From: Spiroplasma phoeniceum P40
Lineage (GTDB): Bacteria; Bacillota_I; Bacilli_A; Mycoplasmatales; Mycoplasmataceae
Assembly (NCBI RefSeq): GCF_003339775.1
Contig: NZ_CP031088.1
Coordinates: 1,674,001 to 1,738,000, forward strand
DNA length: 64,000 nucleotides
Direction of reading: 5' to 3'
Shown here one piece after another: positions 1 through 64,000 of this stretch. The notes under the pieces were generated by a model. That model saw only the letters and a list, made by a program, of their open reading frames with translations. It searched no databases and was not told the DNA's origin. Position numbers and translations under genes: made by a program. How positions within the stretch are numbered: position 1 is the stretch's first letter; each line of letters begins with the position of its first letter.

Positions 1-209
1 AATTTTGTAATGTTCCATATAAGACGCAATAACACCTCATTTATCTTTAAATAAATTTAAGTACATTTTTGCTCATTCTAAACATTGAAAATCATAATGT
101 TTTTTATGATGTAAAAACGACAATCAATAGGTTGACAATTAACTCAATCAAAAGATGTTGTTATTTCATCTCAAGTTTTATTAATATATTTACTTTTATA
201 TTCCATCAT
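1..209 (-). pseudogene. Phage early small protein, copy 1 (partial, frameshifted)
   Basis: This is the left-hand copy of the intact 94-residue gene at 20267-20551 and starts at the same ATG behind an AGGAGA ribosome site. A one-base deletion near 117 breaks the frame after about 30 codons. The 3' end is outside the window. Function unknown. It would be the first gene after the large RNA in the early operon of another phage unit lying to the left. Confidence 0.8.
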
Positions 210-214
210 TTTTT

Positions 215-722
215 CTCCTATCTTTAACTCGCTGGCACTCACTCCCAAGTGAAAGTGCCGAAGCGATAATTAGTTATATAAGTATTTATCTATTTATTTA
301 CTACGCCATCCGCTTTACTGGGGTAAGCGGTGGCGGTGTTATGTTTTGTTTTAGCATCTATTAAAAATCTGCAACTATATTTTTAAATTAGACGCCAGAC
401 ATATATATGTCTTCCTTCTCCGTTCCTTTTTCAAGGAGGCAACGCTCAGTTTTTGAAATTAAATTTACTCGCATCAATTTGAAGGACCTAATGCTAATCG
501 CAAATTTAATTGTTTGTGTCACCATCTCTATTTTTATTGTGGTTTGATGTTAGCCTTGGACACATCACCACTATCGCAAGTTATTAAAAATAATAACCAA
601 CGCCGATTTACCTCTTTCCTCATACACTATTTCAGTACTTGCCTCGGACGGCTGTGGGAATGAGTTAATACTCATGTTCTTATGGAAGCACTTAGTTATT
701 TAAAATAACCGTCCCACTCTGC
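215..722 (-). ncRNA. Candidate large structured phage RNA, copy 1
   Basis: About 510 nt lie between two small minus-strand ORFs. No frame is usefully open, the GC content is higher than in neighbouring DNA, and many stems can be seen. One at 229-266 pairs TCGCT, GGCACT and CACT with AGTG, AGTGCC and AGCGA. The copy is almost identical to copy 2 (20557-21062), and the diverged copy 3 keeps the stems. Size, prophage setting and density of helices recall ornate large phage RNAs such as ROOL or GOLLD. That family assignment is inference. Confidence 0.65.
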
Positions 723-724
723 AT

Positions 725-959
725 TAAGTTGTTTTATAAAATCAAATTTTTAATGAACCAGTTTCATAATCAAAGATAATTTTTGAATTTTCTAGTTTTT
801 GATAAAATTGTTGTTGTGTTTTATCTTTTACCTTATTCAATAAATTTCTATGTTTTTCACAAGTTCATAAAACTTTATTTGATACAAATTCTTCGGTGAT
901 GAATGATGATAATTTATAACAATCATTAACATCACATATTTTTGTTGTTTAATTATCAT
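725..959 (-). pseudogene. Phage early 78-aa protein, copy 1 (frameshifted)
   Basis: Copy of the intact gene at 21065-21301. It keeps the GGAGG ribosome site and ATG, but one A is missing from the run near codon 8, so the frame is lost. Function unknown; the intact copy has a small Cys/His-containing N-terminal part. Confidence 0.8.
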
Positions 960-991
960 TACCTCCTTTTAGGAGTTGTTTTATTTCAAAT

Positions 992-1019
992 AAAAAAACA
1001 ACCCTTTAACAAGAGTTGC
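992..1019 (-). terminator. Leader terminator hairpin, repeat copy 1
   Basis: On the minus strand CAACTC pairs with GGGTTG (one G-U pair) and a run of seven T follows. It lies about 20 nt inside the transcript expected from the -10 box at 1041-1046 and before the first ORF, so it looks like an attenuator. Confidence 0.65.
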
Positions 1020-1040
1020 TTTTTTGCCGCTTCATCGTAC

Positions 1041-1069
1041 ATTATACATTATGTATTATGTAAATTCAA
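1041..1069 (-). promoter_or_regulatory. Early-operon promoter, copy 1, with -35 from the IS end
   Basis: On the minus strand TTGAAT is followed by 17 nt and TATAAT. The -10 box is inside the repeat. The -35 box lies in the first bases of the IS30-type element, so this would be a hybrid promoter formed at the junction. Confidence 0.5.
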
Positions 1070-2332
1070 GTAGCAAAATCTGTCTCTTGTTAATTTGATA
1101 ATAACATCATTTTTAACAAATGCAACTCTTTTTTTAAAAAAATAAAATATTTTATAAATATAGCTTAATTTAACCATATTTAAGCACACTAAAAAAGCAT
1201 TTATTAAATTTTAATTAATAAATTTACTTAATATTCTGTAAAAACATTTCTTTTGCACTTATTCAATTTAAACACGGTCGGAGTTTATCATTTATAACAT
1301 TAACTACTCAATCAATTTGTTTTTGACTAACATTATTAAAATCAGTGTCCTTAGGAAAGCGTTTTCTAAATTCACGGTTAATTCTTTCAATTAAGGGTTT
1401 TTGTTTTGGTGAACCAGGGTCACAATAATAAACATTAGAACCAGTAATCTTTTCCATCTCTTCAAATTTACTAAATTCTTTACCTCTATCTGTTATTATT
1501 CCTTTAATTTTTCCAATTAAATTATTACTTATAACAATATCTTTAAACTTTTCTACAACTTCATTAGCAGTATGATTTTCTAATTTCATAGCAAAGTATT
1601 TTTTACTTGATTGTTCTACTAAAACTAAAACAGCAGATTTATGGTCTTTTCCAACAACTGTATCCGCTTCAAGTCATCCAACATTAGAAACTTTATTTTC
1701 AATATCTCAAATTGACTTAAATCTTTCATCTAATTTGCCACGATTATCAGGTCTTTTTTTGTTCTATTTCTTCTACCACCATTTAATAAATTTTTCTTTA
1801 ACAAACCCAAAAGACCTAAATAAATTCATTTATACAATTTTTACACAAACGGGAAATTTAATCCCAAACTTTATTAAAAAACGCTGAATAATTTCTGCTG
1901 GTGAATCATGATAAGCATTAAATCTCAGATGAATGAAATTTAATTGCTCTTCTGTAAATTCAGGTAGTTTTTTAATACATTTTTTACGCTTTTTATAATA
2001 ATCTTTTTGTGCTTCTATTGCTATATAATCTTCTATATTTTTTAAATCGCTTAATTTCTCTTTTAACAGTATTCACACTGCGATTTGTTTGTCTTGCAAT
2101 TTCAGATAAATTAAGCGTACCATTTTTCTTTTTACAACTATCAGATAAAAATAAATCCTTAAATAAATTTCGTTCATCATATTTTAGATGTGTATAATCT
2201 TTCATATATTCTGTCTCCAATCTTTTTAAAATTATTTATACACTATTTTTAAAAAACTATTGACAATTATTTTTAAAGTTATACAATTAATTTATAACAA
2301 GTTGCGAATATCTGTCTCTATACTTGTTTTAC
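1060..2332 (-). mobile_element. IS30-family element (inactivated)
   Basis: The ends carry imperfect inverted repeats: GTAAATTCAAGTA at the left and, on the complement of the right end, GTAAAACAAGTA. Both ends also contain the motif ATCTGTCTC. The element encloses a broken IS30 transposase. I cannot see a clear target duplication. It sits exactly between the repeat and the late-gene leader. Confidence 0.6.
1224..2220 (-). pseudogene. IS30-family transposase, frameshifted
   Basis: The N-terminus has the IS30 helix-turn-helix (YDERNLFKDLFL, then LSEIARQTNRSVNTVKREI). The catalytic part has DTVVGK, ITDRGKEF and IERINREFRK, giving the Asp-Asp-Glu triad. The C-terminus is LRPCLNWISAKEMF. At least three frameshifts or stops, near 2040, 1840 and 1760, split it, so no active enzyme is expected. 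Intact family members are about 320 residues, which fits the 997-bp span. Confidence 0.85.
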
Positions 2333-2360
2333 AAAAAAAGACTTGAAAAAGTCTTTTTTT
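2333..2360. terminator. Perfect 12-bp hairpin with GAAA loop
   Basis: AAAAAAAGACTT, loop GAAA, AAGTCTTTTTTT. It is strong in both directions and lies just outside the IS right end and upstream of the late genes. It would isolate the late operon from readthrough. Confidence 0.8.
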
Positions 2361-2423
2361 AATTGTAAAATAAACATAATAAAATAATATTAAGTTCTTT
2401 AATACATTTTGCTAAGTTTTTAG

Positions 2424-2452
2424 TTCTTGATAAGTTTGATAGGTTTTATACT
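2424..2452 (+). promoter_or_regulatory. Possible late-operon promoter
   Basis: TTCTTG, 17 nt, TATACT, about 60 bp ahead of the first late gene. The -35 box is weak. Between 2361 and 2512 I see nothing else. Confidence 0.35.
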
Positions 2453-2512
2453 CTTTTATTTAACCATATTGTTTAAATAATAGCAATTTTAATATGCAAA
2501 AAGGAGTAAAAA

Positions 2513-2850
2513 ATGGTAACTTTTAAGACTATTTCAAGTAAAACTAAGGCATTTTGAAGAAAAAAGACACCAAATTAAGCAATAAAAGAGCATATTTATA
2601 CTATTTAAAACTACCATTTGATAATTGACAAGATGAAGTTGATACAAAAACCGCTTTATTTTATTAAAATACAATAAATCAATTAGAAATAGAATTGGAA
2701 TTGGCTTTATTAAATGACAAATATGGCGGGGGGAAGAAAATATATGTTGAGAAATATGTTAAAGATACAAATATAAATAATGCTAATATTGTTATTAATT
2801 TTGATAATGTTGATTTACCTAAAATAAATGAGGTGATTAAAGATGCTTAA
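2513..2850 (+). pseudogene. Probable terminase small subunit (broken)
   Basis: Starts with MVTFKTISSKTKAFWRKK behind a GGAG site. The frame shifts near 2575 and continues as KLSNKRAYLYYLKLPFDNW, with an in-frame TAA at about 2667, and ends LPKINEVIKDA. The 3' end overlaps the start of the next gene, whose nuclease domain identifies it as large terminase. The small-subunit role rests on size (about 112 codons) and position, because I recognise no domain. Not functional as it stands. Confidence 0.5.
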
Positions 2851-4313
2851 ACATTTTTTACATTTAGATGAAATTCCAAGATGATTTTTATCAACAACAT
2901 GTTCCTAATGCCACCGTGAAAAGAAATATATAATCCTGCTGATGAATATAATGAAATAGGAAGTCGTTATAGTGCTAAAACTTTTATGATAAAAGATAAT
3001 GTAGTTGGCAAATGCTGTGCTATATCATTATTGGTTGGTAAGCCAATATTTATTATTGCTGTTATGAAAATGAATAAAGATATTAGAAATGGAGTATTTA
3101 AAAAATATTCAAAATACTCTTAATGATATGAATATTAATTATAAAGTTAATTTATCTGAGAATTCTTTTACATTAGATAATGGTACTTATATTATTTGTA
3201 AAGGTTTACATTCACAAACTAAAAGAGAAAAATTAAAAGCATTTGCTGATTTAAATAATTATGAATTTGCTATTGAATGAAGAGAAGAAGCAGACCAATT
3301 AACAAAAGATGATATGAGTGAATTAAAATATGCTATTCGTGGTGCTAAAAGAAAATTTATTATTAATTCATCTAATCCTGAATCATTACACCGTTATATT
3401 ATTAAATTATTGTAATGAAATAATGTTATTTAATGAACAAATATTATTATCTAAATATCCTGATCAAATAGGTAAATTTAAAATTAATTATTATGAAAAG
3501 AATAAAAAAACTTACTAAAACAGTAATAATACATTATTCTAGTTGAAGACTTAATCCTTATTTAGATGATAATGTAATTCTTGACCAATTAGAAACAGAA
3601 AAATTAGACCCAGTTAGAGCAAGAGTATGAAGTTGAGGATTACCTGGGCAAGTACAAGGTGCTGTTTTTGCTAGATATCTTAAATTTACTAAATTAACTT
3701 GAAATTTTGACAAAATATTAGGTGGTGTTGATTTTGCCCAAGCAGATAGTCCTAATGACATAAAACAAGTGCTAGTTTATGAGTATATAATTCAACTTTA
3801 AAAAAAGTACATAAAATAGGTAAATATACACATTCTAATGCAACAATGGAATATAAAGATACATTTGAACAAGCAAATGATATTATTCAATTTTATTTAT
3901 CTAGTTTAAAAAATAGTACTATTTTTATTGAAAGTGGTTTAACTATTAATGTTGATTATGGTGCTGGTGGTAGAGCATTTATTGATGTTCTTAATAAAGA
4001 AAAAATAAAATATAGATATGGTAAATTATTAAGATTTGAAGAAGTTGATAAAAGTATCTGGTCAGTTACTAATAGAGTTAATTCATTTATTGCAGCAATG
4101 ATTAGTGATAAAAATGACCCATGATTTAATACTTAGAAGAAAGTAATACTGAATATCCAATGATTCAATGAAAAGAAAAAACCTAATGGTGGAAAAGAAG
4201 AAATAGTTGATTTATATGATGATGAATTTGATGCTGATTATTATGCATTATCAGAATATATAAGAGAGATTGTTCAATCATCAACTAATAGATTAATAAG
4301 GGAGTATATTTAA
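2843..4313 (+). pseudogene. terL: Phage terminase large subunit (multiple frameshifts)
   Basis: Pieces in successive frames join into a protein of about 490 residues. The N-terminal ATPase part includes GSRYSAKTFM in the Walker A position and, further on, FAIEWREEADQ as the acidic motif. The C-terminal nuclease part begins KILGGVDFAQADSPND, the typical first Asp motif of the terminase RNase H-like fold. In phages this enzyme packages DNA into the procapsid through the portal. I count about six single-base frameshifts (near 2900, 3100, 3410, 3510, 3770, 4130), several in A or T runs. Portal and structural genes follow. Confidence 0.75.
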
Positions 4314-4314
4314 A

Positions 4315-5843
4315 ATGTATATATATTTAATTGATATGGATAAAATTATTGGAAAATATAAAAAGAATGTCCTAAAAATAATATTTTTGTTTATAAATAT
4401 AAAAATGATTATAAAGTTTTAAAAGTAGATAAAGTAGAAAAAGACAGTAAGATATTAATTTGTCATCTTGCTAGATTAGGAGTAAATAAAAATGAAATAA
4501 TAATATAAAATAATTGATTATCATTTAATAATCGTGATTGAAAAATAAATGTGCCTTTAATTGTTGCACAAAGAAAAGTAAGAATGGAAATTGGGCGTGG
4601 TTTACTTTGTGATAGTGAAAATGAACAAGCATTAATACATTGACAAAATTGATATCATAAAAGAAAAATTTATGAAAAATTAATTAAAATGTCATGAACT
4701 AAATCATTATTAGGTGTTGCTGTTATGTTTATATATGAAACACATGATGGTGATTTAGATGTTATGTTAGGAACAGCATTATTTACTAATTTTGTATCAA
4801 AAATTAATGAAGAAGAGCAAGCAGCAGATATTTGAATATTACCAAATCAAGATGATACTGGTTATATCTTTCATGTTGTTATTAATGATAAATATATTCA
4901 AATTGATTCATATCCTAATGATTGAAAATACTCAAGCAGGTGCAAACTACTGGAAAAATAGATAAAAGTTTAAGAATTGAAAAAAAGAACTATATTAATA
5001 AATTAGGTCGTTTTCCATTAATTCAAATTCCTAATTTTATTCGTGCTAATCAACAAGGTCAAGCATCAAGTACAATGTTAAATGCTTATCCCGATATTTA
5101 CCCTACTATGTGATTAATTGAAGATTTACAAGATAATTTATTTATTAAAAAGAAAACAAGAAGATTTTCACGAGCAAGAGGTTATATTCAAGCAACAAGT
5201 GAAGAAATAGATAATGTAAAAAAGAATAAAAAATCTTGAAATGATTATGAAAGTGATTTTGTTATTCAAAATGTATTAAATAACTATGATGAAAAAGGTG
5301 GTGGATCAACTGTTAATTATACTCAAGGACAATATAACTCAAATGATTATAATTTAGATACTGATCATATTTTTAAAAAATGTTTTTCGTGGTATTGGTT
5401 TAAGTTGACAAGCAGATGAACAAGGAACTTATACTAATCAAAATCAAACATTAATTATGCAAGCAGAAGATATTGAATCACAAGCAGTATGACAAGATTT
5501 TTTATTAGATTATTTATATCGTTTATTTGATTGTTGATGAATATTTCATAAATATTGAATTGCTGAAAATAGTAATTGAGATAAAATTGAACGCCCCTAT
5601 TCATTAAAATTTAAACCAGCAGGAATTATTGACCAAATGCGTTTAGTTGATGTAAATAATACAAGAATAGAAAATGGTACTATGTCTCGTGCAAAATATA
5701 TTCATATTGTTGATAGTATTCCTATGACATTTGCAATAAAAGAAGTTGAAAAAATTGATAAAGCACAATTAGAAACTAATTCTAAATTTGATTTAGAAAA
5801 TGATAATACAGGTGGTATAAAAGATGAATTTAAACAAAAATAA
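4315..5843 (+). pseudogene. Probable phage portal protein (frameshifted)
   Basis: Reconstructs to about 510 residues from four frames, with breaks near 4360, 4920 and 5380 and a TAA near 4505. Recognisable stretches are KINVPLIVAQRKVRMEIGRG, a region with DDTGYIFHVVINDKYIQID, and LGRFPLIQIPNFIRANQQGQ. Length, position right after large terminase and the mixed alpha/beta character fit a portal, the dodecameric ring through which DNA enters. No motif proves it. The stop is followed by a second TAG. Confidence 0.5.
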
Positions 5844-8810
5844 TAGTAAAGAATTAATACAAATTAATAATCAAGTATTATATACTGCAATGAGAATGGC
5901 ATCTACTGATAGTAAAGTTATTAAGCGTAAAATCCAAGAATTAGATAAATGATTTATTTTTTCCTTTTGTAATTACTAATGGGTTATTCCATTAACTACA
6001 AGTGGATATAAACCAATTAATAGTATTCCGCAAGATTATTCAGATTTTACTTTAGCAATTACTGGTAATGCTACTATTATTGCTCAATGAAAAAATGCTT
6101 TTAAATTAAAACAAGTTAATAAAGGAACAGAAGAAAAAAACTTTAAAGATGCTGATAATTTTTATACTAAAATTATTAATCCAATGCATTATCCTACTAA
6201 TCGTGGTGATATGTATGAAGCATATTTACAAAATAGTACAAGTGGTGCATATTTTTCATCGCAAGGAACGCCTGACCCTATTTTTCAAGGTATTTCAACT
6301 CAAAGACAATATACTTTATTATCAACAGATAAACAATTTGGTCAAAATGATGAATAAACCTTTATGTTGTTTTAAATAAAAATAATGAAAATATTGGTGG
6401 AGAAACTATTAATACTTATGAATATAATCAATCTATTCAATGATTATATATTTCTAATATTACAGATTACTATGATCCTTTTGATAATAAAAAGTTTTTA
6501 TTTCAAGAAATTACATTTAGTAGTGTTAATGACCATTTATCTAAATCAGGTATGGCAATATGACAAAAAATACAACATGGTGCTATTGGTGAAGGTTATT
6601 TTTCCCAAGAATTATTAATGGAATTGTTGATTATGACCCATTTTAGCCGAAGATGTTGGTGTTAAAATGAATTGATTTAAAAGTATTAGGTTTAACTGCT
6701 TTTAGTTCTTTAACTGTTATTGGTCGCCCTATTAAATCAGGACAAATTAATAAAAGAGTATATCAACCACGAGATTTATTATTTTTCAGATGAATTAAGT
6801 GGAATGCCAATACTTTATTAACTAATTCTAATCCTGCTAATGTTTTATATAATTTACAAGGATTAAAACCATCTAATCAAACTACTTATGGAGAATGAAC
6901 TAATATTTTTAATGCATTAGCAGATCCATTAGCAAAGAAAAATGCTGAAGGTGTATTAGGAAGTGATTTAATTGCTACTAGAGCAACAAATCCTAATAAA
7001 ACACCTTTTTGAGATAGTGGATTACAATTTAAACCTAAAAGGTGCTTATGATACGAAACAAATTCGTAAATTTATTTATCAAGACCCAGAATATAAAAAA
7101 GTCTCTTTTGGTGTTGCATCATTTGATTATTCACAATTAAAATCTTCATCATTTCATGATATATTAAATGCTAATCGTTATACACATTCATCAATTTCAT
7201 TATTACCTTGAGATGTTAATGAATTTACTAAATTTAGTCTTAATAATTTACCTATTGTTGGTAAAATAATTTCATTTTTTGATTTAGGTTTACCAGTTAA
7301 ATTAATGAGTCAAAAAAAATACGCAATTAATACCAAAAATAGCACAATTAAATGCTTTTATTGATTATTTAAGTTATGAAATTATTCAAAATAGTTTATG
7401 AAAAGATAATAGTGCTGGAAAAGGTAATATTCCTTATGATATGTTCGTAATGAAACAGAAGACCAAGTTGGTGTTTAATTGGAAGTAATTCATTAACATT
7501 TGGTTGTATGCTTAAATTAACTGATAAAATCAAAACACATTATTATTCTGCAACTGGTCAAGATTTAGGTACAAAAGTTTATTCTACTATTGATTTAGGA
7601 CAAAATAGAATTAATGTTAATGGTGGTACTGATGAAATTGTAATATTATCACAAGATTTTCAAGCATTAGATAAAGATACACCATTAACTAATTTAGATA
7701 ATAAATTAGATTTTAATCCAACTACTGATGGAACATTAGAAAGTTATGTAATTGATTTAATTAATTTACAAACTATTGGTTAAAACTAATTTTTAAAATT
7801 ACAACATATTCAGGAAAATCCATTTACTTTAAATGATAATATTACTGCATTTCAAAATTTTCAAGGTGAATGACAAAACAATGGCAAAATTTATTAAACC
7901 AAATGGGAATGTACAAGCATGAAATAGTGTTATTAAAACAAGTGCATTAGATTATGATTTATTAGAAGAAACAACATTTTTTTTACCCTTCAAGCAGTAT
8001 TGCCACCAGACCCATTTACATATAAACCATATACTGTAAATATATTAGATGCTAATAGAAATTATCCATTAAAAACTAATATTACTGTAAATTCACACTG
8101 TATTAATCGTGGTAATTATTTTTAGATAATTTATATACTTCTTATTATGAATTAGAAGTTGATTTAAAAACAAATTAACCCAACAATTACTACTTTAGAA
8201 CAATTTTTAAATGCTTATTCATCAATTCAATTTAATAATCTTAATAATTTATATGTTTGTGTATTTGAACCAGATATAAAATATTTTATTTCTAATAGAA
8301 ATGTTAATTTATTAGCTGGGAAAAATAGTTGCAGCAATAATTTAGGTTTATTATCTAACGTAACTTTAAAAAAAGAAGGTTTATCACAACTTGACAATGT
8401 TAATTTTAATGGTAGTTTAATTTATGACCTTGCTAATATAAAAAGAAAATAAGATGAAAAACATTATTTACTGGTGAAACTACTAATACACCAAGTGAAG
8501 ATTATAAAAGTATTTATTGGACTGAAAAAAATAGTGGTGTTTTTCAGTTTTTATTGAAAATTTCTGATATTTCTGATAATAAAGTTAAAGAAATATATTT
8601 ACAAGCATATTATACAAATGATATGAAATTAAAAATTAGATTTTCAAAAAAAAATTGAAACCAGAATTAATATTTTTAGGTGGTGCTGGATATTGACCTT
8701 ATTTTGGTAATGATAAAGATTTAACAATAGATATTAATAATCACCTTGTTTTAGGTATTAGAAATAAAAGTATTAACCCTATTAGTATTACAGTTATTCC
8801 CAAAAGTTAG
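5824..8810 (+). pseudogene. Large phage structural protein, tail or receptor-binding type (heavily frameshifted)
   Basis: A coding tract of about 990 codons can be followed through roughly a dozen frameshifts. It starts MNLNKNNSKELIQINNQ, overlapping the portal end. Typical pieces are INPMHYPTNRGDMYEAYL, LYISNITDYYDPFDNKKF, FGVASFDYSQLKSSSFHD and LIFLGGAGYWPYFGND near the end. It is rich in Asn, Tyr and beta-type sequence without transmembrane segments, as in tail or adsorption proteins of short-tailed phages. It could be two genes; the decay hides any boundary. I recognise no family. Confidence 0.5.
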
Positions 8811-8820
8811 GTTTTGATAC

Positions 8821-8849
8821 TTGAATATATATATATATATATATATAAT
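8821..8849 (+). promoter_or_regulatory. Lipoprotein promoter with TA-repeat spacer
   Basis: TTGAAT at 8821-8826 and TATAAT at 8844-8849 are separated by exactly 17 bp. All 17 are alternating A and T. A change in TA copy number would alter the spacing in steps of two. The ATG of the lipoprotein follows about 40 bp later. Confidence 0.65.
8825..8847. repeat. TA dinucleotide microsatellite
   Basis: About 11 uninterrupted AT/TA units forming the spacer between the -35 and -10 boxes of the prophage lipoprotein gene. Confidence 0.9.
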
Positions 8850-8887
8850 TGTGATTGTAAAAGGATTTAATGAAAGGAATTATAATA

Positions 8888-9415
8888 ATGAAAAAGATAT
8901 TAAGTCTTTTTAGGTACAATCACTTTAATTGGAACAAGTACAACAAGTTTAGTTGCTTGTAATAAAACACAAGAATACACACCCGAAGAATTAAAAGAAC
9001 TAAAAGAAAAGAATAAAATAGATACTACTAACCAAGAAATTAAAGATAATTTAGAATGAATAGCAGCACAAGAAAAACCATTTAATTCTCAGGGAGATTA
9101 TAAATATTATATAATTGTATGAAAAGGTGCAAAAAACGATAATTGAACAATTAAAAAATATAAAAATATAGGTTATACTGAAAATAATACAATAAATGGT
9201 ATTATTAGTTATACTAAAATTGACAAGTCATATAGTGGCGCATTTTTATATAGAAATGAATTTGATTTAGCTGCAAATAAAACAAGAGAACATGCGACTT
9301 GAATTGAAGATGATGGAACTTTTTTAAATCAGTTTATTGCTGAAATGGTGAAGAACAAAAATTACCTAATTTAGTTATTGATGATAATGGTAATGTAAAA
9401 GTTAAGGGTGAATAA
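8888..9415 (+). pseudogene. Prophage-encoded lipoprotein (frameshifted)
   Basis: If one T is removed from the run at about 8908, the N-terminus reads MKKILSLLGTITLIG followed by TSTTSLVACNK, a textbook Spiroplasma lipoprotein signal with a lipobox Cys. The mature part (about 150 residues) is hydrophilic, with YYIIVWKGAKNDNWTIKKY and TKIDKSYSGAFLYRNEF. A second frameshift near 9347 precedes the end DDNGNVKVKGE. A surface lipoprotein inside a phage late operon suggests lysogenic conversion, for example superinfection exclusion; that is inference. Both breaks could be slippage events. Confidence 0.65.
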
Positions 9416-9416
9416 G

Positions 9417-9662
9417 ATGGCAGTTATTAAAAAAATCGTTAGATTGTGAGATGCCTGATTGTAAAGATAAGTATTAGCAAAATTTAAAAAAGATGAAAAT
9501 GATAATTTAGTTAGACAAATGCAGGGTGATTGACCTGTGCAGTTGTGTATTAATCATTTTAAAGAATTTCAACTAAAACTTAAAGAAACAATGGTATATA
9601 TGAAAAGCAAGATAAAGGAATATAAAGATATGCTTAATACTATGATTGTTAAAAAGAATTAA
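9417..9662 (+). pseudogene. Short phage protein, in-frame stops
   Basis: ATG just after the lipoprotein stop gives MAVIKKIVRLWDAWL, then TAA and a second TAA within three codons. The same frame then stays open for 64 codons (VLAKFKKDENDNLVRQ to LNTMIVKKN), a basic, coiled-coil-like sequence. An intact version would be about 81 residues. Function unknown. Confidence 0.45.
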
Positions 9663-9687
9663 AAAAGAGATTTAATATCTCTTTTTT
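9661..9687 (+). terminator. Rho-independent terminator
   Basis: AAAAAAGAGAT, loop, ATCTCTTTTTT, directly behind the last codon of the preceding gene. It closes the first late-gene block. Confidence 0.85.
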
Positions 9688-9770
9688 GTCGGGCAGCTTG
9701 CCTGCTCTCTAAGAACACACCAGCAATTTTGTTTCTAGAAGTATTTACCGACTAGACTCTGACCGACAAC
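9688..9770 (+). ncRNA. Candidate small structured RNA
   Basis: A GC-richer patch of about 80 nt between the terminator and the tRNA. GTCGG at its start can pair with either of two CCGAC motifs near its end, and GCAG-CTTGC-CTGC forms an inner hairpin. It has no ORF. From 9771 to 9990 I see only AT-rich sequence. Strand and function are not established. Confidence 0.3.
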
Positions 9771-9993
9771 AACGATAATCTTGTATATCATCATTATAAA
9801 TAATTTTTGGAAATTGCAAGAATATATTTTAATTTCATGATTATTTAATAAGTCTAAATATTTATATATAAATATATTTGTTTGTAAATACCTTTATTAC
9901 GTGTTTTAAGGGGTATATTAGCAATAAAATATATTAAGTTTAGATTTATATTTATGGAGAATTATGAAATTAAGTAAAAAAACTCTAGTTAAA

Positions 9994-10084
9994 TGGCGGA
10001 ACAGGAGAGATTTGAACTCTCACATCGGTTACCCGACCTAACATCTTAGCAGGATGTCCTCTTGTCCAATTTGAGTACTGTTCC
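9994..10084 (-). tRNA. tRNA-Ser(GCU), CCA encoded
   Basis: The complement folds as a complete class II tRNA. The acceptor GGAACAG pairs with CTGTTCC, the anticodon stem ACATC/GATGT encloses CTGCTAA (anticodon GCT), a variable arm forms around GGTCGGGTAACCGAT, and the T arm is GAGAG-TTCAAAT-CTCTC. A discriminator G and an encoded CCA follow. It reads AGC/AGU serine codons. It sits on the strand opposite to the late genes, between two phage gene blocks. Confidence 0.9.
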
Positions 10085-10300
10085 ATATGGAAATACTAAA
10101 AATGTCGTATTTTACAGCATTTCAATTTTATTATAACACTTTTATGTTATTTGTTTAGTATTTATATATATAAAAAGTATTGTATTGGTAAAATAATAGT
10201 GTAAAATAAAGTTAATGGTTTAATCTTTTTCCATAAAAAGAGTCTTAACTATAATTTGTTAAAAGTGTTAATCCAACACTTAAATAAGGAGTGCAAAATA

Positions 10301-10555
10301 ATGGCAAATGTAGAAAAAATTAAAGAGATTTTAAATATTGATGATGAAAAAGCACAAGCAGTTAATGAATTATTAGATGCTCAAGCAAAACAAATTCGTG
10401 AATCAATTAAAAATCGTGAAGATGTAGTTGAAAAAACAGATTGAGAAACTGTTAATGCTCAATTACAAGAATTAAAAAATAAAAGTAATTTATTAGAAAA
10501 TGAATTATATTTACAAAATTTTACAGATAAAGATAAAAAATTATTAGTTCATTAA
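10301..10555 (+). CDS. Small coiled-coil phage protein, possible scaffold
   Basis: 84 residues, start MANVEKIKEILNID behind AAGGAG. It is highly charged and almost entirely helical, with heptad-like stretches (EKAQAVNELLDAQAKQIRE, then LKNKSNLLENELY). It lies two genes ahead of the capsid protein, where many phages encode a scaffold or head-assembly factor. That position is the only support for a role. The gene is intact and first of a tight cluster with the next two genes. Confidence 0.65.
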
Positions 10556-10561
10556 TTGATA

Positions 10562-10786
10562 ATGAAAAATATAATGATTTTATCTAAACAAGAAAGAATA
10601 AATAAAATAGCAGAAGAATATAATCTAAATCAAGTTGATGGCACTGTTGATGGTGGATCAGTTATTGACCAAATGTTAAAAAGACAAGAAGAAATTAAAT
10701 CTAATCGTTTAGAAGAAATTAAAAAAAATGGTGCTAAAACTGATGAAGATATTATTGAAATTGCTAAAAATTTACAATGACAATAA
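10562..10786 (+). CDS. Small phage head-region protein
   Basis: 74 residues starting MKNIMILSKQERINKIAEE, six bases after the previous stop. It contains a Gly/Ser-rich turn (DGTVDGGSVIDQMLKRQEE) between charged helices and ends IAKNLQWQ, the Trp being TGA. No transmembrane segment. Its stop overlaps the AAGGAGG site of the capsid gene, so the two are probably co-translated. An assembly accessory is likely but unproven. Confidence 0.6.
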
Positions 10787-10799
10787 GGAGGATTAACCT

Positions 10800-12129
10800 A
10801 TGGCAAAAATAGGTGAAAATCAAGTATTGCATTACCTACTCTTTTTCAAATTGGTGGAAATAGTCCAACAGAAAAAGCAATTGGTGATGTTGCAGTTTTA
10901 CAAATTAAAAAAATTTTAGAAGCAGATAGTCAATATATTGACGCAACAGAAATGATGATGATGTCTGCTAAACAAATTTCAATGGCAGGTCCTTTTGAAC
11001 AAGGGCAATATGTATTTCCTGAAAGAATGGTTTGAGGAAATGATTATGATACATCTGATGGTGCTGAACAACAATCAGTAGGAGTACGAAGAGCAGTCGT
11101 TATGATGGATCAAATGCTAACTTTTAAGTATGATGTTCCTTCATTTGATACTGTTCGTTTTATGGAATCACCTGTTGAAGTAAGAAACTAATACAATTGG
11201 AGAATGAATGCGTACTATTACTCGTAATTGATATTCAAATATGAATGCAATTTATTTACAAGGAGTTATTGATAGTTGTATTGCAACTGGTCAATATATT
11301 ATATTACCAATTCCAACAGATGCAGATTCAGCACAACAAACATTTTATAAAATTAATGATATTGCTATTAATTTAGTACAAAAAATAAATGCATTAATGT
11401 TTGGTACTTCAAAAGATGATTTAGTAGTACATGTAGCTATGCCAGCATTTGCTCAATTTACAAAAAGCATATACTAAAATCTTAGACCAAATTGCAGCAG
11501 ATACATTAGCAACTGGTCAATTATGAAGAAAAATGATTGTTGGTGTTGATGTATTTGAAAGTTGATATTTAGGTCGCCAATTTAATAAAGGTAAAGAAAC
11601 TGGAATTAATAAAGACTTAGATTTTAATTTAAACTTTTCACAAACAGTTGGAGCATGAGGATTTATTGGACATAAAGAAGATTGTGCTATGCCACAAGGT
11701 TGAAAAAGTATTCAACAAGTAATTAATCAAAATACAGGTAATCTTCGTTATATGGGGCGTGGAATTTTTTCATTACCAACATTTATGCGACAAATGCATT
11801 GATTATTTGTAACTGGAACTCCAACAAATAATGATATTACTAATGCTCAAAATAAAAAAGGTTATACATTTGAGTTAGCACCTTGAATAAATTTAGTACC
11901 GCCAACACTACCTGCTTTATCAACAGTTATTACAACACCTAATTTAGGTCAAATTACAATGGTTGGTGATACACCAACAACAGCAGAATTAGAAACTGCT
12001 ATTAAGACAAAAAATACTAATTATCAAACTGGAGATGCAACATTCTCTAATATTACATCTACTGGCACATTAGCAACTGGAAATCCAAATAAATATAGTG
12101 GAACAGTTTCTTTAATTTATTCAAAGTAA
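10800..12129 (+). pseudogene. Probable major capsid protein (three frameshifts)
   Basis: Behind a perfect AAGGAGG, MAKIGE is followed after a one-base loss by SSIALPTLFQIGGNSPTEK. It continues with MSMAGPFEQGQYVFPERMVW, ESPVEVR, a second break near 11190, LVVHVAMPAFAQFTK, a third break near 11465, then MIVGVDVFESWYLG and FSLPTFMRQMHWLF. About 440 residues, no membrane segment, position after scaffold-sized proteins and the HK97-type pattern of long mixed alpha/beta sequence suggest the main shell protein. In its own frame it ends at TAA 12127-12129; coding continues in the -1 frame. Confidence 0.6.
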
Positions 12130-12782
12130 GTAGTGCCGTAGATATTCACGATAAAATTAAAAATGTTGATAGTTTAACAAATGATGAAATAATTAAAGGA
12201 ATTATTGTACCTCAAAAAGTATCAAGTGAAGATTTAAGACCGCTTTTAAATGATAAAGTTTTAAAAGCAGTTAAAGCGGTTGATGCAAGTTTAACAGCAG
12301 ATGATTATGATTGATGACCGTTATATTATCAAGGTGAACCATCAAGTTATGATATTACTACAACAGATATTTATGTTGATATTTATATTGCTGGTAAAAA
12401 TAATGCAACTGGTGTATCACAAGTTCAGTATTATAAAGTACAAAAAGTAAATCAAATAAGTATTAAACAATTTAATAAAGATAATATTGGAACTTTAAAA
12501 ACACCTTGATATAGTGATGTTCCTGATTTAACTAAAAAAGCAGATGTAATTACTGAAATGAATACTGGTTTTATTAAAGCAATTCAAAAACTTAATGCTG
12601 GTTTAACAACTTCAGATTATATTGTTAATATTTTAGATTATGATCATTCAATATTTAATGATAGAGATGAGGGTAATTTTAGCAATAATGTTTCGGTACC
12701 ATATAGTTTAATTGGTACAAATTGATTAACTGGTGAAACAACAGGAATGGAAATTACAGTTCCTGCTGCTACTAAAAAATAA
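12130..12782 (+). other. -1 frame extension of the capsid gene with spiralin-like repeats
   Basis: The -1 frame is open for 217 codons with no ribosome site or ATG near its start. It reads LFKVSSAVDIHDKIKNVDS onward to ITVPAATKK. Two internal repeats are visible: VLKAVKAVDASLTADDYD (about 12258-12311) and FIKAIQKLNAGLTTSDYI (about 12569-12622). They resemble, from memory, the VLKAV...TAADF segment of the Spiroplasma surface lipoprotein spiralin, and the following IYVDIYIAGK...VQYYKVQ resembles spiralin's next strands. Access could be by ribosomal slippage at C-AAA-G just before the TAA, or this is another decay frameshift. Confidence 0.5.
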
Positions 12783-12797
12783 AAAGGAGTGAAAATT

Positions 12798-12986
12798 ATG
12801 GCAAATACAATTAAACCAACTTTATTTGGAAATAATCAAATAAAATCAATTAATAATTCAAATCAAGAATGGAGTTTGCAAAAAGTAAATAAATCAATTA
12901 AAGAACAAATGGAATTAACTTTAACAGTTGATAATGGTTCAAATAGTGGTTCTATTTCATCTAAAAAACCAACAAAAATTGACTAG
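12798..12986 (+). CDS. Small phage protein after capsid gene
   Basis: 62 residues: MANTIKPTLFGNNQIKSINN, then a polar C-terminus rich in Ser, Asn and Lys. AAGGAG lies 9 bp upstream. An in-frame GTG at 12789 is too close to the ribosome site to be preferred. No domain recognised. Head decoration or a head-completion factor are guesses from position. Confidence 0.6.
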   Translation: MANTIKPTLFGNNQIKSINNSNQEWSLQKVNKSIKEQMELTLTVDNGSNSGSISSKKPTKID

Positions 12987-13018
12987 GAGGTAGGTAGGAA
13001 ACTACCTTTTATTGTTTA

Positions 13019-13888
13019 ATGTTAAAATTAATTAGATTATTAACTGCTGCTTTACAAGATACTAAAATTGGTGAATTATTAAAAGATGGTTTAAAAAAGT
13101 ATGGCATTATTAAAAAAGAAACTTCTCAATTTAAAAAATTATATAATTGAACAGACCCAAGGAACGTTTTACAATATTTAAAAAAGGCAACAAAACAAGA
13201 AATTAATTCTTTATTAGATAAAATAGAAAAAAGAAGTTTAGAACAAGGGAAAAATTTATTTAATGAGCAATATCAAGATTCAAAAGAATGAGTTAATATT
13301 CAATCTAGTTGAATTAAATATGGTAAGTTTGAAATGACAAATAAAATTACTAATACGGGTAATGCTACGTTTTTATTTCAACCAAAGGTAAAAGTATATG
13401 GACCTTATACTTATCCTTCAATGCCGGCTGATGTTTGATTAGCAATAAAAAATGCTAATGCTAATGCTGGGACTTTATTTTGAAGAATTTGATTAAGAGT
13501 ATGATTACCAAGTATGATTCGTAAACATGTTAAAGAAGGTTTAAAAAATAAAGGTATTTATTATGGCAAAATATCAAAAAACTTTATAAATGCAAAAGAT
13601 ATTAATGATTTAAGAAAATACATTAGAAAACTTGAACAAGGTTTTTATCGTAATATTGGTCATGATAAACGAAGAACTGTTAATCAAATTGGTACTTATA
13701 AGTGAAAACAAAATCAAGCACAACAATTTAGAAAAAAAAGAAGAGAATATTTATCACAATTTTCTAAAATAAATAAACCAATACAATTTGTTAATTTTAC
13801 TAAAAAAACACAAAAAGTATTAAGAAATATTAAAATTGAAGGTAAAAAAATACAAAAAAATATTAAATATGTAAGGAGGGCTACATAA
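13019..13888 (+). CDS. Phage head or head-tail protein of unknown family
   Basis: 289 residues, MLKLIRLLTAALQDTKIGE. It is very basic, with a helical N-terminal third (KKATKQEINSLLDKIEKRS), a central beta-type part (KFEMTNKITNTGNATFLFQP, VKVYGPYTYPSMPADVW) and a Lys/Arg-rich tail (RRTVNQIGTYKWKQNQAQQF). TGA Trp codons are frequent and there is no frameshift. The stop overlaps the next ATG (TAATG), so it is coupled to the connector-like gene. This fits a minor capsid or head-tail joining protein; I cannot name the family. Confidence 0.65.
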
Positions 13889-15234
13889 TGGCAATACAAT
13901 TAAAAGATATTGTTAATAAGTGAATGTATATATCAATTCAAGAATTAAAAGAATCTGGTTTTTGAACAAATGATTTTGAAGATAATAAACAAACTTATAG
14001 TGATGAATGAATTAAAAAAGCAATTAATTTAAGTTCAGTTAAAATTAATGATTGGACTGGTGGTTATATTGGATATGCCGATAATATTAATAATTTAACA
14101 GAAGAACAACAAATTGCTGTTAAATGAGCAACTGCTATTTATACTTTACATTGATTATCAAAAGGAACTGAATATCTTTTACAAGCAACAACTTTTTCAC
14201 AAGGTAGTCAATCATACAATATTGATGTACCACAAGATATGCAATTTGTACCTGATGAAGTACAAAAAATATTAATTAATGCTGGTTTATATGAAAATAT
14301 TCGATTTGCTAATTTAAAAGAAAAAGATAATTCTTGATTTGGTAATGATTGAAGATATGAATTTGATGAAGGAAGTGGATATGCTAGTTATGATTGAGTA
14401 AAAAATAATTATATTTCCAACAATAATATTACTTCAAGTGATAATTCAATTTTAATTAATTTTATAAATAAAATTGATTCTGTTCCTAAAAAATTAGATT
14501 TAAAAGTTAATAATATTTCCGTTAAACTGGATAATAAAAGTATTATATATAATTCTAATAATGAATTATCAGTGCCTTTTGATAATGATACGATTTATTA
14601 TGAAAATAATGTATGAAAAGCAAAACAAGGTGGTGATATACCATCTGATGTTATTAAAGATAGTGATTTAAATAAAGATTATATTGATAAAGAAGATGGA
14701 AAATATATTGTTAAAAAAGCACAAAGTGGTAGTTCAATAACAGTTAATGCCCCATTACATCAAAAAGATGATAGTAGTTTAGAATTATTATTATCAGATG
14801 AATTTGGTGTTAAAAATAATAAATTATCTTTAAATCAAAGTTTTAAAGATACTTTTGAACAAGTAATAAAATGAATATTTGATATAGGTAAAAAAATAAA
14901 ATGAGAAAAAGTAAGTATATCTTATACACCTGATAGTGCTAAGTATATTGATATTCCTGAATTTTCAGAAGAATATCGTTATCAAGTTTGATTATCACCA
15001 ACTAATCGTAAAGGTGCTGAAGGTATGTTATGACTTGAACCACCTTATTTTACAGAAACAAAAGAAAATAAAACTTTATCTAAACATCAAGCAACTTGTT
15101 TTATTGATGATTTCGATAAAACCCCTTATAGTATTGCTTTATATAGTGCTAGTGGTCGGATTTATTTAACTAATGGTTCAGAGGGTTCTAATATACCAAT
15201 TAATAGTGTTCGTATTTTTCGACAAGAGGTGTAA
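13888..15234 (+). CDS. Head-tail connector-like protein with large C-terminal extension
   Basis: 448 residues, intact. Roughly residues 1-160 resemble gp6-type head-tail connectors: helical, KKAINLSSVKINDWTGG, AVKWATAIYTLHWLSKG, VPDEVQKILINAGLYENIRF. The rest is a low-complexity Asn/Ser/Asp region followed by a C-terminal beta-rich domain (KWEKVSISYTPDSAKYIDIP, QVWLSPTNRKGAEGMLWLEP, YSIALYSASGRIYLTNG). That layout looks like a connector fused to a fibre or receptor-binding head. GGAGG lies just upstream inside the previous gene. The fusion interpretation is inference; a single adsorption protein is possible. Confidence 0.6.
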
Positions 15235-15236
15235 AT

Positions 15237-15839
15237 ATGATAGATAAAGAAAATATTATTATTAAAAATGAAAATGGTACTTATTGACAAAGATTAGGTT
15301 TTGAACAAAGAAATCCAAGTCAAAGTTTTAAAGCATGAAAAAATCGTAAGTTTTTAAAATATGATAAATATCCATTTCATATTAAAAAAGCATATATTAT
15401 GCGATATAATGCACTGTCAATTTTATATCATACTCCATTTTTAAGTTTATATGGATTATTTTTTACTAGTTTACATTTTAATTGAATACCAACATTAGAA
15501 CCAATTAAAGAGTTTATGTTTGGTCAACACAATATAACTGATGGTGGTTTTTTTGGATATACTGGGATTATTATATCTTATCCAATATTACATGGTACTG
15601 CTTGATTAACAACAAAAATACCTAAAATACCAGCAATTAAATTACCGATTGGTAAATGTTTAGAGCAAGTTTATAAAATACCAAGTTATATCTTATATTT
15701 AATATTATTTGGTTGATTAATATTTCGTAAATATCTTAAAAAACATAATGTTAATATTTGTCATAATTGTAAAAAAACAATAGAACAAGTTAAAAGTTGA
15801 AATCAATATTGTCTTAAAAAAAGATGAATAAAAGAATAA
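15237..15839 (+). CDS. Phage membrane protein with C-terminal Cys-rich tail
   Basis: 200 residues starting MIDKENIIIKNENG. Three or four hydrophobic segments (NALSILYHTPFLSLYGLFF, FFGYTGIIISYPILHG, SYILYLILFGWLIF) and a short zinc-ribbon-like end (NICHNCKK, then YCLKK). GAGG lies 10 bp upstream, two bases after the previous stop. The last gene of the block before a new promoter, it could act in adsorption, exclusion or lysis. No family recognised. Confidence 0.6.
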
Positions 15840-15846
15840 GATTTGT

Positions 15847-15852
15847 TATAAT
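15847..15852 (+). promoter_or_regulatory. Possible -10 box with downstream GTACGTAC palindrome
   Basis: TATAAT at 15847-15852 followed by the palindrome GTACGTAC at 15860-15867, ahead of the gene at 15907. I see no good -35 box. The palindrome could be an operator. Confidence 0.35.
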
Positions 15853-15906
15853 TAAATTGTACGTACGGCAAAATATATAGATTATAAAATAGAAAGGTGG
15901 CAATTT

Positions 15907-16326
15907 ATGCTTACATCAACAATTGGAATTATTGTAATTGTTGCTTCTGTTGTAGGTGGGGTTGTTGCTAGTTTATTAATTGGTTATATTAGTAAATTAA
16001 TTAAAAATAAAGCAATCTCAGTAAAAGCAGAACGCATTACAGATGATTTTAGAGAAAATGCTGAAGAAAAAATCTTTAATAAAATTGAAGATGCATTTGA
16101 AAATATTGTGTTAGTTATGAATGATATTAAAAATCATTTTGGTGGTGTTGGTACTCAAAATATTGCTCGTGTTGAAGAAGATATTAATGATTTAAAATTA
16201 GCAATTTCTGATTTAGAAAAATATGATAATGAAGAATTAATTGAAGCTACTTTACAACATAAAGCAACAAAACGAGACATTACTCATAAAGCACATAAAG
16301 TCGCAGGACTTAAATTAAAAAAATAA
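15907..16326 (+). CDS. Phage protein with N-terminal membrane segment and coiled coil
   Basis: 139 residues. Residues 1-30 form one hydrophobic helix (TIGIIVIVASVVGGVVASLL). The rest is charged and helical (KIFNKIEDAFENIVLVMND, RVEEDINDLKLAISDLEKY) with a basic end. A GAAAGGTGG site precedes the ATG. It is the last + strand gene, with its own promoter and terminator. Topology fits a holin-like or spanin-like lysis protein or a membrane anchor. Cells without a wall need no endolysin, and none is seen in the window. Confidence 0.65.
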   Translation: MLTSTIGIIVIVASVVGGVVASLLIGYISKLIKNKAISVKAERITDDFRENAEEKIFNKIEDAFENIVLVMNDIKNHFGGVGTQNIARVEEDINDLKLAISDLEKYDNEELIEATLQHKATKRDITHKAHKVAGLKLKK

Positions 16327-16345
16327 CCAATTAAGGTTATTTTTT
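16321..16345. terminator. Convergent terminator between late and early operons
   Basis: AAATAACC, loop AATTAA, GGTTATTTTTT. It lies over the ends of the two converging genes and can serve both strands. Confidence 0.8.
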
Positions 16346-16544
16346 ATTTGTTATTTACAATATAATAATTAATAAAATATTCTACTTTTTCTGAAAAAGT
16401 ATAGTTTTGTGGTAAATTATTTCATATTTTTTCTTGTTCGGTATTTAAGTAAAGATTAACAGTTTTACGAACCATACTAGAATAATATATTTTTCTTCTT
16501 TGATTATATTTTTCTTTTCGTTTTTTATTATATGTTTTCTTCAT
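16344..16544 (-). CDS. Small basic phage protein
   Basis: 66 residues. Residues 1-25 are nearly all Lys, Arg and Tyr (MKKTYNKKRKEKYNQRRK). The rest reads MVRKTVNLYLNTEQEKIWNN and FSEKVEYFINYYIV. The strand-then-two-helices pattern resembles a ribbon-helix-helix DNA-binding protein, which would suit a repressor or nicking accessory. It is the last gene of the early operon, five bases after the resolvase stop. Confidence 0.6.
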
Positions 16545-16548
16545 AATA

Positions 16549-17046
16549 TTACCTCTCATAATTAGCAATTATAATTGCATCGCGGAGATGATTACTTATT
16601 TTTTCATTATTATAAAATCAACCTTTACCATATTGATAAGTTAAATTAGGATCTTTATCATATTTTCATAAACAACTATTATTATATTTACTTAAATTTT
16701 CCATATTTTTAACAACTGATTTAGTATATTTTGGTGATATAAAATTAAAAGTAAATAAAGTATTTTCAATCGCACCCAGTAATCTTAATAAATCATCACG
16801 GTCTTTTGAACCATTAGCATTTGTATATAAGCAATCTTCAATATTTCGTATGTCTGATAAAATTTTACCTTTATTTTTTACATAATAATCTGAATATAAA
16901 TATTCAAGTATAAATCCATCTATAAACTCAAAATGTTCTTTTCAATCTTTATTTTTAAATTCATGCTGTTTAACTAATTTATTATCTTCATAAATAACAA
17001 TACCAGTAGTACCAGTACCTGATGGGTCAATACCTATTTTTATCAT
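16549..17046 (-). CDS. RuvC-like Holliday junction resolvase (RNase H fold)
   Basis: 165 residues. The first strand MIKIGIDPSGTGTTGIVIYE carries the RuvC-type catalytic Asp7, and HLRDAIIIANYE near the C-terminus supplies the final Asp. Phage enzymes of this type cut four-way junctions and branched DNA before packaging. The middle (NIEDCLYTNANGSKDRDDLL) is variable. The ATG overlaps the stop of the ERF gene, giving an annealing-plus-resolution pair typical of phage recombination modules. Confidence 0.75.
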
Positions 17047-17717
17047 TATTTTAAAAACCTTTCTTTAAATTGATAATAAAAATCTTCACTTTGTTTTTTA
17101 ATAATAACTGGTTCTAATTTTGTTGCACTTGTAGTTTCTTTAATAAATTTTTTTGCTTCTTCTTTAATATTTATATCTATTTTTGTATTTGTAATAAAAT
17201 TTTTAATATTATTAAAATGTTCTAAACTCATTGAATTTGGATTATTATTTTCTTTAATAACTTGATTACTATTTTCTTTACTTATTTCAGTACTATCAGG
17301 ATCTAATTCATCTGTTGCTATACCAAAAGTTTTACATAATCAATAACGAGCTCCATAAGTTAAAGCACTACCAATTGCTTTTGCAATATCTGAATTTTGT
17401 GCTGATAAAATAATTCCTAATTCTATTTTTTCACTACCTTTATAAAGTGTTAATAATCCTTTTGAATAATAATTTATTAATTTTCCACCTTTACTACTTT
17501 GTGTTTCTGTAAAACTTGGTTCTCCAACTGCTTGAATAGTATAAGTTATACCTTGTTTACGTAATTGTGGTTTTAAGGTTTGATAGAGGTCACTTTCTGT
17601 AAAATAATTATAATTATTATGGTCATTTCTGGCATTTTTACCAACAAAAAGATTTATATCAGATTGAATTTCTCCAATACTTTCAATTAAGGTTTTTGTT
17701 TTAGTTTCTTGTGGCAT
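17046..17717 (-). CDS. erf: ERF-family single-strand annealing protein
   Basis: 223 residues. The ERF core is clear: RNDHNNYNYFTESDLYQTLK near residue 35, then SAQNSDIAKAIGSALTYGAR with RYWLCKTFGIATDELDPD. Family members anneal complementary single strands and work with SSB and a nuclease in phage recombination and genome circularisation. The C-terminal 75 residues are linker and helical. The start overlaps the nuclease gene upstream and the stop overlaps the resolvase start. All Trp positions in the core are TGA. Confidence 0.9.
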
Positions 17718-18354
17718 TTTCTCACTCCTCTCTTTCTTGTCATATTAAAATGGCTTCTTTAATTTGTTCTAAATCTTGTTTAGTAATATTAACTTTTTCT
17801 TTAATTACTATTTTTAATTTTGGATTTATAATTATCATTAATATTTTTTTATTATCTATACAAAAGTTTTTTTCTAATAAATAATAAAGTTTTAATTGTC
17901 AAATATAGCGTTCAATATCCGCTTTTTCATTAGAACTTGTAATTTTTCAATCACACATTATATATTCATTATCTGTTGTTATACCAATAAAATCAGTTGT
18001 ACCACACATTAAAGGACTATAAAGTGTTTTTTCAGTTTCATAATGTCTAAATTTAATATCTTTAAAAGTTTCTTGATATAGTTTTATAAAATTTTTAAAT
18101 AATTCACGATGTGATTTTATTTCACAATCAATAAATTCAATTAATTCATCATCAAAATTATTTTTTATTCAAACATCAATCATATTATGTATACATATTC
18201 CACGATTTTGTGCTAATTTTAAAATATTATCATCAATTTGCGAATAGTCTTTTGGTAATAAAATATTAACAATTTGACTAACACTAGGAATTAAAATGCT
18301 ATACTTATGTAATTCATCATTATAAATATATAAAGGTTTTAAATCTAATCTCAT
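17701..18354 (-). CDS. PD-(D/E)XK exonuclease-like protein
   Basis: 217 residues with the signature of RecB/lambda-exonuclease-type nucleases: His56 (GICIHNMIDV), Asp121 (CGTTDFIG), Asp135-x-Lys137 (MCDWKIT) and Gln153 (YIWQLKLYYLL). It would resect double-stranded ends to make substrate for the ERF protein. The gene overlaps the ERF start by 17 bp because TGA is read as Trp in its last codons (QEREEWENATRN). It also overlaps the SSB stop, so translation of the module is probably coupled. Confidence 0.8.
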
Positions 18355-18770
18355 AAAATTGCTTCATCATTACCAATATTTTGATTATCATTATTAAATA
18401 ATTCTTTTGTATCAGATGAATTAAATTCTATTTTTTCTTGTGGTTTTTCAGATAAAGTATCTTTTTTTAAATTATTATTAGTTTGTAAAAATTCACAACT
18501 ATAAACTCTTACCATTCATTGTATTTTATTATCTTTATCTTTATAAGATTGTAAAATACCTGTAATTGCAATTTGACTACCTTTTTGACAATATTGTTGT
18601 AATAAATTTGCTTGTTTATTTCAAACTTGACAAGGAATAAAATCAGTTTCTTTTTGGGTTGAATGTGGTCTTGCTACTGCTAATTGAAACATAGCATATT
18701 CTTTCCCATTTTGAGTTTTCTTAATTTCAATATCTTTTGTTGTTCTTCCAATTCCAATAAATTTATTCAT
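18345..18770 (-). CDS. ssb: Phage single-stranded DNA-binding protein
   Basis: 141 residues. The OB-fold core starts MNKFIGIGRTTKDIEIKKTQ, followed by YAMFQLAVARPHSTQKETDF, IPCQVWNKQANLLQQYCQKG and SQIAITGILQSYKDKDN, all typical SSB positions. An acidic, Asn-rich tail ends in DEAILWD, a likely protein-docking tip. GGAGGATGAAT precedes the ATG. In the operon it is followed by nuclease, annealing protein and resolvase. Confidence 0.9.
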
Positions 18771-19018
18771 TATTCATCCTCCTTACTAGGTAATTTGTCA
18801 TATTTAGAATTATCTTTAAGATAAAATGTTATTCCATTATCGCAGCAAATTGAACTATGTTCTCATAAACAAGTTACTTTTTGAAAATCTTCTTTATATA
18901 ATATTTGTTGTTTTAATTCTGTAAGTTCTTCTTTAAGTACATCATTATCACAAAATAAACAATAATCAGAGTTAATTTGATTAACAGGGCATTGACATTT
19001 TTTACAATATTTTGCCAT
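18770..19018 (-). CDS. Small zinc-ribbon protein
   Basis: 82 residues. The N-terminus YCKKCQCPVNQINSDYCLFC has two CxxC pairs about 11 residues apart, a likely zinc site. A coiled-coil stretch and another Cys pair (SSICCDNG) follow. It overlaps both neighbours by one base (TAATG type), so it belongs to the early operon. It may be a DNA-binding or adaptor protein; no family assigned. Confidence 0.65.
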
Positions 19019-19326
19019 TATTCATCCTCCTTAATAACAGTTAATTGGTCTAATTGTTTTTTTGTAATTCTAACACCTCTTAAATTAGCACCTTGTAAAT
19101 CAGCACCTCGTAAACTAGCGCCAGATAAATCAGCACGATATAAATCAGCTTCTATTAAAACAGCATCTCGTAAATCAGCCCAACATAAATCAGCACATTG
19201 TAAATCAGCTTCTAATAAATCAGCACCTCGTAAATCTAATGTTTTACTTTCTAAATATTTACTGATTTGATTTTGTTCAACATCAATTCCTGTTAAATCT
19301 TTAATTAAATCTTGTAATGTTTTCAT
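19018..19326 (-). CDS. Pentapeptide-repeat protein
   Basis: 102 residues. After 35 non-repeat residues (MKTLQDLIKDLTGIDVEQNQ), about twelve A-(D/N)-L-x-x units follow, such as LRGADLLEADLQCADLCWAD and LSGASLRGADLQGANLRGV. The family forms a right-handed beta-helix, and some members mimic DNA and bind gyrase. At about 60 residues of repeat, this helix is short. Presence in a phage early operon could mean interference with host gyrase or a DNA-targeting defence; that is inference. GAGGAATT lies upstream. Confidence 0.85.
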   Translation of the reverse strand: MKTLQDLIKDLTGIDVEQNQISKYLESKTLDLRGADLLEADLQCADLCWADLRDAVLIEADLYRADLSGASLRGADLQGANLRGVRITKKQLDQLTVIKEDE

Positions 19327-19327
19327 T

Positions 19328-19465
19328 TTATAATTCCTCCAAATTCTTTTCTGCAATTAAAGTATCAATATAGTCATAAGCACTTTCTTCTGAATGACAT
19401 TCTTCTAATGCTTCATTAAATAAATCTTCTTTTGTGTAAACTTTGCCATCTTCATCTTTTCACAT
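19328..19465 (-). CDS. Acidic 45-aa early protein
   Basis: MWKDEDGKVYTKEDLFNEAL and a Glu/Asp-rich helix ending AEKNLEEL. The second codon is TGA (Trp). A diverged homologue sits at 22096-22233 in the remnant operon. Conservation between two phage variants shows that it is a real gene. Acidic and small, as for anti-restriction or regulatory peptides, but without direct evidence. Confidence 0.65.
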
Positions 19466-19466
19466 A

Positions 19467-19802
19467 TTATTTATTCTCCTTTAATATAAGTTCTAATAAT
19501 TTAATAGTTTTTTTATGATTTTCAATGCTTTCAGTATATGGTTTACACATATTTAAACTTTTTTTAAGATATCCATTAAGATTTTCAATGCTTTTTTCCC
19601 TATTTTTTATTAATTCATTTATTGATACATAGTCGTCGCTACTTGATATTTCTAACAAGAAATTACCATCATTATCAATAATATTAATAGCGGTATCTTT
19701 ATTTTGTTCTTGTGATGAAATTTTATAGCAGTACTCATCATCTAATTTATTAATAATTTCTTTTTGAAATTCTGATAATTGTAAATTTCTAATTTCTTTC
19801 AT
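19467..19802 (-). CDS. Early protein of unknown function
   Basis: 111 residues: MKEIRNLQLSEFQKEIINKL, a beta-type middle (DTAINIIDNDGNFLLEISSS) and a helical, Lys-rich C-terminus (HKKTIKLLELILKENK). GGAGATAA lies 5 bp upstream. It sits between two small ORFs that are both conserved in the second operon, where this gene is absent. No family recognised. Confidence 0.65.
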   Translation of the reverse strand: MKEIRNLQLSEFQKEIINKLDDEYCYKISSQEQNKDTAINIIDNDGNFLLEISSSDDYVSINELIKNREKSIENLNGYLKKSLNMCKPYTESIENHKKTIKLLELILKENK

Positions 19803-19803
19803 A

Positions 19804-19974
19804 TTATTTATCTCCTTGTCATTTAATATTTTCGTTTTCTAAATCAATAATGGTTGTTAATCATTCATTTTCATTTTCAACACTAGCAGTAAGTTTTGCT
19901 TCTTTTAATGTATAAAACGATTTAGTTAGAACTTCATTTTCAAATTTCATTACTAATAAGTATCTTTTTTCCAT
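19804..19974 (-). CDS. Conserved 56-aa early protein
   Basis: MEKRYLLVMKFENEVLTKSF through NENIKWQGDK, with a beta-beta-alpha look. An almost identical copy lies at 22235-22405, differing mainly at Thr/Asn, Trp/Leu and the last residues. That near-identity between two phage operons supports coding function. Role unknown. Confidence 0.7.
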
Positions 19975-19978
19975 AATT

Positions 19979-20116
19979 TTATTCCTTCCTACTTTTAATC
20001 TTTTTAATTATTTTTTTAGTTTTAATGACTTGGATTATTCCATATATTGTAAAAGGTAATGACACTAAGCATGAAATAATATTTATTATGATTATTATTA
20101 ATGTTCATATACTCAT
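19979..20116 (-). CDS. Small membrane protein
   Basis: 45 residues: MSIWTLIIIIINIISCLVSL forms one long hydrophobic helix followed by TKKIIKKIKSRKE, a basic cytoplasmic tail by the positive-inside rule. GGAGGAATT lies upstream. A single-span phage early membrane protein could act in exclusion or membrane docking; that is inference. Confidence 0.65.
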
Positions 20117-20128
20117 ATTTAATTCCTC

Positions 20129-20257
20129 CTAATTCTTTTTATTTAATGCTCAATGTTCATCAGTAATTTCATTGTGGGTAGGGATATATTTATTTTGTTT
20201 ATCACATTTAAAGCAATAACCTCAATATCTTTTTTTAAGACAATATTTCTTTTTCAT
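20129..20257 (-). CDS. 42-aa Cys-rich basic protein
   Basis: MKKKYCLKKRYWGYCFKCDK then ITDEHWALNKKN. The CxxC plus upstream Cys suggest a tiny zinc-knuckle. A homologue in the remnant operon (22419-22590) keeps YWGYCFKC and DEITDEHWAL. GGAGGTAAAG lies upstream. Function unknown. Confidence 0.65.
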
Positions 20258-20266
20258 CTTTACCTC

Positions 20267-20551
20267 CTAAATTATTCCTTTTATTTTTTTCTCAAATTGT
20301 AATATTTTTCATCCATCTGATGCTAAATCTAAAATATCGTTAATTTTGTAATGTTCCATATAAGACGCAATAACACCTCATTTATCTTTAAATAAATTTA
20401 AGTACATTTTTGCTCATTCTAAACATTGAAAATCATAATGTTTTTTATGATGTAAAATACGACAATCAATAGGTTGACAATTAACTCAATCAAAAGATGT
20501 TGTTATTTCATCTCAAGTTTTATTAATATATTTACTTTTATATTCCATCAT
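20267..20551 (-). CDS. Phage early 94-aa protein (intact copy)
   Basis: 94 residues: MMEYKSKYINKTWDEITTSF, then CRILHHKKHYDFQCLEWAKM and a C-terminal part that runs beyond the repeat (ILDLASDGWKILQFEKKIKG). AGGAGAAAAA precedes the ATG. It is the first gene downstream of the large RNA. The left copy (1-209) is frameshifted. The Cys/His pairs might bind metal. No family recognised. Confidence 0.65.
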
Positions 20552-20556
20552 TTTTT

Positions 20557-21062
20557 CTCCTATCTTTAACTCGCTGGCACTCACTCCCAAGTGAAAGTGC
20601 CGAAGCGATAATTAGTTATATAAGTATTTATCTATTTATTTACTACGCCATCCGCTTTACTGGGGTAAGCGGTGGCGGTGTTATGTTTGTTTTAGCATCT
20701 ATTAAAAATCTGCAACTATATTTTTAAATTAGACGCCAGACATATATATGTCTTCCTTCTCCGTTCCTTTTTCAAGGAGGCAACGCTCAGTTTTTGAAAT
20801 TAAATTTACTCGCATCAATTTGAAGGACCTAATGCTAATCGCAAATTTAATTGTTTGTGTCACCATCTCTATTTTTATTGTGGTTTGATGTTAGCCTTGG
20901 ACACATCACCACTATCGCAAGTTATTAAAAATAATAACCAACGCCGATTTACCTCTTTCCTCATACACTATTTCAGTACTTGCCTCGGACGGCTGTGGGA
21001 ATGAGTTAATACTCATGTTCTTATGGAAGCACTTAGTTATTTAAAATAACCGTCCCACTCTG
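20557..21062 (-). ncRNA. Candidate large structured phage RNA, copy 2
   Basis: The reference copy, about 506 nt. Stems visible on the minus strand: 20571-20608 (15 bp in three blocks), 20646-20677 (CGCC, CCGC and TTAC paired with GTAA, GCGG and GGCG), 20739-20752 (GACATATATATGTC), 20765-20778 (TCCTT-GAAA-AAGGA with a GNRA loop), and a GGACGG/CCGTCC closing pair near 21000-21055. The first, second and fourth recur in copy 3, the second and fourth with compensatory changes. It has no ribosome site or ORF and is placed between two early genes. The RNA class is inferred as ROOL/GOLLD-like. Confidence 0.7.
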
Positions 21063-21064
21063 CA

Positions 21065-21301
21065 TTAAGTTGTTTTATAAAATCAAATTTTTAATGAACC
21101 AGTTTCATAATCAAAGATAATTTTTGAATTTTCTAGTTTTTGATAAAATTGTTGTTGTGTTTTATCTTTTACCTTATTCAATAAATTTCTATGTTTTTCA
21201 CAAGTTCATAAAACTTTATTTGATACAAATTCTTCGGTGATGAATGATGATAATTTATAACAATCATTAACATCACATATTTTTTGTTGTTTAATTATCA
21301 T
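21065..21301 (-). CDS. Phage early 78-aa protein
   Basis: MIIKQQKICDVNDCYKLSSF, then LWTCEKHRNLLNKVKDKTQQ and a C-terminus ending LKIWFYKTT. Two Cys, then Cys and His (CDVNDC...CEKH), form a possible zinc site. AGGAGGTA precedes the ATG. It lies between the attenuator-like terminator and the large RNA. The remnant operon at 22.6-23.2 kb lacks it while keeping the RNA. Confidence 0.65.
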
Positions 21302-21333
21302 TACCTCCTTTTAGGAGTTGTTTTATTTCAAAT

Positions 21334-21361
21334 AAAAAAACAACCCTTTAACAAGAGTTGC
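21334..21361 (-). terminator. Leader terminator hairpin, repeat copy 2
   Basis: CAACTC pairs with GGGTTG, followed by seven T on the minus strand, 20-50 nt after the -10 box. In copy 3 the G-U pair becomes A-T, so the minus-strand helix is the conserved one. Confidence 0.65.
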
Positions 21362-21382
21362 TTTTTTGCCGCTTCATCGTAC

Positions 21383-21388
21383 ATTATA
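21383..21388 (-). promoter_or_regulatory. Early-operon -10 box, repeat copy 2
   Basis: TATAAT on the minus strand at the edge of the repeat. The expected -35 position falls outside the repeat and shows no good hexamer here, unlike copy 1. Confidence 0.45.
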
Positions 21389-21424
21389 CATTATTTAATT
21401 AATAAAGATTTGTTGAACTTCATT

Positions 21425-22094
21425 TTACATAATTAATTGTTCATATTGATTAGCATTTTCTAAAAAATCATCATCAATCCCTAATACTTCAATATCTTTT
21501 ATTAATAATTTTTCTTTAATTAAATTAATACCAACTTTTTTTAATTGTATTGGTTCTAATGATTTATCAATTTGCTCAATTTGTTCCATTACACGAACTT
21601 GCTCATCTTGAATTTGGTCTATATCAAGACCCATATCTGGTGTTAAACTATTTGCTTTTTCAAGTAATTCTTGTTTTTTTAATTCTTGTTATTTAAATAA
21701 TTCATTTTGTTTTTTAATTAGTACTTGATTAATATTATTTTTAATTTCAATTTTATGATTTTCAATATATTTTTCAAAATGAATAATATTAGTACGAATT
21801 CGATTTAAATCATCTTTAAATACTTTAATTAATTCTAATGGTTTTTTAAAAACAATATCAATTTTACTTACAAGACTAGGAATATCTTTTAAATGTACAT
21901 CTTGGATAACCAGTAGTATTATAATAATTACGATGACGATAAATAAATTCTGCTAATTCTTGCCAATTTTCATCAATTCATTTTTTAATATTTAATGCTT
22001 TTAAATTTAATTCTTTAAAATCATTACTTTTAATTAAAAATGGGAAATTAACATTTTGAACTATATCTTTTACAATATTATCATTATTATTCAT
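21425..22094 (-). pseudogene. DUF1351-like phage protein (frameshift and stop)
   Basis: Starts MNNNDNIVKDIVQNVNFPFL, then LNIKKWIDENWQELAEFIY, a break near 21905, VHLKDIPSLVSKIDIVFKKP, an in-frame TAA near 21690, and the coiled-coil end IEQIDKSLEPIQLKKVGINL. Long helices after a short N-terminal domain, and a place in a phage early operon, recall DUF1351 proteins found beside RecT/Erf genes. That assignment is moderate. It belongs to a second phage variant, truncated where repeat copy 2 begins. Confidence 0.5.
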
Positions 22095-22095
22095 T

Positions 22096-22233
22096 TTAAA
22101 TTTCCTCCAAATTCTTTTCCATAATTAATTTTTCAATATAGTCATAAGCACTCTCTTCTGAATAACATTCTTCTAATGCTTCATTAAATAAATCTTCTTC
22201 GGTATAAGTATTTCCATTTTCATCTTTTCACAT
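22096..22233 (-). CDS. Acidic 45-aa early protein, second copy
   Basis: MWKDENGNTYTEEDLFNEAL, about 80 % identical to the protein at 19328-19465. Intact. It lies directly upstream of the broken DUF1351-like gene with a GGAGG site between them. Same unknown role. Confidence 0.65.
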
Positions 22234-22234
22234 A

Positions 22235-22405
22235 TTATTCACATCCTTGTCATTTAATATTTTCGTTTTCCAAATCAATAATGGTTGTTAATAATTCATT
22301 TTCATTTTCAACACTAGCATTAAGTTTTGCTTCTTTTAATGTATAAAACGATTTAGTTAGAACTTCATTTTCAAATTTCATTACTAATAAGTATCTTTTT
22401 TCCAT
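22235..22405 (-). CDS. Conserved 56-aa early protein, second copy
   Basis: MEKRYLLVMKFENEVLTKSF to ENIKWQGCE, nearly identical to 19804-19974. Intact, with the same gene order relative to the acidic 45-aa protein except that the 111-aa gene between them is missing. Confidence 0.7.
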
Positions 22406-22418
22406 AATTTAATTCCCC

Positions 22419-22590
22419 CTAATTTTGTTTTCCTAATGCTCAATGTTCATCAGTAATTTCATCTTGTGAAACCAGGTAACTTTTACGCATTAATTCATTT
22501 AATTTATTTTCTTGATTACATTTAAAGCAATATCCTCAATATTTTTTTAAGACAATTTTCATTAATATATTTACTTTTATATTCTGTCAT
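22419..22590 (-). pseudogene. Deletion fusion of two small early genes
   Basis: Begins MTEYKSKYIN like the 94-aa gene. Then, after a deletion and a frame change, it continues as LKKYWGYCFKCNQENK and DEITDEHWALGKQN like the 42-aa Cys-rich gene. The genes are adjacent in the main unit, so one deletion explains it. Not functional unless the frame change is tolerated. Confidence 0.6.
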
Positions 22591-22612
22591 TATAATTCCT
22601 CCTAGTTTTAAC

Positions 22613-23150
22613 TCGCTGGCACTCACTCCCAAGTGAAAGTGCCGAAGCGAGAATTAGTTATATAAGTATTTATCTATTTATTTACTACGCCATCCGCTTC
22701 ACTGGAGGTGAGCGGTGGCGGTATGTTAATTGTTCTATATTTTGTATTTTGTAAATATACAACTATTTTTATTTGTTTTCCACCAGACATATATTGTCTT
22801 CCTTCTTCCGTTCCCTTTTCAGGGATGCAACGCTCAGTTTTTGAAATTAAATTTACTTGCATCCATATGAAGGACCGAATGCTATCTTTTTTTAAACTCC
22901 AACCAACCACGCATTTCACAAATTCAATTATTTAAGTCACTATCTCAATATTTATTGTCGTTCGATATTAGCCTTGGACTTATCACGACTATGGCTTAGT
23001 TATTAACCAGCCCCGATTTGCCTTTTTTCTCATACACTATTTCAGTACTTGCCTCGGACGGCTTCTTGTGGGAATGAGCATAAACTCATGTTCTTATGGA
23101 AGCACTTAGTTATTTAAAATAACCGTCCCACACTGCTATTAAGTTGTTTT
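22613..23150 (-). ncRNA. Candidate large structured phage RNA, copy 3 (diverged)
   Basis: Same order of helices as copies 1 and 2 but clearly diverged in loops and linkers. 22613-22650 keeps the three-block stem and gains a closing C-G pair. 22688-22720 has TCAC/GTGA where copy 2 has TTAC/GTAA. 22812-22825 has TCCCT-GAAA-AGGGA where copy 2 has TCCTT-GAAA-AAGGA. The hairpin ATGAG/CTCAT keeps its stem with a changed loop. The 78-aa ORF that precedes the RNA in copy 2 is gone, so the RNA is conserved on its own. Confidence 0.7.
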
Positions 23151-23170
23151 TCAAAAGTTGTTTTTCAAAT

Positions 23171-23195
23171 AAAAAACAACTCTAACAAGAGTTGC
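23171..23195 (-). terminator. Leader terminator hairpin, copy 3
   Basis: On the minus strand CAACTC, loop TTGTTA, GAGTTG, followed by T6. It is perfectly paired and in the same place as in copies 1 and 2. No -10 box follows, because homology stops around 23215. Confidence 0.6.
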
Positions 23196-23246
23196 TTTTT
23201 TACGGGTTCATCGTACAGGATGCCAATCTAATAAGGAAATTTTAAT

Positions 23247-23703
23247 ATGGAATTTACATAAGAAATGAAAAACCATCTAAAAAAAATATATAAATCATTT
23301 AAAAAAGGTCTTAATTCTTTTTTTTACAACACTTGGCTTTAATAAAAAAGAATCTGAAAAAATGGAAAGTTCTACTTGCAAAAATGTAACAAAAAATTGA
23401 AAACAAATGGGAATTAATGAAAATGTAATAAATGAATGAAGTTCAATTGCTACAGATGCTTCAAGAGAAGGGAAAAAAAATCAAATTTCTTTACCCCAAA
23501 CAGGACAAGCAGAATTACAAAAGATGATTGATAAAAATGGTAGACTTGTGCCAATCCAATCACACATATCAACAAATAACATTAACAGTCCTGCGACAAA
23601 AATTAATCCAATTCCTAAACCACAAAGAATAAAAGATATTCAAAAAATTTATACAGAATTTAATCAAACCGAACAAAATCAAGAACTTGAACAAGAAAAA
23701 TAG
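23247..23703 (+). pseudogene. Unknown protein, early stop and frameshift
   Basis: AAGGAA and ATG give MEFT then TAA; MKNHLKKIYKSFKKGLNSFF continues, a T-run frameshift near 23330 follows, and the open tract reads TTLGFNKKESEKMESSTCKN to QTEQNQELEQEK (about 145 residues in all). It is hydrophilic, with Pro/Asn-rich (ATKINPIPKPQRIKD) and Gln/Glu-rich ends. I do not recognise it. It lies between phage remnant and chromosome and may be phage cargo. Confidence 0.45.
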
Positions 23704-23725
23704 AACAATTATTTTGTTCTTTTTG
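23702..23725 (+). terminator. Rho-independent terminator
   Basis: AGAACAA, short loop, TTGTTCTTTTT, starting at the stop codon of the preceding gene. Confidence 0.8.
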
Positions 23726-23760
23726 TCTTATTACTATAAAGTTTATTTATAAATAAAAAA

Positions 23761-23789
23761 AATGATATTAAAATTATTTTAATATCATT
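23761..23789 (-). terminator. Rho-independent terminator of the riboswitch operon
   Basis: A 13-bp perfect inverted repeat AATGATATTAAAA / TTTTAATATCATT with a 3-nt loop, 20 bp past the stop of the membrane protein gene. It works in both directions. Confidence 0.75.
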
Positions 23790-23808
23790 TCTTAATAGCA
23801 TTAAATTT

Positions 23809-24162
23809 TTACTCGTGAACAAAAATCCATCCTAATGCTCCAACTCCAATAAAAAGATTAGGAATGGCCCCTAAATACGTTCAGGGTGATTGATAATCTG
23901 CTTTTACAAAAAATCCAACTAAGAAAATTACTGCTAAACCAGTAATTGCAAGTGCTCATAATAATGATCAAAAGCCTGGTTTAACTGATAGCGGAACTAA
24001 AATATACAAAATTCCTAAAAGCAATAAAACTGGTCAACTTGTGTCTCATCCGTAAATTGAAGTTTTTGTTGGAACGCCAGCAGCGAATAAAATGCCAATA
24101 ATAATAATTCAAGCTGCGCCAATAAACATTAAAATTTTTGGTCATGTTAATGTCTTAATAAT
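23809..24162 (-). CDS. Trp-rich four-helix membrane protein
   Basis: 117 residues: TLTWPKILMFIGAAWIIIIG, then VPTKTSIYGWDTSWPVLLLL, GFWSLLWALAITGLAVIFLV and an end helix IPNLFIGVGALGWIFVHE. Four hydrophobic helices with eight or more Trp. The start is uncertain: no ATG is in frame. An ATT codon lies 5 bp behind AAGGAG, a TTG lies at 24177, and an out-of-frame ATG at 24167 suggests a lost base. It is the last gene downstream of the cobalamin riboswitch. Confidence 0.55.
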
Positions 24163-24205
24163 TTCATCTCCTTCCAAGATAATTATAAATAATTATACAA
24201 TAAAA

Positions 24206-24780
24206 TTATGAAATTATTTTGGCATTTTTATAACCTTTATTTTTATAACCTTTATTATTAAAAGAATTTCAATTTCGCGATGTTAAATATGTCAAAACAT
24301 CAGTCACACGAAAAGTATTATTAATTGCAGGAATTAGTTGTGGTGAAATATATTGGGCCTTATTTTCACCAATGATTTTAAAATAAAAACCTCAGTGGGG
24401 TAATCGGTATTTTATTTTATTAAAACTATTATTTATTCAATCTTCTTGATAATTTAGATCTATTCGAAATACACTTTGAGCCTTAGTTTTTGACACTCTA
24501 ATTGAACCTTTACTAACAAGGCTTAATGGGGAATATTCATTCCCACTTGAATTTTATTTTTAGTGCTACTTCAAACTCCATATATTGCCTTCTGGATTTC
24601 CGTCTGCAATAAAACATCCCAACGGTTAGAATTTCATCAAACAAATTGTTTTCCATCCACTTCTTGCACTGGATGAGAATCACGAATTGTTCCTCATTGT
24701 TCAAACTCTTTTTGAAATCGGTCATTTAGTTGCTTCATATTTTTACTATTTTTAAGATCTTTTCATTTTTCTTGTGCCAT
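24206..24780 (-). pseudogene. Unknown soluble protein (one frameshift)
   Basis: MAQEKWKDLKNSKNMKQLND, FEQWGTIRDSHPVQEVDGKQ, FVWWNSNRWDVLLQTEIQKA, then a frameshift near 24525. It continues as SLVSKGSIRVSKTKAQSVFR and INNTFRVTDVLTYLTSRNW (about 190 residues). Trp-rich, without signal or membrane segment. The first 12 bases ATGGCACAAGAA are duplicated just upstream with an immediate stop. It lies between the lipoprotein remnant and the Trp-rich membrane protein. No family recognised. Confidence 0.5.
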
Positions 24781-24793
24781 TATTCTTGTGCCA

Positions 24794-25229
24794 TTATATT
24801 GTATAAAAATTAACAGGGGGTTTTTGCGTCAAAAAGGAATTAGAAATATAAACATTATCATCATCAGTTTTTGTAAATGTTATTGGCTCATAAAGATGCT
24901 TTACATCTTGCATATGAGCAGTATCACCAAACTGTAATTTTTGCATTACTTCATCAAGACTTACAACATTTTTATAAAATAAAGATAAATATGTGCTTCT
25001 TGATTAAGATCTAACCAATCTTTTTGTTGGAAGGTACTTGATGCAGTTGGTAAATAATAATTATTATAACCAACTGCAAATTCTTCATTTTCCTCTGTCT
25101 TCATTTGATAAATTCAATTTGGATAACAATAGGAAAGCTATTCATCAACATTTTTACAAGAAATTGTTGTTAATGTTGGTGAAAAAATAAATATAGAACT
25201 TAGGAATAGTAATAATATTTTCTTTTCAT
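24794..25229 (-). pseudogene. Lipoprotein remnant downstream of cobalamin riboswitch
   Basis: After one frame correction the N-terminus reads KILLLFLSSIFIFSPTLTTI-SCKN, a lipoprotein signal with lipobox Cys. An in-frame TAG at about 25143 and a frameshift near 25000 follow. Legible parts are FAVGYNNYYLPTASSTFQQK and VSLDEVMQKLQFGDTAHMQD. About 140 residues. As the first gene after the riboswitch it may have been a substrate-binding lipoprotein; that is inference. Confidence 0.55.
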
Positions 25230-25287
25230 TTTATTATTTTTTTTAGCAAATTAACAATGGACAATTTAATTCTAGTTGCAGTAAATT

Positions 25288-25314
25288 AAAAAGCATTCCC
25301 CAACATGCTTTTTA
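25288..25314 (-). terminator. Riboswitch terminator
   Basis: On the minus strand AAAAAGCATGTTGGGGAATGCTTTTT, a 9-bp stem with T run, between the aptamer and the lipoprotein start. It fits control by premature termination. Confidence 0.75.
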
Positions 25315-25401
25315 TATAAAAATCACTAAATTATTTATTTACAAAATAATTACATGACTCACACCCAGGAGTTATATAATAATACTAATTAAATTTAGAA
25401 A

Positions 25402-25530
25402 GGTCTACTGGCTTAATTTCATCCCACTAACCGCCTTCCCAAAAGTTTTCCTTTCAGTGGCTAATGTGGCTTTCGTCAATATCACAGTTGCTGGGACAGC
25501 TCAAGATTCGCACTCAATTCCCTAACTCTA
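25402..25530 (-). promoter_or_regulatory. Cobalamin riboswitch
   Basis: The minus strand contains TAGGGAATTGAGTGCGAATC, then GAGCTGTCCCAGCAACTGTG with A following (the B12 box), GAAAGCCAC, the P-stem GCCACTG...GTTAGTGG, and AAGCCAGTAGACC at the 3' end. The order and conserved bases match the cobalamin aptamer. It is followed by a terminator 90 nt downstream. Adenosylcobalamin or a related form would be the ligand. The genes below it are unidentified and mostly broken. Confidence 0.88.
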
Positions 25531-25559
25531 AATAACTATTTATTAAATTGTCTAAAACT

Positions 25560-25568
25560 ATCATACCA
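25560..25568 (-). promoter_or_regulatory. Extended -10 promoter of the riboswitch transcript
   Basis: TGG-TATGAT on the minus strand, about 35 bp ahead of the aptamer and overlapping the end of the permease gene. No good -35 hexamer, as usual for an extended -10. Confidence 0.45.
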
Positions 25569-25574
25569 CATTTT

Positions 25575-26384
25575 TTAGTTATATTTATAATAATTAATAA
25601 CAAAAATAAAAATAAAAAAAGTAAAACTTCAACTTAAACTAACTATCGAAGGTATTCAAATATTATGTAAATCAGAAAAATATTTTAAATTAGAATATAA
25701 ATTAGAGTCTAAAATTCACGCAGGAACATTTCAAAAACAAGCACTATCCATAATTGATGATGGATAACTTAACGGCAACAAGTAACCAATAATATTTAAA
25801 AATTTGTCACTACGCACAACACCAATTGGAAAAAATAATCCCGATAAAAAAGCAAATAATAAAAAAATAAAATTGCTATCACTAAAATAACCTTCAAATC
25901 ATTTGAACAAAGCGCAATTAAAATACCAATTAAAGATGCTAAAAAAGAACTTAATATAATAGCTCAACATAATGCAAGTCAATTAATTCATTCAATATGA
26001 ATTCCTTCACCATAACTAAAAAAGCAATTAAAAATAACCAAAGTTAACCAATTAAACTAGTAATTAAATTAATGGCAATTAAAATAATGGCAATTAAAAC
26101 TAAAATTAATTGATAAATTGAAGCTTTTAATAAATGCAATTGGCGTGCAAAAGTAGTTTTTCGAAATTCATAAAAAGCAATTGCTAAATCAAGAATACCA
26201 CTAAGAACCCCCCCACTAATAAAATTGACCCTGGTAACGATAAATAACTAGCATTACTATTAAACATATTAGTCACACGAATGCTAATAAAATATAAAAT
26301 AACTTGTAAAACAAATGTTACTAAATAAGTATGTCATGATGTAAATCAATATTTACTAACAACACGTAATAATGGTAAGTTCAT
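25575..26384 (-). pseudogene. ABC-2 type transporter permease (frameshifted)
   Basis: MNLPLLRVVSKYWFTSWHTY starts behind GGAGCC, 17 bp after the folate gene. Helices VLQVILYFISIRV, LHLLKASIYQLILVLIAIIL and later VILVIAILFFYYLLFYRDYF are legible. The C-terminal motif IGYLLPLSYPSSIMDS matches ABC-2 permeases, which have a conserved pre-helix Pro-Leu-Ser region. Breaks lie in a G7 run near 26215 and near 26045 and 25890. About 260 residues originally. No ATPase partner lies in the window. Confidence 0.65.
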
Positions 26385-26400
26385 TCTGGCTCCTTAATTT

Positions 26401-26952
26401 TTAAGCACTAATAATAATTTCTATTTTAACATCGTGTTCTTCAACTGGCAAAGGGGTTGGCACTAACTGTTCAATAAATGCTAGTCCAATCACAAGATGA
26501 TAATAATTTTTTAAAAACCGATCATAATAGCCTTTCCCATATCCTAACCGAAAATTGTTTTGATCAAAAGCAACGATTGGAACAACAATAACATCAATTT
26601 TTTTTGCATCAATTATTGGCAATGAATTTAATGGTTCATAAAGAGCAAAACGTGAATTAAATTCTAAATCAGTTGTTAAATTGGTAATATGATAAAATTT
26701 TAAATTATTACCATCCATTCGTGGTAATAAAACATTAATTTTTAATGCAAATAATTGCTTAATAATAAAAATAGTATTAACTTCATTTTTGATTGAATAA
26801 TAAAGAGCAATTGTTTTACTATTTTGTACACCCCGATGTTGAAAAAAAGTATTAAAAATCTGAGTTTCTTTTTGCTGTCGTAACTCAGATGAAATCTTGC
26901 TTCTTACAAGCAATTTTTCTTGTCGAATTTCTTGTTTAGCACAAGTTATCAT
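26401..26952 (-). CDS. mthfs: 5-formyltetrahydrofolate cyclo-ligase
   Basis: 183 residues. The family motif RLGYGKGYYDRFL is complete near residue 137. The N-terminus has KQEIRQEKLLVRSKI in the place of the usual K...R substrate/ATP region, with IALYYSIKNEVNTIFII and LPRMDGNNLKFYHI following as in MTHFS. It makes 5,10-methenyl-THF from 5-formyl-THF with ATP. The ATG overlaps the sufB stop (TAATG), so it is co-transcribed with the suf genes. glyA and a folate S component lie elsewhere in this window. Confidence 0.9.
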   Translation of the reverse strand: MITCAKQEIRQEKLLVRSKISSELRQQKETQIFNTFFQHRGVQNSKTIALYYSIKNEVNTIFIIKQLFALKINVLLPRMDGNNLKFYHITNLTTDLEFNSRFALYEPLNSLPIIDAKKIDVIVVPIVAFDQNNFRLGYGKGYYDRFLKNYYHLVIGLAFIEQLVPTPLPVEEHDVKIEIIISA

Positions 26953-28364
26953 TAACCAACACTACCTTCCATATCCATTTTAATTAACTGATTTAATTCA
27001 ACTGCATATTCCATCGGTAATTCTCTTGTAAATGGTTCTAAAAATCCCATAATAATCATTTCCAAAGCTTCTTGTTCTGATAAACCACGACTTTGTAAAT
27101 AAAATAATTGTTCCTCAGAAACTTTACTTACTGTTGCTTCATGCTCAATTTGTGATTCATTATTATAAACTTTATTCTGAGGAATTGTATCGGAATGTGA
27201 TTTTCCATCTAGAATTAGAGTATCACATTCAACCCTAGCTTTTGAATACTGTGCTTTTGGTCCAATATGAACTAACCCACGATAGTTTGCTGTCCCACCA
27301 TTAAAAGTCATTGATTTAGAAATAATTTTAGAAGAAGTATTTTTTCCCAAATGAATCATTTTTGAACCAGCATCTTGAATAACATTTTCCTTTGCTACCG
27401 CAATTGAAATACATTTTCCTTTACTATTATTTCCTTTTAAAATAACACTCGGATACTTCATATTAATTTTTGATCCAATATTACCATCAATTCATTCCAT
27501 TTGACCATTTTCATCAACAATGCTACGTTTTGTTACTAAATTTAAAACATTATCACTCCAGTTTTGAACAGTTGTATAACGCATTTTTGCATTTTTTCCC
27601 ACAAAAATTTCAACAATAGCAGCATGTAAAGAATCACGAGAATAAATTGGTGCTGTGCATCCTTCAATATAGTGTAATTCTGCATCATCATCAACAATAA
27701 TTAATGTGCGTTCAAACTGACCACTATTCTGATAATTAATCCGGAAATAAGCCTGCAATGGTTTTTCTAATTTAACTCCCTTTGGAACATAAATAAATGA
27801 TCCACCTGATCAAACAGCTCCATTTAAAGCAGCATATTTATTATCTGTATTTGGTACTAATGTTCCAAAATATTTTTTAAATAACGCTGGATGTTGACGT
27901 AATGCGGTATCACAATCTAAAAAAATAATTCCTTTTTTTTCAACTTCTTTTAACATACTTCCATAAACTGGCTCACTATCATATTGAGCTTTAATTCCAG
28001 CTAAATATTCACGTTCGGCTTCTGGTAAACCTAACCGGTCAAAGGTTTTTTTAATTTTTTCAGGAACCTCATCTCATTTTGATGCAATATGTTCTGTTGG
28101 TTTAATATAATAAATATACTCATCAAAATCTATAAATTCTAAGTTTGGTCCTCAACTTGGATTTTTTATTTTTAAAAAATTATGATATGACTGTAACCGA
28201 TATTCTCGCATTCAATCTGGTTCATTTTTATGATCTGAAATTTCATTAATAATTGTTTCATTAAGACCTTTCCCAGTATTATAGTAAGAAATATCTCCAT
28301 CATTAAAACCATATTTATAACTAGAAATTTCTTTAATTTCTTTTTCTTGCTTTAATTTTGGCAT
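26952..28364 (-). CDS. sufB: Fe-S cluster assembly scaffold SufB
   Basis: 470 residues, the normal size. N-terminus [20 protein letters not shown], central [40 protein letters not shown] and the C-terminal [20 protein letters not shown] followed by [20 protein letters not shown]. All are SufB hallmarks, including the EGCTAP cysteine. With SufC and SufD it forms the SufBCD scaffold. AAAGGAGG precedes the ATG. Several Trp are TGA. Last suf gene of the operon. Confidence 0.97.
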
Positions 28365-28384
28365 TAATAAGACCTCCTTTGGCA

Positions 28385-28837
28385 TTAATCATTATCTGTT
28401 TTTAATAAATCTAATAATAATGTTTGAAAACCAGTAACACCAATTGTCGCACATTTAATTCGATTAGGTTGTTTTGCAATATTAATAAAAGCAATTAAAT
28501 CGTTTAACTTGTTCTCATCATATTGTTTGTCAAAAACCATTGCTAAATAATTTTCAATAATTGCTAAACCATCCTTCATTGTTTTTCCTTCTAGCTCTTG
28601 CGCCATAATGTCACTTGATGCTGTTGAAATTGCACAACCAACACCGTCAAACCGAGCACTTATAATTTTATTCCCTTCAATCATTAATTCTAAATAAATA
28701 TCATCAATACATGATTCAGAAGCTTGATGAATTGAATAAACTGTTGGTTTCTTTGTTAAACCTTTGTATTGTGGTTCTGAATAATGGTCCATAATAATTT
28801 GTCGTAAAAACATTGGGTCATTTTTATTAAATTCCAT
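28385..28837 (-). CDS. sufU: SufU-type Fe-S assembly / sulfur-relay protein
   Basis: 150 residues. The three conserved Cys are present (SCIDDIYLEL, FDGVGCAIS, NRIKCATIGVTGFQTLL) with Asp after the first. SufU accepts persulfide sulfur from SufS, with a zinc ion held by these residues. The gene abuts sufS and ends 20 bp before sufB. Length and spacing match Gram-positive suf operons. Confidence 0.95.
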   Translation of the reverse strand: MEFNKNDPMFLRQIIMDHYSEPQYKGLTKKPTVYSIHQASESCIDDIYLELMIEGNKIISARFDGVGCAISTASSDIMAQELEGKTMKDGLAIIENYLAMVFDKQYDENKLNDLIAFINIAKQPNRIKCATIGVTGFQTLLLDLLKTDND

Positions 28838-30070
28838 TTAAACCAACCTTCCTAAAAAATCTTTATCATTTGCAAGTGCCGATACTAACAAATCAATATC
28901 TTCATAACTATTATAAATTGAAAAACTAGCTCTAATTGTATTTTTCTCTGGAATAACAGTACCAATTAACCGCGCACAATGATCACCACTCCGAACAGTA
29001 ATCTTATTGCAGCTTCCTAAATGCATTGTAACATCCTGACAAAAAACATTTTTAATATTAAAAACTAATGTTGGTCCCTTGCTATCAGGATTATAAATTA
29101 TTGCTTTATCTTTTAATTTTTTATTAAACTGTTGAATTGCATATTGTTTTAACTGATTATTATATTTAATAATTTCTGTTAAAGTAAGGCTATTAACAAA
29201 ATCAATTGCTGCTCCAAAACCAAAAATATCAGCAATATTAGCTGAACCCGCTTCTAACCGGTCTGGTAATTTTTTTAAACTATAATCTAAACCATTATTA
29301 TCAATTCGAGTATTCATACCACCGCCAACAATTAACGGCTGTAATTGTAGCAATAATTCTTCTTTTCCTCATAAAATCCCAATTCCAGTTGGGCCAAAAA
29401 TTTTATGGGCTGAAAAAGTAATAAAATCAGCATTTCACTTTTGAACATCAGTTGGCATATGAATAACACCCTGTGCACAATCAATCACAACAATTATTTC
29501 CGGATTAATTTTTTTAATCATTGTAACAATTGATGTTGGATCATTTTCATATCCTAAAATATTTGGCACATTAGCAAAAGAAACAATCTTTGTTTTAGCA
29601 GTAATAACTCTTGCTAATTGTTTTAAATCAATTTGAAAATTTATTTCTGGTAAAAACTTAACAACTGCTTTTTTTTCTTGTGCCATCCGATATCACGGTA
29701 AAATATTTGCACCATGTTCTTGTTTTGTAATTAGAATCTCATCACCCGCTGTAATCTTTGAACTTAAACCATATGCAATTTGGTTTAATCCATAAGTTGC
29801 TCCAGGGACAAAAATAACTTCTGAAACCTTTTTAGCATTAATAAAATGCTGAAGTTTCTGACGAACAAGTTTATATTGAACATTTGTTTTATATCCTAAA
29901 TCACTATCAGTATTATGCGGATTAGTTCCATAATTTGTATAATAATCATTAATAGCATCAATAACAACTTGTGGTTTTAAGCTAGTAGCAGCACTATCAA
30001 GATAAATTTGCTCAGAATTATTTTTAAAAAAAGGAAATTGTTTTTTAATTTCTCTATAATCAATCATCAT
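28838..30070 (-). CDS. sufS: Cysteine desulfurase SufS
   Basis: 410 residues. YLDSAATSLKPQVVIDA at the N-terminus, EHGANILPW, IDCAQGVIHM, the PLP-Lys motif FSAHKIFGPTGIG and the catalytic Cys loop RSGDHCARL. A class V PLP enzyme that takes sulfur from L-cysteine and hands it to SufU. Three TGA Trp codons lie inside. The ATG overlaps the sufD stop and the stop abuts sufU. Confidence 0.97.
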
Positions 30071-30900
30071 TATTCTCCAATTTCTGTATCAATTTCATCA
30101 ATAATATTTTTTTGTAATTCCTCATCCTCAATTGCATCAATCACATTTTTAAAATAACCCATACAAATTAATTTTCGAGCCTGCGTTATTGTCAAACCTC
30201 TTGTTTGTAAATAAAATATTTGCTCTGGGTCTAGCATCCCAACCGCATTAGCATGACTTGCTTTAATATCATTTTCATCAATTAACAAAATCGGATCAGA
30301 AATTGCTTTTGAAGTTTTATCAAAAACTAGTAATCGTAATTCTTGATGAGCTTCTGATTTACCCATTGTTTTTTCAATATGACTAGTACATTTAACAGTT
30401 TGTAATGAATTATCTTTTGCAATTGAGTAAGTTTTAATTTCACTTTCGGTTGCTGGGGCTAAATGATGAGCATAAATAATCGCATTTTTATGATATTCAT
30501 GTGTTGACAGACTTGCCAAATAATATTTAATAGCACTACGTTTACCCCGCAAATTAAGGGTGATGTTCTCAGTAATACTACTATTAACAATATTTAAGTG
30601 ATAAATATTAACTTGTGCTTTTTCTAATAAGTTATAAAAAAGATTAGCTATTTGTTCACATTCACGATTTTTGTAAATATTAATAATATTAATTTGACTA
30701 TTAGCAGGAATATTGTAGTTAATTGTTACTTCTGAAGTTAAATTTAAAAAAAACAAAAAAGTTTCATTAACAAGATTAGTAGCAAAATTAATATTAATAA
30801 CTTCACCAGCTTTATTATTCGTAAATGTTAATTTGGGTGTTGTTGCATCAATAGTAAAATTGTCACCAATAATTTTTTGTTCATTCATTAAAACTTGCAT
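30070..30900 (-). CDS. sufD: Fe-S assembly protein SufD (short form)
   Basis: 276 residues, shorter than the usual 400 or more. The C-terminal SufB/D core is clear: KTMGKSEAHQELRLLVFDKT in part, LIDENDIKASHANAVGMLDP and EQIFYLQTRGLTITQARKLI. The N-terminal half is diverged and Asn-rich. Partner of SufB and SufC. It starts 2 bp after the sufC stop and overlaps sufS. The reduced size is common in Mollicutes but the role should be unchanged. Confidence 0.92.
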   Translation of the reverse strand: MQVLMNEQKIIGDNFTIDATTPKLTFTNNKAGEVININFATNLVNETFLFFLNLTSEVTINYNIPANSQINIINIYKNRECEQIANLFYNLLEKAQVNIYHLNIVNSSITENITLNLRGKRSAIKYYLASLSTHEYHKNAIIYAHHLAPATESEIKTYSIAKDNSLQTVKCTSHIEKTMGKSEAHQELRLLVFDKTSKAISDPILLIDENDIKASHANAVGMLDPEQIFYLQTRGLTITQARKLICMGYFKNVIDAIEDEELQKNIIDEIDTEIGE

Positions 30901-30902
30901 TT

Positions 30903-31718
30903 TTACTTACCTTTTTGAGCAGCACACCCAATTCCCGCTAAAGTATTAACACCCCTTTGTTTATTTTCTACTGTTAAATCTAATTCTTGTAATAATCATT
31001 CGTATCCCTCTTCGTTAATTTTTTTAACTAAATTATAATCTCCACTTTTAACAATTTTACCCTTAACAATAACATGAGCATGTGTTGGTTGCACTAAATT
31101 AAAAAAGCGATCATAATGGGACACAATAATTGCAGCAAAATGCTTATTTCGCATTTTATTTAACTCAGTACTAACAACATTTAAAGCATCAACATCTAAA
31201 CCTGAATCAATTTCATCAATTAAAGCTAAAGATGGGCTTAATAAATTTAACTGTAAAATCTCATTTTTTTTCTTTTCTCCCCCTGAAAAACCAGTATTTA
31301 AATAACGACGAATCATACTATCATCAATTTTTAAATTTTTAATATTACGGTTAATATCTTGGTATAATTCTGGTAATTTAATTGGTGAATCACGATGAGC
31401 ATTAATAATTGCTTTTAAAAAATCTAAATTTAAAACTCCAGAAATTTCAACTGGTGATTGCATTGCAAAAAATATTCCCATTTTACTTCGTTCATCAACC
31501 GTTTTGTTTAAAATACTTTCCCCATCAATTAAAATATCCCCACTTTCAACAGTATAACTAGGATGCCCCATAATTGTTGATAATAAAGTTGATTTTCCAT
31601 TTCCATTAGGTCCCATTAAAGCATGAATTTCATTAACATTAACAGTTAAATTTAAACCATTTAAAATAATATCATTATCAGCAGAAACAAATAAATCTTT
31701 GATTTCAATTTTTTTCAC
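30903..31718 (-). CDS. sufC: SufC ATPase
   Basis: 271 residues from a GTG start behind GGAGGGGC. Walker A GPNGNGKSTL, signature GFSGGEKKKNE, Walker B LALIDEIDSGLDVDAL and the H-loop IVSHYDRFF are intact. It ends with an extra tail (VENKQRGVNTLAGIGCAAQK) beyond the usual SufC end. It drives conformational change of the SufBCD scaffold. First gene of the operon. Confidence 0.96.
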
Positions 31719-31743
31719 TTTAGCCCCTCCTTTGAAAATATGT

Positions 31744-31749
31744 ATTATA
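31744..31749 (-). promoter_or_regulatory. suf operon -10 box
   Basis: TATAAT on the minus strand about 26 bp upstream of the sufC GTG. No convincing -35 is seen at the standard distance. Confidence 0.5.
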
Positions 31750-31785
31750 TTAATCCCGAAGTGAAATTATCTTTATTTTTTAATT

Positions 31786-31827
31786 AATAAAGTCTACTTT
31801 TATTGTACAATAAAAGTAGACTTTATT
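31786..31827. terminator. 42-bp perfect palindrome
   Basis: AATAAAGTCTACTTTTATTG and its exact complement meet at a central GTAC. It lies between the divergent suf operon and the lipoprotein pair. It could stop readthrough in both directions or be an operator. There is no gene upstream on either strand, which makes the terminator role less obvious. Confidence 0.55.
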
Positions 31828-31907
31828 ATATTTTTTTAATAGAATGTAGTTAGTATTTTTTATCAAAAAGTACAAAAATAAAAAGTCAAGAGGAAGGATG
31901 AACTAAA

Positions 31908-34148
31908 ATGAAAAAACTTTTATCATCACTAAGCAGTATGATATTAGTGGGAGTAACCGCATTTGGAACGGCGGCTTGTAGTACTAAAGAAAAAAATAAT
32001 CAACATAAAAATGAAAATGGTGATAGCATTTGAGCATGAATTCCAGGAATTTTTGGTGGTAAAAAAATCACTTCTCCTGATATTTGAAGTGTATTAGAAA
32101 ATCCATTTGTAGATGCCGGAAATGGAAAATGAACAAATGATCCAACCCAATGAGATGGCGCAACAAGAATCAAAATGTCAGTTCAATTAATGCAAATTTT
32201 AAGCGTTGCAATTTTAGCGAACCCTGATAAATTTTTTGTATCAAAAGAAACTACAATCGGTGATATTGCTGATTATAAAAATTTAAAAGAGATTTTAAAA
32301 ACACAATGACAATTACTAATCACAAATACAAATAATACTGTTGAGAGAAAGAAACAAAGTTTTAAAGACAGTGATAAAAAAAATTGAGAAAAAAAATATA
32401 ATGATTTTTTAGATTCAAATTATAAAGATATCAGCGGTGCTAGTGGCAACAAAAAATATGAAATTGAAGAACAAAATTATAAAGCTGCCATTATGACAAC
32501 TGGTGCTGATGGCGGAATTAGTGCAACACAAATGTTAACTAATGTTTTATTAAATAACAATATGCGTGTATACAGACAAAATAACACTGAAAGCGCAGTT
32601 ATAATTTTAAGGGATTTTGCTAGTTTCCTTAAAAACGGAAATAAAGCAGACGATTGAAATGCTGACAATCAAAATTTACGTACTCAATTGGCATTAGCTT
32701 TTAGTTGAAATGAAGATGAAAAAAAATTTATTGATAATCTATCAAACTTAACAATCGCTGAAATTAATACTCGTATTAATACAATTGCAACAGATTTAGG
32801 AACTTTTAATTATAAAATTACTGAATATTTGAGTAACCATCCACCAGTTGCAACACCTATTTTTAAAAATTCATCTAAAACATCAGTTGGTACTCCTGAA
32901 TTAAGTGAAACATATGATGTTGGGCAACTATCATTATTTCAAAAATATATAATTGAAAAATGATTCCAAAATGAAAAACCTTTAGCAATTTCAAAAATAA
33001 CATATGCTTTTAAATCCGGAGCAACACCAACTAATACTGGTTTTACAGCAGATATTTTTGATGAAACAACAAAAACACAAATTAATAAAGATTTAGGAAC
33101 TTTATCCTCAGCTAAAAGTTGAGAAGACTTTACTACTAACAGTGAAGGTACAGTTACTCCATCATCAGATTTATTAACTTTAAGTACACAAGCTGATGCT
33201 GTTAAATCAAATATTTTAAAATCAAGTGTATATAATAGCATTAATGCACCTGGTGAAACTGCGCCTGGTGATATAAATGGTGCGGTAAGTAAAATTAATC
33301 GTAAAAATCCAACCGATCCAATTAGTGCTGCCTGAAAAATTGGTACTACTAATGATATTGTTATTAGTTTCTTTGATGCAAATGCTTTAAACTTAGTTCA
33401 TATTGATGGCCAAGAATATCTAAAGGATGATGACCCAACATCATACGACGCTTATGATAGCAATTGACAATTTAAAAGTTTAAATTATTCAAGTAATTTT
33501 TATAGTTCATTAACAGATAAATCAAAAATCATGACAGTTGACAAAACAAAACAAAAGATGAATACACAATTTAGTAATGCTCAATACTTATGATATTTAG
33601 TAAATCGTAGTTTAGTAAATAGCAATAATAACAGTAAACTAAAATTTAATGTTTTAAATGAAGTTAAAAAATATGCTACATTAAGTTCTGGTTCAACTGA
33701 TGATAAAACATGATGATTTTGAATTTATGACTTTTTCAATAATTTTAATAATAAAATCTTAACAAATGGTGCTGGTCCACAAGAATGATTGAAAAACTTT
33801 CTTACTTTTAAAGATTCAGAAAAACATGAGACAAATCATGATTGATTTATTTCAATTATTAATGCAATGTCAACTAATTTATCAGGAGGTGCTGTTCAAC
33901 GTTTATACAGTAGTTTCGAAGCAGAAAATAAAACAATTGAAGGATATAAAATGGGAGGACCCGCTGCTAAGATTGATCCAAAAACTATTGTTGAAAAAAT
34001 TAGTAACGCAAAAGTATGAAATGAAGAAATTGGTTTAAATTACACAAAATCAACTGTTTTGGCAGAAACTCCATTATGAGTGTATCAATTCCCTCCTGTA
34101 ATAACAAATCCAATAAAGTTTTTTTATAAAATAGGAGGTAGACGATAA
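31908..34148 (+). CDS. Large surface lipoprotein
   Basis: 746 residues, intact. The signal MKKLLSSLSSMILVGVTAFG is followed by TAACSTKEK, with the lipobox Cys at about residue 24. The mature part is hydrophilic and Trp-, Asn- and Asp-rich, with a low-complexity linker after the Cys (NNQHKNENGDSIW). Motifs include SPDIWSVLENPF, QLSLFQKYIIEKWFQNEKPL and ISFFDANALNLVHIDG. AGGAAGGAT precedes the ATG. The stop overlaps the next lipoprotein's ATG, so they form a two-gene operon. Paralogous lipoprotein pairs are common in spiroplasmas; function is unknown, with adhesion or substrate capture possible. Confidence 0.85.
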
Positions 34149-35863
34149 TGAAAAAACTACTAAGTATTTTAGGAGCAATGTCTATTCTTTCTTCTACTGG
34201 CACAAGTCTTTATGCATGTGCAAAAAAAGATTTTGAAAGATTTACCGACCTCGCAATTTCTGATGAAGTTAAACGTTGAATTATTGCACAAATTAATTCA
34301 GAAAATGAATCAAATGTTGTCAAATATTCATTTAATGACATTTTCACTAAAGCAGCCCTAAAAGAAATGGCTGTAAGATTATTAGATACTAATATTTCAA
34401 AATTTTTCTATGCTTCAGAAGAAGCAACAAGAGCACGTTATACCGGAGTAACAATTGACGTTAACCAACCTGATTCATTATTAATAAAACAATTTATTAA
34501 CTTTGTTGAGCAAGTTGCACTTGATAATTTAAGTACAAAATACTTTAATGGAATTTCTAATTCAACACCTTTAGAAACAACAATTGCAGGACAAGGATAT
34601 GCACCTGATTATCAATCAGAAGGTTGATATGTTGGCGGTACTCAATCATATTTCTGAAAAGGAACAGATAAACCAAATTATATGAAATCAAGAAAAGAGC
34701 AAGGAGAAGCTAATTTCGAAATTAAAAGTAAAAGTGCTGGAGCTAATTATACTGACTTTAATACAATGTCAGAAAATGAAAAAAAAGTTGCATTAAAAGT
34801 TCGGTTTAAAGATTATTATACACATGTTGAAGTACCAGCAGTTATTGATAAAATTATTACTGCAACATACTTACACCAAAACGAGATTAAGCGCTATGGT
34901 AGCGGAGATAATAGTTCAATTTATCTAAATCGAAATAGTGCATTATTTAATGCTATTCAATCATGAGATACCATTAGTGTAGCACGATGAAAATCATATG
35001 TTAAAATGGTGTGAGAATTAAAACTAGATAAAGAAGAATTAGACAAATTATTTAATAATAAAGATACAGATAAAGAACCATTAGCAAATGTTGAACAATT
35101 AAATTCTGATTTAACTAATAATCAGGATATTTTAATAAAAAAACTTAAAGACATGTTTAATGAGAAAAACCAAAGTAAAATCTTTAATAATATGATTAAA
35201 GATGGGATTGATCCAATTTTTGGGATTAGTGGTTTTAAAGGATTTGTTGGAATTGATAAAAATAAAAACCCAAATAATATTTTTACAACTTTAAACAATG
35301 CTGATGCATATAAACAAAAAATTATTGATACAGAAACACCAGGTATTATAAAATCAGGTGAAGGAACAGACCCTTCAAGTTACCAATTCTTAGATACAAA
35401 TAAAAGATACGGGTCAGTTGTTTTGGTATTACCAATTTATGCTGTTGATTTAATGAAAAATATGAATATTAATTATAAAAATGATAATAAAAACAATAAA
35501 GAATTATCATTAACTTGATACGGATCAGGAGGAACACCAACTGATTTAGATCAAGCTTGATTAGCACAACAAGGTGGTATTAAGCGTTCATTATCATGAT
35601 TATATAATGAAAAAGGTTATTTAGGAACATACAATGAAAATGGTGAAGCTCTTTATAATGAAGATGGAACACCAGTTGACATTACAAAAAATATTAAAGG
35701 TCAAATCCTAAAATGAATTGAATATACTTTTGCACAACAACAAAATTTACAAACAGCAGCAAAGACAAGATTATATTCCTTAGCCTTTGCCAATAATCCA
35801 GAAAATGTTTATTCACAAACTTTGTATGATGCAATCGGATCGTATATTATTAAAGAAGATTAA
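34148..35863 (+). CDS. Second surface lipoprotein of the pair
   Basis: 571 residues: MKKLLSILGAMSILSSTGTS followed by LYACAKKDFE, with the lipobox Cys at residue 24. Mature domain with FTDLAISDEVKRWIIAQINS, GYAPDYQSEGWYVGGTQSYF, VALKVRFKDYYTHVEVPAVI and TWYGSGGTPTDLDQAWLAQQ. GGAGGT lies inside the previous gene, 7 bp from the ATG, and the ATG overlaps its stop. It shares Trp-rich style and length class with its neighbour, so the two may act as a complex. A terminator follows immediately. No known domain recognised. Confidence 0.85.
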
Positions 35864-35882
35864 AAAAAATCTTCTTTTTTTA
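35853..35882 (+). terminator. Terminator of the lipoprotein operon
   Basis: AAAGAAGATT, short A-rich loop including the stop codon, AATCTTCTTTTTTT. Confidence 0.85.
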
Positions 35883-35924
35883 TATTAAAAATAACTTAAT
35901 TAATCAACGATAGTAGTTATTTGC

Positions 35925-35943
35925 TATAATTATTTGCTATAAT
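35925..35943 (+). promoter_or_regulatory. Duplicated -10 box before the HIT gene
   Basis: ATTTGCTATAATT occurs twice in tandem, giving two TATAAT boxes 13 bp apart. No clear -35 is seen for either, so which is used is open. Confidence 0.5.
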
Positions 35944-35969
35944 TAATTACATAAGGAGTTGAAATTAAC

Positions 35970-36386
35970 ATGAATGAAAACAATTGTATTTTTTGTGAAA
36001 TTATTGCTCAAAAAATACCAAGTAAAAAAATTTATGAAAATAACTTAGTTTATGCTTTTTTAGATGCATTCCCCAATAGTGATGGTCATACCTTAGTTAT
36101 TCCAAAAAAGCACTTTGAATATTATAGTGTTACTGATGATGAGTACTTAACAGAAGTTGCTAAAATTGGAAAAATAATTGCCCAGAAAATGTATCAAACA
36201 TTAAAACCTGTTGGAATTAATTATGTTAGCAATGAAAAAAATGAAGCTTTTCAAAAGGTTTTTCATTATCATCTTCATATTATTCCAAAATATCAAAAAG
36301 ATGAAGGATATAACTTTAAGATTAACGTTGATAAAGAAAAACTACGTGATTTGGCAGAAATTCAACAAATGTTAATTTTAAAATAA
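35970..36386 (+). CDS. hit: HIT-family nucleotide hydrolase
   Basis: 138 residues. N-terminal zinc-type CIFCEIIAQKIPSKKIYEN, then AFLDAFPNSDGHTLVIPKKH, and the histidine triad HYHLHIIPKY near residue 110. It hydrolyses nucleoside phosphoramidates or dinucleotides in the cytoplasm. AAGGAG lies 11 bp from the ATG. A single-gene unit with its own promoter, converging on the activase-peroxidase gene over a shared terminator. Confidence 0.93.
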   Translation: MNENNCIFCEIIAQKIPSKKIYENNLVYAFLDAFPNSDGHTLVIPKKHFEYYSVTDDEYLTEVAKIGKIIAQKMYQTLKPVGINYVSNEKNEAFQKVFHYHLHIIPKYQKDEGYNFKINVDKEKLRDLAEIQQMLILK

Positions 36387-36417
36387 AAAAAGTATTTATA
36401 AGCAAAATACTTTTTTT
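36385..36417. terminator. Convergent terminator
   Basis: AAAAAAAGTATTT, 7-nt loop, AAATACTTTTTTT. It overlaps the stops of both converging genes. Confidence 0.85.
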
Positions 36418-37522
36418 ATTTTCTACTATCTAAAAAATCATAAATAGCTTGATAATTTGGTTCATTTCCAATTGGATTAACAATTTCAAGATATTCTACA
36501 ATATTATCTTGGTTTAAGATAAGAACTGCTCGTGGCAAAATTTGCAAAGCAGTAAAAACTAATCCTGTCTTTGTCCCAAAATCACGATAATTATAATCTG
36601 ACACTAAAAAATGTGCTTCATCTCTAAAAGATTCACAACATCTTTCTTGCGTAAATGGTAAATCACGTGAGACTGTGATTAATCGTGCATTAGGATAATC
36701 TTTCATATTTTTGTTAAATTTAACAGTTTGAGTATAACAAACACTTGCATCAATACTTGGAATTACCGATATAACTTTATATTGTGTTTTAACATCACTA
36801 AGGTGAAAATCACTCATATCAGCATTAGTTCCTTTAAATTCTAACTTATCACCAACTTTAATAATATCTTGGGTAAAATGTGAAAATACATACCCGTCTA
36901 ATTTAAATGCTCCCATTTTTATGGCCTCCTCTTTTCTTATTTTTTCTTCATTATTAATTAAATGAGCTCCATCTCCATTAATAATCATACTATTATTTTT
37001 AGTTACAGTAAATTCTGCTTCAATAACATTTTGTTCAAAATAATCATTATTTTGATAAACATTGCTTAGTTTAATCACACGCTGGTTTGTAGAGCCAATT
37101 AATCGTCGTTTTTTATCTAACTTTTCAATAATAAATGGTCCATCAATTAATATATCAATTTTAGATAAAATTGCTGGATGCTTTTCTAGCAATAGTTCAT
37201 ATAAAAAACCAGAAAAAACAATTACTGTTAAATTATTTGTTTGACATAAAGTGACTAGTTCTAAGAGCGCTCGTGGTTGAATAAATGGTTCTCCCCCTAA
37301 AATGGTAATCCCCTCAATTTTAAAGCGCTCTTTAGCGTCTCTAATCGCCTTAAAAAGGTCAATGACTTCCATTACATTCCGATTAATGAGAGGAATCATT
37401 TCCTGATTACTACATCCTTTGCAATTAATAATACATCCTTGCATTCATAATGCGAATCGTTTTCCAGGCCCTTCAATGGTTGTAAAAGAAACAAAACGAT
37501 TAAAATTAATTAAATTACTCAT
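36416..37522 (-). CDS. Radical-SAM activase fused in frame to thiol peroxidase
   Basis: 368 residues in one frame. Residues 1-200 are NrdG-like: WMQGCIINCKGCSNQEM carries the CxxxCxxC cluster, followed by ITILGGEPFIQPRALL and IDILIDGPFI. From Met203 a complete Tpx of 166 residues follows: VGDKLEFKGT, SIDASVCYTQTVKFN with the peroxidatic Cys, DLPFTQERCCESF with the resolving Cys, and AVLILNQDNIVEYLEIV. A good GAGGAGG lies 9 bp before that internal ATG (36914-36916). So Tpx may also be made alone, the activase stop having been lost. Tpx reduces peroxides with thioredoxin. Confidence 0.85.
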
Positions 37523-37525
37523 TTT

Positions 37526-39346
37526 TTATTTAAAACAATATTCAATTTGATGACCATTTGCTTGTGCTAATATTGTTTCTCCAGCTTTAAATTTAGTTTG
37601 ATTTGCAAAAATAAATGAACTCAAGCCATCAACGACATGCTTTTCAATACTATTTAACAAATCACGACCACCCTTTTTATCATCAGCATCATGAATAATA
37701 ATTGGTAAAATTTGTGGTAATTCCAAAAATTCTAATTTAATCTTATATTTTTCTCAAACAGCTGTTTGAATGGGCTGTAATTTTTGTGTAATTAATTTTG
37801 CTTTAAAATTAATATCCTTAATAAAATTAAACGGAATAATATTATTTCCAATTCGCCCTAATAATTCTGGTCGTTTTAATTCAGTTCGAAAATGATCAGA
37901 TACTTTTTGAATAAATTGCTTTTCAATTTCTAAAAATGATAAATTATCATCAACTTCACTTGCACCAATATTTGAAGTAAAAATAATAAACGAATCAGAA
38001 AAAGTAACAGTTTGACCTTTATTATCAGTTAAACGACCATCTTCTAAAATTTGTAAGAATTTATCTAAAATTCGCGGATGAGATTTTTCAATTTCATCAA
38101 ATAAAAGTACACTAAATGGCTTTTCTTTAATTGCATTTGTTAATTGTCCTCCTTCTTCATAACCAACATAACCAGGTGGTGCACCAATTAATTTTTGATC
38201 ACTTGCTTCTTGGTTATATTCCGACATATCAAACCGAATACAATTTTTTTCATCACCAAATAAAAATTTGGCCAATGCTTTTGCTAATTCAGTTTTTCCT
38301 ACTCCAGTTGGTCCAACAAAAAACAATGTACCTTTTGGTTTTGTTCGTTTTGATGAATATTGAACACCTGATAATCCAGTAAAAGCTTTATAAACAACAT
38401 TCTTCACTTTTTCAATGGCATGATCTTGCCCAATAACTCGTTTTTTTAATTCTTTTTCAATAGTTGCTAATTTTTCATAATTCATTTCTTCTCATGGTGA
38501 AACTTTATCACCGTATTGATAAGAATTTAATAATTTTTCAAATGGTAAGCGTTCTGAAATATTGTTTGAAAACTTAATTAATTGATAAACTTCTTTCAAA
38601 GTTCATCCTTCCATCGTATCATAAATATCTTGTAATTTTAAAATATCAGTATTTAAATCTTCGGTAATTTTAAAAAAATTCTTATTAGTTAAAATGAACT
38701 TTTCTCGTTCTTCACGATTTGGTTTTGTTAAAGTAATTGTTGTTACATCTGGATTATGCAAATAAAATGACGTTGGCAATTTTCCAACACTATTAGTGAT
38801 AAAAATAATAGCTGTATCAAAATCAATTATTTCTGATTGATCAAATTTTTTATCTCGAAAAGCTTTACTTAATGAAATTAAATTAACACGTTCTTCTTCG
38901 CTTAAGGTCTGTTCATTAGAAAATAAATAATCAGAAAAGTCAGCAATAAAAGCGGCTTTTTTAGAACTTGCAACTAACATATTACGACGAACAATAGTAA
39001 AAAATTCTGCTAAAGTTGGAAATTTTCCCGTTGGACCATTTTTTTCTTCATTTGCATTTTTAATTACTTCTTGACCAAAATCATATGCTTCACCTTCTTT
39101 ACTCTTTTGTTGTGTTTCTACTGTTAATGTTAAATTTTTCAGATTTCCTCCGCTTAGACCATCAATCCGGTCTCACATAAAAATATCATTAAAGCCTTTT
39201 TCTCTTAATAATCCAAATAATCGATCTTTTAAACCAACATAACCACTATTTGTTTGATAAATATCATTAACATTGCCTTCAAGAATAACACATCGTTTAA
39301 TTCCAATTTGATTTTTTAACTTATCTAAATTACTTTTTACACTCAT
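37526..39346 (-). CDS. Clp-type AAA+ ATPase with unusual N-terminal domain
   Basis: 606 residues. From about residue 300: RVIGQDHAIEKVKNVVYKAF, Walker A GPTGVGKTEL (about 345), the pore loop GAPPGYVGYEEGGQL, Walker B VLLFDEIEK and sensor-type IIFTSNIGASEV, as in the second AAA domain of ClpB/ClpA. The first 285 residues look like a degenerate AAA module (CVILEGNVNDIYQ, KKAAFIADFSDYLF, AIIFITNSVGKLP) without a Walker A. No Clp N-domain, middle domain or ClpP loop seen. It is the fourth gene of a conserved-looking operon, 3 bp before the activase fusion. Confidence 0.8.
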
Positions 39347-39404
39347 TTATAGTCACCTCTAACTATTTCTTTAATTATAATGTTTTTTAACCTAAAAATG
39401 TTAA

Positions 39405-40502
39405 TTATTTCTTTTTTGATTTACTATCAATTTGAATCTTTGCTTGATTTATAATTTTATCAGGATTTAAATAAGATTTTTTTATTTCTTTTGATAAAGA
39501 AACATCATACATTGATAAATCGTTAATAAACGGTTGTTCATCTATATCATGTGCATGACCTTCATAACCTTCGAATTTATATGTAAAGCGCCCATCTAAA
39601 TATACTTTAAAAATTGCCTCTTCTCCGGTTACTTTTTTTGCATAAACAATAACTAAACTATCTTCATTTTCTTTCGTAATACGAATATCATTACTTTCAA
39701 CAATAAAACCACGTTTTTGAATTGCTTGTAAAATTGATGTAATACCATGTTTCCGCGCTGATTCATCTAATTGTTTATTAATAATTTGATTTTGTAATGC
39801 TAAAGCTTTTGCGTTTAAAACAGTAGTATCAGCTGCTGGCATTTGGGCAAATTCTTCTAATGCTGGAGCTAATTCTGTATTAACAAATTTATCATCACTA
39901 ATTTGTTTTTTAAAACTACTAAGATATTGTTTTTTCAAAAAATCAGTTGAAGTATGATAATTTTTAACTTCTGTTTGAACAAGGTCAGAAATAGCCTCTG
40001 GGTTTAAATTACTGAAATGATTCTTATTTGTTTTAAAAAAATTCATAATAAAAGCTTTTGATTCATTATCATCAAACATTGCTATTAATTCATGTTCTAA
40101 TTGTTGATAATTTAAATTAACTCGGTTTTTTAAATTAGATAACCGTTGTTTTGTTTCATCTTCAATTACTTTTATTTTCAAAACTTCAATTTTTTGTTGA
40201 ATTTCTGCTAAACGAAGGGTTTTTTGTTCCAAGAAAAAATTAACTCTTTTTGCCAATTCTAATTCAACATGTTCAACTTTACTAAATTCTTTAACTAACG
40301 GGTTATCCTCTAAATCAGTTAAAATTTGATCTAACTCAACTAAATATTGTTCAATTTGTTGACAATTTAACCCACTAGCATCAATTTCTTGTAATTGTTG
40401 TAATAATAATTTTAAATTATCTTTAACAAAATTAATATTTAAATTTAATCGTTCAATCTTTTTTTGGTAATTATACATTACTTGTTCAACACTCATACTC
40501 AT
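39405..40502 (-). CDS. Coiled-coil protein of the helicase/AAA+ operon
   Basis: 365 residues: MSMSVEQVMYNYQKKIERLN and a long heptad region to about residue 140 (FLEQKTLRLAEIQQKIEVLK), a helical middle, and a compact alpha/beta C-terminal domain (IQKRGFIVESNDIRITKENE, LVIVYAKKVTGEEAIFKVYL, DGRFTYKFEGYEGHAHDID). No membrane segment. The start abuts the stop of the preceding gene. Likely an oligomerising adaptor for the AAA+ ATPase; unproven. Confidence 0.75.
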   Translation of the reverse strand: MSMSVEQVMYNYQKKIERLNLNINFVKDNLKLLLQQLQEIDASGLNCQQIEQYLVELDQILTDLEDNPLVKEFSKVEHVELELAKRVNFFLEQKTLRLAEIQQKIEVLKIKVIEDETKQRLSNLKNRVNLNYQQLEHELIAMFDDNESKAFIMNFFKTNKNHFSNLNPEAISDLVQTEVKNYHTSTDFLKKQYLSSFKKQISDDKFVNTELAPALEEFAQMPAADTTVLNAKALALQNQIINKQLDESARKHGITSILQAIQKRGFIVESNDIRITKENEDSLVIVYAKKVTGEEAIFKVYLDGRFTYKFEGYEGHAHDIDEQPFINDLSMYDVSLSKEIKKSYLNPDKIINQAKIQIDSKSKKK

Positions 40503-42878
40503 TTATATTAACACCTCTTCTAATTTAAGTTTTATTTTTTTAAAAGCATCTCGATTTTTATTATCATTGTGTTCATTTCTTGCTTTCTCACAATATAAAT
40601 ATAATTTTAATTCTTGATAAAGTTGCATAATTTGTTTGTATTTATTTTTATCAAACACATCTTTTAAAACAAATAATTTTTCATTAATATGTTGTACAAA
40701 TTGATGTTTTGTTTTTAAAAGTGGAGTAATTTTTTCTTCCATTAAATTCATTAAATATAATGCTGCCTTATCAAAAGAACATAAATTAAGATATTCCTGA
40801 AATTTGCTTTCAGAATTAAACATATTTTTAAATTTAATTGCCTTATATTTTATTTCTAATTGTGACAAAGAATAAAGTAATTGATTTATTAATTCATTAC
40901 CATTGTTAATATTCTTGCAACGCTCTTTAATAATCTCAACTTTATCTCATATTTCTTGTCAATGCCGTTGTAATCCACTTGTTTCTCGCTTTTTCATTTC
41001 TTTACAATACTTAATATATTCTTGAGCATAACTATATAAATTAATTAATAAAGTACTATTTTTTTTTAAAGTTGTAGTTGTTATTGCATCAAATAATTCA
41101 CGATGTAAATCATTATTATTGATTGCAAAAAGAAATTTATCCAAGATTGCAAAAAGATTTTGATTTCAAATTTTTTCAATAATTGATGAATCTGCAATAT
41201 TAGTTAATGCTAATAATTCGTTTAAAGAAACATCGTTTTTGTCATAAAGTTCTTGCAACATATTTAAAACTTCTTTATTTGATAATAAAGTATTATTAGT
41301 TAACACTTGATAAGCTTTAATAATATTTTTTTGCAATTTTGCTTGTTGTTTCATAAGGGCAATTAAAGTTTTATGCATTTTATTAAAATAATTTGGTTTT
41401 AAATTTAAATTACTTAAAATTTGTTCAGATTGATATAAAACATTAATTTTATTATTAAAATCATTTATGGTCATACTTTTCAATATATTATCAAAATTTT
41501 CTTCATTATTATTTAAAATATCAATTAAATAACAGTAAATAAAAACATTTTCAATTTGATTATTATGAATTATTTCATAAATATTTGCCTGTTGACGATT
41601 TATTAAATTTTTTAATTCCTCTAAAATTTTATTAAATAACATCTGACTATACTTCGGAAGAAATTTTTGTGCTGTTATAATATTACGGTTTAGCATAATA
41701 AGTTCTGTTGGTTGTAATATGTAAAGTTCAGTCTCATTTTTATCATTGATGAATAAAGTTAAAAAATTATCATTAATTGTTAAAATCGCACTAGTTAAAT
41801 AAAAAATTGGAATTGAACCAGTTAAATCATGCATTGTAGTTGTCTTCTCAGCATTAACAAAAATAATACAACTAATATTATTATCATAATAATATTTATT
41901 ATCTAAGACTGCTTTTGGTTTAACACTTGCTGCATTAATAATTATAATTCTCGGATTTATTAATGTAGAAGTAATATAACGCGGATCTTGCTGATAATCA
42001 CTTTCTAATATATTTGTTGCTACTTTTTGAAGATTTAAATTAAAATTATCCCTTAAAGTTTTAGCCATTTCGGTTAAAAAATAATCAACAATTTTTGTTT
42101 TTAAATTAACATTATCTTCAATAATTTGTTGCAATTGGTGGTCATTAATAATTTGAATTTTAATATCTTTAAAAGTGGTTAGGGACAATATAACTTCTTT
42201 TTCTTCATAAGCCTCAATCAATAAATTGTTAATTTGATTAATACTATAGTAGATTTCTTGCCCCTTATTAGTGCGAATTGAAGTAAATGTGGTATCAGCA
42301 TTAAAAATATTATTTTTATTAATATTTAACTTGTACTTTTCTAACAAATGAAATAAATATTCGCCATTAATAATTGGTTCTTGTTCTGGAACAATAATTA
42401 AATCATTGCTATTTTTTTCTAATAAAGATAATTGTTCATTATTTATATATTTTTCGCCCGAAAAAATATTAAAATCAAAATTAATAACTGCCTCACGATT
42501 ACTATTTTTACTTAATAAATAGCCCTGTTCTAATGCCGTTAACGCTTCTTTTGAAATGTAAAAAATTCCAATTGGTCGATCAATTCAATCATGTTCAGCA
42601 GAACTATTTGCTAAATAATTTAATGATGTTTGCTTATTAATTTCAATAATATTTTCTTTTTCAATTAAGTCCTTTAGACATTCTGCATAAATTTTAAAAT
42701 TAAAAATTTGTAATTCATTCTGTAAAATATCAGCTAATGTTTTTTCTTTATTAGGGTAATTAGTAATAGCATTTAAAATTACATACTGAAAAAAAGCTAG
42801 TTTTTTTGGTGTTTGATAGCTAACTATTGTTTTTAATTTTTTCCAATTTTTATAAACTTTTACCATTCCTAATTTCAT
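40503..42878 (-). CDS. 791-aa protein of unknown function in the helicase operon
   Basis: Intact. The N-terminal 110 residues (QTPKKLAFFQYVILNAITNY, ILQNELQIFNFKIYAECLKD, ENIIEINKQTSLNYL) have a winged-helix-like helical pattern. A beta-rich middle (DLIIVPEQEPIINGEYLFHL, IIIINAASVKPKAVLDNKYY) and a helical C-terminal half (LLINLYSYAQEYIKYCKEM, ELKLYLYCEKARNEHND) follow. GAGGT lies 10 bp from the ATG and 20 bp after the helicase stop. I recognise no catalytic motif. It may be the specificity or structural subunit of the complex. Confidence 0.75.
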
Positions 42879-42898
42879 GTTTTTACCTCGAATTCTTA

Positions 42899-45800
42899 TT
42901 ATAATAAATCTTTTGCACTTCAAACAAGACCATAACTATCAATAATTCGTAAAATTTCATAATATGCTTTAATTGTTTTTGTAATATTTGGATTAGCAAT
43001 TGTTGGAATTTCAACATCAATATTAGTAAAAAAACTAACTGCTCCAATAATAATTAACATATTTTTTGCTCTTGAAAATGCAACATTTAACCGTTCGTAT
43101 TTCTTAATAAATTCTTTATTAGAATTTAATTGCTTACGAGGATTGCGAACTGTATTAACAATAACAATTTCGGTTTCTCGTCCTTGATAATCATCAACTG
43201 TTGAAACTTCTACTTTAATATTTTTAAATTTTAAACTTTTAATAGCTCTTCGTAATTTTTTAACATGTAGACTATAAAAACTAATAACTGCAACTTTAGG
43301 TTGTTTTTTTAATTTAACTTTTAAATTATTATATCCTGCTTCAATTAATTCTAATGTTTTTATTGTTAAATCAACTTCTAATCAATTAAAAAGACTCGTA
43401 CTACCACTTTCACCTTGTTCATAAACAAAATTCATATTAGTTTTATCTTTTGATGAATCAATTCAATAAATTGCTTTATTACTATCAAAAATTTTTATAC
43501 CATCTTTATTTTCAACAGTAATATAATGTTGTTTTTCATTATTTTGATTAGTTTTATCACCTAACTGCAACTGATTTTCATAAAAAACATTTACAATTCG
43601 CATAATATCTTCATGACTACGATATTGATTAATTAGAATTTCTTTTACTGAATCATCACATTTTGAGATAATTTTTTTAAATAATGAATTAGTTACTAAT
43701 TCTAAAAAATCATTATAACTATAATTTTGGTCATAAATTTCATTAATTAACGCAACATCTTCTTCTTGATATGGCATAAGTGGTGGCAATTGCCGATAAT
43801 CACCAACTAAAATAACAGTTTTACCATATACTAATGGCATAAAAATTTCCATTGGTGTTAACTTACTTACTTCATCAATAATAACAACATCAAAAGCAAA
43901 TTTTTTAATATCAATATCAGAAATATTATAATCCCGTAAAACTTTATTTTTACTTTGTGCATATGATTGGTTTGAAGTCGCAGTCATTGCAACAACATTG
44001 ACACTTTCTTGTAAAAATTGATTAGCATAATTAATTGTATCTCGTTCCATCGCCGCTGTGAAATGATTATTTTCAATATTCTCTTGTGTTAAAAAATCTG
44101 ATATCTGATAATTTTTATTTAAAAAGGTAATCATATTATTTACAAAATTAAACTTTGTTGCTTTTTCTTGTAGAACAAAATTAAGGTCCTGTTCAATTTT
44201 ATTAATTTCTTTATCAATTTCATTAATTGTTCCACTAATATCTTTTACTACTAAATTTAAATTAAAAATTGTATTAATACTATTAACAATGTTTTCAACT
44301 TCAACTTTTAGAACATTAATTTTATGATTTAATGTTCCAATTTCAATTTCTAAACAAGAAATTTCTTGCTCATATTTATCTTCATTAATTTCACTAATTT
44401 TGTTTTGATTAATAACACTTTGTTCTTCATATTGATGTAATAATTGTTCAAGGTCATTTTTAAATGCTTCTTGTTCCTTTTGAAACACAATATTTTCTTG
44501 TTTTAATGTAACTTGATTCTTTAATTCTAAAATTTCATTTTGAACAGCAGTTAATTGTTCCATTCAATCATCATCACGTAAGTCTTGACTAACTTGTTTT
44601 AATGTTGCTAATTCTATCTCCTTATCCCTTAACAACCTATTATCAGTAGTAATTGTTAATAGTTTTTTGTATGTTTCTGTTAATGAATATGAATCATCAA
44701 TTTGAAATCCATTTTTTTTTTGCAACAACTCCCCAAAATGTTTATTAAATAATCGGACAAGATCCGGAGTTGAAGTAACTATTCCAGCTCAATTAATATT
44801 AACTAAGAAATCTAATAGATTACGAATATTATTAATATCAATTGTTAATTTTCGATTATAATCTAAATATTGCAATTTTTGATTAATGATTGTTTCTCGC
44901 TCAGTAACTAATGTATTTAACTTTTGAGTATAATGATTGTAATCATTAATTTCTTTTTCTAACATTTTAGCATTTGCTTTTAATTTTTGTAGTTCATATT
45001 TTTGATTTTCATAATCACTTCCAATTCCATCTCATTTTGTTAAATATTGTCGTGATAAATGAGCATAAATAAAACGATAATTATTAAAAATTAATTTATC
45101 TGGATTAAAATCATTAAAACGATTTTTTTTACGAACTTCATCACTTGTTAAGCGTAAAGGAATCAATAAAGGTGTTTTAAATAATCTTGTTAAAACATTG
45201 TCAATTGCAGTATGATTTTGTGAAGAAATTAAAACTTTCTTTCCTAATTTAGCATATTGATAAACTAATTCAGCAATAAATTCAGTTTTCCCTGTCCCTG
45301 GTGGACCTTGCAGTAAAAAAATATCTTGTGAGTTTAAGGCTTTTGTTATTGCTTTCTGCTGATTTCCATTTAAATTATTTGAAGCAAAAATTAATTGTTC
45401 TTCCATAATTAAGTTAGATTGTGTCTTTAATTTAATATCTTCAATATTAAATATATAATTAATTAAATAAGGATTTGCAACATCATTTTTGCTAATTTTA
45501 TCTAAAATAACATTACTACGTCGAAGTAAAGTTGAGTCCCCTTTTCCAATATAAGTTAAATAACCATAAGAAGGTATCATTTTATTTAATTCATTAAATG
45601 ATATTTCATCCTCATTTTTTATTTCATAAAAGCAATTAACAATTTGATACTGCTCTAATTGATTAATAGTTACTTTAATTGTTTCATGGTCAATATCACT
45701 TTCTTGCATAATATTATTTTCAAGCATATATATTTTGATTAATTCTTTTTTAAAATCATAGATATCTTTTTGCTGCATTTTTGTTTCAGAAATATTAATC

Positions 45801-46771
45801 CCTAAATCATAAATATCTGCTCCATCTTGAACATAACTTTCACTAAAATTAAAAGAAAATAGTGTTAATGGAGCATCTTTTTGATATGTACGATTAATTT
45901 GTAAATTAGCAAGACTTAAATTGTTTAATTTCTTTAATATTGAATATTTATCTAAATTATCCAACAATAGTTCTAATTCTACAATAATTATTTCTTCAAA
46001 TAAATGACTAATTGTTAAATTTTTATTAGTAAAAAATTTTTTATCAACATATCAAAAATTATGTGATAAAAATCTTACATCATGAAATTTTTCACCAATT
46101 GGAACTGTTTTTGGAATTTTAATATATTCTGTTAATTTCCTGTTTAAATATAAACAAGAATTATGACGCTTATATTCTAAGTTTTGTTCTTGAAAGCGTA
46201 AATATTGTAACCATCGTTCTTTTTCTTTAGCAAAAGATGAAGTCAAAAATTTCATATTTGCCATAACATTTGAATCAAAAATAGTTCGTAATTTTGCTTC
46301 ATCAATCCGAAAATTATCAGCAATTTCAAGCACTACTCCAGTAGCTAACGTTTCAAATTCTTGTTTTCTCTTTTCCATTGCTGTTAAAAAAATATTTTTA
46401 ACATTAACAATGCCAATTTCCGGATCAATATCGCCTAAGATTGTTAATGATAAGTTTGAATCGAACATTTGATCTAGCAAAGTAATTGATTTAAAACGAA
46501 TTAAAATATCATAAAGCTTCTTTTCTGATCCTTTTTTATCTTTTTTAATTTTTGCCTGATCATTAATTAAACAAACAAAAAAATCAGCAATACAAATATT
46601 ATGCTTTAAAAAAGTATCTAGGCCTTGAACTGTTGTAATATTTTTTAACCGAAGGTTTTTAACATCATCATCAGTAAATTTACTTTTTGGATTTGTTAAA
46701 AAATACAAATTTAACAATAAATTCTTATTATTATATTTATCACCCTGAATTGTAAATTCTATCAATGTCAT
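42899..46771 (-). CDS. Large SF1 helicase, UPF1/Dna2-like
   Basis: 1290 residues. Motif [15 protein letters not shown] (about residue 500), Ia [12 protein letters not shown], motif [60 protein letters not shown] and [17 protein letters not shown] are all intact. A 300-residue coiled coil ([20 protein letters not shown]) is inserted between Ia and II. The 490-residue N-terminal region has no motif I recognise. RNA or DNA unwinding is expected. First gene of the operon, promoter at 46798-46825, GAGGGTG site. Confidence 0.88.
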
Positions 46772-46797
46772 TTGTTCACCCTCTTATCTACATAATA

Positions 46798-46825
46798 ATT
46801 ATACTAAACTTATATTAGATAACAA
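46798..46825 (-). promoter_or_regulatory. Helicase operon promoter
   Basis: TTGTTA, 16 bp, TATAAT on the minus strand, 27 bp before the helicase ATG. Confidence 0.6.
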
Positions 46826-46828
46826 ATT

Positions 46829-46863
46829 AAAAAAGTACATTGCAAAGCAAAATGTACTTTTTT
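46829..46863 (-). terminator. rplM-rpsI terminator
   Basis: AAAAAAGTACATT, 9-nt loop, AATGTACTTTTTT, a 13-bp stem a few bases after the rpsI stop. Confidence 0.9.
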
Positions 46864-46868
46864 GAAAT

Positions 46869-47270
46869 CTATCTTTTTGAATATTGCGGTGCTCTTCTAG
46901 CCCCATGTAACCCATATTTTTTTCGTTCTTTAATACGAGCATCACGAGTTAGCATGCCAGCATGTCTCAATAAAGTTTTATAATCTTGTGACGCTTCAAC
47001 TAGGGCTCTTGCAATTCCTAATCTTGTTGCGCCAGCTTGTCCGGTAAAACCACCACCAGATACTTTAACACAAATATCAAATTCTGATTTTGAACCAGTA
47101 ATCTCTAAAGGTTGTTCCAAATCTTGCACTAATGTTGCATATGGGAAAAACTCTAATGCTGGTTTCCCATTCACAACAACATTCCCTTTACCAGGAGTCA
47201 ATACAACTTGGGCAATAGAAGATTTTCTTCTTCCTGTACCACGATATATAACTTCTTGTTTTTTTGCCAT
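46869..47270 (-). CDS. rpsI: Ribosomal protein S9
   Basis: 133 residues. [20 protein letters not shown] at the N-terminus, [20 protein letters not shown] in the middle and the tRNA-contacting tail RRAPQYSKR at the end. Component of the 30S head. It lies 11 bp after rplM in the usual L13-S9 order with a GGAG site between. Confidence 0.98.
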
Positions 47271-47281
47271 ATTTTCTCCTT

Positions 47282-47722
47282 TTATTTATTAGTTAATTCT
47301 AATTTAATTGGTTGTTGTGCTTCATGTGGATGTTCATTACCAGCATAAACAAATAAATTACGGAATAATTTACTTCCTAATTTATTTTTTGGTAACATTC
47401 CTTTAATTGCGTGTTCAACAGGAAAAATTGGTTTTTTTACTAACATATCCTTTGCTGTTGTTCGTTTTAATCCCCCGGGATGTTGTGAATGATGATAATA
47501 CATTTTACCCTTTAATTTATTTCCTGATAAATTAATTTTATCAGCATTAAGAATAATAACATTATCACCACAATCAACATGTGGAGTATAAGATGGTTTA
47601 TTTTTTCCTCTTAAGATCATTGCAACTTTACTTGCTAAACGTCCTAAAACTAGACCTTGAGCATCAATCACATATCATTTTTTTTCAACTTTAGTTGAAT
47701 TTAAGATAGTTGTTTGTTTCAT
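47282..47722 (-). CDS. rplM: Ribosomal protein L13
   Basis: 146 residues from [20 protein letters not shown], the first Trp being TGA. Conserved [37 protein letters not shown] and [20 protein letters not shown] are present. Early assembly protein of the 50S subunit. GAGGAGG precedes the ATG. A 60-nt leader separates it from its promoter. Confidence 0.98.
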
Positions 47723-47776
47723 GTCACTGCCTCCTCACATCATTCCGTACCAGGGTCTAATGTATAAAGCAATAAT

Positions 47777-47805
47777 ATTATAACTAAAAATAATAGGATA
47801 ATCAA
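47777..47805 (-). promoter_or_regulatory. rplM-rpsI promoter
   Basis: TTGATT, 17 bp, TATAAT on the minus strand, just downstream of the glyA end. Confidence 0.75.
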
Positions 47806-47833
47806 TATTTTAACTTGTTATTTCTAAATTTAA

Positions 47834-49075
47834 TTACTCTTGTAATTTTCAAGTTAAGTAAATTGGAAAATCACTTAATAAGTTTTTTACTTCTTCTTGA
47901 TATTTAACAATATTATTTTCAGTTGGTTCTTTTAAAACATTATAAATTATTTCTCCAATTTGTTTAAATTCTTTGCTCCCAAAACCACGTGTTGTCATAG
48001 CTGCTGTTCCTAACCGAATCCCACTAGTAACCATCGATGATTCTTTATCAAATGGAATCATATTTTTGTTGCAAATAATACCAATTTTTTGTAGAATTTC
48101 TTCCGCCATTTGCCCCGAAATTCCTAAACTACTTTTAACATCAACCATTAATAAGTGGTTGTCTGTTCCATCAGCTACTAAACGCAGATTATTTGATTTT
48201 AATGTTTCTGCTAGGACTTTTGCATTATTAATAATTTCTGCTTGATATGTTTTAAAATCTGGTTGCAATGCCTCTAAAAAACATTGTGCCTTTGCGGCAA
48301 TAACATGTTCTAATGGTCCACCTTGATTACCTGGGAAAACAGCACTATTAATTTTTTTTGCTCATTTTTGCTTTGATAAAATTAAACCCCCACGAGGTCC
48401 ACGCAATGTTTTATGTGTTGTCGAAGTAACAACATCAGCATATGGAATTGGGGATTGATGTAAACCAGCGGCAATTAATCCTGCAATATGAGCCATATCT
48501 ACTATTAATAAGGCTCCAACTTTATCAGCAATTGCACGGAACTTTTTAAAATCAATCTCACGTGAATAGGCACTGGCTCCAGCAACAATTAATTTTGGTT
48601 TTACTTCAATTGCAATTTTTTCAATTGCATTATAATCTAACATTTCGGTTGTATTATCAACTTGATAACTACGAAAATCATATAATCGACCAGAAAAATT
48701 AACATTATGACCATGGGTTAAGTGACCACCTGCTGCTAAATCCATTGCTAAAATAGTATCACGTGGTTGTAGCAAAGCATAATAAGCAGCAGCATTTGCT
48801 TGACTACCTGAATGTGGTTGAACATTAGCATGTTCAGCTTGAAATAACTCCTTAACCTTATCAATTGCTAATTGTTCAACTTGATCAACATATTCACATC
48901 CTCCATAATATCGGTGAAATGGATATCCTTCAGCATACTTATTAGTTAAAATTGAGCCTGTAATAGCTAAAATTGCCTCACTAACATAATTTTCTGACGC
49001 AATCAATTCAACATGATTTTGTTGACGTTTTAATTCCAAATCAATCAATTTTTTAATTTGTGAATTCACTTTCAT
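47834..49075 (-). CDS. glyA: Serine hydroxymethyltransferase
   Basis: 413 residues. [65 protein letters not shown] and the PLP-Lys motif [16 protein letters not shown] are intact. It converts serine and THF to glycine and 5,10-methylene-THF. The start at 49075 follows GGAG by 10 bp; two in-frame ATGs lie 9 and 15 bp upstream. Last codons WKLQE extend past a TGA Trp. Confidence 0.97.
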
Positions 49076-49121
49076 TATTTTCATCTCCATTCTATAACTT
49101 CTAATATTATTATATATAGAT

Positions 49122-49157
49122 AAATAAAAATAACTTCAATAAAAGTTATTTTTATTT
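49122..49157 (-). terminator. Terminator of the folate transporter gene
   Basis: AAATAAAAATAACTT, 6-nt loop, AAGTTATTTTTATTT (15 bp) immediately after the stop. It separates this gene from glyA. Confidence 0.8.
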
Positions 49158-50113
49158 TAATATTGTAAATTTGCATTAGTATCTTTATGAATTAATGGGG
49201 AAACAGCCCGATATGTAATATAAATAATTGCCGAATTAAATAATACTTTCATTGGTGCCATTGCTAATCGCGTAATCATAGTTACCCCATAACCATCCGT
49301 TCCACCATTTTTATTCTGTGACACCGTTAAAAAGGCGATATCCCCCCAGGCGGATATCAAGGTGGTGACTCAATATTCATTAACAACAGCAAGCATAATA
49401 ATAGCAACTAAATCTCAATAACGTTTTTTTGTTTTATCAAAATGACGATAAACAAACATAATAATTCATATAATGATAATAGTTCCCCCTGTTCCAAAAC
49501 CAATAATATAACTTAAAACAATTTTGCTAACTTCCAATCCAGCAAATAATGTAATGGTTTCAAATGGTGAATATCATGTCATTACTCCAGCAAAAGTTCC
49601 AAAAATTAAAATAAAAATATTTGTTAACATAAATAAAACTCATTTATGCTTACCAACGGCACGATTAATTGAAGATACACAACCTGATAAAAATCCATAT
49701 GAAGCAATTACAATAATATAAGCAACATGGAAATAAGAAGGAACAAATAACATAACAATTAAATCAGTAACAACACCCGATAAAAGTCCAACAATTGGTC
49801 CAAAAATAAATCCACTAATTTTAACCATTAAACCTTCAAAAGCAATCCGCACAGGAGGAAAAACCGTAATTGGTAATGTTATTGAAATAATAATAGTAAC
49901 TGTTGCTGAAACTGCTGATAACATTGTAATATACGCAATATTTTTCGTTGTAAAACGAATACCATGATAACGTTTAGGATTAATTAAATAATATAAACCA
50001 TTATAAATACAATAAATAATAAAAAGAGCACCAATAACACCACTAGCAATATATGCCATTTTATTACTATATAAGATTTTTGATATATCACTAAATGATG
50101 TTAGTAGACCCAT
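49157..50113 (-). CDS. folT: ECF transporter S component, folate type
   Basis: 318 residues with six or more helices. GIRFTTKNIAYITMLSAVSA, PPVRIAFEGLMVKISGFIFG and PIVGLLSGVVTDLIVMLFV match the S-component core of the folate group, including the Arg/Glu of the substrate helix. The N-terminal extra helix (YIASGVIGALFIIYCIYNGL) and a C-terminal extension are typical of Mollicutes. It needs the shared EcfAAT module, not in this window. Position upstream of glyA fits folate, but substrate is inferred. Confidence 0.8.
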
Positions 50114-50186
50114 AATATCCCCACAATCTATATTAATAAAATAAATTCTCTTGTCCTGTCAATATTTTACATATATCAATTATACA

Positions 50187-50849
50187 TTACATTTTTCAAT
50201 CAATTATGTTTTTTTTATTTTTTAAAAGTAAATCGTTAATTTTTACAAAAAATTGTTGATCCTTAAATAAATTGTAACTAAAAGGTGATGGGTGTGCCCC
50301 CTTAATAATATTAATTTTATTCAAAATATATTTACCATACTGTTTTGCATAATTGCCTCATAAAACATATACAATATCATTACGAATCTCATTTAAATAA
50401 ATAATCAAATTTTGACTAAAATTAGTTCAACCAATATCCTTATGACTTAAAGGCGTTTTGGCAACAACACTTCCAATTGTATTATATAGAAAAACACCTT
50501 TTTTAGCTCAATGGTCTAAATTACCACTAGCATAATGATCAACACCTAAGTCTTTTTTTAATTCATGAAAAATATTGACTAAACTTGGCGGAGTTTTAAT
50601 ACCATCATTAACACTAAAAGCTAAACCATTTGCTTGGCCTGGACCATGATATGGATCTTGTCCAATAATAACAACTTTAATATCATTAGGCTCAATTAAT
50701 GTAAACAAACGAAAAATATCTGTTTTTGCAGGGTAACAAAGTTTATTTTGATATTCACTATCAATGTTCTTTAACAATTGTTTAAAATAAGGTTTTTTAA
50801 TCTCATTATCAAAGAACTCTCCTCAACCAACTGCATATTTTATTCACAT
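50187..50849 (-). CDS. ung: Uracil-DNA glycosylase
   Basis: 220 residues. The water-activating loop VVIIGQDPYHGPGQANGLAF, FSVNDGIKTPPSLVNIFHEL, DHWAKKGVFLYNT and the DNA-binding HPSPFS near the C-terminus are all present. Removes uracil from DNA. Starts MWIKYAVGWGEFFDNEIKKP with TGA Trp at codon 2 behind AGAAAAGGG. A TATAAT lies about 20 bp upstream of the ATG. Confidence 0.96.
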
Positions 50850-50981
50850 TCCCTTTTCTCCTATTGCCTCTTATTATAGTAAATTATTAATTTTGGTTTT
50901 TTGTAAAATAATTATAACAAAAAAAGGGGGGGAAGATAATATAATGAAGATAAAATAAAGATAAAAAGGAAGGTGAAAAAC

Positions 50982-51435
50982 TTGCAAGAACTAAAATAAA
51001 CTAAATTAATTATTAATGAAATAAATATTAAAAAATCACGCTTCCTTTGTTTATTGCAAAAAGTTACTTCCGAACATGATGCACTTCAATTTATTAAAAC
51101 AAATCAACAGCCAAACGCTGCTCATAACTGTTACGCCTACATTATTTGGGAAAAATCAAAATATTATTCGAAAAAGTGATGATGGCGAACCAACTAATAC
51201 TTCTGGCAAACTAATGTTGTGTGTTTAGTTATTCGTTATTTTGGGGGAATTAAATTAGGAGCTGGCGGATTAATTCGCGCTTATGCTAATAGTGTTAAAA
51301 CAAACCTAAAAAAAAGCGGAATTAATTCCTTATTTTGAAACAAAAGATATTATTATTAAATTCCCAATTAATAAAATTAAATTAGTTGATAAATATTTAA
51401 CATATCATTATAATTATTTCCGAGCATATAAATAA
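50982..51435 (+). pseudogene. yigZ: YigZ / IMPACT-family protein, decayed
   Basis: A TTG start behind AAGGAAGG and then, across frames, INIKKSRFLCLLQKVTSEHD, AAHNCYAYIIWEKSK, SDDGEPTNTSGK and VIRYFGGIKLGAGGLIRAYA. These are the family's conserved blocks. A TAA near 50997, a shift near 51167 and further breaks inactivate it. The C-terminal ferredoxin-like domain is partly present. Its tail overlaps the end of trmB on the other strand by 22 bp. Confidence 0.8.
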
Positions 51436-52055
51436 TTAATATTTTTTCCAAACTTAACAAAGCGTCGTTCATATTCAGTTGGAACATTATTTTCCGCATA
51501 CTGACTCTGATATAAATTTGTTGTATAATCAACAATTTTTCAATTATTTTCTTTAAATGATTCTAATGAATAAGTAAATAATTGATCATTATCCGTTTTA
51601 AAATGAATTTCACCATTATCTTGTAAAATAATTTGATAAAAATCTAAATATATTTTATTTGTTAGCCGACGTTTTTCATGACGCACTTTTGGTCAAGGAT
51701 CAGAGAAATTTAAATATATTTTATTAATTTCTTTAGGTGCAAAAATTTCTAGTAAAAAAATAGCATCAAAAACAATTATTTTTAAATTAGATAAATTTTC
51801 AGCAATTATTTTTTTTAAAGCTAAAACTAAAACTGATGGATAACGTTCGATTGCTAAAAAATTTTGATTTGGATATTTTTTTGCTAATGATATAATAAAA
51901 TCCCCTTTCCCAGAACCAATTTCAATATTTAAGGGATTATTATTTTTAAAAATCATTTTTCCCCATTGCCCCTTATAATATTCTGGATTTTGAATTGCAA
52001 AGGTAAGATTCTCCATAATATATTCTGTTGCTCAAGGTTTATTTCTTAGTCTCAT
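51414..52055 (-). CDS. trmB: tRNA (guanine-N7-)-methyltransferase
   Basis: 213 residues. The SAM site [20 protein letters not shown], then [17 protein letters not shown], and the TrmB signature [18 protein letters not shown] with [15 protein letters not shown]. It makes m7G46 in tRNA. The ATG lies inside the end of the GGDEF/EAL-like gene (17-bp overlap), so translation may be coupled. Confidence 0.95.
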
Positions 52056-54078
52056 CTTTAAATCCTTTCCGACTGTTTTTTAATAAAGCTATTTTTATCT
52101 CATTACCAATTTCATTTTGTGGTTCATCATAAGTTCCAAATAATGAACCAAACATATAATTAATTTTTAGTTCTTTTAATTTACTATATCCTAAATAACT
52201 ATTAACTTGTGGTGCAATTAAAATAATATCAAGTTTTTCTGCTAAAATAATATATTCTTTAATTAAATTTTGATAATGCAAATGAATAAACATTTCACGA
52301 ATAATTGTTGGAGAAAAAACAGCATAATTAGGTTCATAATAGTACAAACTATTTAATTCCGTATCAATTGCTCCAAAATTTTTAACAGCAACTTCAATAC
52401 CAATATTTTTAATTGTATTTAAATTTTTTTTAAACTTTTCAGGATCAAAGCCAGTTTCCATTAAATCAAAAGTTAAAATTAAATTACCAGGTTTTACTTT
52501 TAATTCAATTAATTTTGTTGCAAATTTTTTTAAATTAAACTGATCACTACTAATAAAACTAGATGGATAAGTAATGAATAATTTTTGTTCTAAATAATTA
52601 TCTAATTTATGAAAATTTTTAATATTTAATGCCGCATTAAAACGAGCTAGCATTGTTTCATTTACAATTCCCCAAAAAGTATTACTATCTTTTCCAAATA
52701 TTAAATCACTATTAACCCCATCAACTAAATTACTACTATAATGATATGCTAATGTAAGGCCATCATTTACATTTATAATTGGAGAATATAAACTAACAAT
52801 TTTTTCTAACTGAATATGTTCATTTAAAGCTAAAATACTACGTTTTTGGTTTGACAATTTTTTAATATTTTCTGGATCAATAAAAAAAATTTGATTTGAA
52901 TATTCAAGATTTAACCGATTATCTGCTGTTGCAATATTATATTCTTTTAACTTATTTAAATTATTTGATTGTAATCCATATAATGAAGCATATCCTTGTA
53001 ATTTAACAATTATTTTATAATTTTTTAAAATAAAAGTCGTATTAACTTGTCGCAATAAAATTTCAAATTGTTTTAACAAATCAGTTTCTGGTCGTAACTT
53101 ACTTTTATTATGTAATAAGATACTACTAATATCAGGTTTTTCAATTTGATCAAGGGGAAGAAAAATTCCAAAATGATTTAAACTTGCTTTAAAAAATAAA
53201 ACATTTTGTTCTTTTCATAGTGTAAAAACTTGATGAGAAATAAGATCAATAATTTTATTTTTAACATTACTATTTAGAAATTTATCTAGTTTTTCAATAT
53301 TATTAATCATAAAAGTAAAATAAATTCCACGACGAATCTTATTCTTATGAATTAAATTATAAATAGCATCATGTGCTAAAGCCTCACGAACATAACTATT
53401 GCGGTCATATTCAATAATATTTTGTAATTTTATTGCATGAACATAAATTAATTCAATAATACCACAAATACTATAAGCAAAATAAGTCATTGCAATTCAC
53501 ACTAAAACATATAATTCACTTACAAAGTTTTCTGAAATAGCCATTCTTTTTGATTGTGCTAAAACAATAATTGAAGTCGTAATGAATCCTGTTAATGTCA
53601 ATAAAGACCATCTAGTTCATTTTGTTCATTTAAAATACCAACTCACAAAAACAATTAGAAGGGTTAAAACATAAAGTACTGAAATCATAATAATATTAGG
53701 AGTACCTGTCAAAGGTAAAAAATAATTATTATTTAAAAATGGTAAAAGAGCAAAAAGAAAAGTAAAAATAATAATCGTATATAAAATTGTGGCAAAGCAA
53801 GAAATAAAAACACCTATCATTCAACAAACTATTATTGGCAAAAAAATATTAATAGCAATCATTGTATTGGTTTCGCCAGTTTTTGGTGGCACAAAAAATG
53901 GGATTAATCCTTGGGCAATAATAACCAAAATTGCAAAAACACCACCAATAACAACTTGATAATAAATTGAAAAACGAGCAAAAGAATTACGCACTAAACC
54001 TCATGTAAAAATATAAATGATAGAAAAAATAATTATAAATAATAAATATACAAAAATAATATTTAAAATATTACTCAC
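52039..54078 (-). CDS. Membrane protein with degenerate GGDEF- and EAL-like domains
   Basis: 679 residues from a GTG behind GAGGTGG. Residues 1-210 hold about six hydrophobic helices (FVYLLFIIIFSIIYIFTWGL, TIIIFTFLFALLPFL). Residues 222-335 follow the GGDEF fold pattern (YDRNSYVREALAHDAIYNLI, GIYFTFMINNIEKLDKFLNS) without a GGDEF signature. Residues 420-670 follow EAL: LAYHYSSN replaces ExLxR, VKNFGAIDTELNSLYYYEPN replaces the DDFGTGYSSL block, and INYMFGSLFG matches the YxQGYLFG end. Catalytic Glu and Asp-Asp are lost, so it should be enzymatically dead. A c-di-GMP sensor or relic are both possible. Confidence 0.7.
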
Positions 54079-54258
54079 TTACTTCCACCTCTTTTAACAA
54101 ACCTTGTACTTTTTTTATTATATCATTCCTTTTAAAAATATTTTTGAACTTAAAAAAGAAACTAAAATTCTCATAAATAATTTCTTGAATCTAATAATTT
54201 ATTTATGACAAAACAAGTTTCTTTTAATTTCTACCTTATTTTTAATAAAAATAAAAAA

Positions 54259-54682
54259 TGGTGGAGATGGCGGGAATTGAACCCGCGTCCACAAATAACA
54301 TTCTAATATCTTCTACAGTTTAGTCTAATCATCTTTTTTTCATTATTTAATAATAGGATTAGACAACTAATTAAATAACTAGATAATAAGAATTTCAAAA
54401 TTCTAACATTATCAATTAGAATTTCTATTAGATTAAGACTTGAGATACGATAATAGTTAATAATCTACAATTAAATACTATTACGGCTAGCAATCCTCTA
54501 ACAGCGAGGAATTAAGCTGCTAACATTGATCCTGCTAATTGATTGTTCATCATAAAAGCTTGCATTTCAATTTTGTCTTCTTTTTGTTTTTTGTTTGCGT
54601 TTCTTCAAACCTAGTAGCATTATAGTCTGCGAAACTACTGCCAATATTAGTAGATCATTCCTGTCGAAACCGGAACATCCCC
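54259..54682 (-). ncRNA. ssrA: tmRNA
   Basis: 424 nt. The 5' end GGGGATGTTCCGGTTTCGAC and the 3' end with CGGGTTCAATTCCCGCCA-type T arm ending in encoded CCA form the tRNA-like part. The tag reading frame starts at the resume codon GCA (54598), runs ANKKQKEDKIEMQ through QLAGSMLAA and stops at TAA 54512. At 28 residues the tag is long and Lys/Met-rich but keeps the LAA end. It rescues stalled ribosomes and marks proteins for proteolysis. Confidence 0.96.
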
Positions 54683-54725
54683 ATATAGTAATTATACTCT
54701 TAAATTATTAAATAGTAAATAATAA

Positions 54726-55972
54726 CTATTTAGTACATTTTTTTTGAAATAATTGCTGAAAATGATATTCATGGCTAATTTCTTTTCCAATTTTTGTACC
54801 TAAAGTAATTCGAATTAAAGTATAGTAATCCATGATTAAACTAAAACTACTAAAAAATAAGGTAAATAATAAGAAAAGTCCCATACCTAGAATATAATCT
54901 TTTTGTAATCAAAATAATAATCGCTCAACAATTAACATAGGATTTGTAATTAAATTATTATTTTTTAAATTTAAATATTGAACATAATAATTTAAACTAC
55001 TAAAAAAATAACTAAATAACCCAAGACTAGTAATTAACATGATAAGTTTTAAAAAATTAACTGTAATTGCACTATCATTTTTATTAATCCAATTTATTAA
55101 GCAAATAACACTTTCCAGCAAAAACTCAATTATAAAGCAAACAATAGTAAGGATACTCAAAATATAAATAATGTTATTCGGGTTTAATGAATAATTTGTT
55201 CTATTATAATTATAAACAATCAATTCTTTGATTTTTCATTGAAAAATACCAGATAAAAAAATATGAAAAGTCAAAAGAATTTGAACGGTTTTAACAACAA
55301 TTAAAGTAATCTTAAGATTCTTTTCAAACACTAACCACGTTCAGAACTTTTGAAAATCTAATTTTTTTGTTAAGAAAAAACTAATTTTTTTGGGTGAATA
55401 ATATTTCAATAGTAATATTCTCATTTGTAAAATTTGTAAATTATCATTATTTTCTTGAATTTTACAATTAAAAAAAGTTGTAATTTTATTATAAAATTTA
55501 CTATTTGTTTTACAAATTAAATATTTATCTAGAAACTGAAACAAACTAATATTGTTAAAAATAGACACTTTAACTTGGTTATCATTCAAGTCATATTCAC
55601 TAAAAATACTTTTTAATGTTTGGCGATTAAAATAAATAATTTTTTTTCATTGATATAAATAAGTTATTATAAAGAATAAAATAAAAATACTAATAGCTGT
55701 TGTGATAGCATAAAAAATCTTTCGTGACAATAATCTTTATTCTGCAAATAATTATTACTAAAAGTAAAATATGATGTTAAAAATAATAAAAACAATTGCA
55801 ATACATTTATAATTAAACCAATATTAATAACAACTAATAAAAAATAAAATAATTTACTAGCGATTCAACTTTCACTATTTTTTTATTTTTAAAATGTTTT
55901 AATAAATAAATTCCTTCTCAACTACTACCAAAAAGAAGAAATAAAATATTTTAAAGATACTAAATCTGTCAT
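54726..55972 (-). pseudogene. Multi-helix membrane protein (frameshifted N-terminus)
   Basis: The start MTDLVSLKYFISSFW behind AAGGAGA soon meets TAG. The frame changes, giving KLFYFLLVVINIGLIINVLQ and FTFSNNYLQNK. It changes again near 55731 to SRKIFYAITTAISIFILFFI and then stays open for 334 codons to FQKKCTK. That main part has helices (IIYILSILTIVCFIIEFLLE, LKLIMLITSLGLFSYFFSS, MGLFLLFTLFFSSFSLIMDY) separated by a soluble stretch. A TTG start at 55730 could still express it. No family recognised. Confidence 0.5.
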
Positions 55973-55986
55973 ACTTTTCTCCTTCC

Positions 55987-57175
55987 TTAAGTAATGTTAA
56001 AAGAAGCATGTATCCCAACAGTTCCGGCTGCAGGATTAATTTTAAGATAATTTTTATTGATACTTTTAAATCAGGCAAAAACATATGGTAATCCCCCATG
56101 GTCAGCACTCTTTCATAAATTTTTTAGTTGAGTTGTTGGTGACCACAAATCTAAGTCATTCGGCTGTTCACCTTTTTTCAAAACAACATTTACATCATTT
56201 GCTTGCATAAAATGTGAATTATGAACATGTGCTGATCACTTAATTAAATAATCAGTTACATCATTAACAACTTCCGCAATAGTTGTTGTTCCAGCATATG
56301 TTTTGTTAACAATAGGTTTCCAATCAATATTTCTTCAGTCTTTAGCATTAAAATCATTACTGTCAATAGAAACACTTCAAACTGATAAAAACTCTGGTTT
56401 TTTATAAAAACTAAATCCTTTACTTTCTAGGATTACCTTATAATTACTTTCAACAACTGTGGAATTAAATATTAACATTGCTCTTGATGCATCAAATTTA
56501 ACAAAGTTACTACTATCTTTTTTGACTTTAATTTCCAAGTTAAAGAATCCAAATGGTAACGGATTATTGTCATTTCACATTTTTTTGTTTTTATAATAAT
56601 ATGCTACAATCTCCTCGTATCCTTCTTCCGTTTGAAAAATATTATTAATATTTTGTACAAATCCTGCTATTAATTTAGCATTATCAAATGGAACTGGATT
56701 ATCAGAATAAAATAAGACACTATTTTTTAAAATATTTAATTCAGTTAAATCAACATTAGTATTAATTGTAATTCATTTTTCATTTTGGTAATGACCATAA
56801 TTATTTAGTGTAATATGAATTGAAAAATAAGTAATTGGTAATAAGTTTCGTACAGCACTAAAGTCAATTAAATAATTTGAATTAGGTGTCGTATGATATC
56901 CATAATAAATATCAACATTAATTTTAAAAAGATCAATTTCTTCAAAATTAATTTGAATAATTTTAAGAATAGTACTCAGCAAAGTTTGAAACTCGCCAAG
57001 TTCACTACCTAACATTTGATCAACTGTTCATGAATAATTTTGAAATACTGTTTCATTAATTTGTGCTAAATCAAAATTAAGATTCTCTTATTGTGTATTT
57101 TTGCAAGCAATAAGCGGACTAATATTTCCAAATAAGATAGTTCCTACTAAATAATGACTCTAATAACTTCTTCAT
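55987..57175 (-). pseudogene. Surface lipoprotein (broken at the signal peptide)
   Basis: MKKLLESLF, then with a frame correction VGTILFGNISPLIACKNT, a lipoprotein signal, followed by stops near 57095. From FDLAQINETVFQNYSWTVDQ the frame is open for about 360 codons to IHASFNIT, with INFEEIDLFKINVDIYYGYH, AYYYKNKKMWNDNNPLPFGF and DYLIKWSAHVHNSHFMQAND. So the mature domain is intact but the export signal is not. Hydrophilic and Trp/Asn-rich like the pair at 31.9-35.9 kb but without clear identity. Confidence 0.6.
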
Positions 57176-57389
57176 AATACTACTTTATAATGAATTAACA
57201 TACATAAATAATTCATAAACTTGTTATCCTATTGTTTTTCCATAATGCATATTGTAATAGCAATTAGGATTTTCCAAGCACTTATTAATAGAATAATAAC
57301 ACTATTTTAAAATAATGCAACGGTTTGAAATTGTTTTTTTAATTTGACTTCATTTTAGAATAATTAGGCAAACTAAAAAGGAATTTATT
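57176..57389. other. Intergenic, no feature recognised
   Basis: AT-rich sequence without a ribosome site plus ORF, strong hairpin or tRNA. It probably contains the promoter of the lipoprotein remnant. Confidence 0.4.
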
Positions 57390-57700
57390 ACTAAATTTTA
57401 AAATTTTTATTTTATATATTTGAAAAATAATTCATGAGGTGTTTTTCAATTTAAACAACGCCTTATTTTTAAATTAATAGTATGTATAATCCAATTAATC
57501 TTATTTTGATTAAAAAGATAACCTTTATGATCATATAATTGTCAAATTACAGAAGTTTGAAAAGCTTCATTATTAACGTTGAAACAATATAAACCATTAT
57601 TTTAAAAAATTGGTGCACTTTTATTAAGATCAGTAAAAATAATATTACTTACTTTATTTGCTTTATAATCAAAAGTAAATTTTATTTCAACATTCTAATA
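57390..57700 (-). pseudogene. Transposase C-terminal fragment
   Basis: A minus-strand tract reads VEIKFTFDYKANKVSNIIFT, a TAA, then NNEAFQTSVIWQLYDHKGYL and INWIIHTINLKIRRCLNWKT followed by PHELFF. The last part has the integrase-type ending N...R..LNWKTP.E.F seen in IS30/IS3 transposases, similar in style to the end of the element at 1224. No N-terminal part, no ends. Confidence 0.5.
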
Positions 57701-57869
57701 TAGAAAGTATTTTTTTCATTTCCTTCACTCCTTTTATATTTATTAAATTTTTATAAAAATCATTAATTTAAAAGTCAGCAGATAACATTAAATTATCATT
57801 ACCTGCTTATAACCATTAATAAAAATTGTTGTATATTTAATTGGCTTATCCATACTCAAACAATTATTT

Positions 57870-58118
57870 TTAATTGCTAAAACAAAATATTTTAAATCAT
57901 CATTGTTTTTTATGATTTTGTGTTTTAGCATTATTTTTATTTATTAAAACAACATTTCAAAAATAAATTCAAAGTAAAATAATTATAAAAATATTTTTAA
58001 AAATTGTTGATAATTTAATATCATTTATATTTTCAATAAAATATAAATTTAAAATTAAACACAATAATAACAAAATAAAACCAAACGATAATCTCCGAAA
58101 AATTTGTTTTACTTCCAT
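57870..58118 (-). CDS. Small two-helix membrane protein
   Basis: 82 residues: MEVKQIFRRLSFGFILLLLC, LYFIENINDIKLSTIFKNIF, IIILLWIYFWNVVLINKNNA. Two hydrophobic helices with a basic N-terminus and a polar C-terminal tail. It starts 5 bp after the preceding gene's stop, so the two are probably an operon. Function unknown. From 57721 to 57869 nothing is recognised. Confidence 0.45.
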
Positions 58119-58122
58119 TACG

Positions 58123-58467
58123 CTAATTATTAATTACAATTGTGCTAAGAAAGATAGCAAATAATAAAAAAATAAAATTTAATAAATTAATTGTTGTTCT
58201 TTCTATTCATCCAAAAGAAAATTGAATAAAAATATTAAGAACAAGCAAAATTGATAAATTGCTAATAAAAGTAAAAATAAAACTAATAATTGCAAATTTA
58301 GTAAAGGTGTTATTAATATTTTTAATAGATTTTGTTTTTAAAAAACTAATGCGGATTAAAATACTAATAATTAAAAAATAAAAATTCAAAAAAATTGATG
58401 AAAAGATATTATTTATAAAGTTAATAAATCTATTAAAAGTAATATTAGATAAAAAATTTATTAACAT
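58123..58467 (-). CDS. Small multi-helix membrane protein
   Basis: 114 residues, MLINFLSNITFNRFINFINN behind AGGAGTGG. Three hydrophobic helices (IFLNFYFLIISILIRISF, FAIISFIFTFISNLSILLVL, LLNFIFLLFAIFLSTIVI). Very Ile/Phe/Asn-rich, as expected for AT-rich membrane ORFs. No family recognised. Confidence 0.5.
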
Positions 58468-58507
58468 TTTTTTCCACTCCTATATTTTTACATAGTAATA
58501 TTTTACA

Positions 58508-58537
58508 AAAAAAGCAAAGTGCTAATTTTGCTTTTTT
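58508..58537 (-). terminator. rplJ-rplL terminator
   Basis: AAAAAAGCAAA, 8-nt loop, TTTGCTTTTTT, 12 bp after the rplL stop. Confidence 0.9.
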
Positions 58538-58549
58538 AAGAAAATTAAA

Positions 58550-58915
58550 TTATTTAAGGTCAACTGAAGCTCCAGCAGTTACTAATTGTCCTTTAATTTC
58601 TTCTGCTTCTTCTATCTTTACTTTTTCTTTAATTACTGCTGGTAATTTATCAACAATTGCTTTTGCTGCCATTAATTCTTTTCCAGTAATTTCTTTAACT
58701 AATTTAATAATTGCAACTTTACTTGGTCCTGTGTCTGTTAACACAATATTAACCTCTGAAGGACCAGCTGCTGCTCCTGCTTCTGCGGGAACAGCAGCAA
58801 CTGCTGCTGCAGCTACAACACCAAAATGATCTTCAATTAATTTTACTAATTCATTTAATTCCGATAATTTCATTTCTTCTAATGCTTTAATAATATCATC
58901 TTTTGATAATGACAT
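58550..58915 (-). CDS. rplL: Ribosomal protein L7/L12
   Basis: 121 residues. N-terminal dimerisation helix (DDIIKALEEMKLSELNELVK), an Ala-rich hinge and the C-terminal factor-binding domain with AIIKLVKEITGKELMAAKAI, VDKLPAVIKEKV and ending TAGASVDLK. Stalk protein that recruits translational GTPases. GAGGAAAA precedes the ATG. 55 bp separate it from rplJ. Confidence 0.98.
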   Translation of the reverse strand: MSLSKDDIIKALEEMKLSELNELVKLIEDHFGVVAAAAVAAVPAEAGAAAGPSEVNIVLTDTGPSKVAIIKLVKEITGKELMAAKAIVDKLPAVIKEKVKIEEAEEIKGQLVTAGASVDLK

Positions 58916-58970
58916 AATATTTTCCTCCTCATTAAGATTTTTCTATAAAATCTTTGAATAACATAACTAA

Positions 58971-59462
58971 TTATTCAGTTTTTGTTTTAGCAATTTCTTT
59001 AACTGCTATTGCAAACATACGTAATGGGTATAGTAAACTTGCTCCAAACATTGATAATAATTCATCTTTTGTTGGTAATGCTGCAATTTCAACAATTGCT
59101 TTTGTATCTAAAACTTTACCCTCATAAATTCCAGCTTTTAATTTTATTGCTGGATGTATTTTTGAAAATTTTGCTAAAGTTTTTGCGGCAGCCATCTGTT
59201 CACCTGTACCAAACACAAAAGCATTAGGACCTGTTAAAAATTGGTCTAATTCAGCAAATCCCGCCTCTTTAGCAGCCAAACTTACTAAGTTATTTTTATA
59301 TACTTTAATGTTTACATCTTGTTTTGTAAGCATTCTTCTTAGTTCTGTAAATTCAGCAACCGTTAATTTTTGATATTCAACAATAACTGCTGAATTAGCA
59401 TTTTTAAAGTTATTAACAATTTCATTAACAACTGCTGTTTTAATTTTAATTGCTGGCTTCAT
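58971..59462 (-). CDS. rplJ: Ribosomal protein L10
   Basis: 163 residues. VVNEIVNNFKNANSAVIVEY, LTVAEFTELRRMLTKQDVNI, VYKNNLVSLAAKEAGF and the GPNAFVFGT block, then the C-terminal L12-binding helix ending AVKEIAKTKTE. It anchors L7/L12 to the ribosome and binds its own leader for autoregulation. GGAGGCGAAGA precedes the ATG. Confidence 0.98.
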   Translation of the reverse strand: MKPAIKIKTAVVNEIVNNFKNANSAVIVEYQKLTVAEFTELRRMLTKQDVNIKVYKNNLVSLAAKEAGFAELDQFLTGPNAFVFGTGEQMAAAKTLAKFSKIHPAIKLKAGIYEGKVLDTKAIVEIAALPTKDELLSMFGASLLYPLRMFAIAVKEIAKTKTE

Positions 59463-59469
59463 TCTTCGC

Positions 59470-59645
59470 CTCCCTATAATAATTTTAAAAGCAAAAGCAA
59501 TTAACCAAGTGGATTAATTGCCTAAAACATTATTTAAATAATATAAAAACATGTCATTTTTCTATATCTCAATAATGCCTCGGCAACATAATTAAGATTT
59601 AATAAAATCCGTTGCTGTCTATGGTATTTTGATGACTATGTTACA
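59470..59645 (-). promoter_or_regulatory. L10 ribosomal protein leader
   Basis: The minus-strand leader holds GACAGCAACGGATTTTATTA and GTTGCCGAGGCATTATTGAG, the two sides of the L10-binding kink-turn region, then a GCAATTAA...TTAATTGC hairpin before the ribosome site. The L10-L12 complex is expected to bind it and repress its own operon. Confidence 0.85.
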
Positions 59646-59657
59646 ATACCAATTAAC

Positions 59658-59686
59658 ATACTATTATAATTTTTGTTAAAAGTCAA
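59658..59686 (-). promoter_or_regulatory. rplJ-rplL promoter
   Basis: TTGACT, 17 bp, TAGTAT on the minus strand. A TATAAT overlaps the spacer end, so the exact -10 is uncertain. Confidence 0.6.
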
Positions 59687-59726
59687 ATAAAAAAAGTTAT
59701 TTTAAAAAATTTTATTAATCTTGTTT

Positions 59727-60853
59727 TACTTTCGACTTATTTTCTTATACCGATATTTATTCCACAGTCATGTACCCAAACAAGATAGCACAACTGCCCC
59801 AGAAGAACTTAAAAAAACATATCCTAAAATTTCAACAACCAAAGTTTCTTTTTGCTTTACTGCAGGGGGAACAACAAGTTCTTCGTAAACTTGAAAAATA
59901 AAAGGGCCTTCATTATTATTAATAAAAATATTATCATTTTGGTCAATAGTAATTGTATGGACAGAAGTTCCAAAAATATTAGTTTTTCCAACATGTTTTG
60001 TTTTATTTTTAAAAAAATACACCCCAGCAAGTACTGTTGAATAATAAACATTATTATTTTTGTCAACAGTAATAGATAACGCTGTTTTATCCAATAAACC
60101 AATCTCTCTTAATTCTTTTTCAATACTTGAATACACATAATTACCAAAATAAATGTTATTTTCTTTATCAACAGCAAACGCATAAATTAATTCATTAAGT
60201 TTATGTTCGTCAGCTAAACTATACTCATTATTTAATTTTTGAATTGAAAAAAATTATCTTCATCAGTAGTAAAATATAAATTATCGTTGTGGTAAATCAC
60301 TAAAGCAAAAACTTTTCTATCAACTTTATTATCACTATTGTTATCATAAATAAATTTTTAAACTCTAGTTGACCCTGATAATAAATAATAAATTCCAGCA
60401 AAAGTACCTAAATACAAAGTATCATTACTGTCTAATGCAAGAACAATAATATTATTATCAACTAATTCATCATTTAAACCCTCAATTTTAACAATTGTTC
60501 CATTATTACCATCATAAATATATACTTGATGATCTTCGTTTACATAATAAATATTATTTTTTTGATCAACTGTTAAAGCAATAACATTATCATCAATTCC
60601 ATTATTTTTTTTGCTTTTGTTGTATCATTAAGAAAAAATAAATTCCCCGTGAAGTTCCAAAATAAACTATATTATTAGAAATTTTAATTGCATTACAAGA
60701 AATATTGTCAATTCCTTCAATTCTTGTTTGAATATATTGTTTTTCATTAAAACCAAATGGAGTATTACGACTATGATTAGGAACTTTATTAAAGGTTAGA
60801 TTTTGAACAAAAATAGAACTTGCAATAATGCAGAAAGTATATATTTTTTTCAT
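59727..60853 (-). pseudogene. Beta-propeller-like surface protein (three frameshifts)
   Basis: MKKIYTFCIIASSIFVQNLT is a signal peptide. About six or seven repeats of some 40 residues follow, each with the pattern (V/I)xA(L/I)TVDxxNNIYYxxxxxGVYxF: VIALTVDQKNNIYYVNEDHQ, IIVLALDSNDTLYLGTFAGI, ALSITVDKNNNVYYSTVLAG, VHTITIDQNDNIFINNNEGP. These are propeller blades. It ends VVEILGYVFLSSSGAVVLSC and a basic NKYRYKKISRK tail, a C-terminal membrane anchor. Breaks lie near 60620, 60355 and 60255. Probably an exposed binding protein in its intact form. Confidence 0.65.
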
Positions 60854-60963
60854 TGTTAATTTTTACCACTTCCCTAGCAATTAATTTTATTTATCATAAA
60901 TTAGGCTAACACAATATCTATATATTTAGTTTAACAAAAAAATTAATAAGAAATTAATAAATT

Positions 60964-60995
60964 TAAAAAATGTTATTTAATTAAATAACATTTTT
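60964..60995 (-). terminator. Palindromic terminator after the FtsX-like gene
   Basis: AAAAAATGTTATTTAA joined directly to TTAAATAACATTTTTT, a 16-bp perfect palindrome at the gene's stop codon. Confidence 0.75.
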
Positions 60996-63900
60996 TATTC
61001 CATTGTAATATTTATTAATTTATTCTTTTTAATTTTTCAAATCCCTACTCCAATTACTGAAATTAAAATAAAACCAATTGCTAATGTTGCTATTGAAACA
61101 ACATAAGATGAAAAAAGGAATTAATAACATTTCGGTACTTTTAAAAACAATATGAGCAATGACATTCCATAATAATTGGGCAATAACATAACTTAAAAAA
61201 TAACCTAAAACAATTGCAATAATTTTTCATGTTGGATATCCAAGGACTTTTAAAGTTAAGATTGTACGGCGATTTTCATCAAGCACCATAGCAATTAAGA
61301 CTGATAAAATTAAAGCAACAATGACAATTGTTAATCCTTCTAAAACATTAAGAACATCCCGGACAGTTCGAATTCCTTGTGAATAATTTTCTCGTAAAGT
61401 ATCAAATAGTCATATTTTGTTAAGACCATTTAATAATTTTAAATTTGTTCTTAAGTCTAATGCATTTTTAAGATCCGGTTTTTTATTATTATCAAACATT
61501 GTAAAATCATAATTATCGTTTAATGAAAATGACGAAATAATACGATAAGACTGCAAGGTTACTCTCAATGGACTAGCTCGTGATGCAACAACATTATAAT
61601 AAGAATTTGGTAAAAATTGTTCTCCTTTTTTAGTTAAATTAACTCATTGGTTCATAACCGTAACTAATGAATCTTGATTCATATAAATATTCCCCGAACT
61701 AATATCGGCATCATTTGAACCAATCACTTTAAAAGCAACTGGAACATACCCAATAGCATTTGTAATTCGAACATTTAATTTAAAAATATCCCCCGAAACT
61801 AAATTCATCGATTGATAAACCCGTTTTGCTAAAAGAACTGGTATTGGTTCATTAATTGAAACATTTGGGTCATTCCCAGTAGGGTCTGAACTAATTTTAT
61901 AGCCAAAGACTTCTTTTTGGGCAATATCACTTGGTGTCGTCTTAGAACGATAATTCAATAATTGATTACGGTCTGTTTCATCACTTGTTAACCCAACAAC
62001 ATTTAATTGTGAAACTGGATTTTTTGAATTTTTAGTATCATCTGGACTTCAACCTGCTAATAAGAAAACATACGGGAAATCATAATTTTTATCATAAACA
62101 ATATATGGTCCTAAATAAATATCTGGGTATTGACCATTAGTTGTTGTACTTAAACTATTAACCAAATTAATTCCACTAATAATTTAATTGTTTGAATATC
62201 AGCTTCATTTATTCCTTTTTCAATTAAAAATGGTTTCATAAGATTAATAATTTTTACTAAATTATCTCATCCATTAATTCATTCACCAGACTCATTATCC
62301 TTAACTTTATAATTAGCAACTGCCTCAACTGTTGTTGCACTTATATATGGATATGTTTTTGTTTCTTCATCATAATTAATCTTACTTATAACAAGAGTTG
62401 CACCACTTGGATCACCAATAATATTTAATAAATCACCACAATTTTTTCATATTTTTTGAATCTGAAAAAGATAGACTTGTAAAGCACATCAATGGATTTG
62501 GAAAGTTAAATGTTTTATTATCATCAATAATTTTTGCCTCATGGTAATAATTCATACTCTTATCAGCCGTCATTCACTGATAAGGTTTACTATTGCTGGC
62601 TTCTTGTGCAATATCTTGTTGATAATAACTAGCAATTAAATATGATTTAATATCATTCTTAAAATAACTTAAAGAATCTTTAACAATTCCTTGTGCCATT
62701 ACTCCTGCATCTAACTGGAAAAATTAACAAAAAGGACGAAAAAACTAAAACAATTAATACCATAATTCATTTTCCTAAAGATTTTAGTGCAAAGGTAAAT
62801 GATAAATGAACATTAAATGTTCATCCAAAATGAGCATATTTACGACCTTTTTTCCTTTTTTAGGACGAAAACTTAAATTAGAACCTTTTAAATCATAAAT
62901 TAAATCCAAAGCTGTCCGATTTAGAAAAATAAATGAGATTAAGAAAGACATCCCAATAAAAATAAGTGGAATAAAAATTGTCGCTGAAACAAAAATTAGT
63001 GGATTAAAATAAAATGATGATAATGGTAATACTATTGAATATAAATTTGAAATAGTGAAATACATTTGCAGAGGAATACTTAAAGCTCATCCTAATAAAC
63101 AACCAATTAAAGTTTTAAAAAAAATGTTAAAAGTAAAAATAAATGATAATTCAAAGCGATGATATCCTAATGATTTTAAGACTCTAATTTGTCGTTTTGC
63201 ATTAGTAATATCTTTTTTAATGAAAAAATCAATAATAAATAAAATAATAATTGAACAAGCAACAGCAATTGAAGTATTAATAATAAAACCAGTATTTGTT
63301 AACATCACAACTTGTCCCGGTAATTATGCTTCAAAAGCGACAATTGCATTATCATGCGCTACAAAATAATTGCTTAAAAATTTTCTTAATAAAGTTATTT
63401 TTTGTGGTTCAGTTAAATTACCATTAACATTAATAAAACTAGTAATTTTTTCAGTTCCATTTGAAAAATTTTGCTTGATAGCATTAAAAATTAATATCAT
63501 TCATAAATAATACTGAACCATTTTTTAAATCAATAATTTTATGACCAGTAGCAAGAGTTGATAGACTTACTAAATCAGGATAAATATTACTTACCTTTGC
63601 CCCATATCCAATAATATTAAATTGTAAATTTTGAATATTTCCTAAATTAAAGTGTCCACCAAGTTTTAAATGATTATAATCAGCATATTGTTTATTTAAA
63701 ATAATTTTATTTTCTGTTAAATCACTAATATGTTCTCATTTTGTTACTTCAAAAAGACGATTAAACGGAGTATAAAAAATATTATTACCTCGTCAACCAT
63801 CACCGTTATATAATAAATTTTTATTTTTGTTAACAGCAGTAGCATTAAATATTGCTTATCTTTTGCTAAATTATTTGCAGTAAATTGATAACCAACATTA

Positions 63901-64000
63901 AAACTAAGTTCTAAGCCAGCTTTGTCAACATTAATTAAATCATTTAAACGACTTTCATCTGGATTATGAATAATATAACTTAAAAAAGCAGCAGTAAGAT
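60994..64000 (-). pseudogene. FtsX-like ABC permease (frameshifted, start outside window)
   Basis: Two FtsX-type membrane halves can be read. The first (about 63300-62860) has TSIAVACSIIILFIIDFFIK, NAKRQIRVLKSLGYHRFELS and FYFNPLIFVSATIFIPLIFI. The second (about 61400-61010) has LEGLTIVIVALILSVLIAMV, LTLKVLGYPTWKIIAIVLGY and SIATLAIGFILISVIGVGIW. Large extracellular parts lie outside each (SYRIISSFSLNDNYDFTMFD; LGGHFNLGNIQNLQFNIIGY). The R/K-LKxLGY motif after the second helix is typical of FtsX/MacB permeases. Breaks near 61118, 62185, 62850 and 63330 disable it. Confidence 0.75.

Follow-up and report, generated by a model that had tools for sequence, protein, structure and literature searches.

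A TA-repeat promoter spacer of variable length ahead of lipoprotein genes in Spiroplasma prophages: a candidate for repeat-length switching

Repeat-length promoter switching is already known for bacterial surface genes. The hifA/hifB promoter of Haemophilus influenzae carries TA repeats between its −35 and −10 elements. Vmm of Mycoplasma mycoides subsp. mycoides SC (Persson et al. 2002, as described in PMC10502178, PMC2628566 and PMC3053259) switches when dinucleotides are gained or lost in the spacer of its promoter (PMC10502178, PMC2628566), and poly-TA tracts of about 10–16 units lie upstream of lipoprotein genes in M. mycoides (PMC3053259). The vlp genes of Mycoplasma hyorhinis have a poly-A promoter tract (PMC10502178). 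In the open-access literature, no paper was found that describes TA-repeat switching for Spiroplasma or for Spiroplasma phages. The element described here lies in the window (the whole 64-kb stretch of Spiroplasma DNA that was analysed, G000:C1:1674001-1738000) and, like that of Vmm, places a repeat between the −35 and −10 elements of a plausible surface-protein promoter.

The TA-repeat element in the window

The original prediction held that TTGAAT and TATAAT flank exactly 17 alternating A/T bases and form the promoter of a prophage lipoprotein gene. The first part was confirmed: window positions 8821–8849 read TTGAAT-ATATATATATATATATA-TATAAT, with a spacer of exactly 17 nt in which all bases alternate between A and T. 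The second part is credible on sequence grounds, the element having the appearance of a sigma-70 promoter located 10 bp past the stop codon of a phage structural gene and 38 bp ahead of the lipoprotein gene. No terminator of the upstream phage gene was found in the promoter region. The features are as follows; the −35 element, spacer, −10 element and ribosome-binding site were read directly from the window.

8808..8810, + strand: stop codon of a large phage protein lying upstream, whose 3' part has ~70% DNA identity to the long ORF of phage MaM-2019a
8821..8826, + strand: −35 element TTGAAT; the TTG at the 5' edge of the repeat is kept in nearly all homologues
8825..8847, + strand: (AT)11.5 microsatellite, 23 nt uninterrupted, length-variable in homologues (spacers 3–45)
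8827..8843, + strand: spacer, 17 nt of pure alternating A/T
8844..8849, + strand: −10 element TATAAT, on the gene-proximal side of the repeat (51:0 proximal versus distal)
8855..8857, + strand: expected transcription start, ~6 nt past the −10 element, from the −10/start spacing in S. melliferum (PMC5138195)
8872..8878, + strand: ribosome-binding site GAAAGGA, conserved in homologues

The repeat at 8825–8847 was the sole alternating A/T run of at least 12 nt in the 64 kb examined. A first-order Markov estimate put the expected number of such runs at 8e-7 in 64 kb and 2.4e-5 in the whole genome, and on the latter figure an origin of the run by pure chance was rejected. The −35 and −10 hexamers alone matched at 10 of 12 positions, and promoter-like sites in 3 kb numbered 26 against 25 expected. 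Because a hexamer match of this kind is unremarkable in AT-rich DNA, the case for the element has to be made from the repeat and from comparison with other loci.

The tandem prophage and its lipoprotein gene

The locus is present three times in the genome at a spacing of 20.34 kb, and window positions 1–1058 recur at 20342–21401, which indicates a tandem prophage; it consists of three 20.34-kb units and a 1.06-kb partial repeat (window 1–21401). DNA similarity and the order of the terminase, portal, long ORF, lipoprotein, capsid and recombination genes placed it in the MaM-2019a type. For gene order, window ORFs were matched by position and by reading, alongside the DNA matches, and genes were read with TGA as Trp. 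DNA identity to Spiroplasma phage MaM-2019a (S. poulsonii) was 68–71% in two stretches, the long ORF's 3' part and the lipoprotein gene. The promoter is phage-borne, with the element sitting in the third tandem copy. A transposase-like fragment was recognized by reading at 1224–2220, inside the prophage unit.

1..20341, + strand: third 20.34-kb unit of the tandem prophage (MaM-2019a type), preceded in the genome by copies 1 and 2
8888..9415, + strand: prophage lipoprotein gene, ATG at 8888; 175 aa in copies 1 and 2; lipobox LVAC
9417..9662, + strand: small downstream ORF, possibly co-transcribed; 81 aa in copy 1; frame broken by indels in copy 3

The MaM-2019a records (OL689226, OL689227 and OL689230; S. 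poulsonii) share with the window the terminase, portal, long ORF, lipoprotein, capsid and recombination genes. They differ in that their surface operon runs against the late genes and has its TA promoter in front of a secreted protein (L011/L012), whereas the lipoprotein cassette of the window (8888–9950) is co-directional with the late genes and directly behind the promoter. A divergent-promoter flank remnant was seen in the window at about 9894–9943 on the minus strand.

The lipoprotein has conserved N-terminal and C-terminal blocks around a hypervariable centre, a sequence pattern like that of a variable surface protein; surface exposure and an antigen-like or exclusion function would fit it. 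It had no match in Pfam or PADLOC and no significant match in a sequence search of the PDB, a scan of IMG/VR found no relatives, and its N-terminal part matched only PHROGs of unknown function. An AlphaFold model (mean pLDDT 33) was unusable. A paralogous lipoprotein promoter in the same genome (L063, G000:C1:137884-137930) has an AT run of 47 nt and a spacer of 41.

A frameshifted T run in the signal sequence had also been predicted. The extra T at 8903–8907 is present in the window copy, together with a missing T near 9319, and the broken frame could mean that this lipoprotein gene is a pseudogene and its promoter a relic. Copies 1 and 2 keep the frame at the T-run site, where their sequence is CTTTTAGGT, and the gene is whole in both; its 175-aa lipoprotein product reads MKKILSLLGTITLIGTSTTSLVAC... 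In the three-unit alignment, copy 3 differed privately at 77 places, of which 61 were indels, and all of these fell in window 1–11.3 kb; copy 2 had 5 private differences. Copy 1 had 742 private columns, perhaps owing to sequence divergence near one end of the unit, given that copies 1 and 2 are near-identical across the 5.8 kb that surround the locus. Uneven long-read polishing produces just such a burst of single-base indels in one of several near-identical repeats, so the T-run frameshift, private to copy 3, is treated as a probable artefact. From the alignment, the copy-3 indels, which break many phage genes, are probably consensus error from assembly or polishing. With the gene intact in copies 1 and 2 and the indel being one of the 61 private to copy 3, the pseudogene reading is very improbable. 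The T run as a second, translational switch was rejected, being private to copy 3 and part of the indel burst. At window 10163, a short TATATATA tract has one extra TA unit in copy 3 relative to copies 1 and 2.

Homologous promoters and variation in repeat length

Flank-based searches of 14 Spiroplasma genomes, run with the promoter query and rerun with a query lacking the repeat, both returned dozens of homologous promoters. The strict set, from which plectrovirus and other runs were left out, comprised 69 homologous promoters in prophages of Spiroplasma and in phage records. These have the form TTG[T/C/A]-(TA)n-TATAAT and stand ahead of secreted or lipoprotein operons; four loci lacked a TTG near the run. 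Every measurable spacer in the set was odd, with a range of 3–45 nt, as fits 2-bp slippage. Spacer lengths were then counted once per cluster of near-identical loci (43 clusters). Within 11–23 nt there were 34 cluster-states: 17 nt (19), 13 nt (7), 15 nt (4), 21 nt (2), 19 nt (1) and 11 nt (1). The mode was 17, with 19 of the 34; the consensus spacing is thus the preferred state, as for a Vmm-type promoter. Against a uniform distribution over seven odd classes the excess at 17 had p = 2e-8, a value that is indicative only as it ignores relatedness between clusters, and the excess could come partly from shared ancestry.

The S. poulsonii phages NSRO-P1 and MSRO-P1 carry TTGTAT, 17 nt of pure TA and TATAAT before the operon of a secreted protein and a homologous lipoprotein. 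The exact 29-mer of the window recurs in other genomes (L225, L198) and before a plectrovirus-like element (L238). Spacers that are interrupted or non-repetitive often keep a total of 17 nt. The interrupted arrays TTGTATGTATA..., TTGTATATATGTATA..., TTGCACATATA... and TTGCACACATATA... each still sum to 17, as does the non-repetitive spacer TTGTATTTACATGATTCCATATATATAAT of L067. Among the window-type promoters, which share the 5' leader TGTGATTGTAA, the spacer is 17 in the window, L067 (non-repetitive), L068 and L003, and 41, 16, 16, 15, 15, 13 and 5 in the others. S. citri plasmid homologues have short, interrupted tracts with spacers of 15, 16, 17 and 16 and little strain variation.

With regard to position, TATAAT was gene-proximal in 51 long AT runs and distal in none. 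Of the runs of at least 16 nt, 57 of 77 preceded signal-peptide-like starts against a background of 12%, in a set that includes flank-selected promoters and is enriched by design.

These counts bear on whether the repeat is a neutral microsatellite, in which TA slippage in an AT-rich genome would place TATAAT trivially at the run edge of a −10-only promoter, with no switching. Many Mollicute promoters rely on the −10 element only, and Mesoplasma florum, from the sister genus Mesoplasma, has no clear conserved −35 box (PMC7745072), so that spacing may matter less than assumed. Some long AT runs also lie away from signal-peptide starts, such as the apparently intragenic L065. Set against this are the sharp mode at 17 with retention of the TTG, the exclusively gene-proximal TATAAT and the many runs ahead of surface genes. 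In addition, start-site mapping in S. melliferum found TAWAAT, with 6 nt as the commonest spacing between −10 and start, together with a pronounced TTGACA −35 box, so a −35 box exists in Spiroplasma (PMC5138195). We consider neutrality distinctly unlikely. L065 itself (G000:C1:1025581-1025616) is a 36-nt AT run seemingly within a reading frame (Tyr-Ile repeat), possibly a translational repeat.

The self-complementary TA tract might alternatively be an operator or structural element: as a binding site or cruciform it would control the phage operon, and its changes in length would be incidental. Palindromes such as TTGTATATATATACAA occur in related S. citri promoters and are compatible with this. 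Runs of 10 to 52 nt with varied interruptions, however, would not hold one operator geometry, and it is the −35 to −10 distance that tends to stay, which makes such a role extremely improbable.

Two same-genome pairs with 100% identical 250-bp flanks had spacers of 17 and 15 (L185/L195 and L183/L189); in further same-genome sets with equally identical flanks, L159 and L163 had spacers of 13 and 3, and L148-L150 and L151 had 17 and 45. Further pairs with 97–99% identical flanks also differed in spacer, and more than one spacer length was found in 7 of 10 multi-member clusters. With identical flanks and differing spacers, the repeat changes faster than any other part of the locus. Assemblies may misreport repeat lengths, yet the regular 2-bp steps argue against random error.

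Whole-unit length variation between near-identical loci, as expected of a Vmm-type promoter, was thus found among homologous loci and not among the window genome's three tandem copies, all of which have the same 23-nt AT run. The original prediction had named an invariant repeat across related strains as evidence against switching; the repeat proved variable among homologues, and invariance held for the three copies. Other identical sets likewise keep one length, for example five G002 copies at spacer 15, and several more do so. Such sets would suit graded tuning, in which length sets promoter strength between copies over evolutionary time and is effectively fixed within a culture. Sets with a single length may, however, merely be recent duplications, and the pairs with identical 250-bp flanks and different spacers imply that the repeat mutates faster than its surroundings. 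Graded tuning is accordingly judged unlikely, if still to be taken seriously.

A separate element of roughly 70 nt was observed in about 20 copies (L254-L273 in G000, G001 and G003, e.g. L242 and L064), near SVGII3/SVTS2-type plectrovirus sequence. It has a possible stem, TGTGGTATAG / CTATGCTACACA (found by eye), and a terminator-like hairpin, and it had no match in Rfam; it may be a small RNA, or it may serve in replication or packaging. Upstream of it lies either CTTG-poly-T-GTTTTAATTA, with variable T length, or TTG[C/A]-(AT)11.5-AAT with a spacer of 17.

Proposed switching and comparison with known systems

Sequence comparison shows the element to be real: it belongs to a promoter design that is conserved among Spiroplasma prophages and variable in length. 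We propose that it acts as a housekeeping-sigma promoter whose −35/−10 spacer is a TA microsatellite, ahead of the surface-lipoprotein cargo of a tailed Spiroplasma prophage. Replication slippage would add or remove TA units in 2-bp steps. At a spacer of 17 nt, the state in the window and the predicted ON length, the hexamers would be optimally spaced and the lysogen would express the lipoprotein without depending on the phage late genes; other lengths would lower expression and yield a mixed ON/OFF population. We think it probable, with some reserve, that the promoter is a slippage-variable sigma-70 promoter that is ON near 17, with ON/OFF switching as its most likely use. An effect on transcription, its reversibility and a benefit (surface variation, possibly superinfection exclusion or host-interface variation) are what we infer from this arrangement.

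More tentatively, and with a little less than even confidence, a temperate phage lineage of Spiroplasma may carry a contingency promoter on its surface cargo operon. Lysogenic conversion would then itself be phase-variable, cells would express a changing subset of phage surface proteins through several copies of differing length, and the filamentous plectroviruses may have a parallel in a poly-T or poly-TA spacer. In Spiroplasma associated with insects and plants, repeat-length switching would be a device conserved within a temperate phage lineage, present in many copies per genome with differing lengths, and prophages may be a source of variable surface proteins for such symbionts and plant pathogens. 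It also provides a natural allelic series of one promoter, with spacers from 3 to 45, in which spacing can be tested against output.

Among the known systems, the window element is like Vmm in having a dinucleotide repeat in the promoter spacer of a small Mollicute surface protein gene. The two differ in that Vmm ON/OFF clones were shown by experiment and Vmm is not described as phage cargo, whereas the window gene belongs to a Spiroplasma prophage and its switching is proposed from sequence. As at hifA/hifB, a change in TA units alters the −35/−10 spacing; hifA/hifB, in contrast, are fimbrial genes of a Gram-negative bacterium with overlapping divergent promoters and are not phage-borne. The vlp genes share control of transcription by the length of a lipoprotein-promoter repeat, but there the repeat is a homopolymer rather than a dinucleotide, and the gene family is not described as phage-borne.

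Follow-up and report, generated by a model that had tools for sequence, protein, structure and literature searches.

What is the block of about 495 nt that recurs on the minus strand of a 64,000-nt stretch of Spiroplasma phoeniceum P40 DNA (the whole stretch is called the window here), and in which form does it act? Large ornate phage RNAs are few, and an earlier note had taken the block for a selected phage RNA of the ROOL or GOLLD type or an undescribed relative.

Copies in the window and relatives in the genus

A repeat search finds the block three times in the window, always on the minus strand, as had been described for a block of ~510 nt. Copy 1 lies at 225-722, copy 2, the main feature as defined by repeat search, alignment and helix counts, at 20567-21063, and the diverged copy 3, which lacks the upstream gene, at 22609-23136. 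The search models R1 and R2 match both copy 1 and copy 3; in copy 2 they cover 20567-20681 and 20788-20920, respectively, this copy being among the sequences from which both were built. The limits of copy 2 are approximate block edges rather than mapped transcript ends: the 5' end lies near 21063, right behind the stop of the upstream gene, and the 3' end near 20567, a few bases ahead of the Shine-Dalgarno sequence of the next gene.

With 99.8% identity over 526 nt, copies 1 and 2 are practically the same sequence, which reflects their location in prophages arranged head to tail (window 1-21406; unit 20.34 kb, start-to-start 20341-20342). Left of copy 1, at a distance of ~20.3 kb, lies a further copy identical to copy 2, and near-identical RNA copies stand at genome positions 1653890, 1674215 and 1694557 with a spacing of ~20.3 kb. 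Since copies 1 and 2 are tandem prophage duplicates, copy 3 alone is informative inside the window, with 79.7% identity, with indels, to the other copies. The paired changes previously read from it are indeed present: TTAC/GTAA becomes TCAC/GTGA in the hairpin P12 (20646-20677 versus 22688-22720), TCCTT-GAAA-AAGGA becomes TCCCT-GAAA-AGGGA on the minus strand (20765-20778 versus 22812-22825), and the hairpin ATGAG...CTCAT has a new loop on an unchanged stem. As paired changes in one diverged copy would be anecdotal, relatives across the genus were analysed.

DNA matches were obtained in eight of 14 Spiroplasma genomes, with one lone match in G006 (E 1.9e-9) and partial matches only in G004; S. 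phoeniceum P40 itself has 31, partial ones counted. Four S. citri plasmid records match the RNA as well, as do three of 50,697 phage records (E<=1e-5), all of them Spiroplasma phage MaM-2019a. Model R1, built from 22 of 54 distinct sub-sequences, gave hits in eight of 60 genomes of the family, all in Spiroplasma, and in none of the 46 genomes outside the genus. Its hits in G004 and G006 resemble a tier belonging to a second RNA family (see below), so that the first RNA family is present in six genomes by R1. Model R2, built from 21 of 50 sub-sequences and run with stricter filters, matched one of 247 genomes of the class, namely S. phoeniceum P40, three of the genomes listed being Spiroplasma. 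Over the genus, family, class and phage-record searches, the RNA family is known from Spiroplasma only.

A 15-mer search of viral contigs yielded 37 contigs, none of them a relative by R2 at E<=1; locus L111, found apart from this search, is a relative by R2. BLAST matches of copy 3 to Enterococcus and other phages (E 0.05-7, best 20 of 93 records) were set aside as probable AT-rich chance matches; in the one such record inspected, the match lies over and beside small ORFs. Surveys of the open-access literature, for Spiroplasma phage RNAs (with the accessible part of PMC12408004, the sGff study, which reports transcriptomes) and for ROOL and related terms, turned up no such RNA.

For the alignment, 60 regions were taken from the match list besides the search loci; partial copies were left out and not every listed match was included. 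This gave 81 full-length extractions, some places occurring under two locus ids, and after removal of duplicates 58 distinct sequences. The linear phage record L023 is cut inside the RNA and therefore contributes no full copy.

Covariation and fold

Helices were first read off the 58-copy alignment by eye and then counted. This first structure has 107 pairs, 94.4% of them canonical, with 26 pairs changed on both sides (16.0 +/- 2.4 in shuffles) and 32 double events on the tree (null mean 2.25, maximum 7 of 100). The final structure comprises 117 pairs on the 58 distinct copies. It is 95.2% canonical, compared to 91.4 +/- 0.1% in shuffles and 35.0-45.5% in slid controls, and contains 33 pairs changed on both sides (shuffles 19.3 +/- 2.4; slides 8-14) as well as 206 double-changed cells (shuffles 58.7 +/- 6.7; slides 13-27). 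On the tree, 46 compensatory double events were counted in 30 pairs, with a null mean of 2.7 and a maximum of 8 of 200. The final structure was partly chosen on the alignment used for counting, for which the slid controls and a helix scan without a given structure served as guards.

The structure-free scan revealed 18 helices with at least two double events (null mean 1.3, maximum 4 of 60) and 11 with at least two such pairs (null mean 0.65, maximum 2). Its top helix is PK1, seen by eye before; PK1b and PK2, both missed earlier, and a better P10 were added from it. Ten of the 18 helices lie wholly or partly in the final structure. The other eight, including columns 224-227/248-251 (6 events) and 355-359/387-391 (3 events), are taken for linked or chance matches; compared to 1.3 expected in all, their number indicates a somewhat lenient null, with linked changes and recombination. 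Covariation is thus not absent from the wider alignment, given the 46 double events, yet an all-pairs G-test with APC and a rate-weighted null returned only one significant pair, 64% canonical.

An inactive repeat, whose pairing would be apparent only via shared ancestry and recombination, would fit the many partial copies, the mosaic copies (L058 and L064, by eye in the alignment), the weaker constraint on terminal branches and the eight covarying helices outside the structure. The slid controls, however, keep relatedness and linkage and still give far fewer double changes, and the tree null never reaches the observed value, so that this hardly credible reading is already contradicted. The earlier claim of a selected RNA is strongly supported by double changes, tree events and the structure-free scan, and we consider it close to certain that selection maintains one elaborate RNA fold and that the copies form one family.

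In the following, helices are given in copy 2 coordinates on the minus strand. The 5' domain exists in a long and a short form, the latter in 24 of the 58 copies and the former in the others; the middle carries an optional insert, and a core pseudoknot is conserved too. P1 (20995-21058) joins GUGGGA (21058-21053) with UCCCAC (21000-20995); in the 34 long-form copies that have letters at this place it is 97.1% paired, with one pair changed on both sides. The P2 hairpin (21036-21050) is a near-invariant palindrome, GUUAUUUUAAAUAAC, 98.3% paired and with no pair changed on both sides. Confined to the long form are the P3 hairpin (21001-21016; 21016-21011/21006-21001), in which the helix count gave four pairs changed on both sides, each in four copies, and P4 (20937-20993; 20993-20988/20942-20937). 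Two inner pairs of P4 are only 75% paired, and P4 as a whole shows no double change; P4a (20979-20976/20966-20963), enclosed by P4 and closing a GAAAUA loop, is 88.4% paired with two pairs changed on both sides.

The H-type pseudoknot at 20857-20912 consists of P6 (20912-20905/20889-20880), PK1 (20904-20900/20861-20857) and PK1b (20895-20892/20865-20862), which continues PK1, and has an A-rich third loop. Two double events fall on P6, eight on PK1 and five on PK1b. The strands of PK1 switch jointly between AAGUG/CACUU, AAGUC/GACUU and GUGUC/GACAC. P8 (20798-20852; 20852-20843/20807-20798) is 99.1% paired and capped by P8a (20835-20832/20815-20812), which is 95.7% paired; many other copies have P8b-d inserted at P8. 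From the loop of P8a, positions 20827-20822 form the long-range pairing PK2 with 20759-20754 (whole span 20754-20827). PK2 is 97.1% paired with five double events and reads exactly CUCUUC/GAAGAG in 33 of 58 copies, UCCUUC/GAAGGA in 11 and AUCUUC/GAAGAU in one; AUCUUC/GAAGAG occurs in three. According to the accessible part of PMC12286853, one ROOL pairing that covariation had revealed first links separate molecules as a kissing loop, and by analogy PK2 may be intermolecular as well.

The P9 hairpin (20765-20778) has a GAAA loop of the GNRA type; its stem was read by eye and not scored, and GAAA is found in the P9 region in 56 of 58 copies. Two P9-region helices were dropped from the structure because the alignment is out of register there, and a GGC/GCC pairing between the P6 loop and the P9 region was abandoned for poor support. 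P10 (20738-20753), which adjoins PK2, is 94.1% paired with four pairs changed on both sides. P12 (20646-20677), CGCC-CCGCUUAC...GUA-A-AGCGG-GGCG, is a module common to the second RNA family. The 3' arm (20567-20618) is formed by P13 (20608-20590/20585-20571), closed by P13b (20618-20615/20570-20567). In L058 (2719-2835) the tip of P13 is present as the reverse complement with the hairpin kept, a hairpin-arm inversion.

For copy 2, the minus-strand fold reaches z = -4.38, equalled by 0 of 100 shuffles, and the plus-strand fold z = -2.00 (2 of 100); RNAalifold scarcely separates the strands (-112.8 versus -108.4; column-shuffled -33 to -44). In the 107-pair structure, G-U cells exceed A-C cells by 299 to 125. 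Among changes, the ratio is 32 to 20 on inner branches and 74 to 67 on terminal ones, a small asymmetry. Fold z-score, G-U excess and operon direction indirectly support the minus strand as the RNA strand; weak plus-strand matches (25.6 bits) are also returned by R1. Hairpins used as DNA, in a replication origin, a packaging site or a recombination site, would be in accordance with the location near the presumed phage end and beside replication and recombination genes, and with the almost invariant palindrome P2 without covariation. The pseudoknots and tolerated G-U pairs point instead to RNA, although the G-U excess over A-C is modest, and such a DNA-level element appears improbable.

A coding sequence was rejected as well, as no frame is open over many copies: the median longest run is 38.5-58 codons over the six frames, and the longest open run in any frame is 120 codons, in one copy. 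The ORFs of 126 and 180 bp annotated inside the RNA in MaM-2019a records are therefore doubtful.

Genetic surroundings and proposed mode of action

Judged from the sequence, the hosts of the RNA appear to be ~20-kb Spiroplasma prophages with the RNA near the head of the early region and transposase-like genes at the other end. Directly upstream of copy 2 an open reading frame encodes a 78-aa protein (21065-21301, minus), its stop at the 5' edge of the RNA; relatives of this gene precede 51 of the 58 copies. At the same place upstream of copy 1 (724-960, minus), no open frame of at least 50 aa is listed, unlike at copy 2. The next gene downstream (20267-20551, minus) starts with the ATG after AGGAG (20561-20557), the ORF list placing the start further up. 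Further on in the operon, SSB and ERF recombinase were recognised by Pfam, and the annotation of a MaM-2019a record has a RuvC-like resolvase and a RecB-like nuclease in the equivalent region, which agrees with the phage early operon postulated before.

The first identified downstream gene is of the MEYK type in 24 of the 58 copies, MICNK in 15, ZnR in 14, MEKRYL in two and none in three; with eight queries only, this survey may miss a nearer gene. Starts within some 75 nt were found for 22 MEYK, about 11 MICNK and about 13 ZnR genes, and the query proteins resemble one another no more than by chance. A single-gene switch was rejected because the downstream gene varies. The place of the RNA is constant: behind the 78-aa gene, before the early genes and near the presumed prophage end.

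This presumed end is marked at 21373-21388 (minus) by the motif TATAATGTACGATGAA; similar motifs occur upstream in 32 of 58 copies, and the sequence beyond mostly differs. Close to it, a terminator-like hairpin reading inward (21334-21360, minus) was found by eye, with equivalents at 1018-992 for copy 1 and 23194-23171 for copy 3, both minus; end and hairpin together span 21388-21334, 1046-992 and 23218-23171 (minus, by eye). The terminator scan lists only the copy 3 hairpin, in plus-strand reading. The 3' arm of the hairpin could instead pair with the adjacent AAAACAAC, giving the region a terminator/antiterminator look. In three phages (L021:253-411, L022:246-396, L023:18984-19142), ~200 nt are added between phage end and 78-aa gene, framed by an imperfect inverted repeat of ~30 nt (CAGAGAAAGG... 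with ...CCTTTCTCTG or like); by eye, this stretch is possibly a further leader RNA.

At the far end of the phage unit, transposase-like ORFs lie in pieces at 1224-2220 (minus). By Pfam, 1224-1589 contains an rve-type integrase core just under the cut-off (E 1.1e-5) and 1993-2220 an HTH_38 domain above it; MaM-2019a records carry annotated transposases at that same end. From there, a weak promoter-like sequence TTGCAT-N-TATTAT (1098-1125, minus) points across the tandem junction towards copy 1, not above background in consensus scoring. Promoter-like sequences cross the junction in all four joined ends, those of window copy 1, L021 (1-120), L022 (1-100) and L023. In L021, 11 of 12 positions match and two of 300 random stretches are as good; matches at the other three junctions do not stand out. 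As only L021 is notable, it stays a guess that the early region may be switched on by joined ends or circularisation.

None of the 58 copies has a U-run (five T) in the 15 nt behind its 3' end, and a Shine-Dalgarno-like GGAG follows within 22 nt downstream in 44 of them, which would suit an mRNA element equally well. Between 20400 and 23700 of the window, promoter-like matches are no more frequent than by chance, and the terminator scan lists no minus-strand terminator. Since neither a promoter nor a terminator of its own was recognised, the RNA would be read as part of the early transcript from a promoter upstream, possibly at the opposite phage end and reached in the circular or tandem form, and either processing or a cis role would be needed.

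A folded leader or intercistronic element acting in cis, which would set stability, processing, translation or antitermination of the early-operon mRNA, is a serious though lesser possibility. The missing terminator behind the RNA and the GGAG that follows it speak for such an element, as do the constant place at the head of the operon, the inward terminator-like hairpin upstream and the further paired leader in some phages. With ~500 nt and pseudoknots, however, the RNA is far larger than antitermination RNAs of the put or EAR type, and the following gene is not conserved, which counts against single-gene control but not against operon-wide control.

As best explanation we propose, at even chances, that the copies form a new family of large structured phage RNAs of ~495 nt, made from the minus strand and active in folded form, perhaps in trans. 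The RNA would either be excised from the early transcript or be shielded within it, and would act during early phage development. Its most likely role would be a structural one in trans (scaffold, decoy or self-assembling particle, by analogy with GOLLD and ROOL); this predicted trans-acting mechanism we hold with slightly less than even confidence.

A second RNA family and comparison with known RNAs

A second large structured RNA family, with ~520 nt conserved and often with an inverted-repeat insert before the P12 module, surfaced as a second tier of weak R1 hits in the same genomes. In the alignments shown, the P12 hairpin and its 3' flank are common to both families. Examples are L157:1495-2154 (minus), L169 and L182-L201, as well as C1 of G000 (20453-21116, 102339-103000, 265398-266063 and others), all outside the window, in which no match is listed. 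By eye, the second family precedes a pentapeptide-repeat gene in two loci (L157, L169). Matches occur in 11 of 14 Spiroplasma genomes, three of them weak (best E 1.5e-5, 1.2e-4 and 3.6e-4). Five of 20 loci were scanned against Rfam and gave one noise match (mir-3051, E 0.79). Over 40 copies, eight helices have at least two double events (null mean 1.6, maximum 6 of 60), and folding is good on either strand (z -4.86 and -5.84 from 20 shuffles each, inverted-repeat insert included). A modular class of giant self-assembling RNAs can be imagined in Spiroplasma phages whose ends bear transposases, with at least two families (~495 and ~520 nt) and a swappable P12, each heading the early region and expressed only from joined ends (circle or tandem); PK2 or the invariant P2 palindrome would link molecules into an RNA-only particle; we hold this to be rather unlikely.

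Among 4227 Rfam families, none reached the gathering threshold at the three RNA places. At E<=10, the region yielded four matches in all, to snoRNA and rliE models and well under the gathering threshold, and at E<=1 no match appeared in six loci with relatives; ROOL, GOLLD, HEARO and OLE, the families named in the earlier note, are not among the matches. The ROOL model RF03087 had no match in the P40 genome either, its control being silent (0 of 14) and its sensitivity unproven. The Rfam scan also placed a cobalamin riboswitch at 25381-25570 of the window (minus, 86.5 bits). Such a riboswitch is not expected in Spiroplasma.

As far as the accessible part of PMC12286853 goes, ROOL and GOLLD are phage RNAs often near tRNA islands. 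Three Spiroplasma phage records and two plasmid loci of S. citri contain no tRNA gene, and the window has just one tRNA of this prophage, ~10.5 kb away from the RNA. This tRNA-Ser (GCT) gene (9994-10084, minus), internal to the prophage, is encoded opposite to the late genes. The assignment to a ROOL or GOLLD type is not supported, because no Rfam model matched, nor is a tRNA adjacent. A member too diverged for Rfam would share size, pseudoknots and phage location with ROOL (PMC12286853, in part). It is nevertheless very improbable in view of the missing matches at E<=10 in the region and at E<=1 in the six loci, the absence of ROOL from the P40 genome (silent control) and the lack of adjacent tRNAs.

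The RNA family reported here is not represented in Rfam. Its fold is well supported, structural variants of it occur naturally, and its position in small phages is fixed. With these properties, DNA matches in eight of 14 Spiroplasma genomes and a module common to a second family, the function of large phage RNAs becomes testable, and the job of the Spiroplasma phage RNA can be tested directly.

Among known systems, the antitermination RNAs HK022 put and EAR are similar as structured RNAs that head an operon whatever gene follows. They are much smaller than ~500 nt, and the terminator-like hairpin lies upstream of the Spiroplasma RNA, not downstream. OLE and HEARO are large structured bacterial RNAs too, but the Spiroplasma RNA does not match the Rfam models of either. 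What OLE, ROOL and GOLLD do is poorly understood according to the accessible part of PMC12286853, and two lncRNAs of phage K were likened to GOLLD and ROOL by place and abundance (PMC9241854, in part). GOLLD is likewise a large phage or prophage RNA, and its conserved 3' and less conserved 5' region (PMC12286853, in part) may recall the long and short 5' forms found here, where the core pseudoknot is conserved too; the Spiroplasma RNA is shorter, has no Rfam match (no positive control) and no tRNA in or beside it. Unlike ROOL (RF03087), the Spiroplasma RNA lacks a covariance-model match (again no positive control), does not stand beside tRNAs and sits within an operon, no terminator being recognised for the RNA itself. 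It resembles ROOL in size, with 574 positions in the RF03087 model and ~495 nt here, and, in a likeness that is not specific to ROOL, as a large pseudoknotted phage or prophage RNA of unknown function (PMC12286853, in part).
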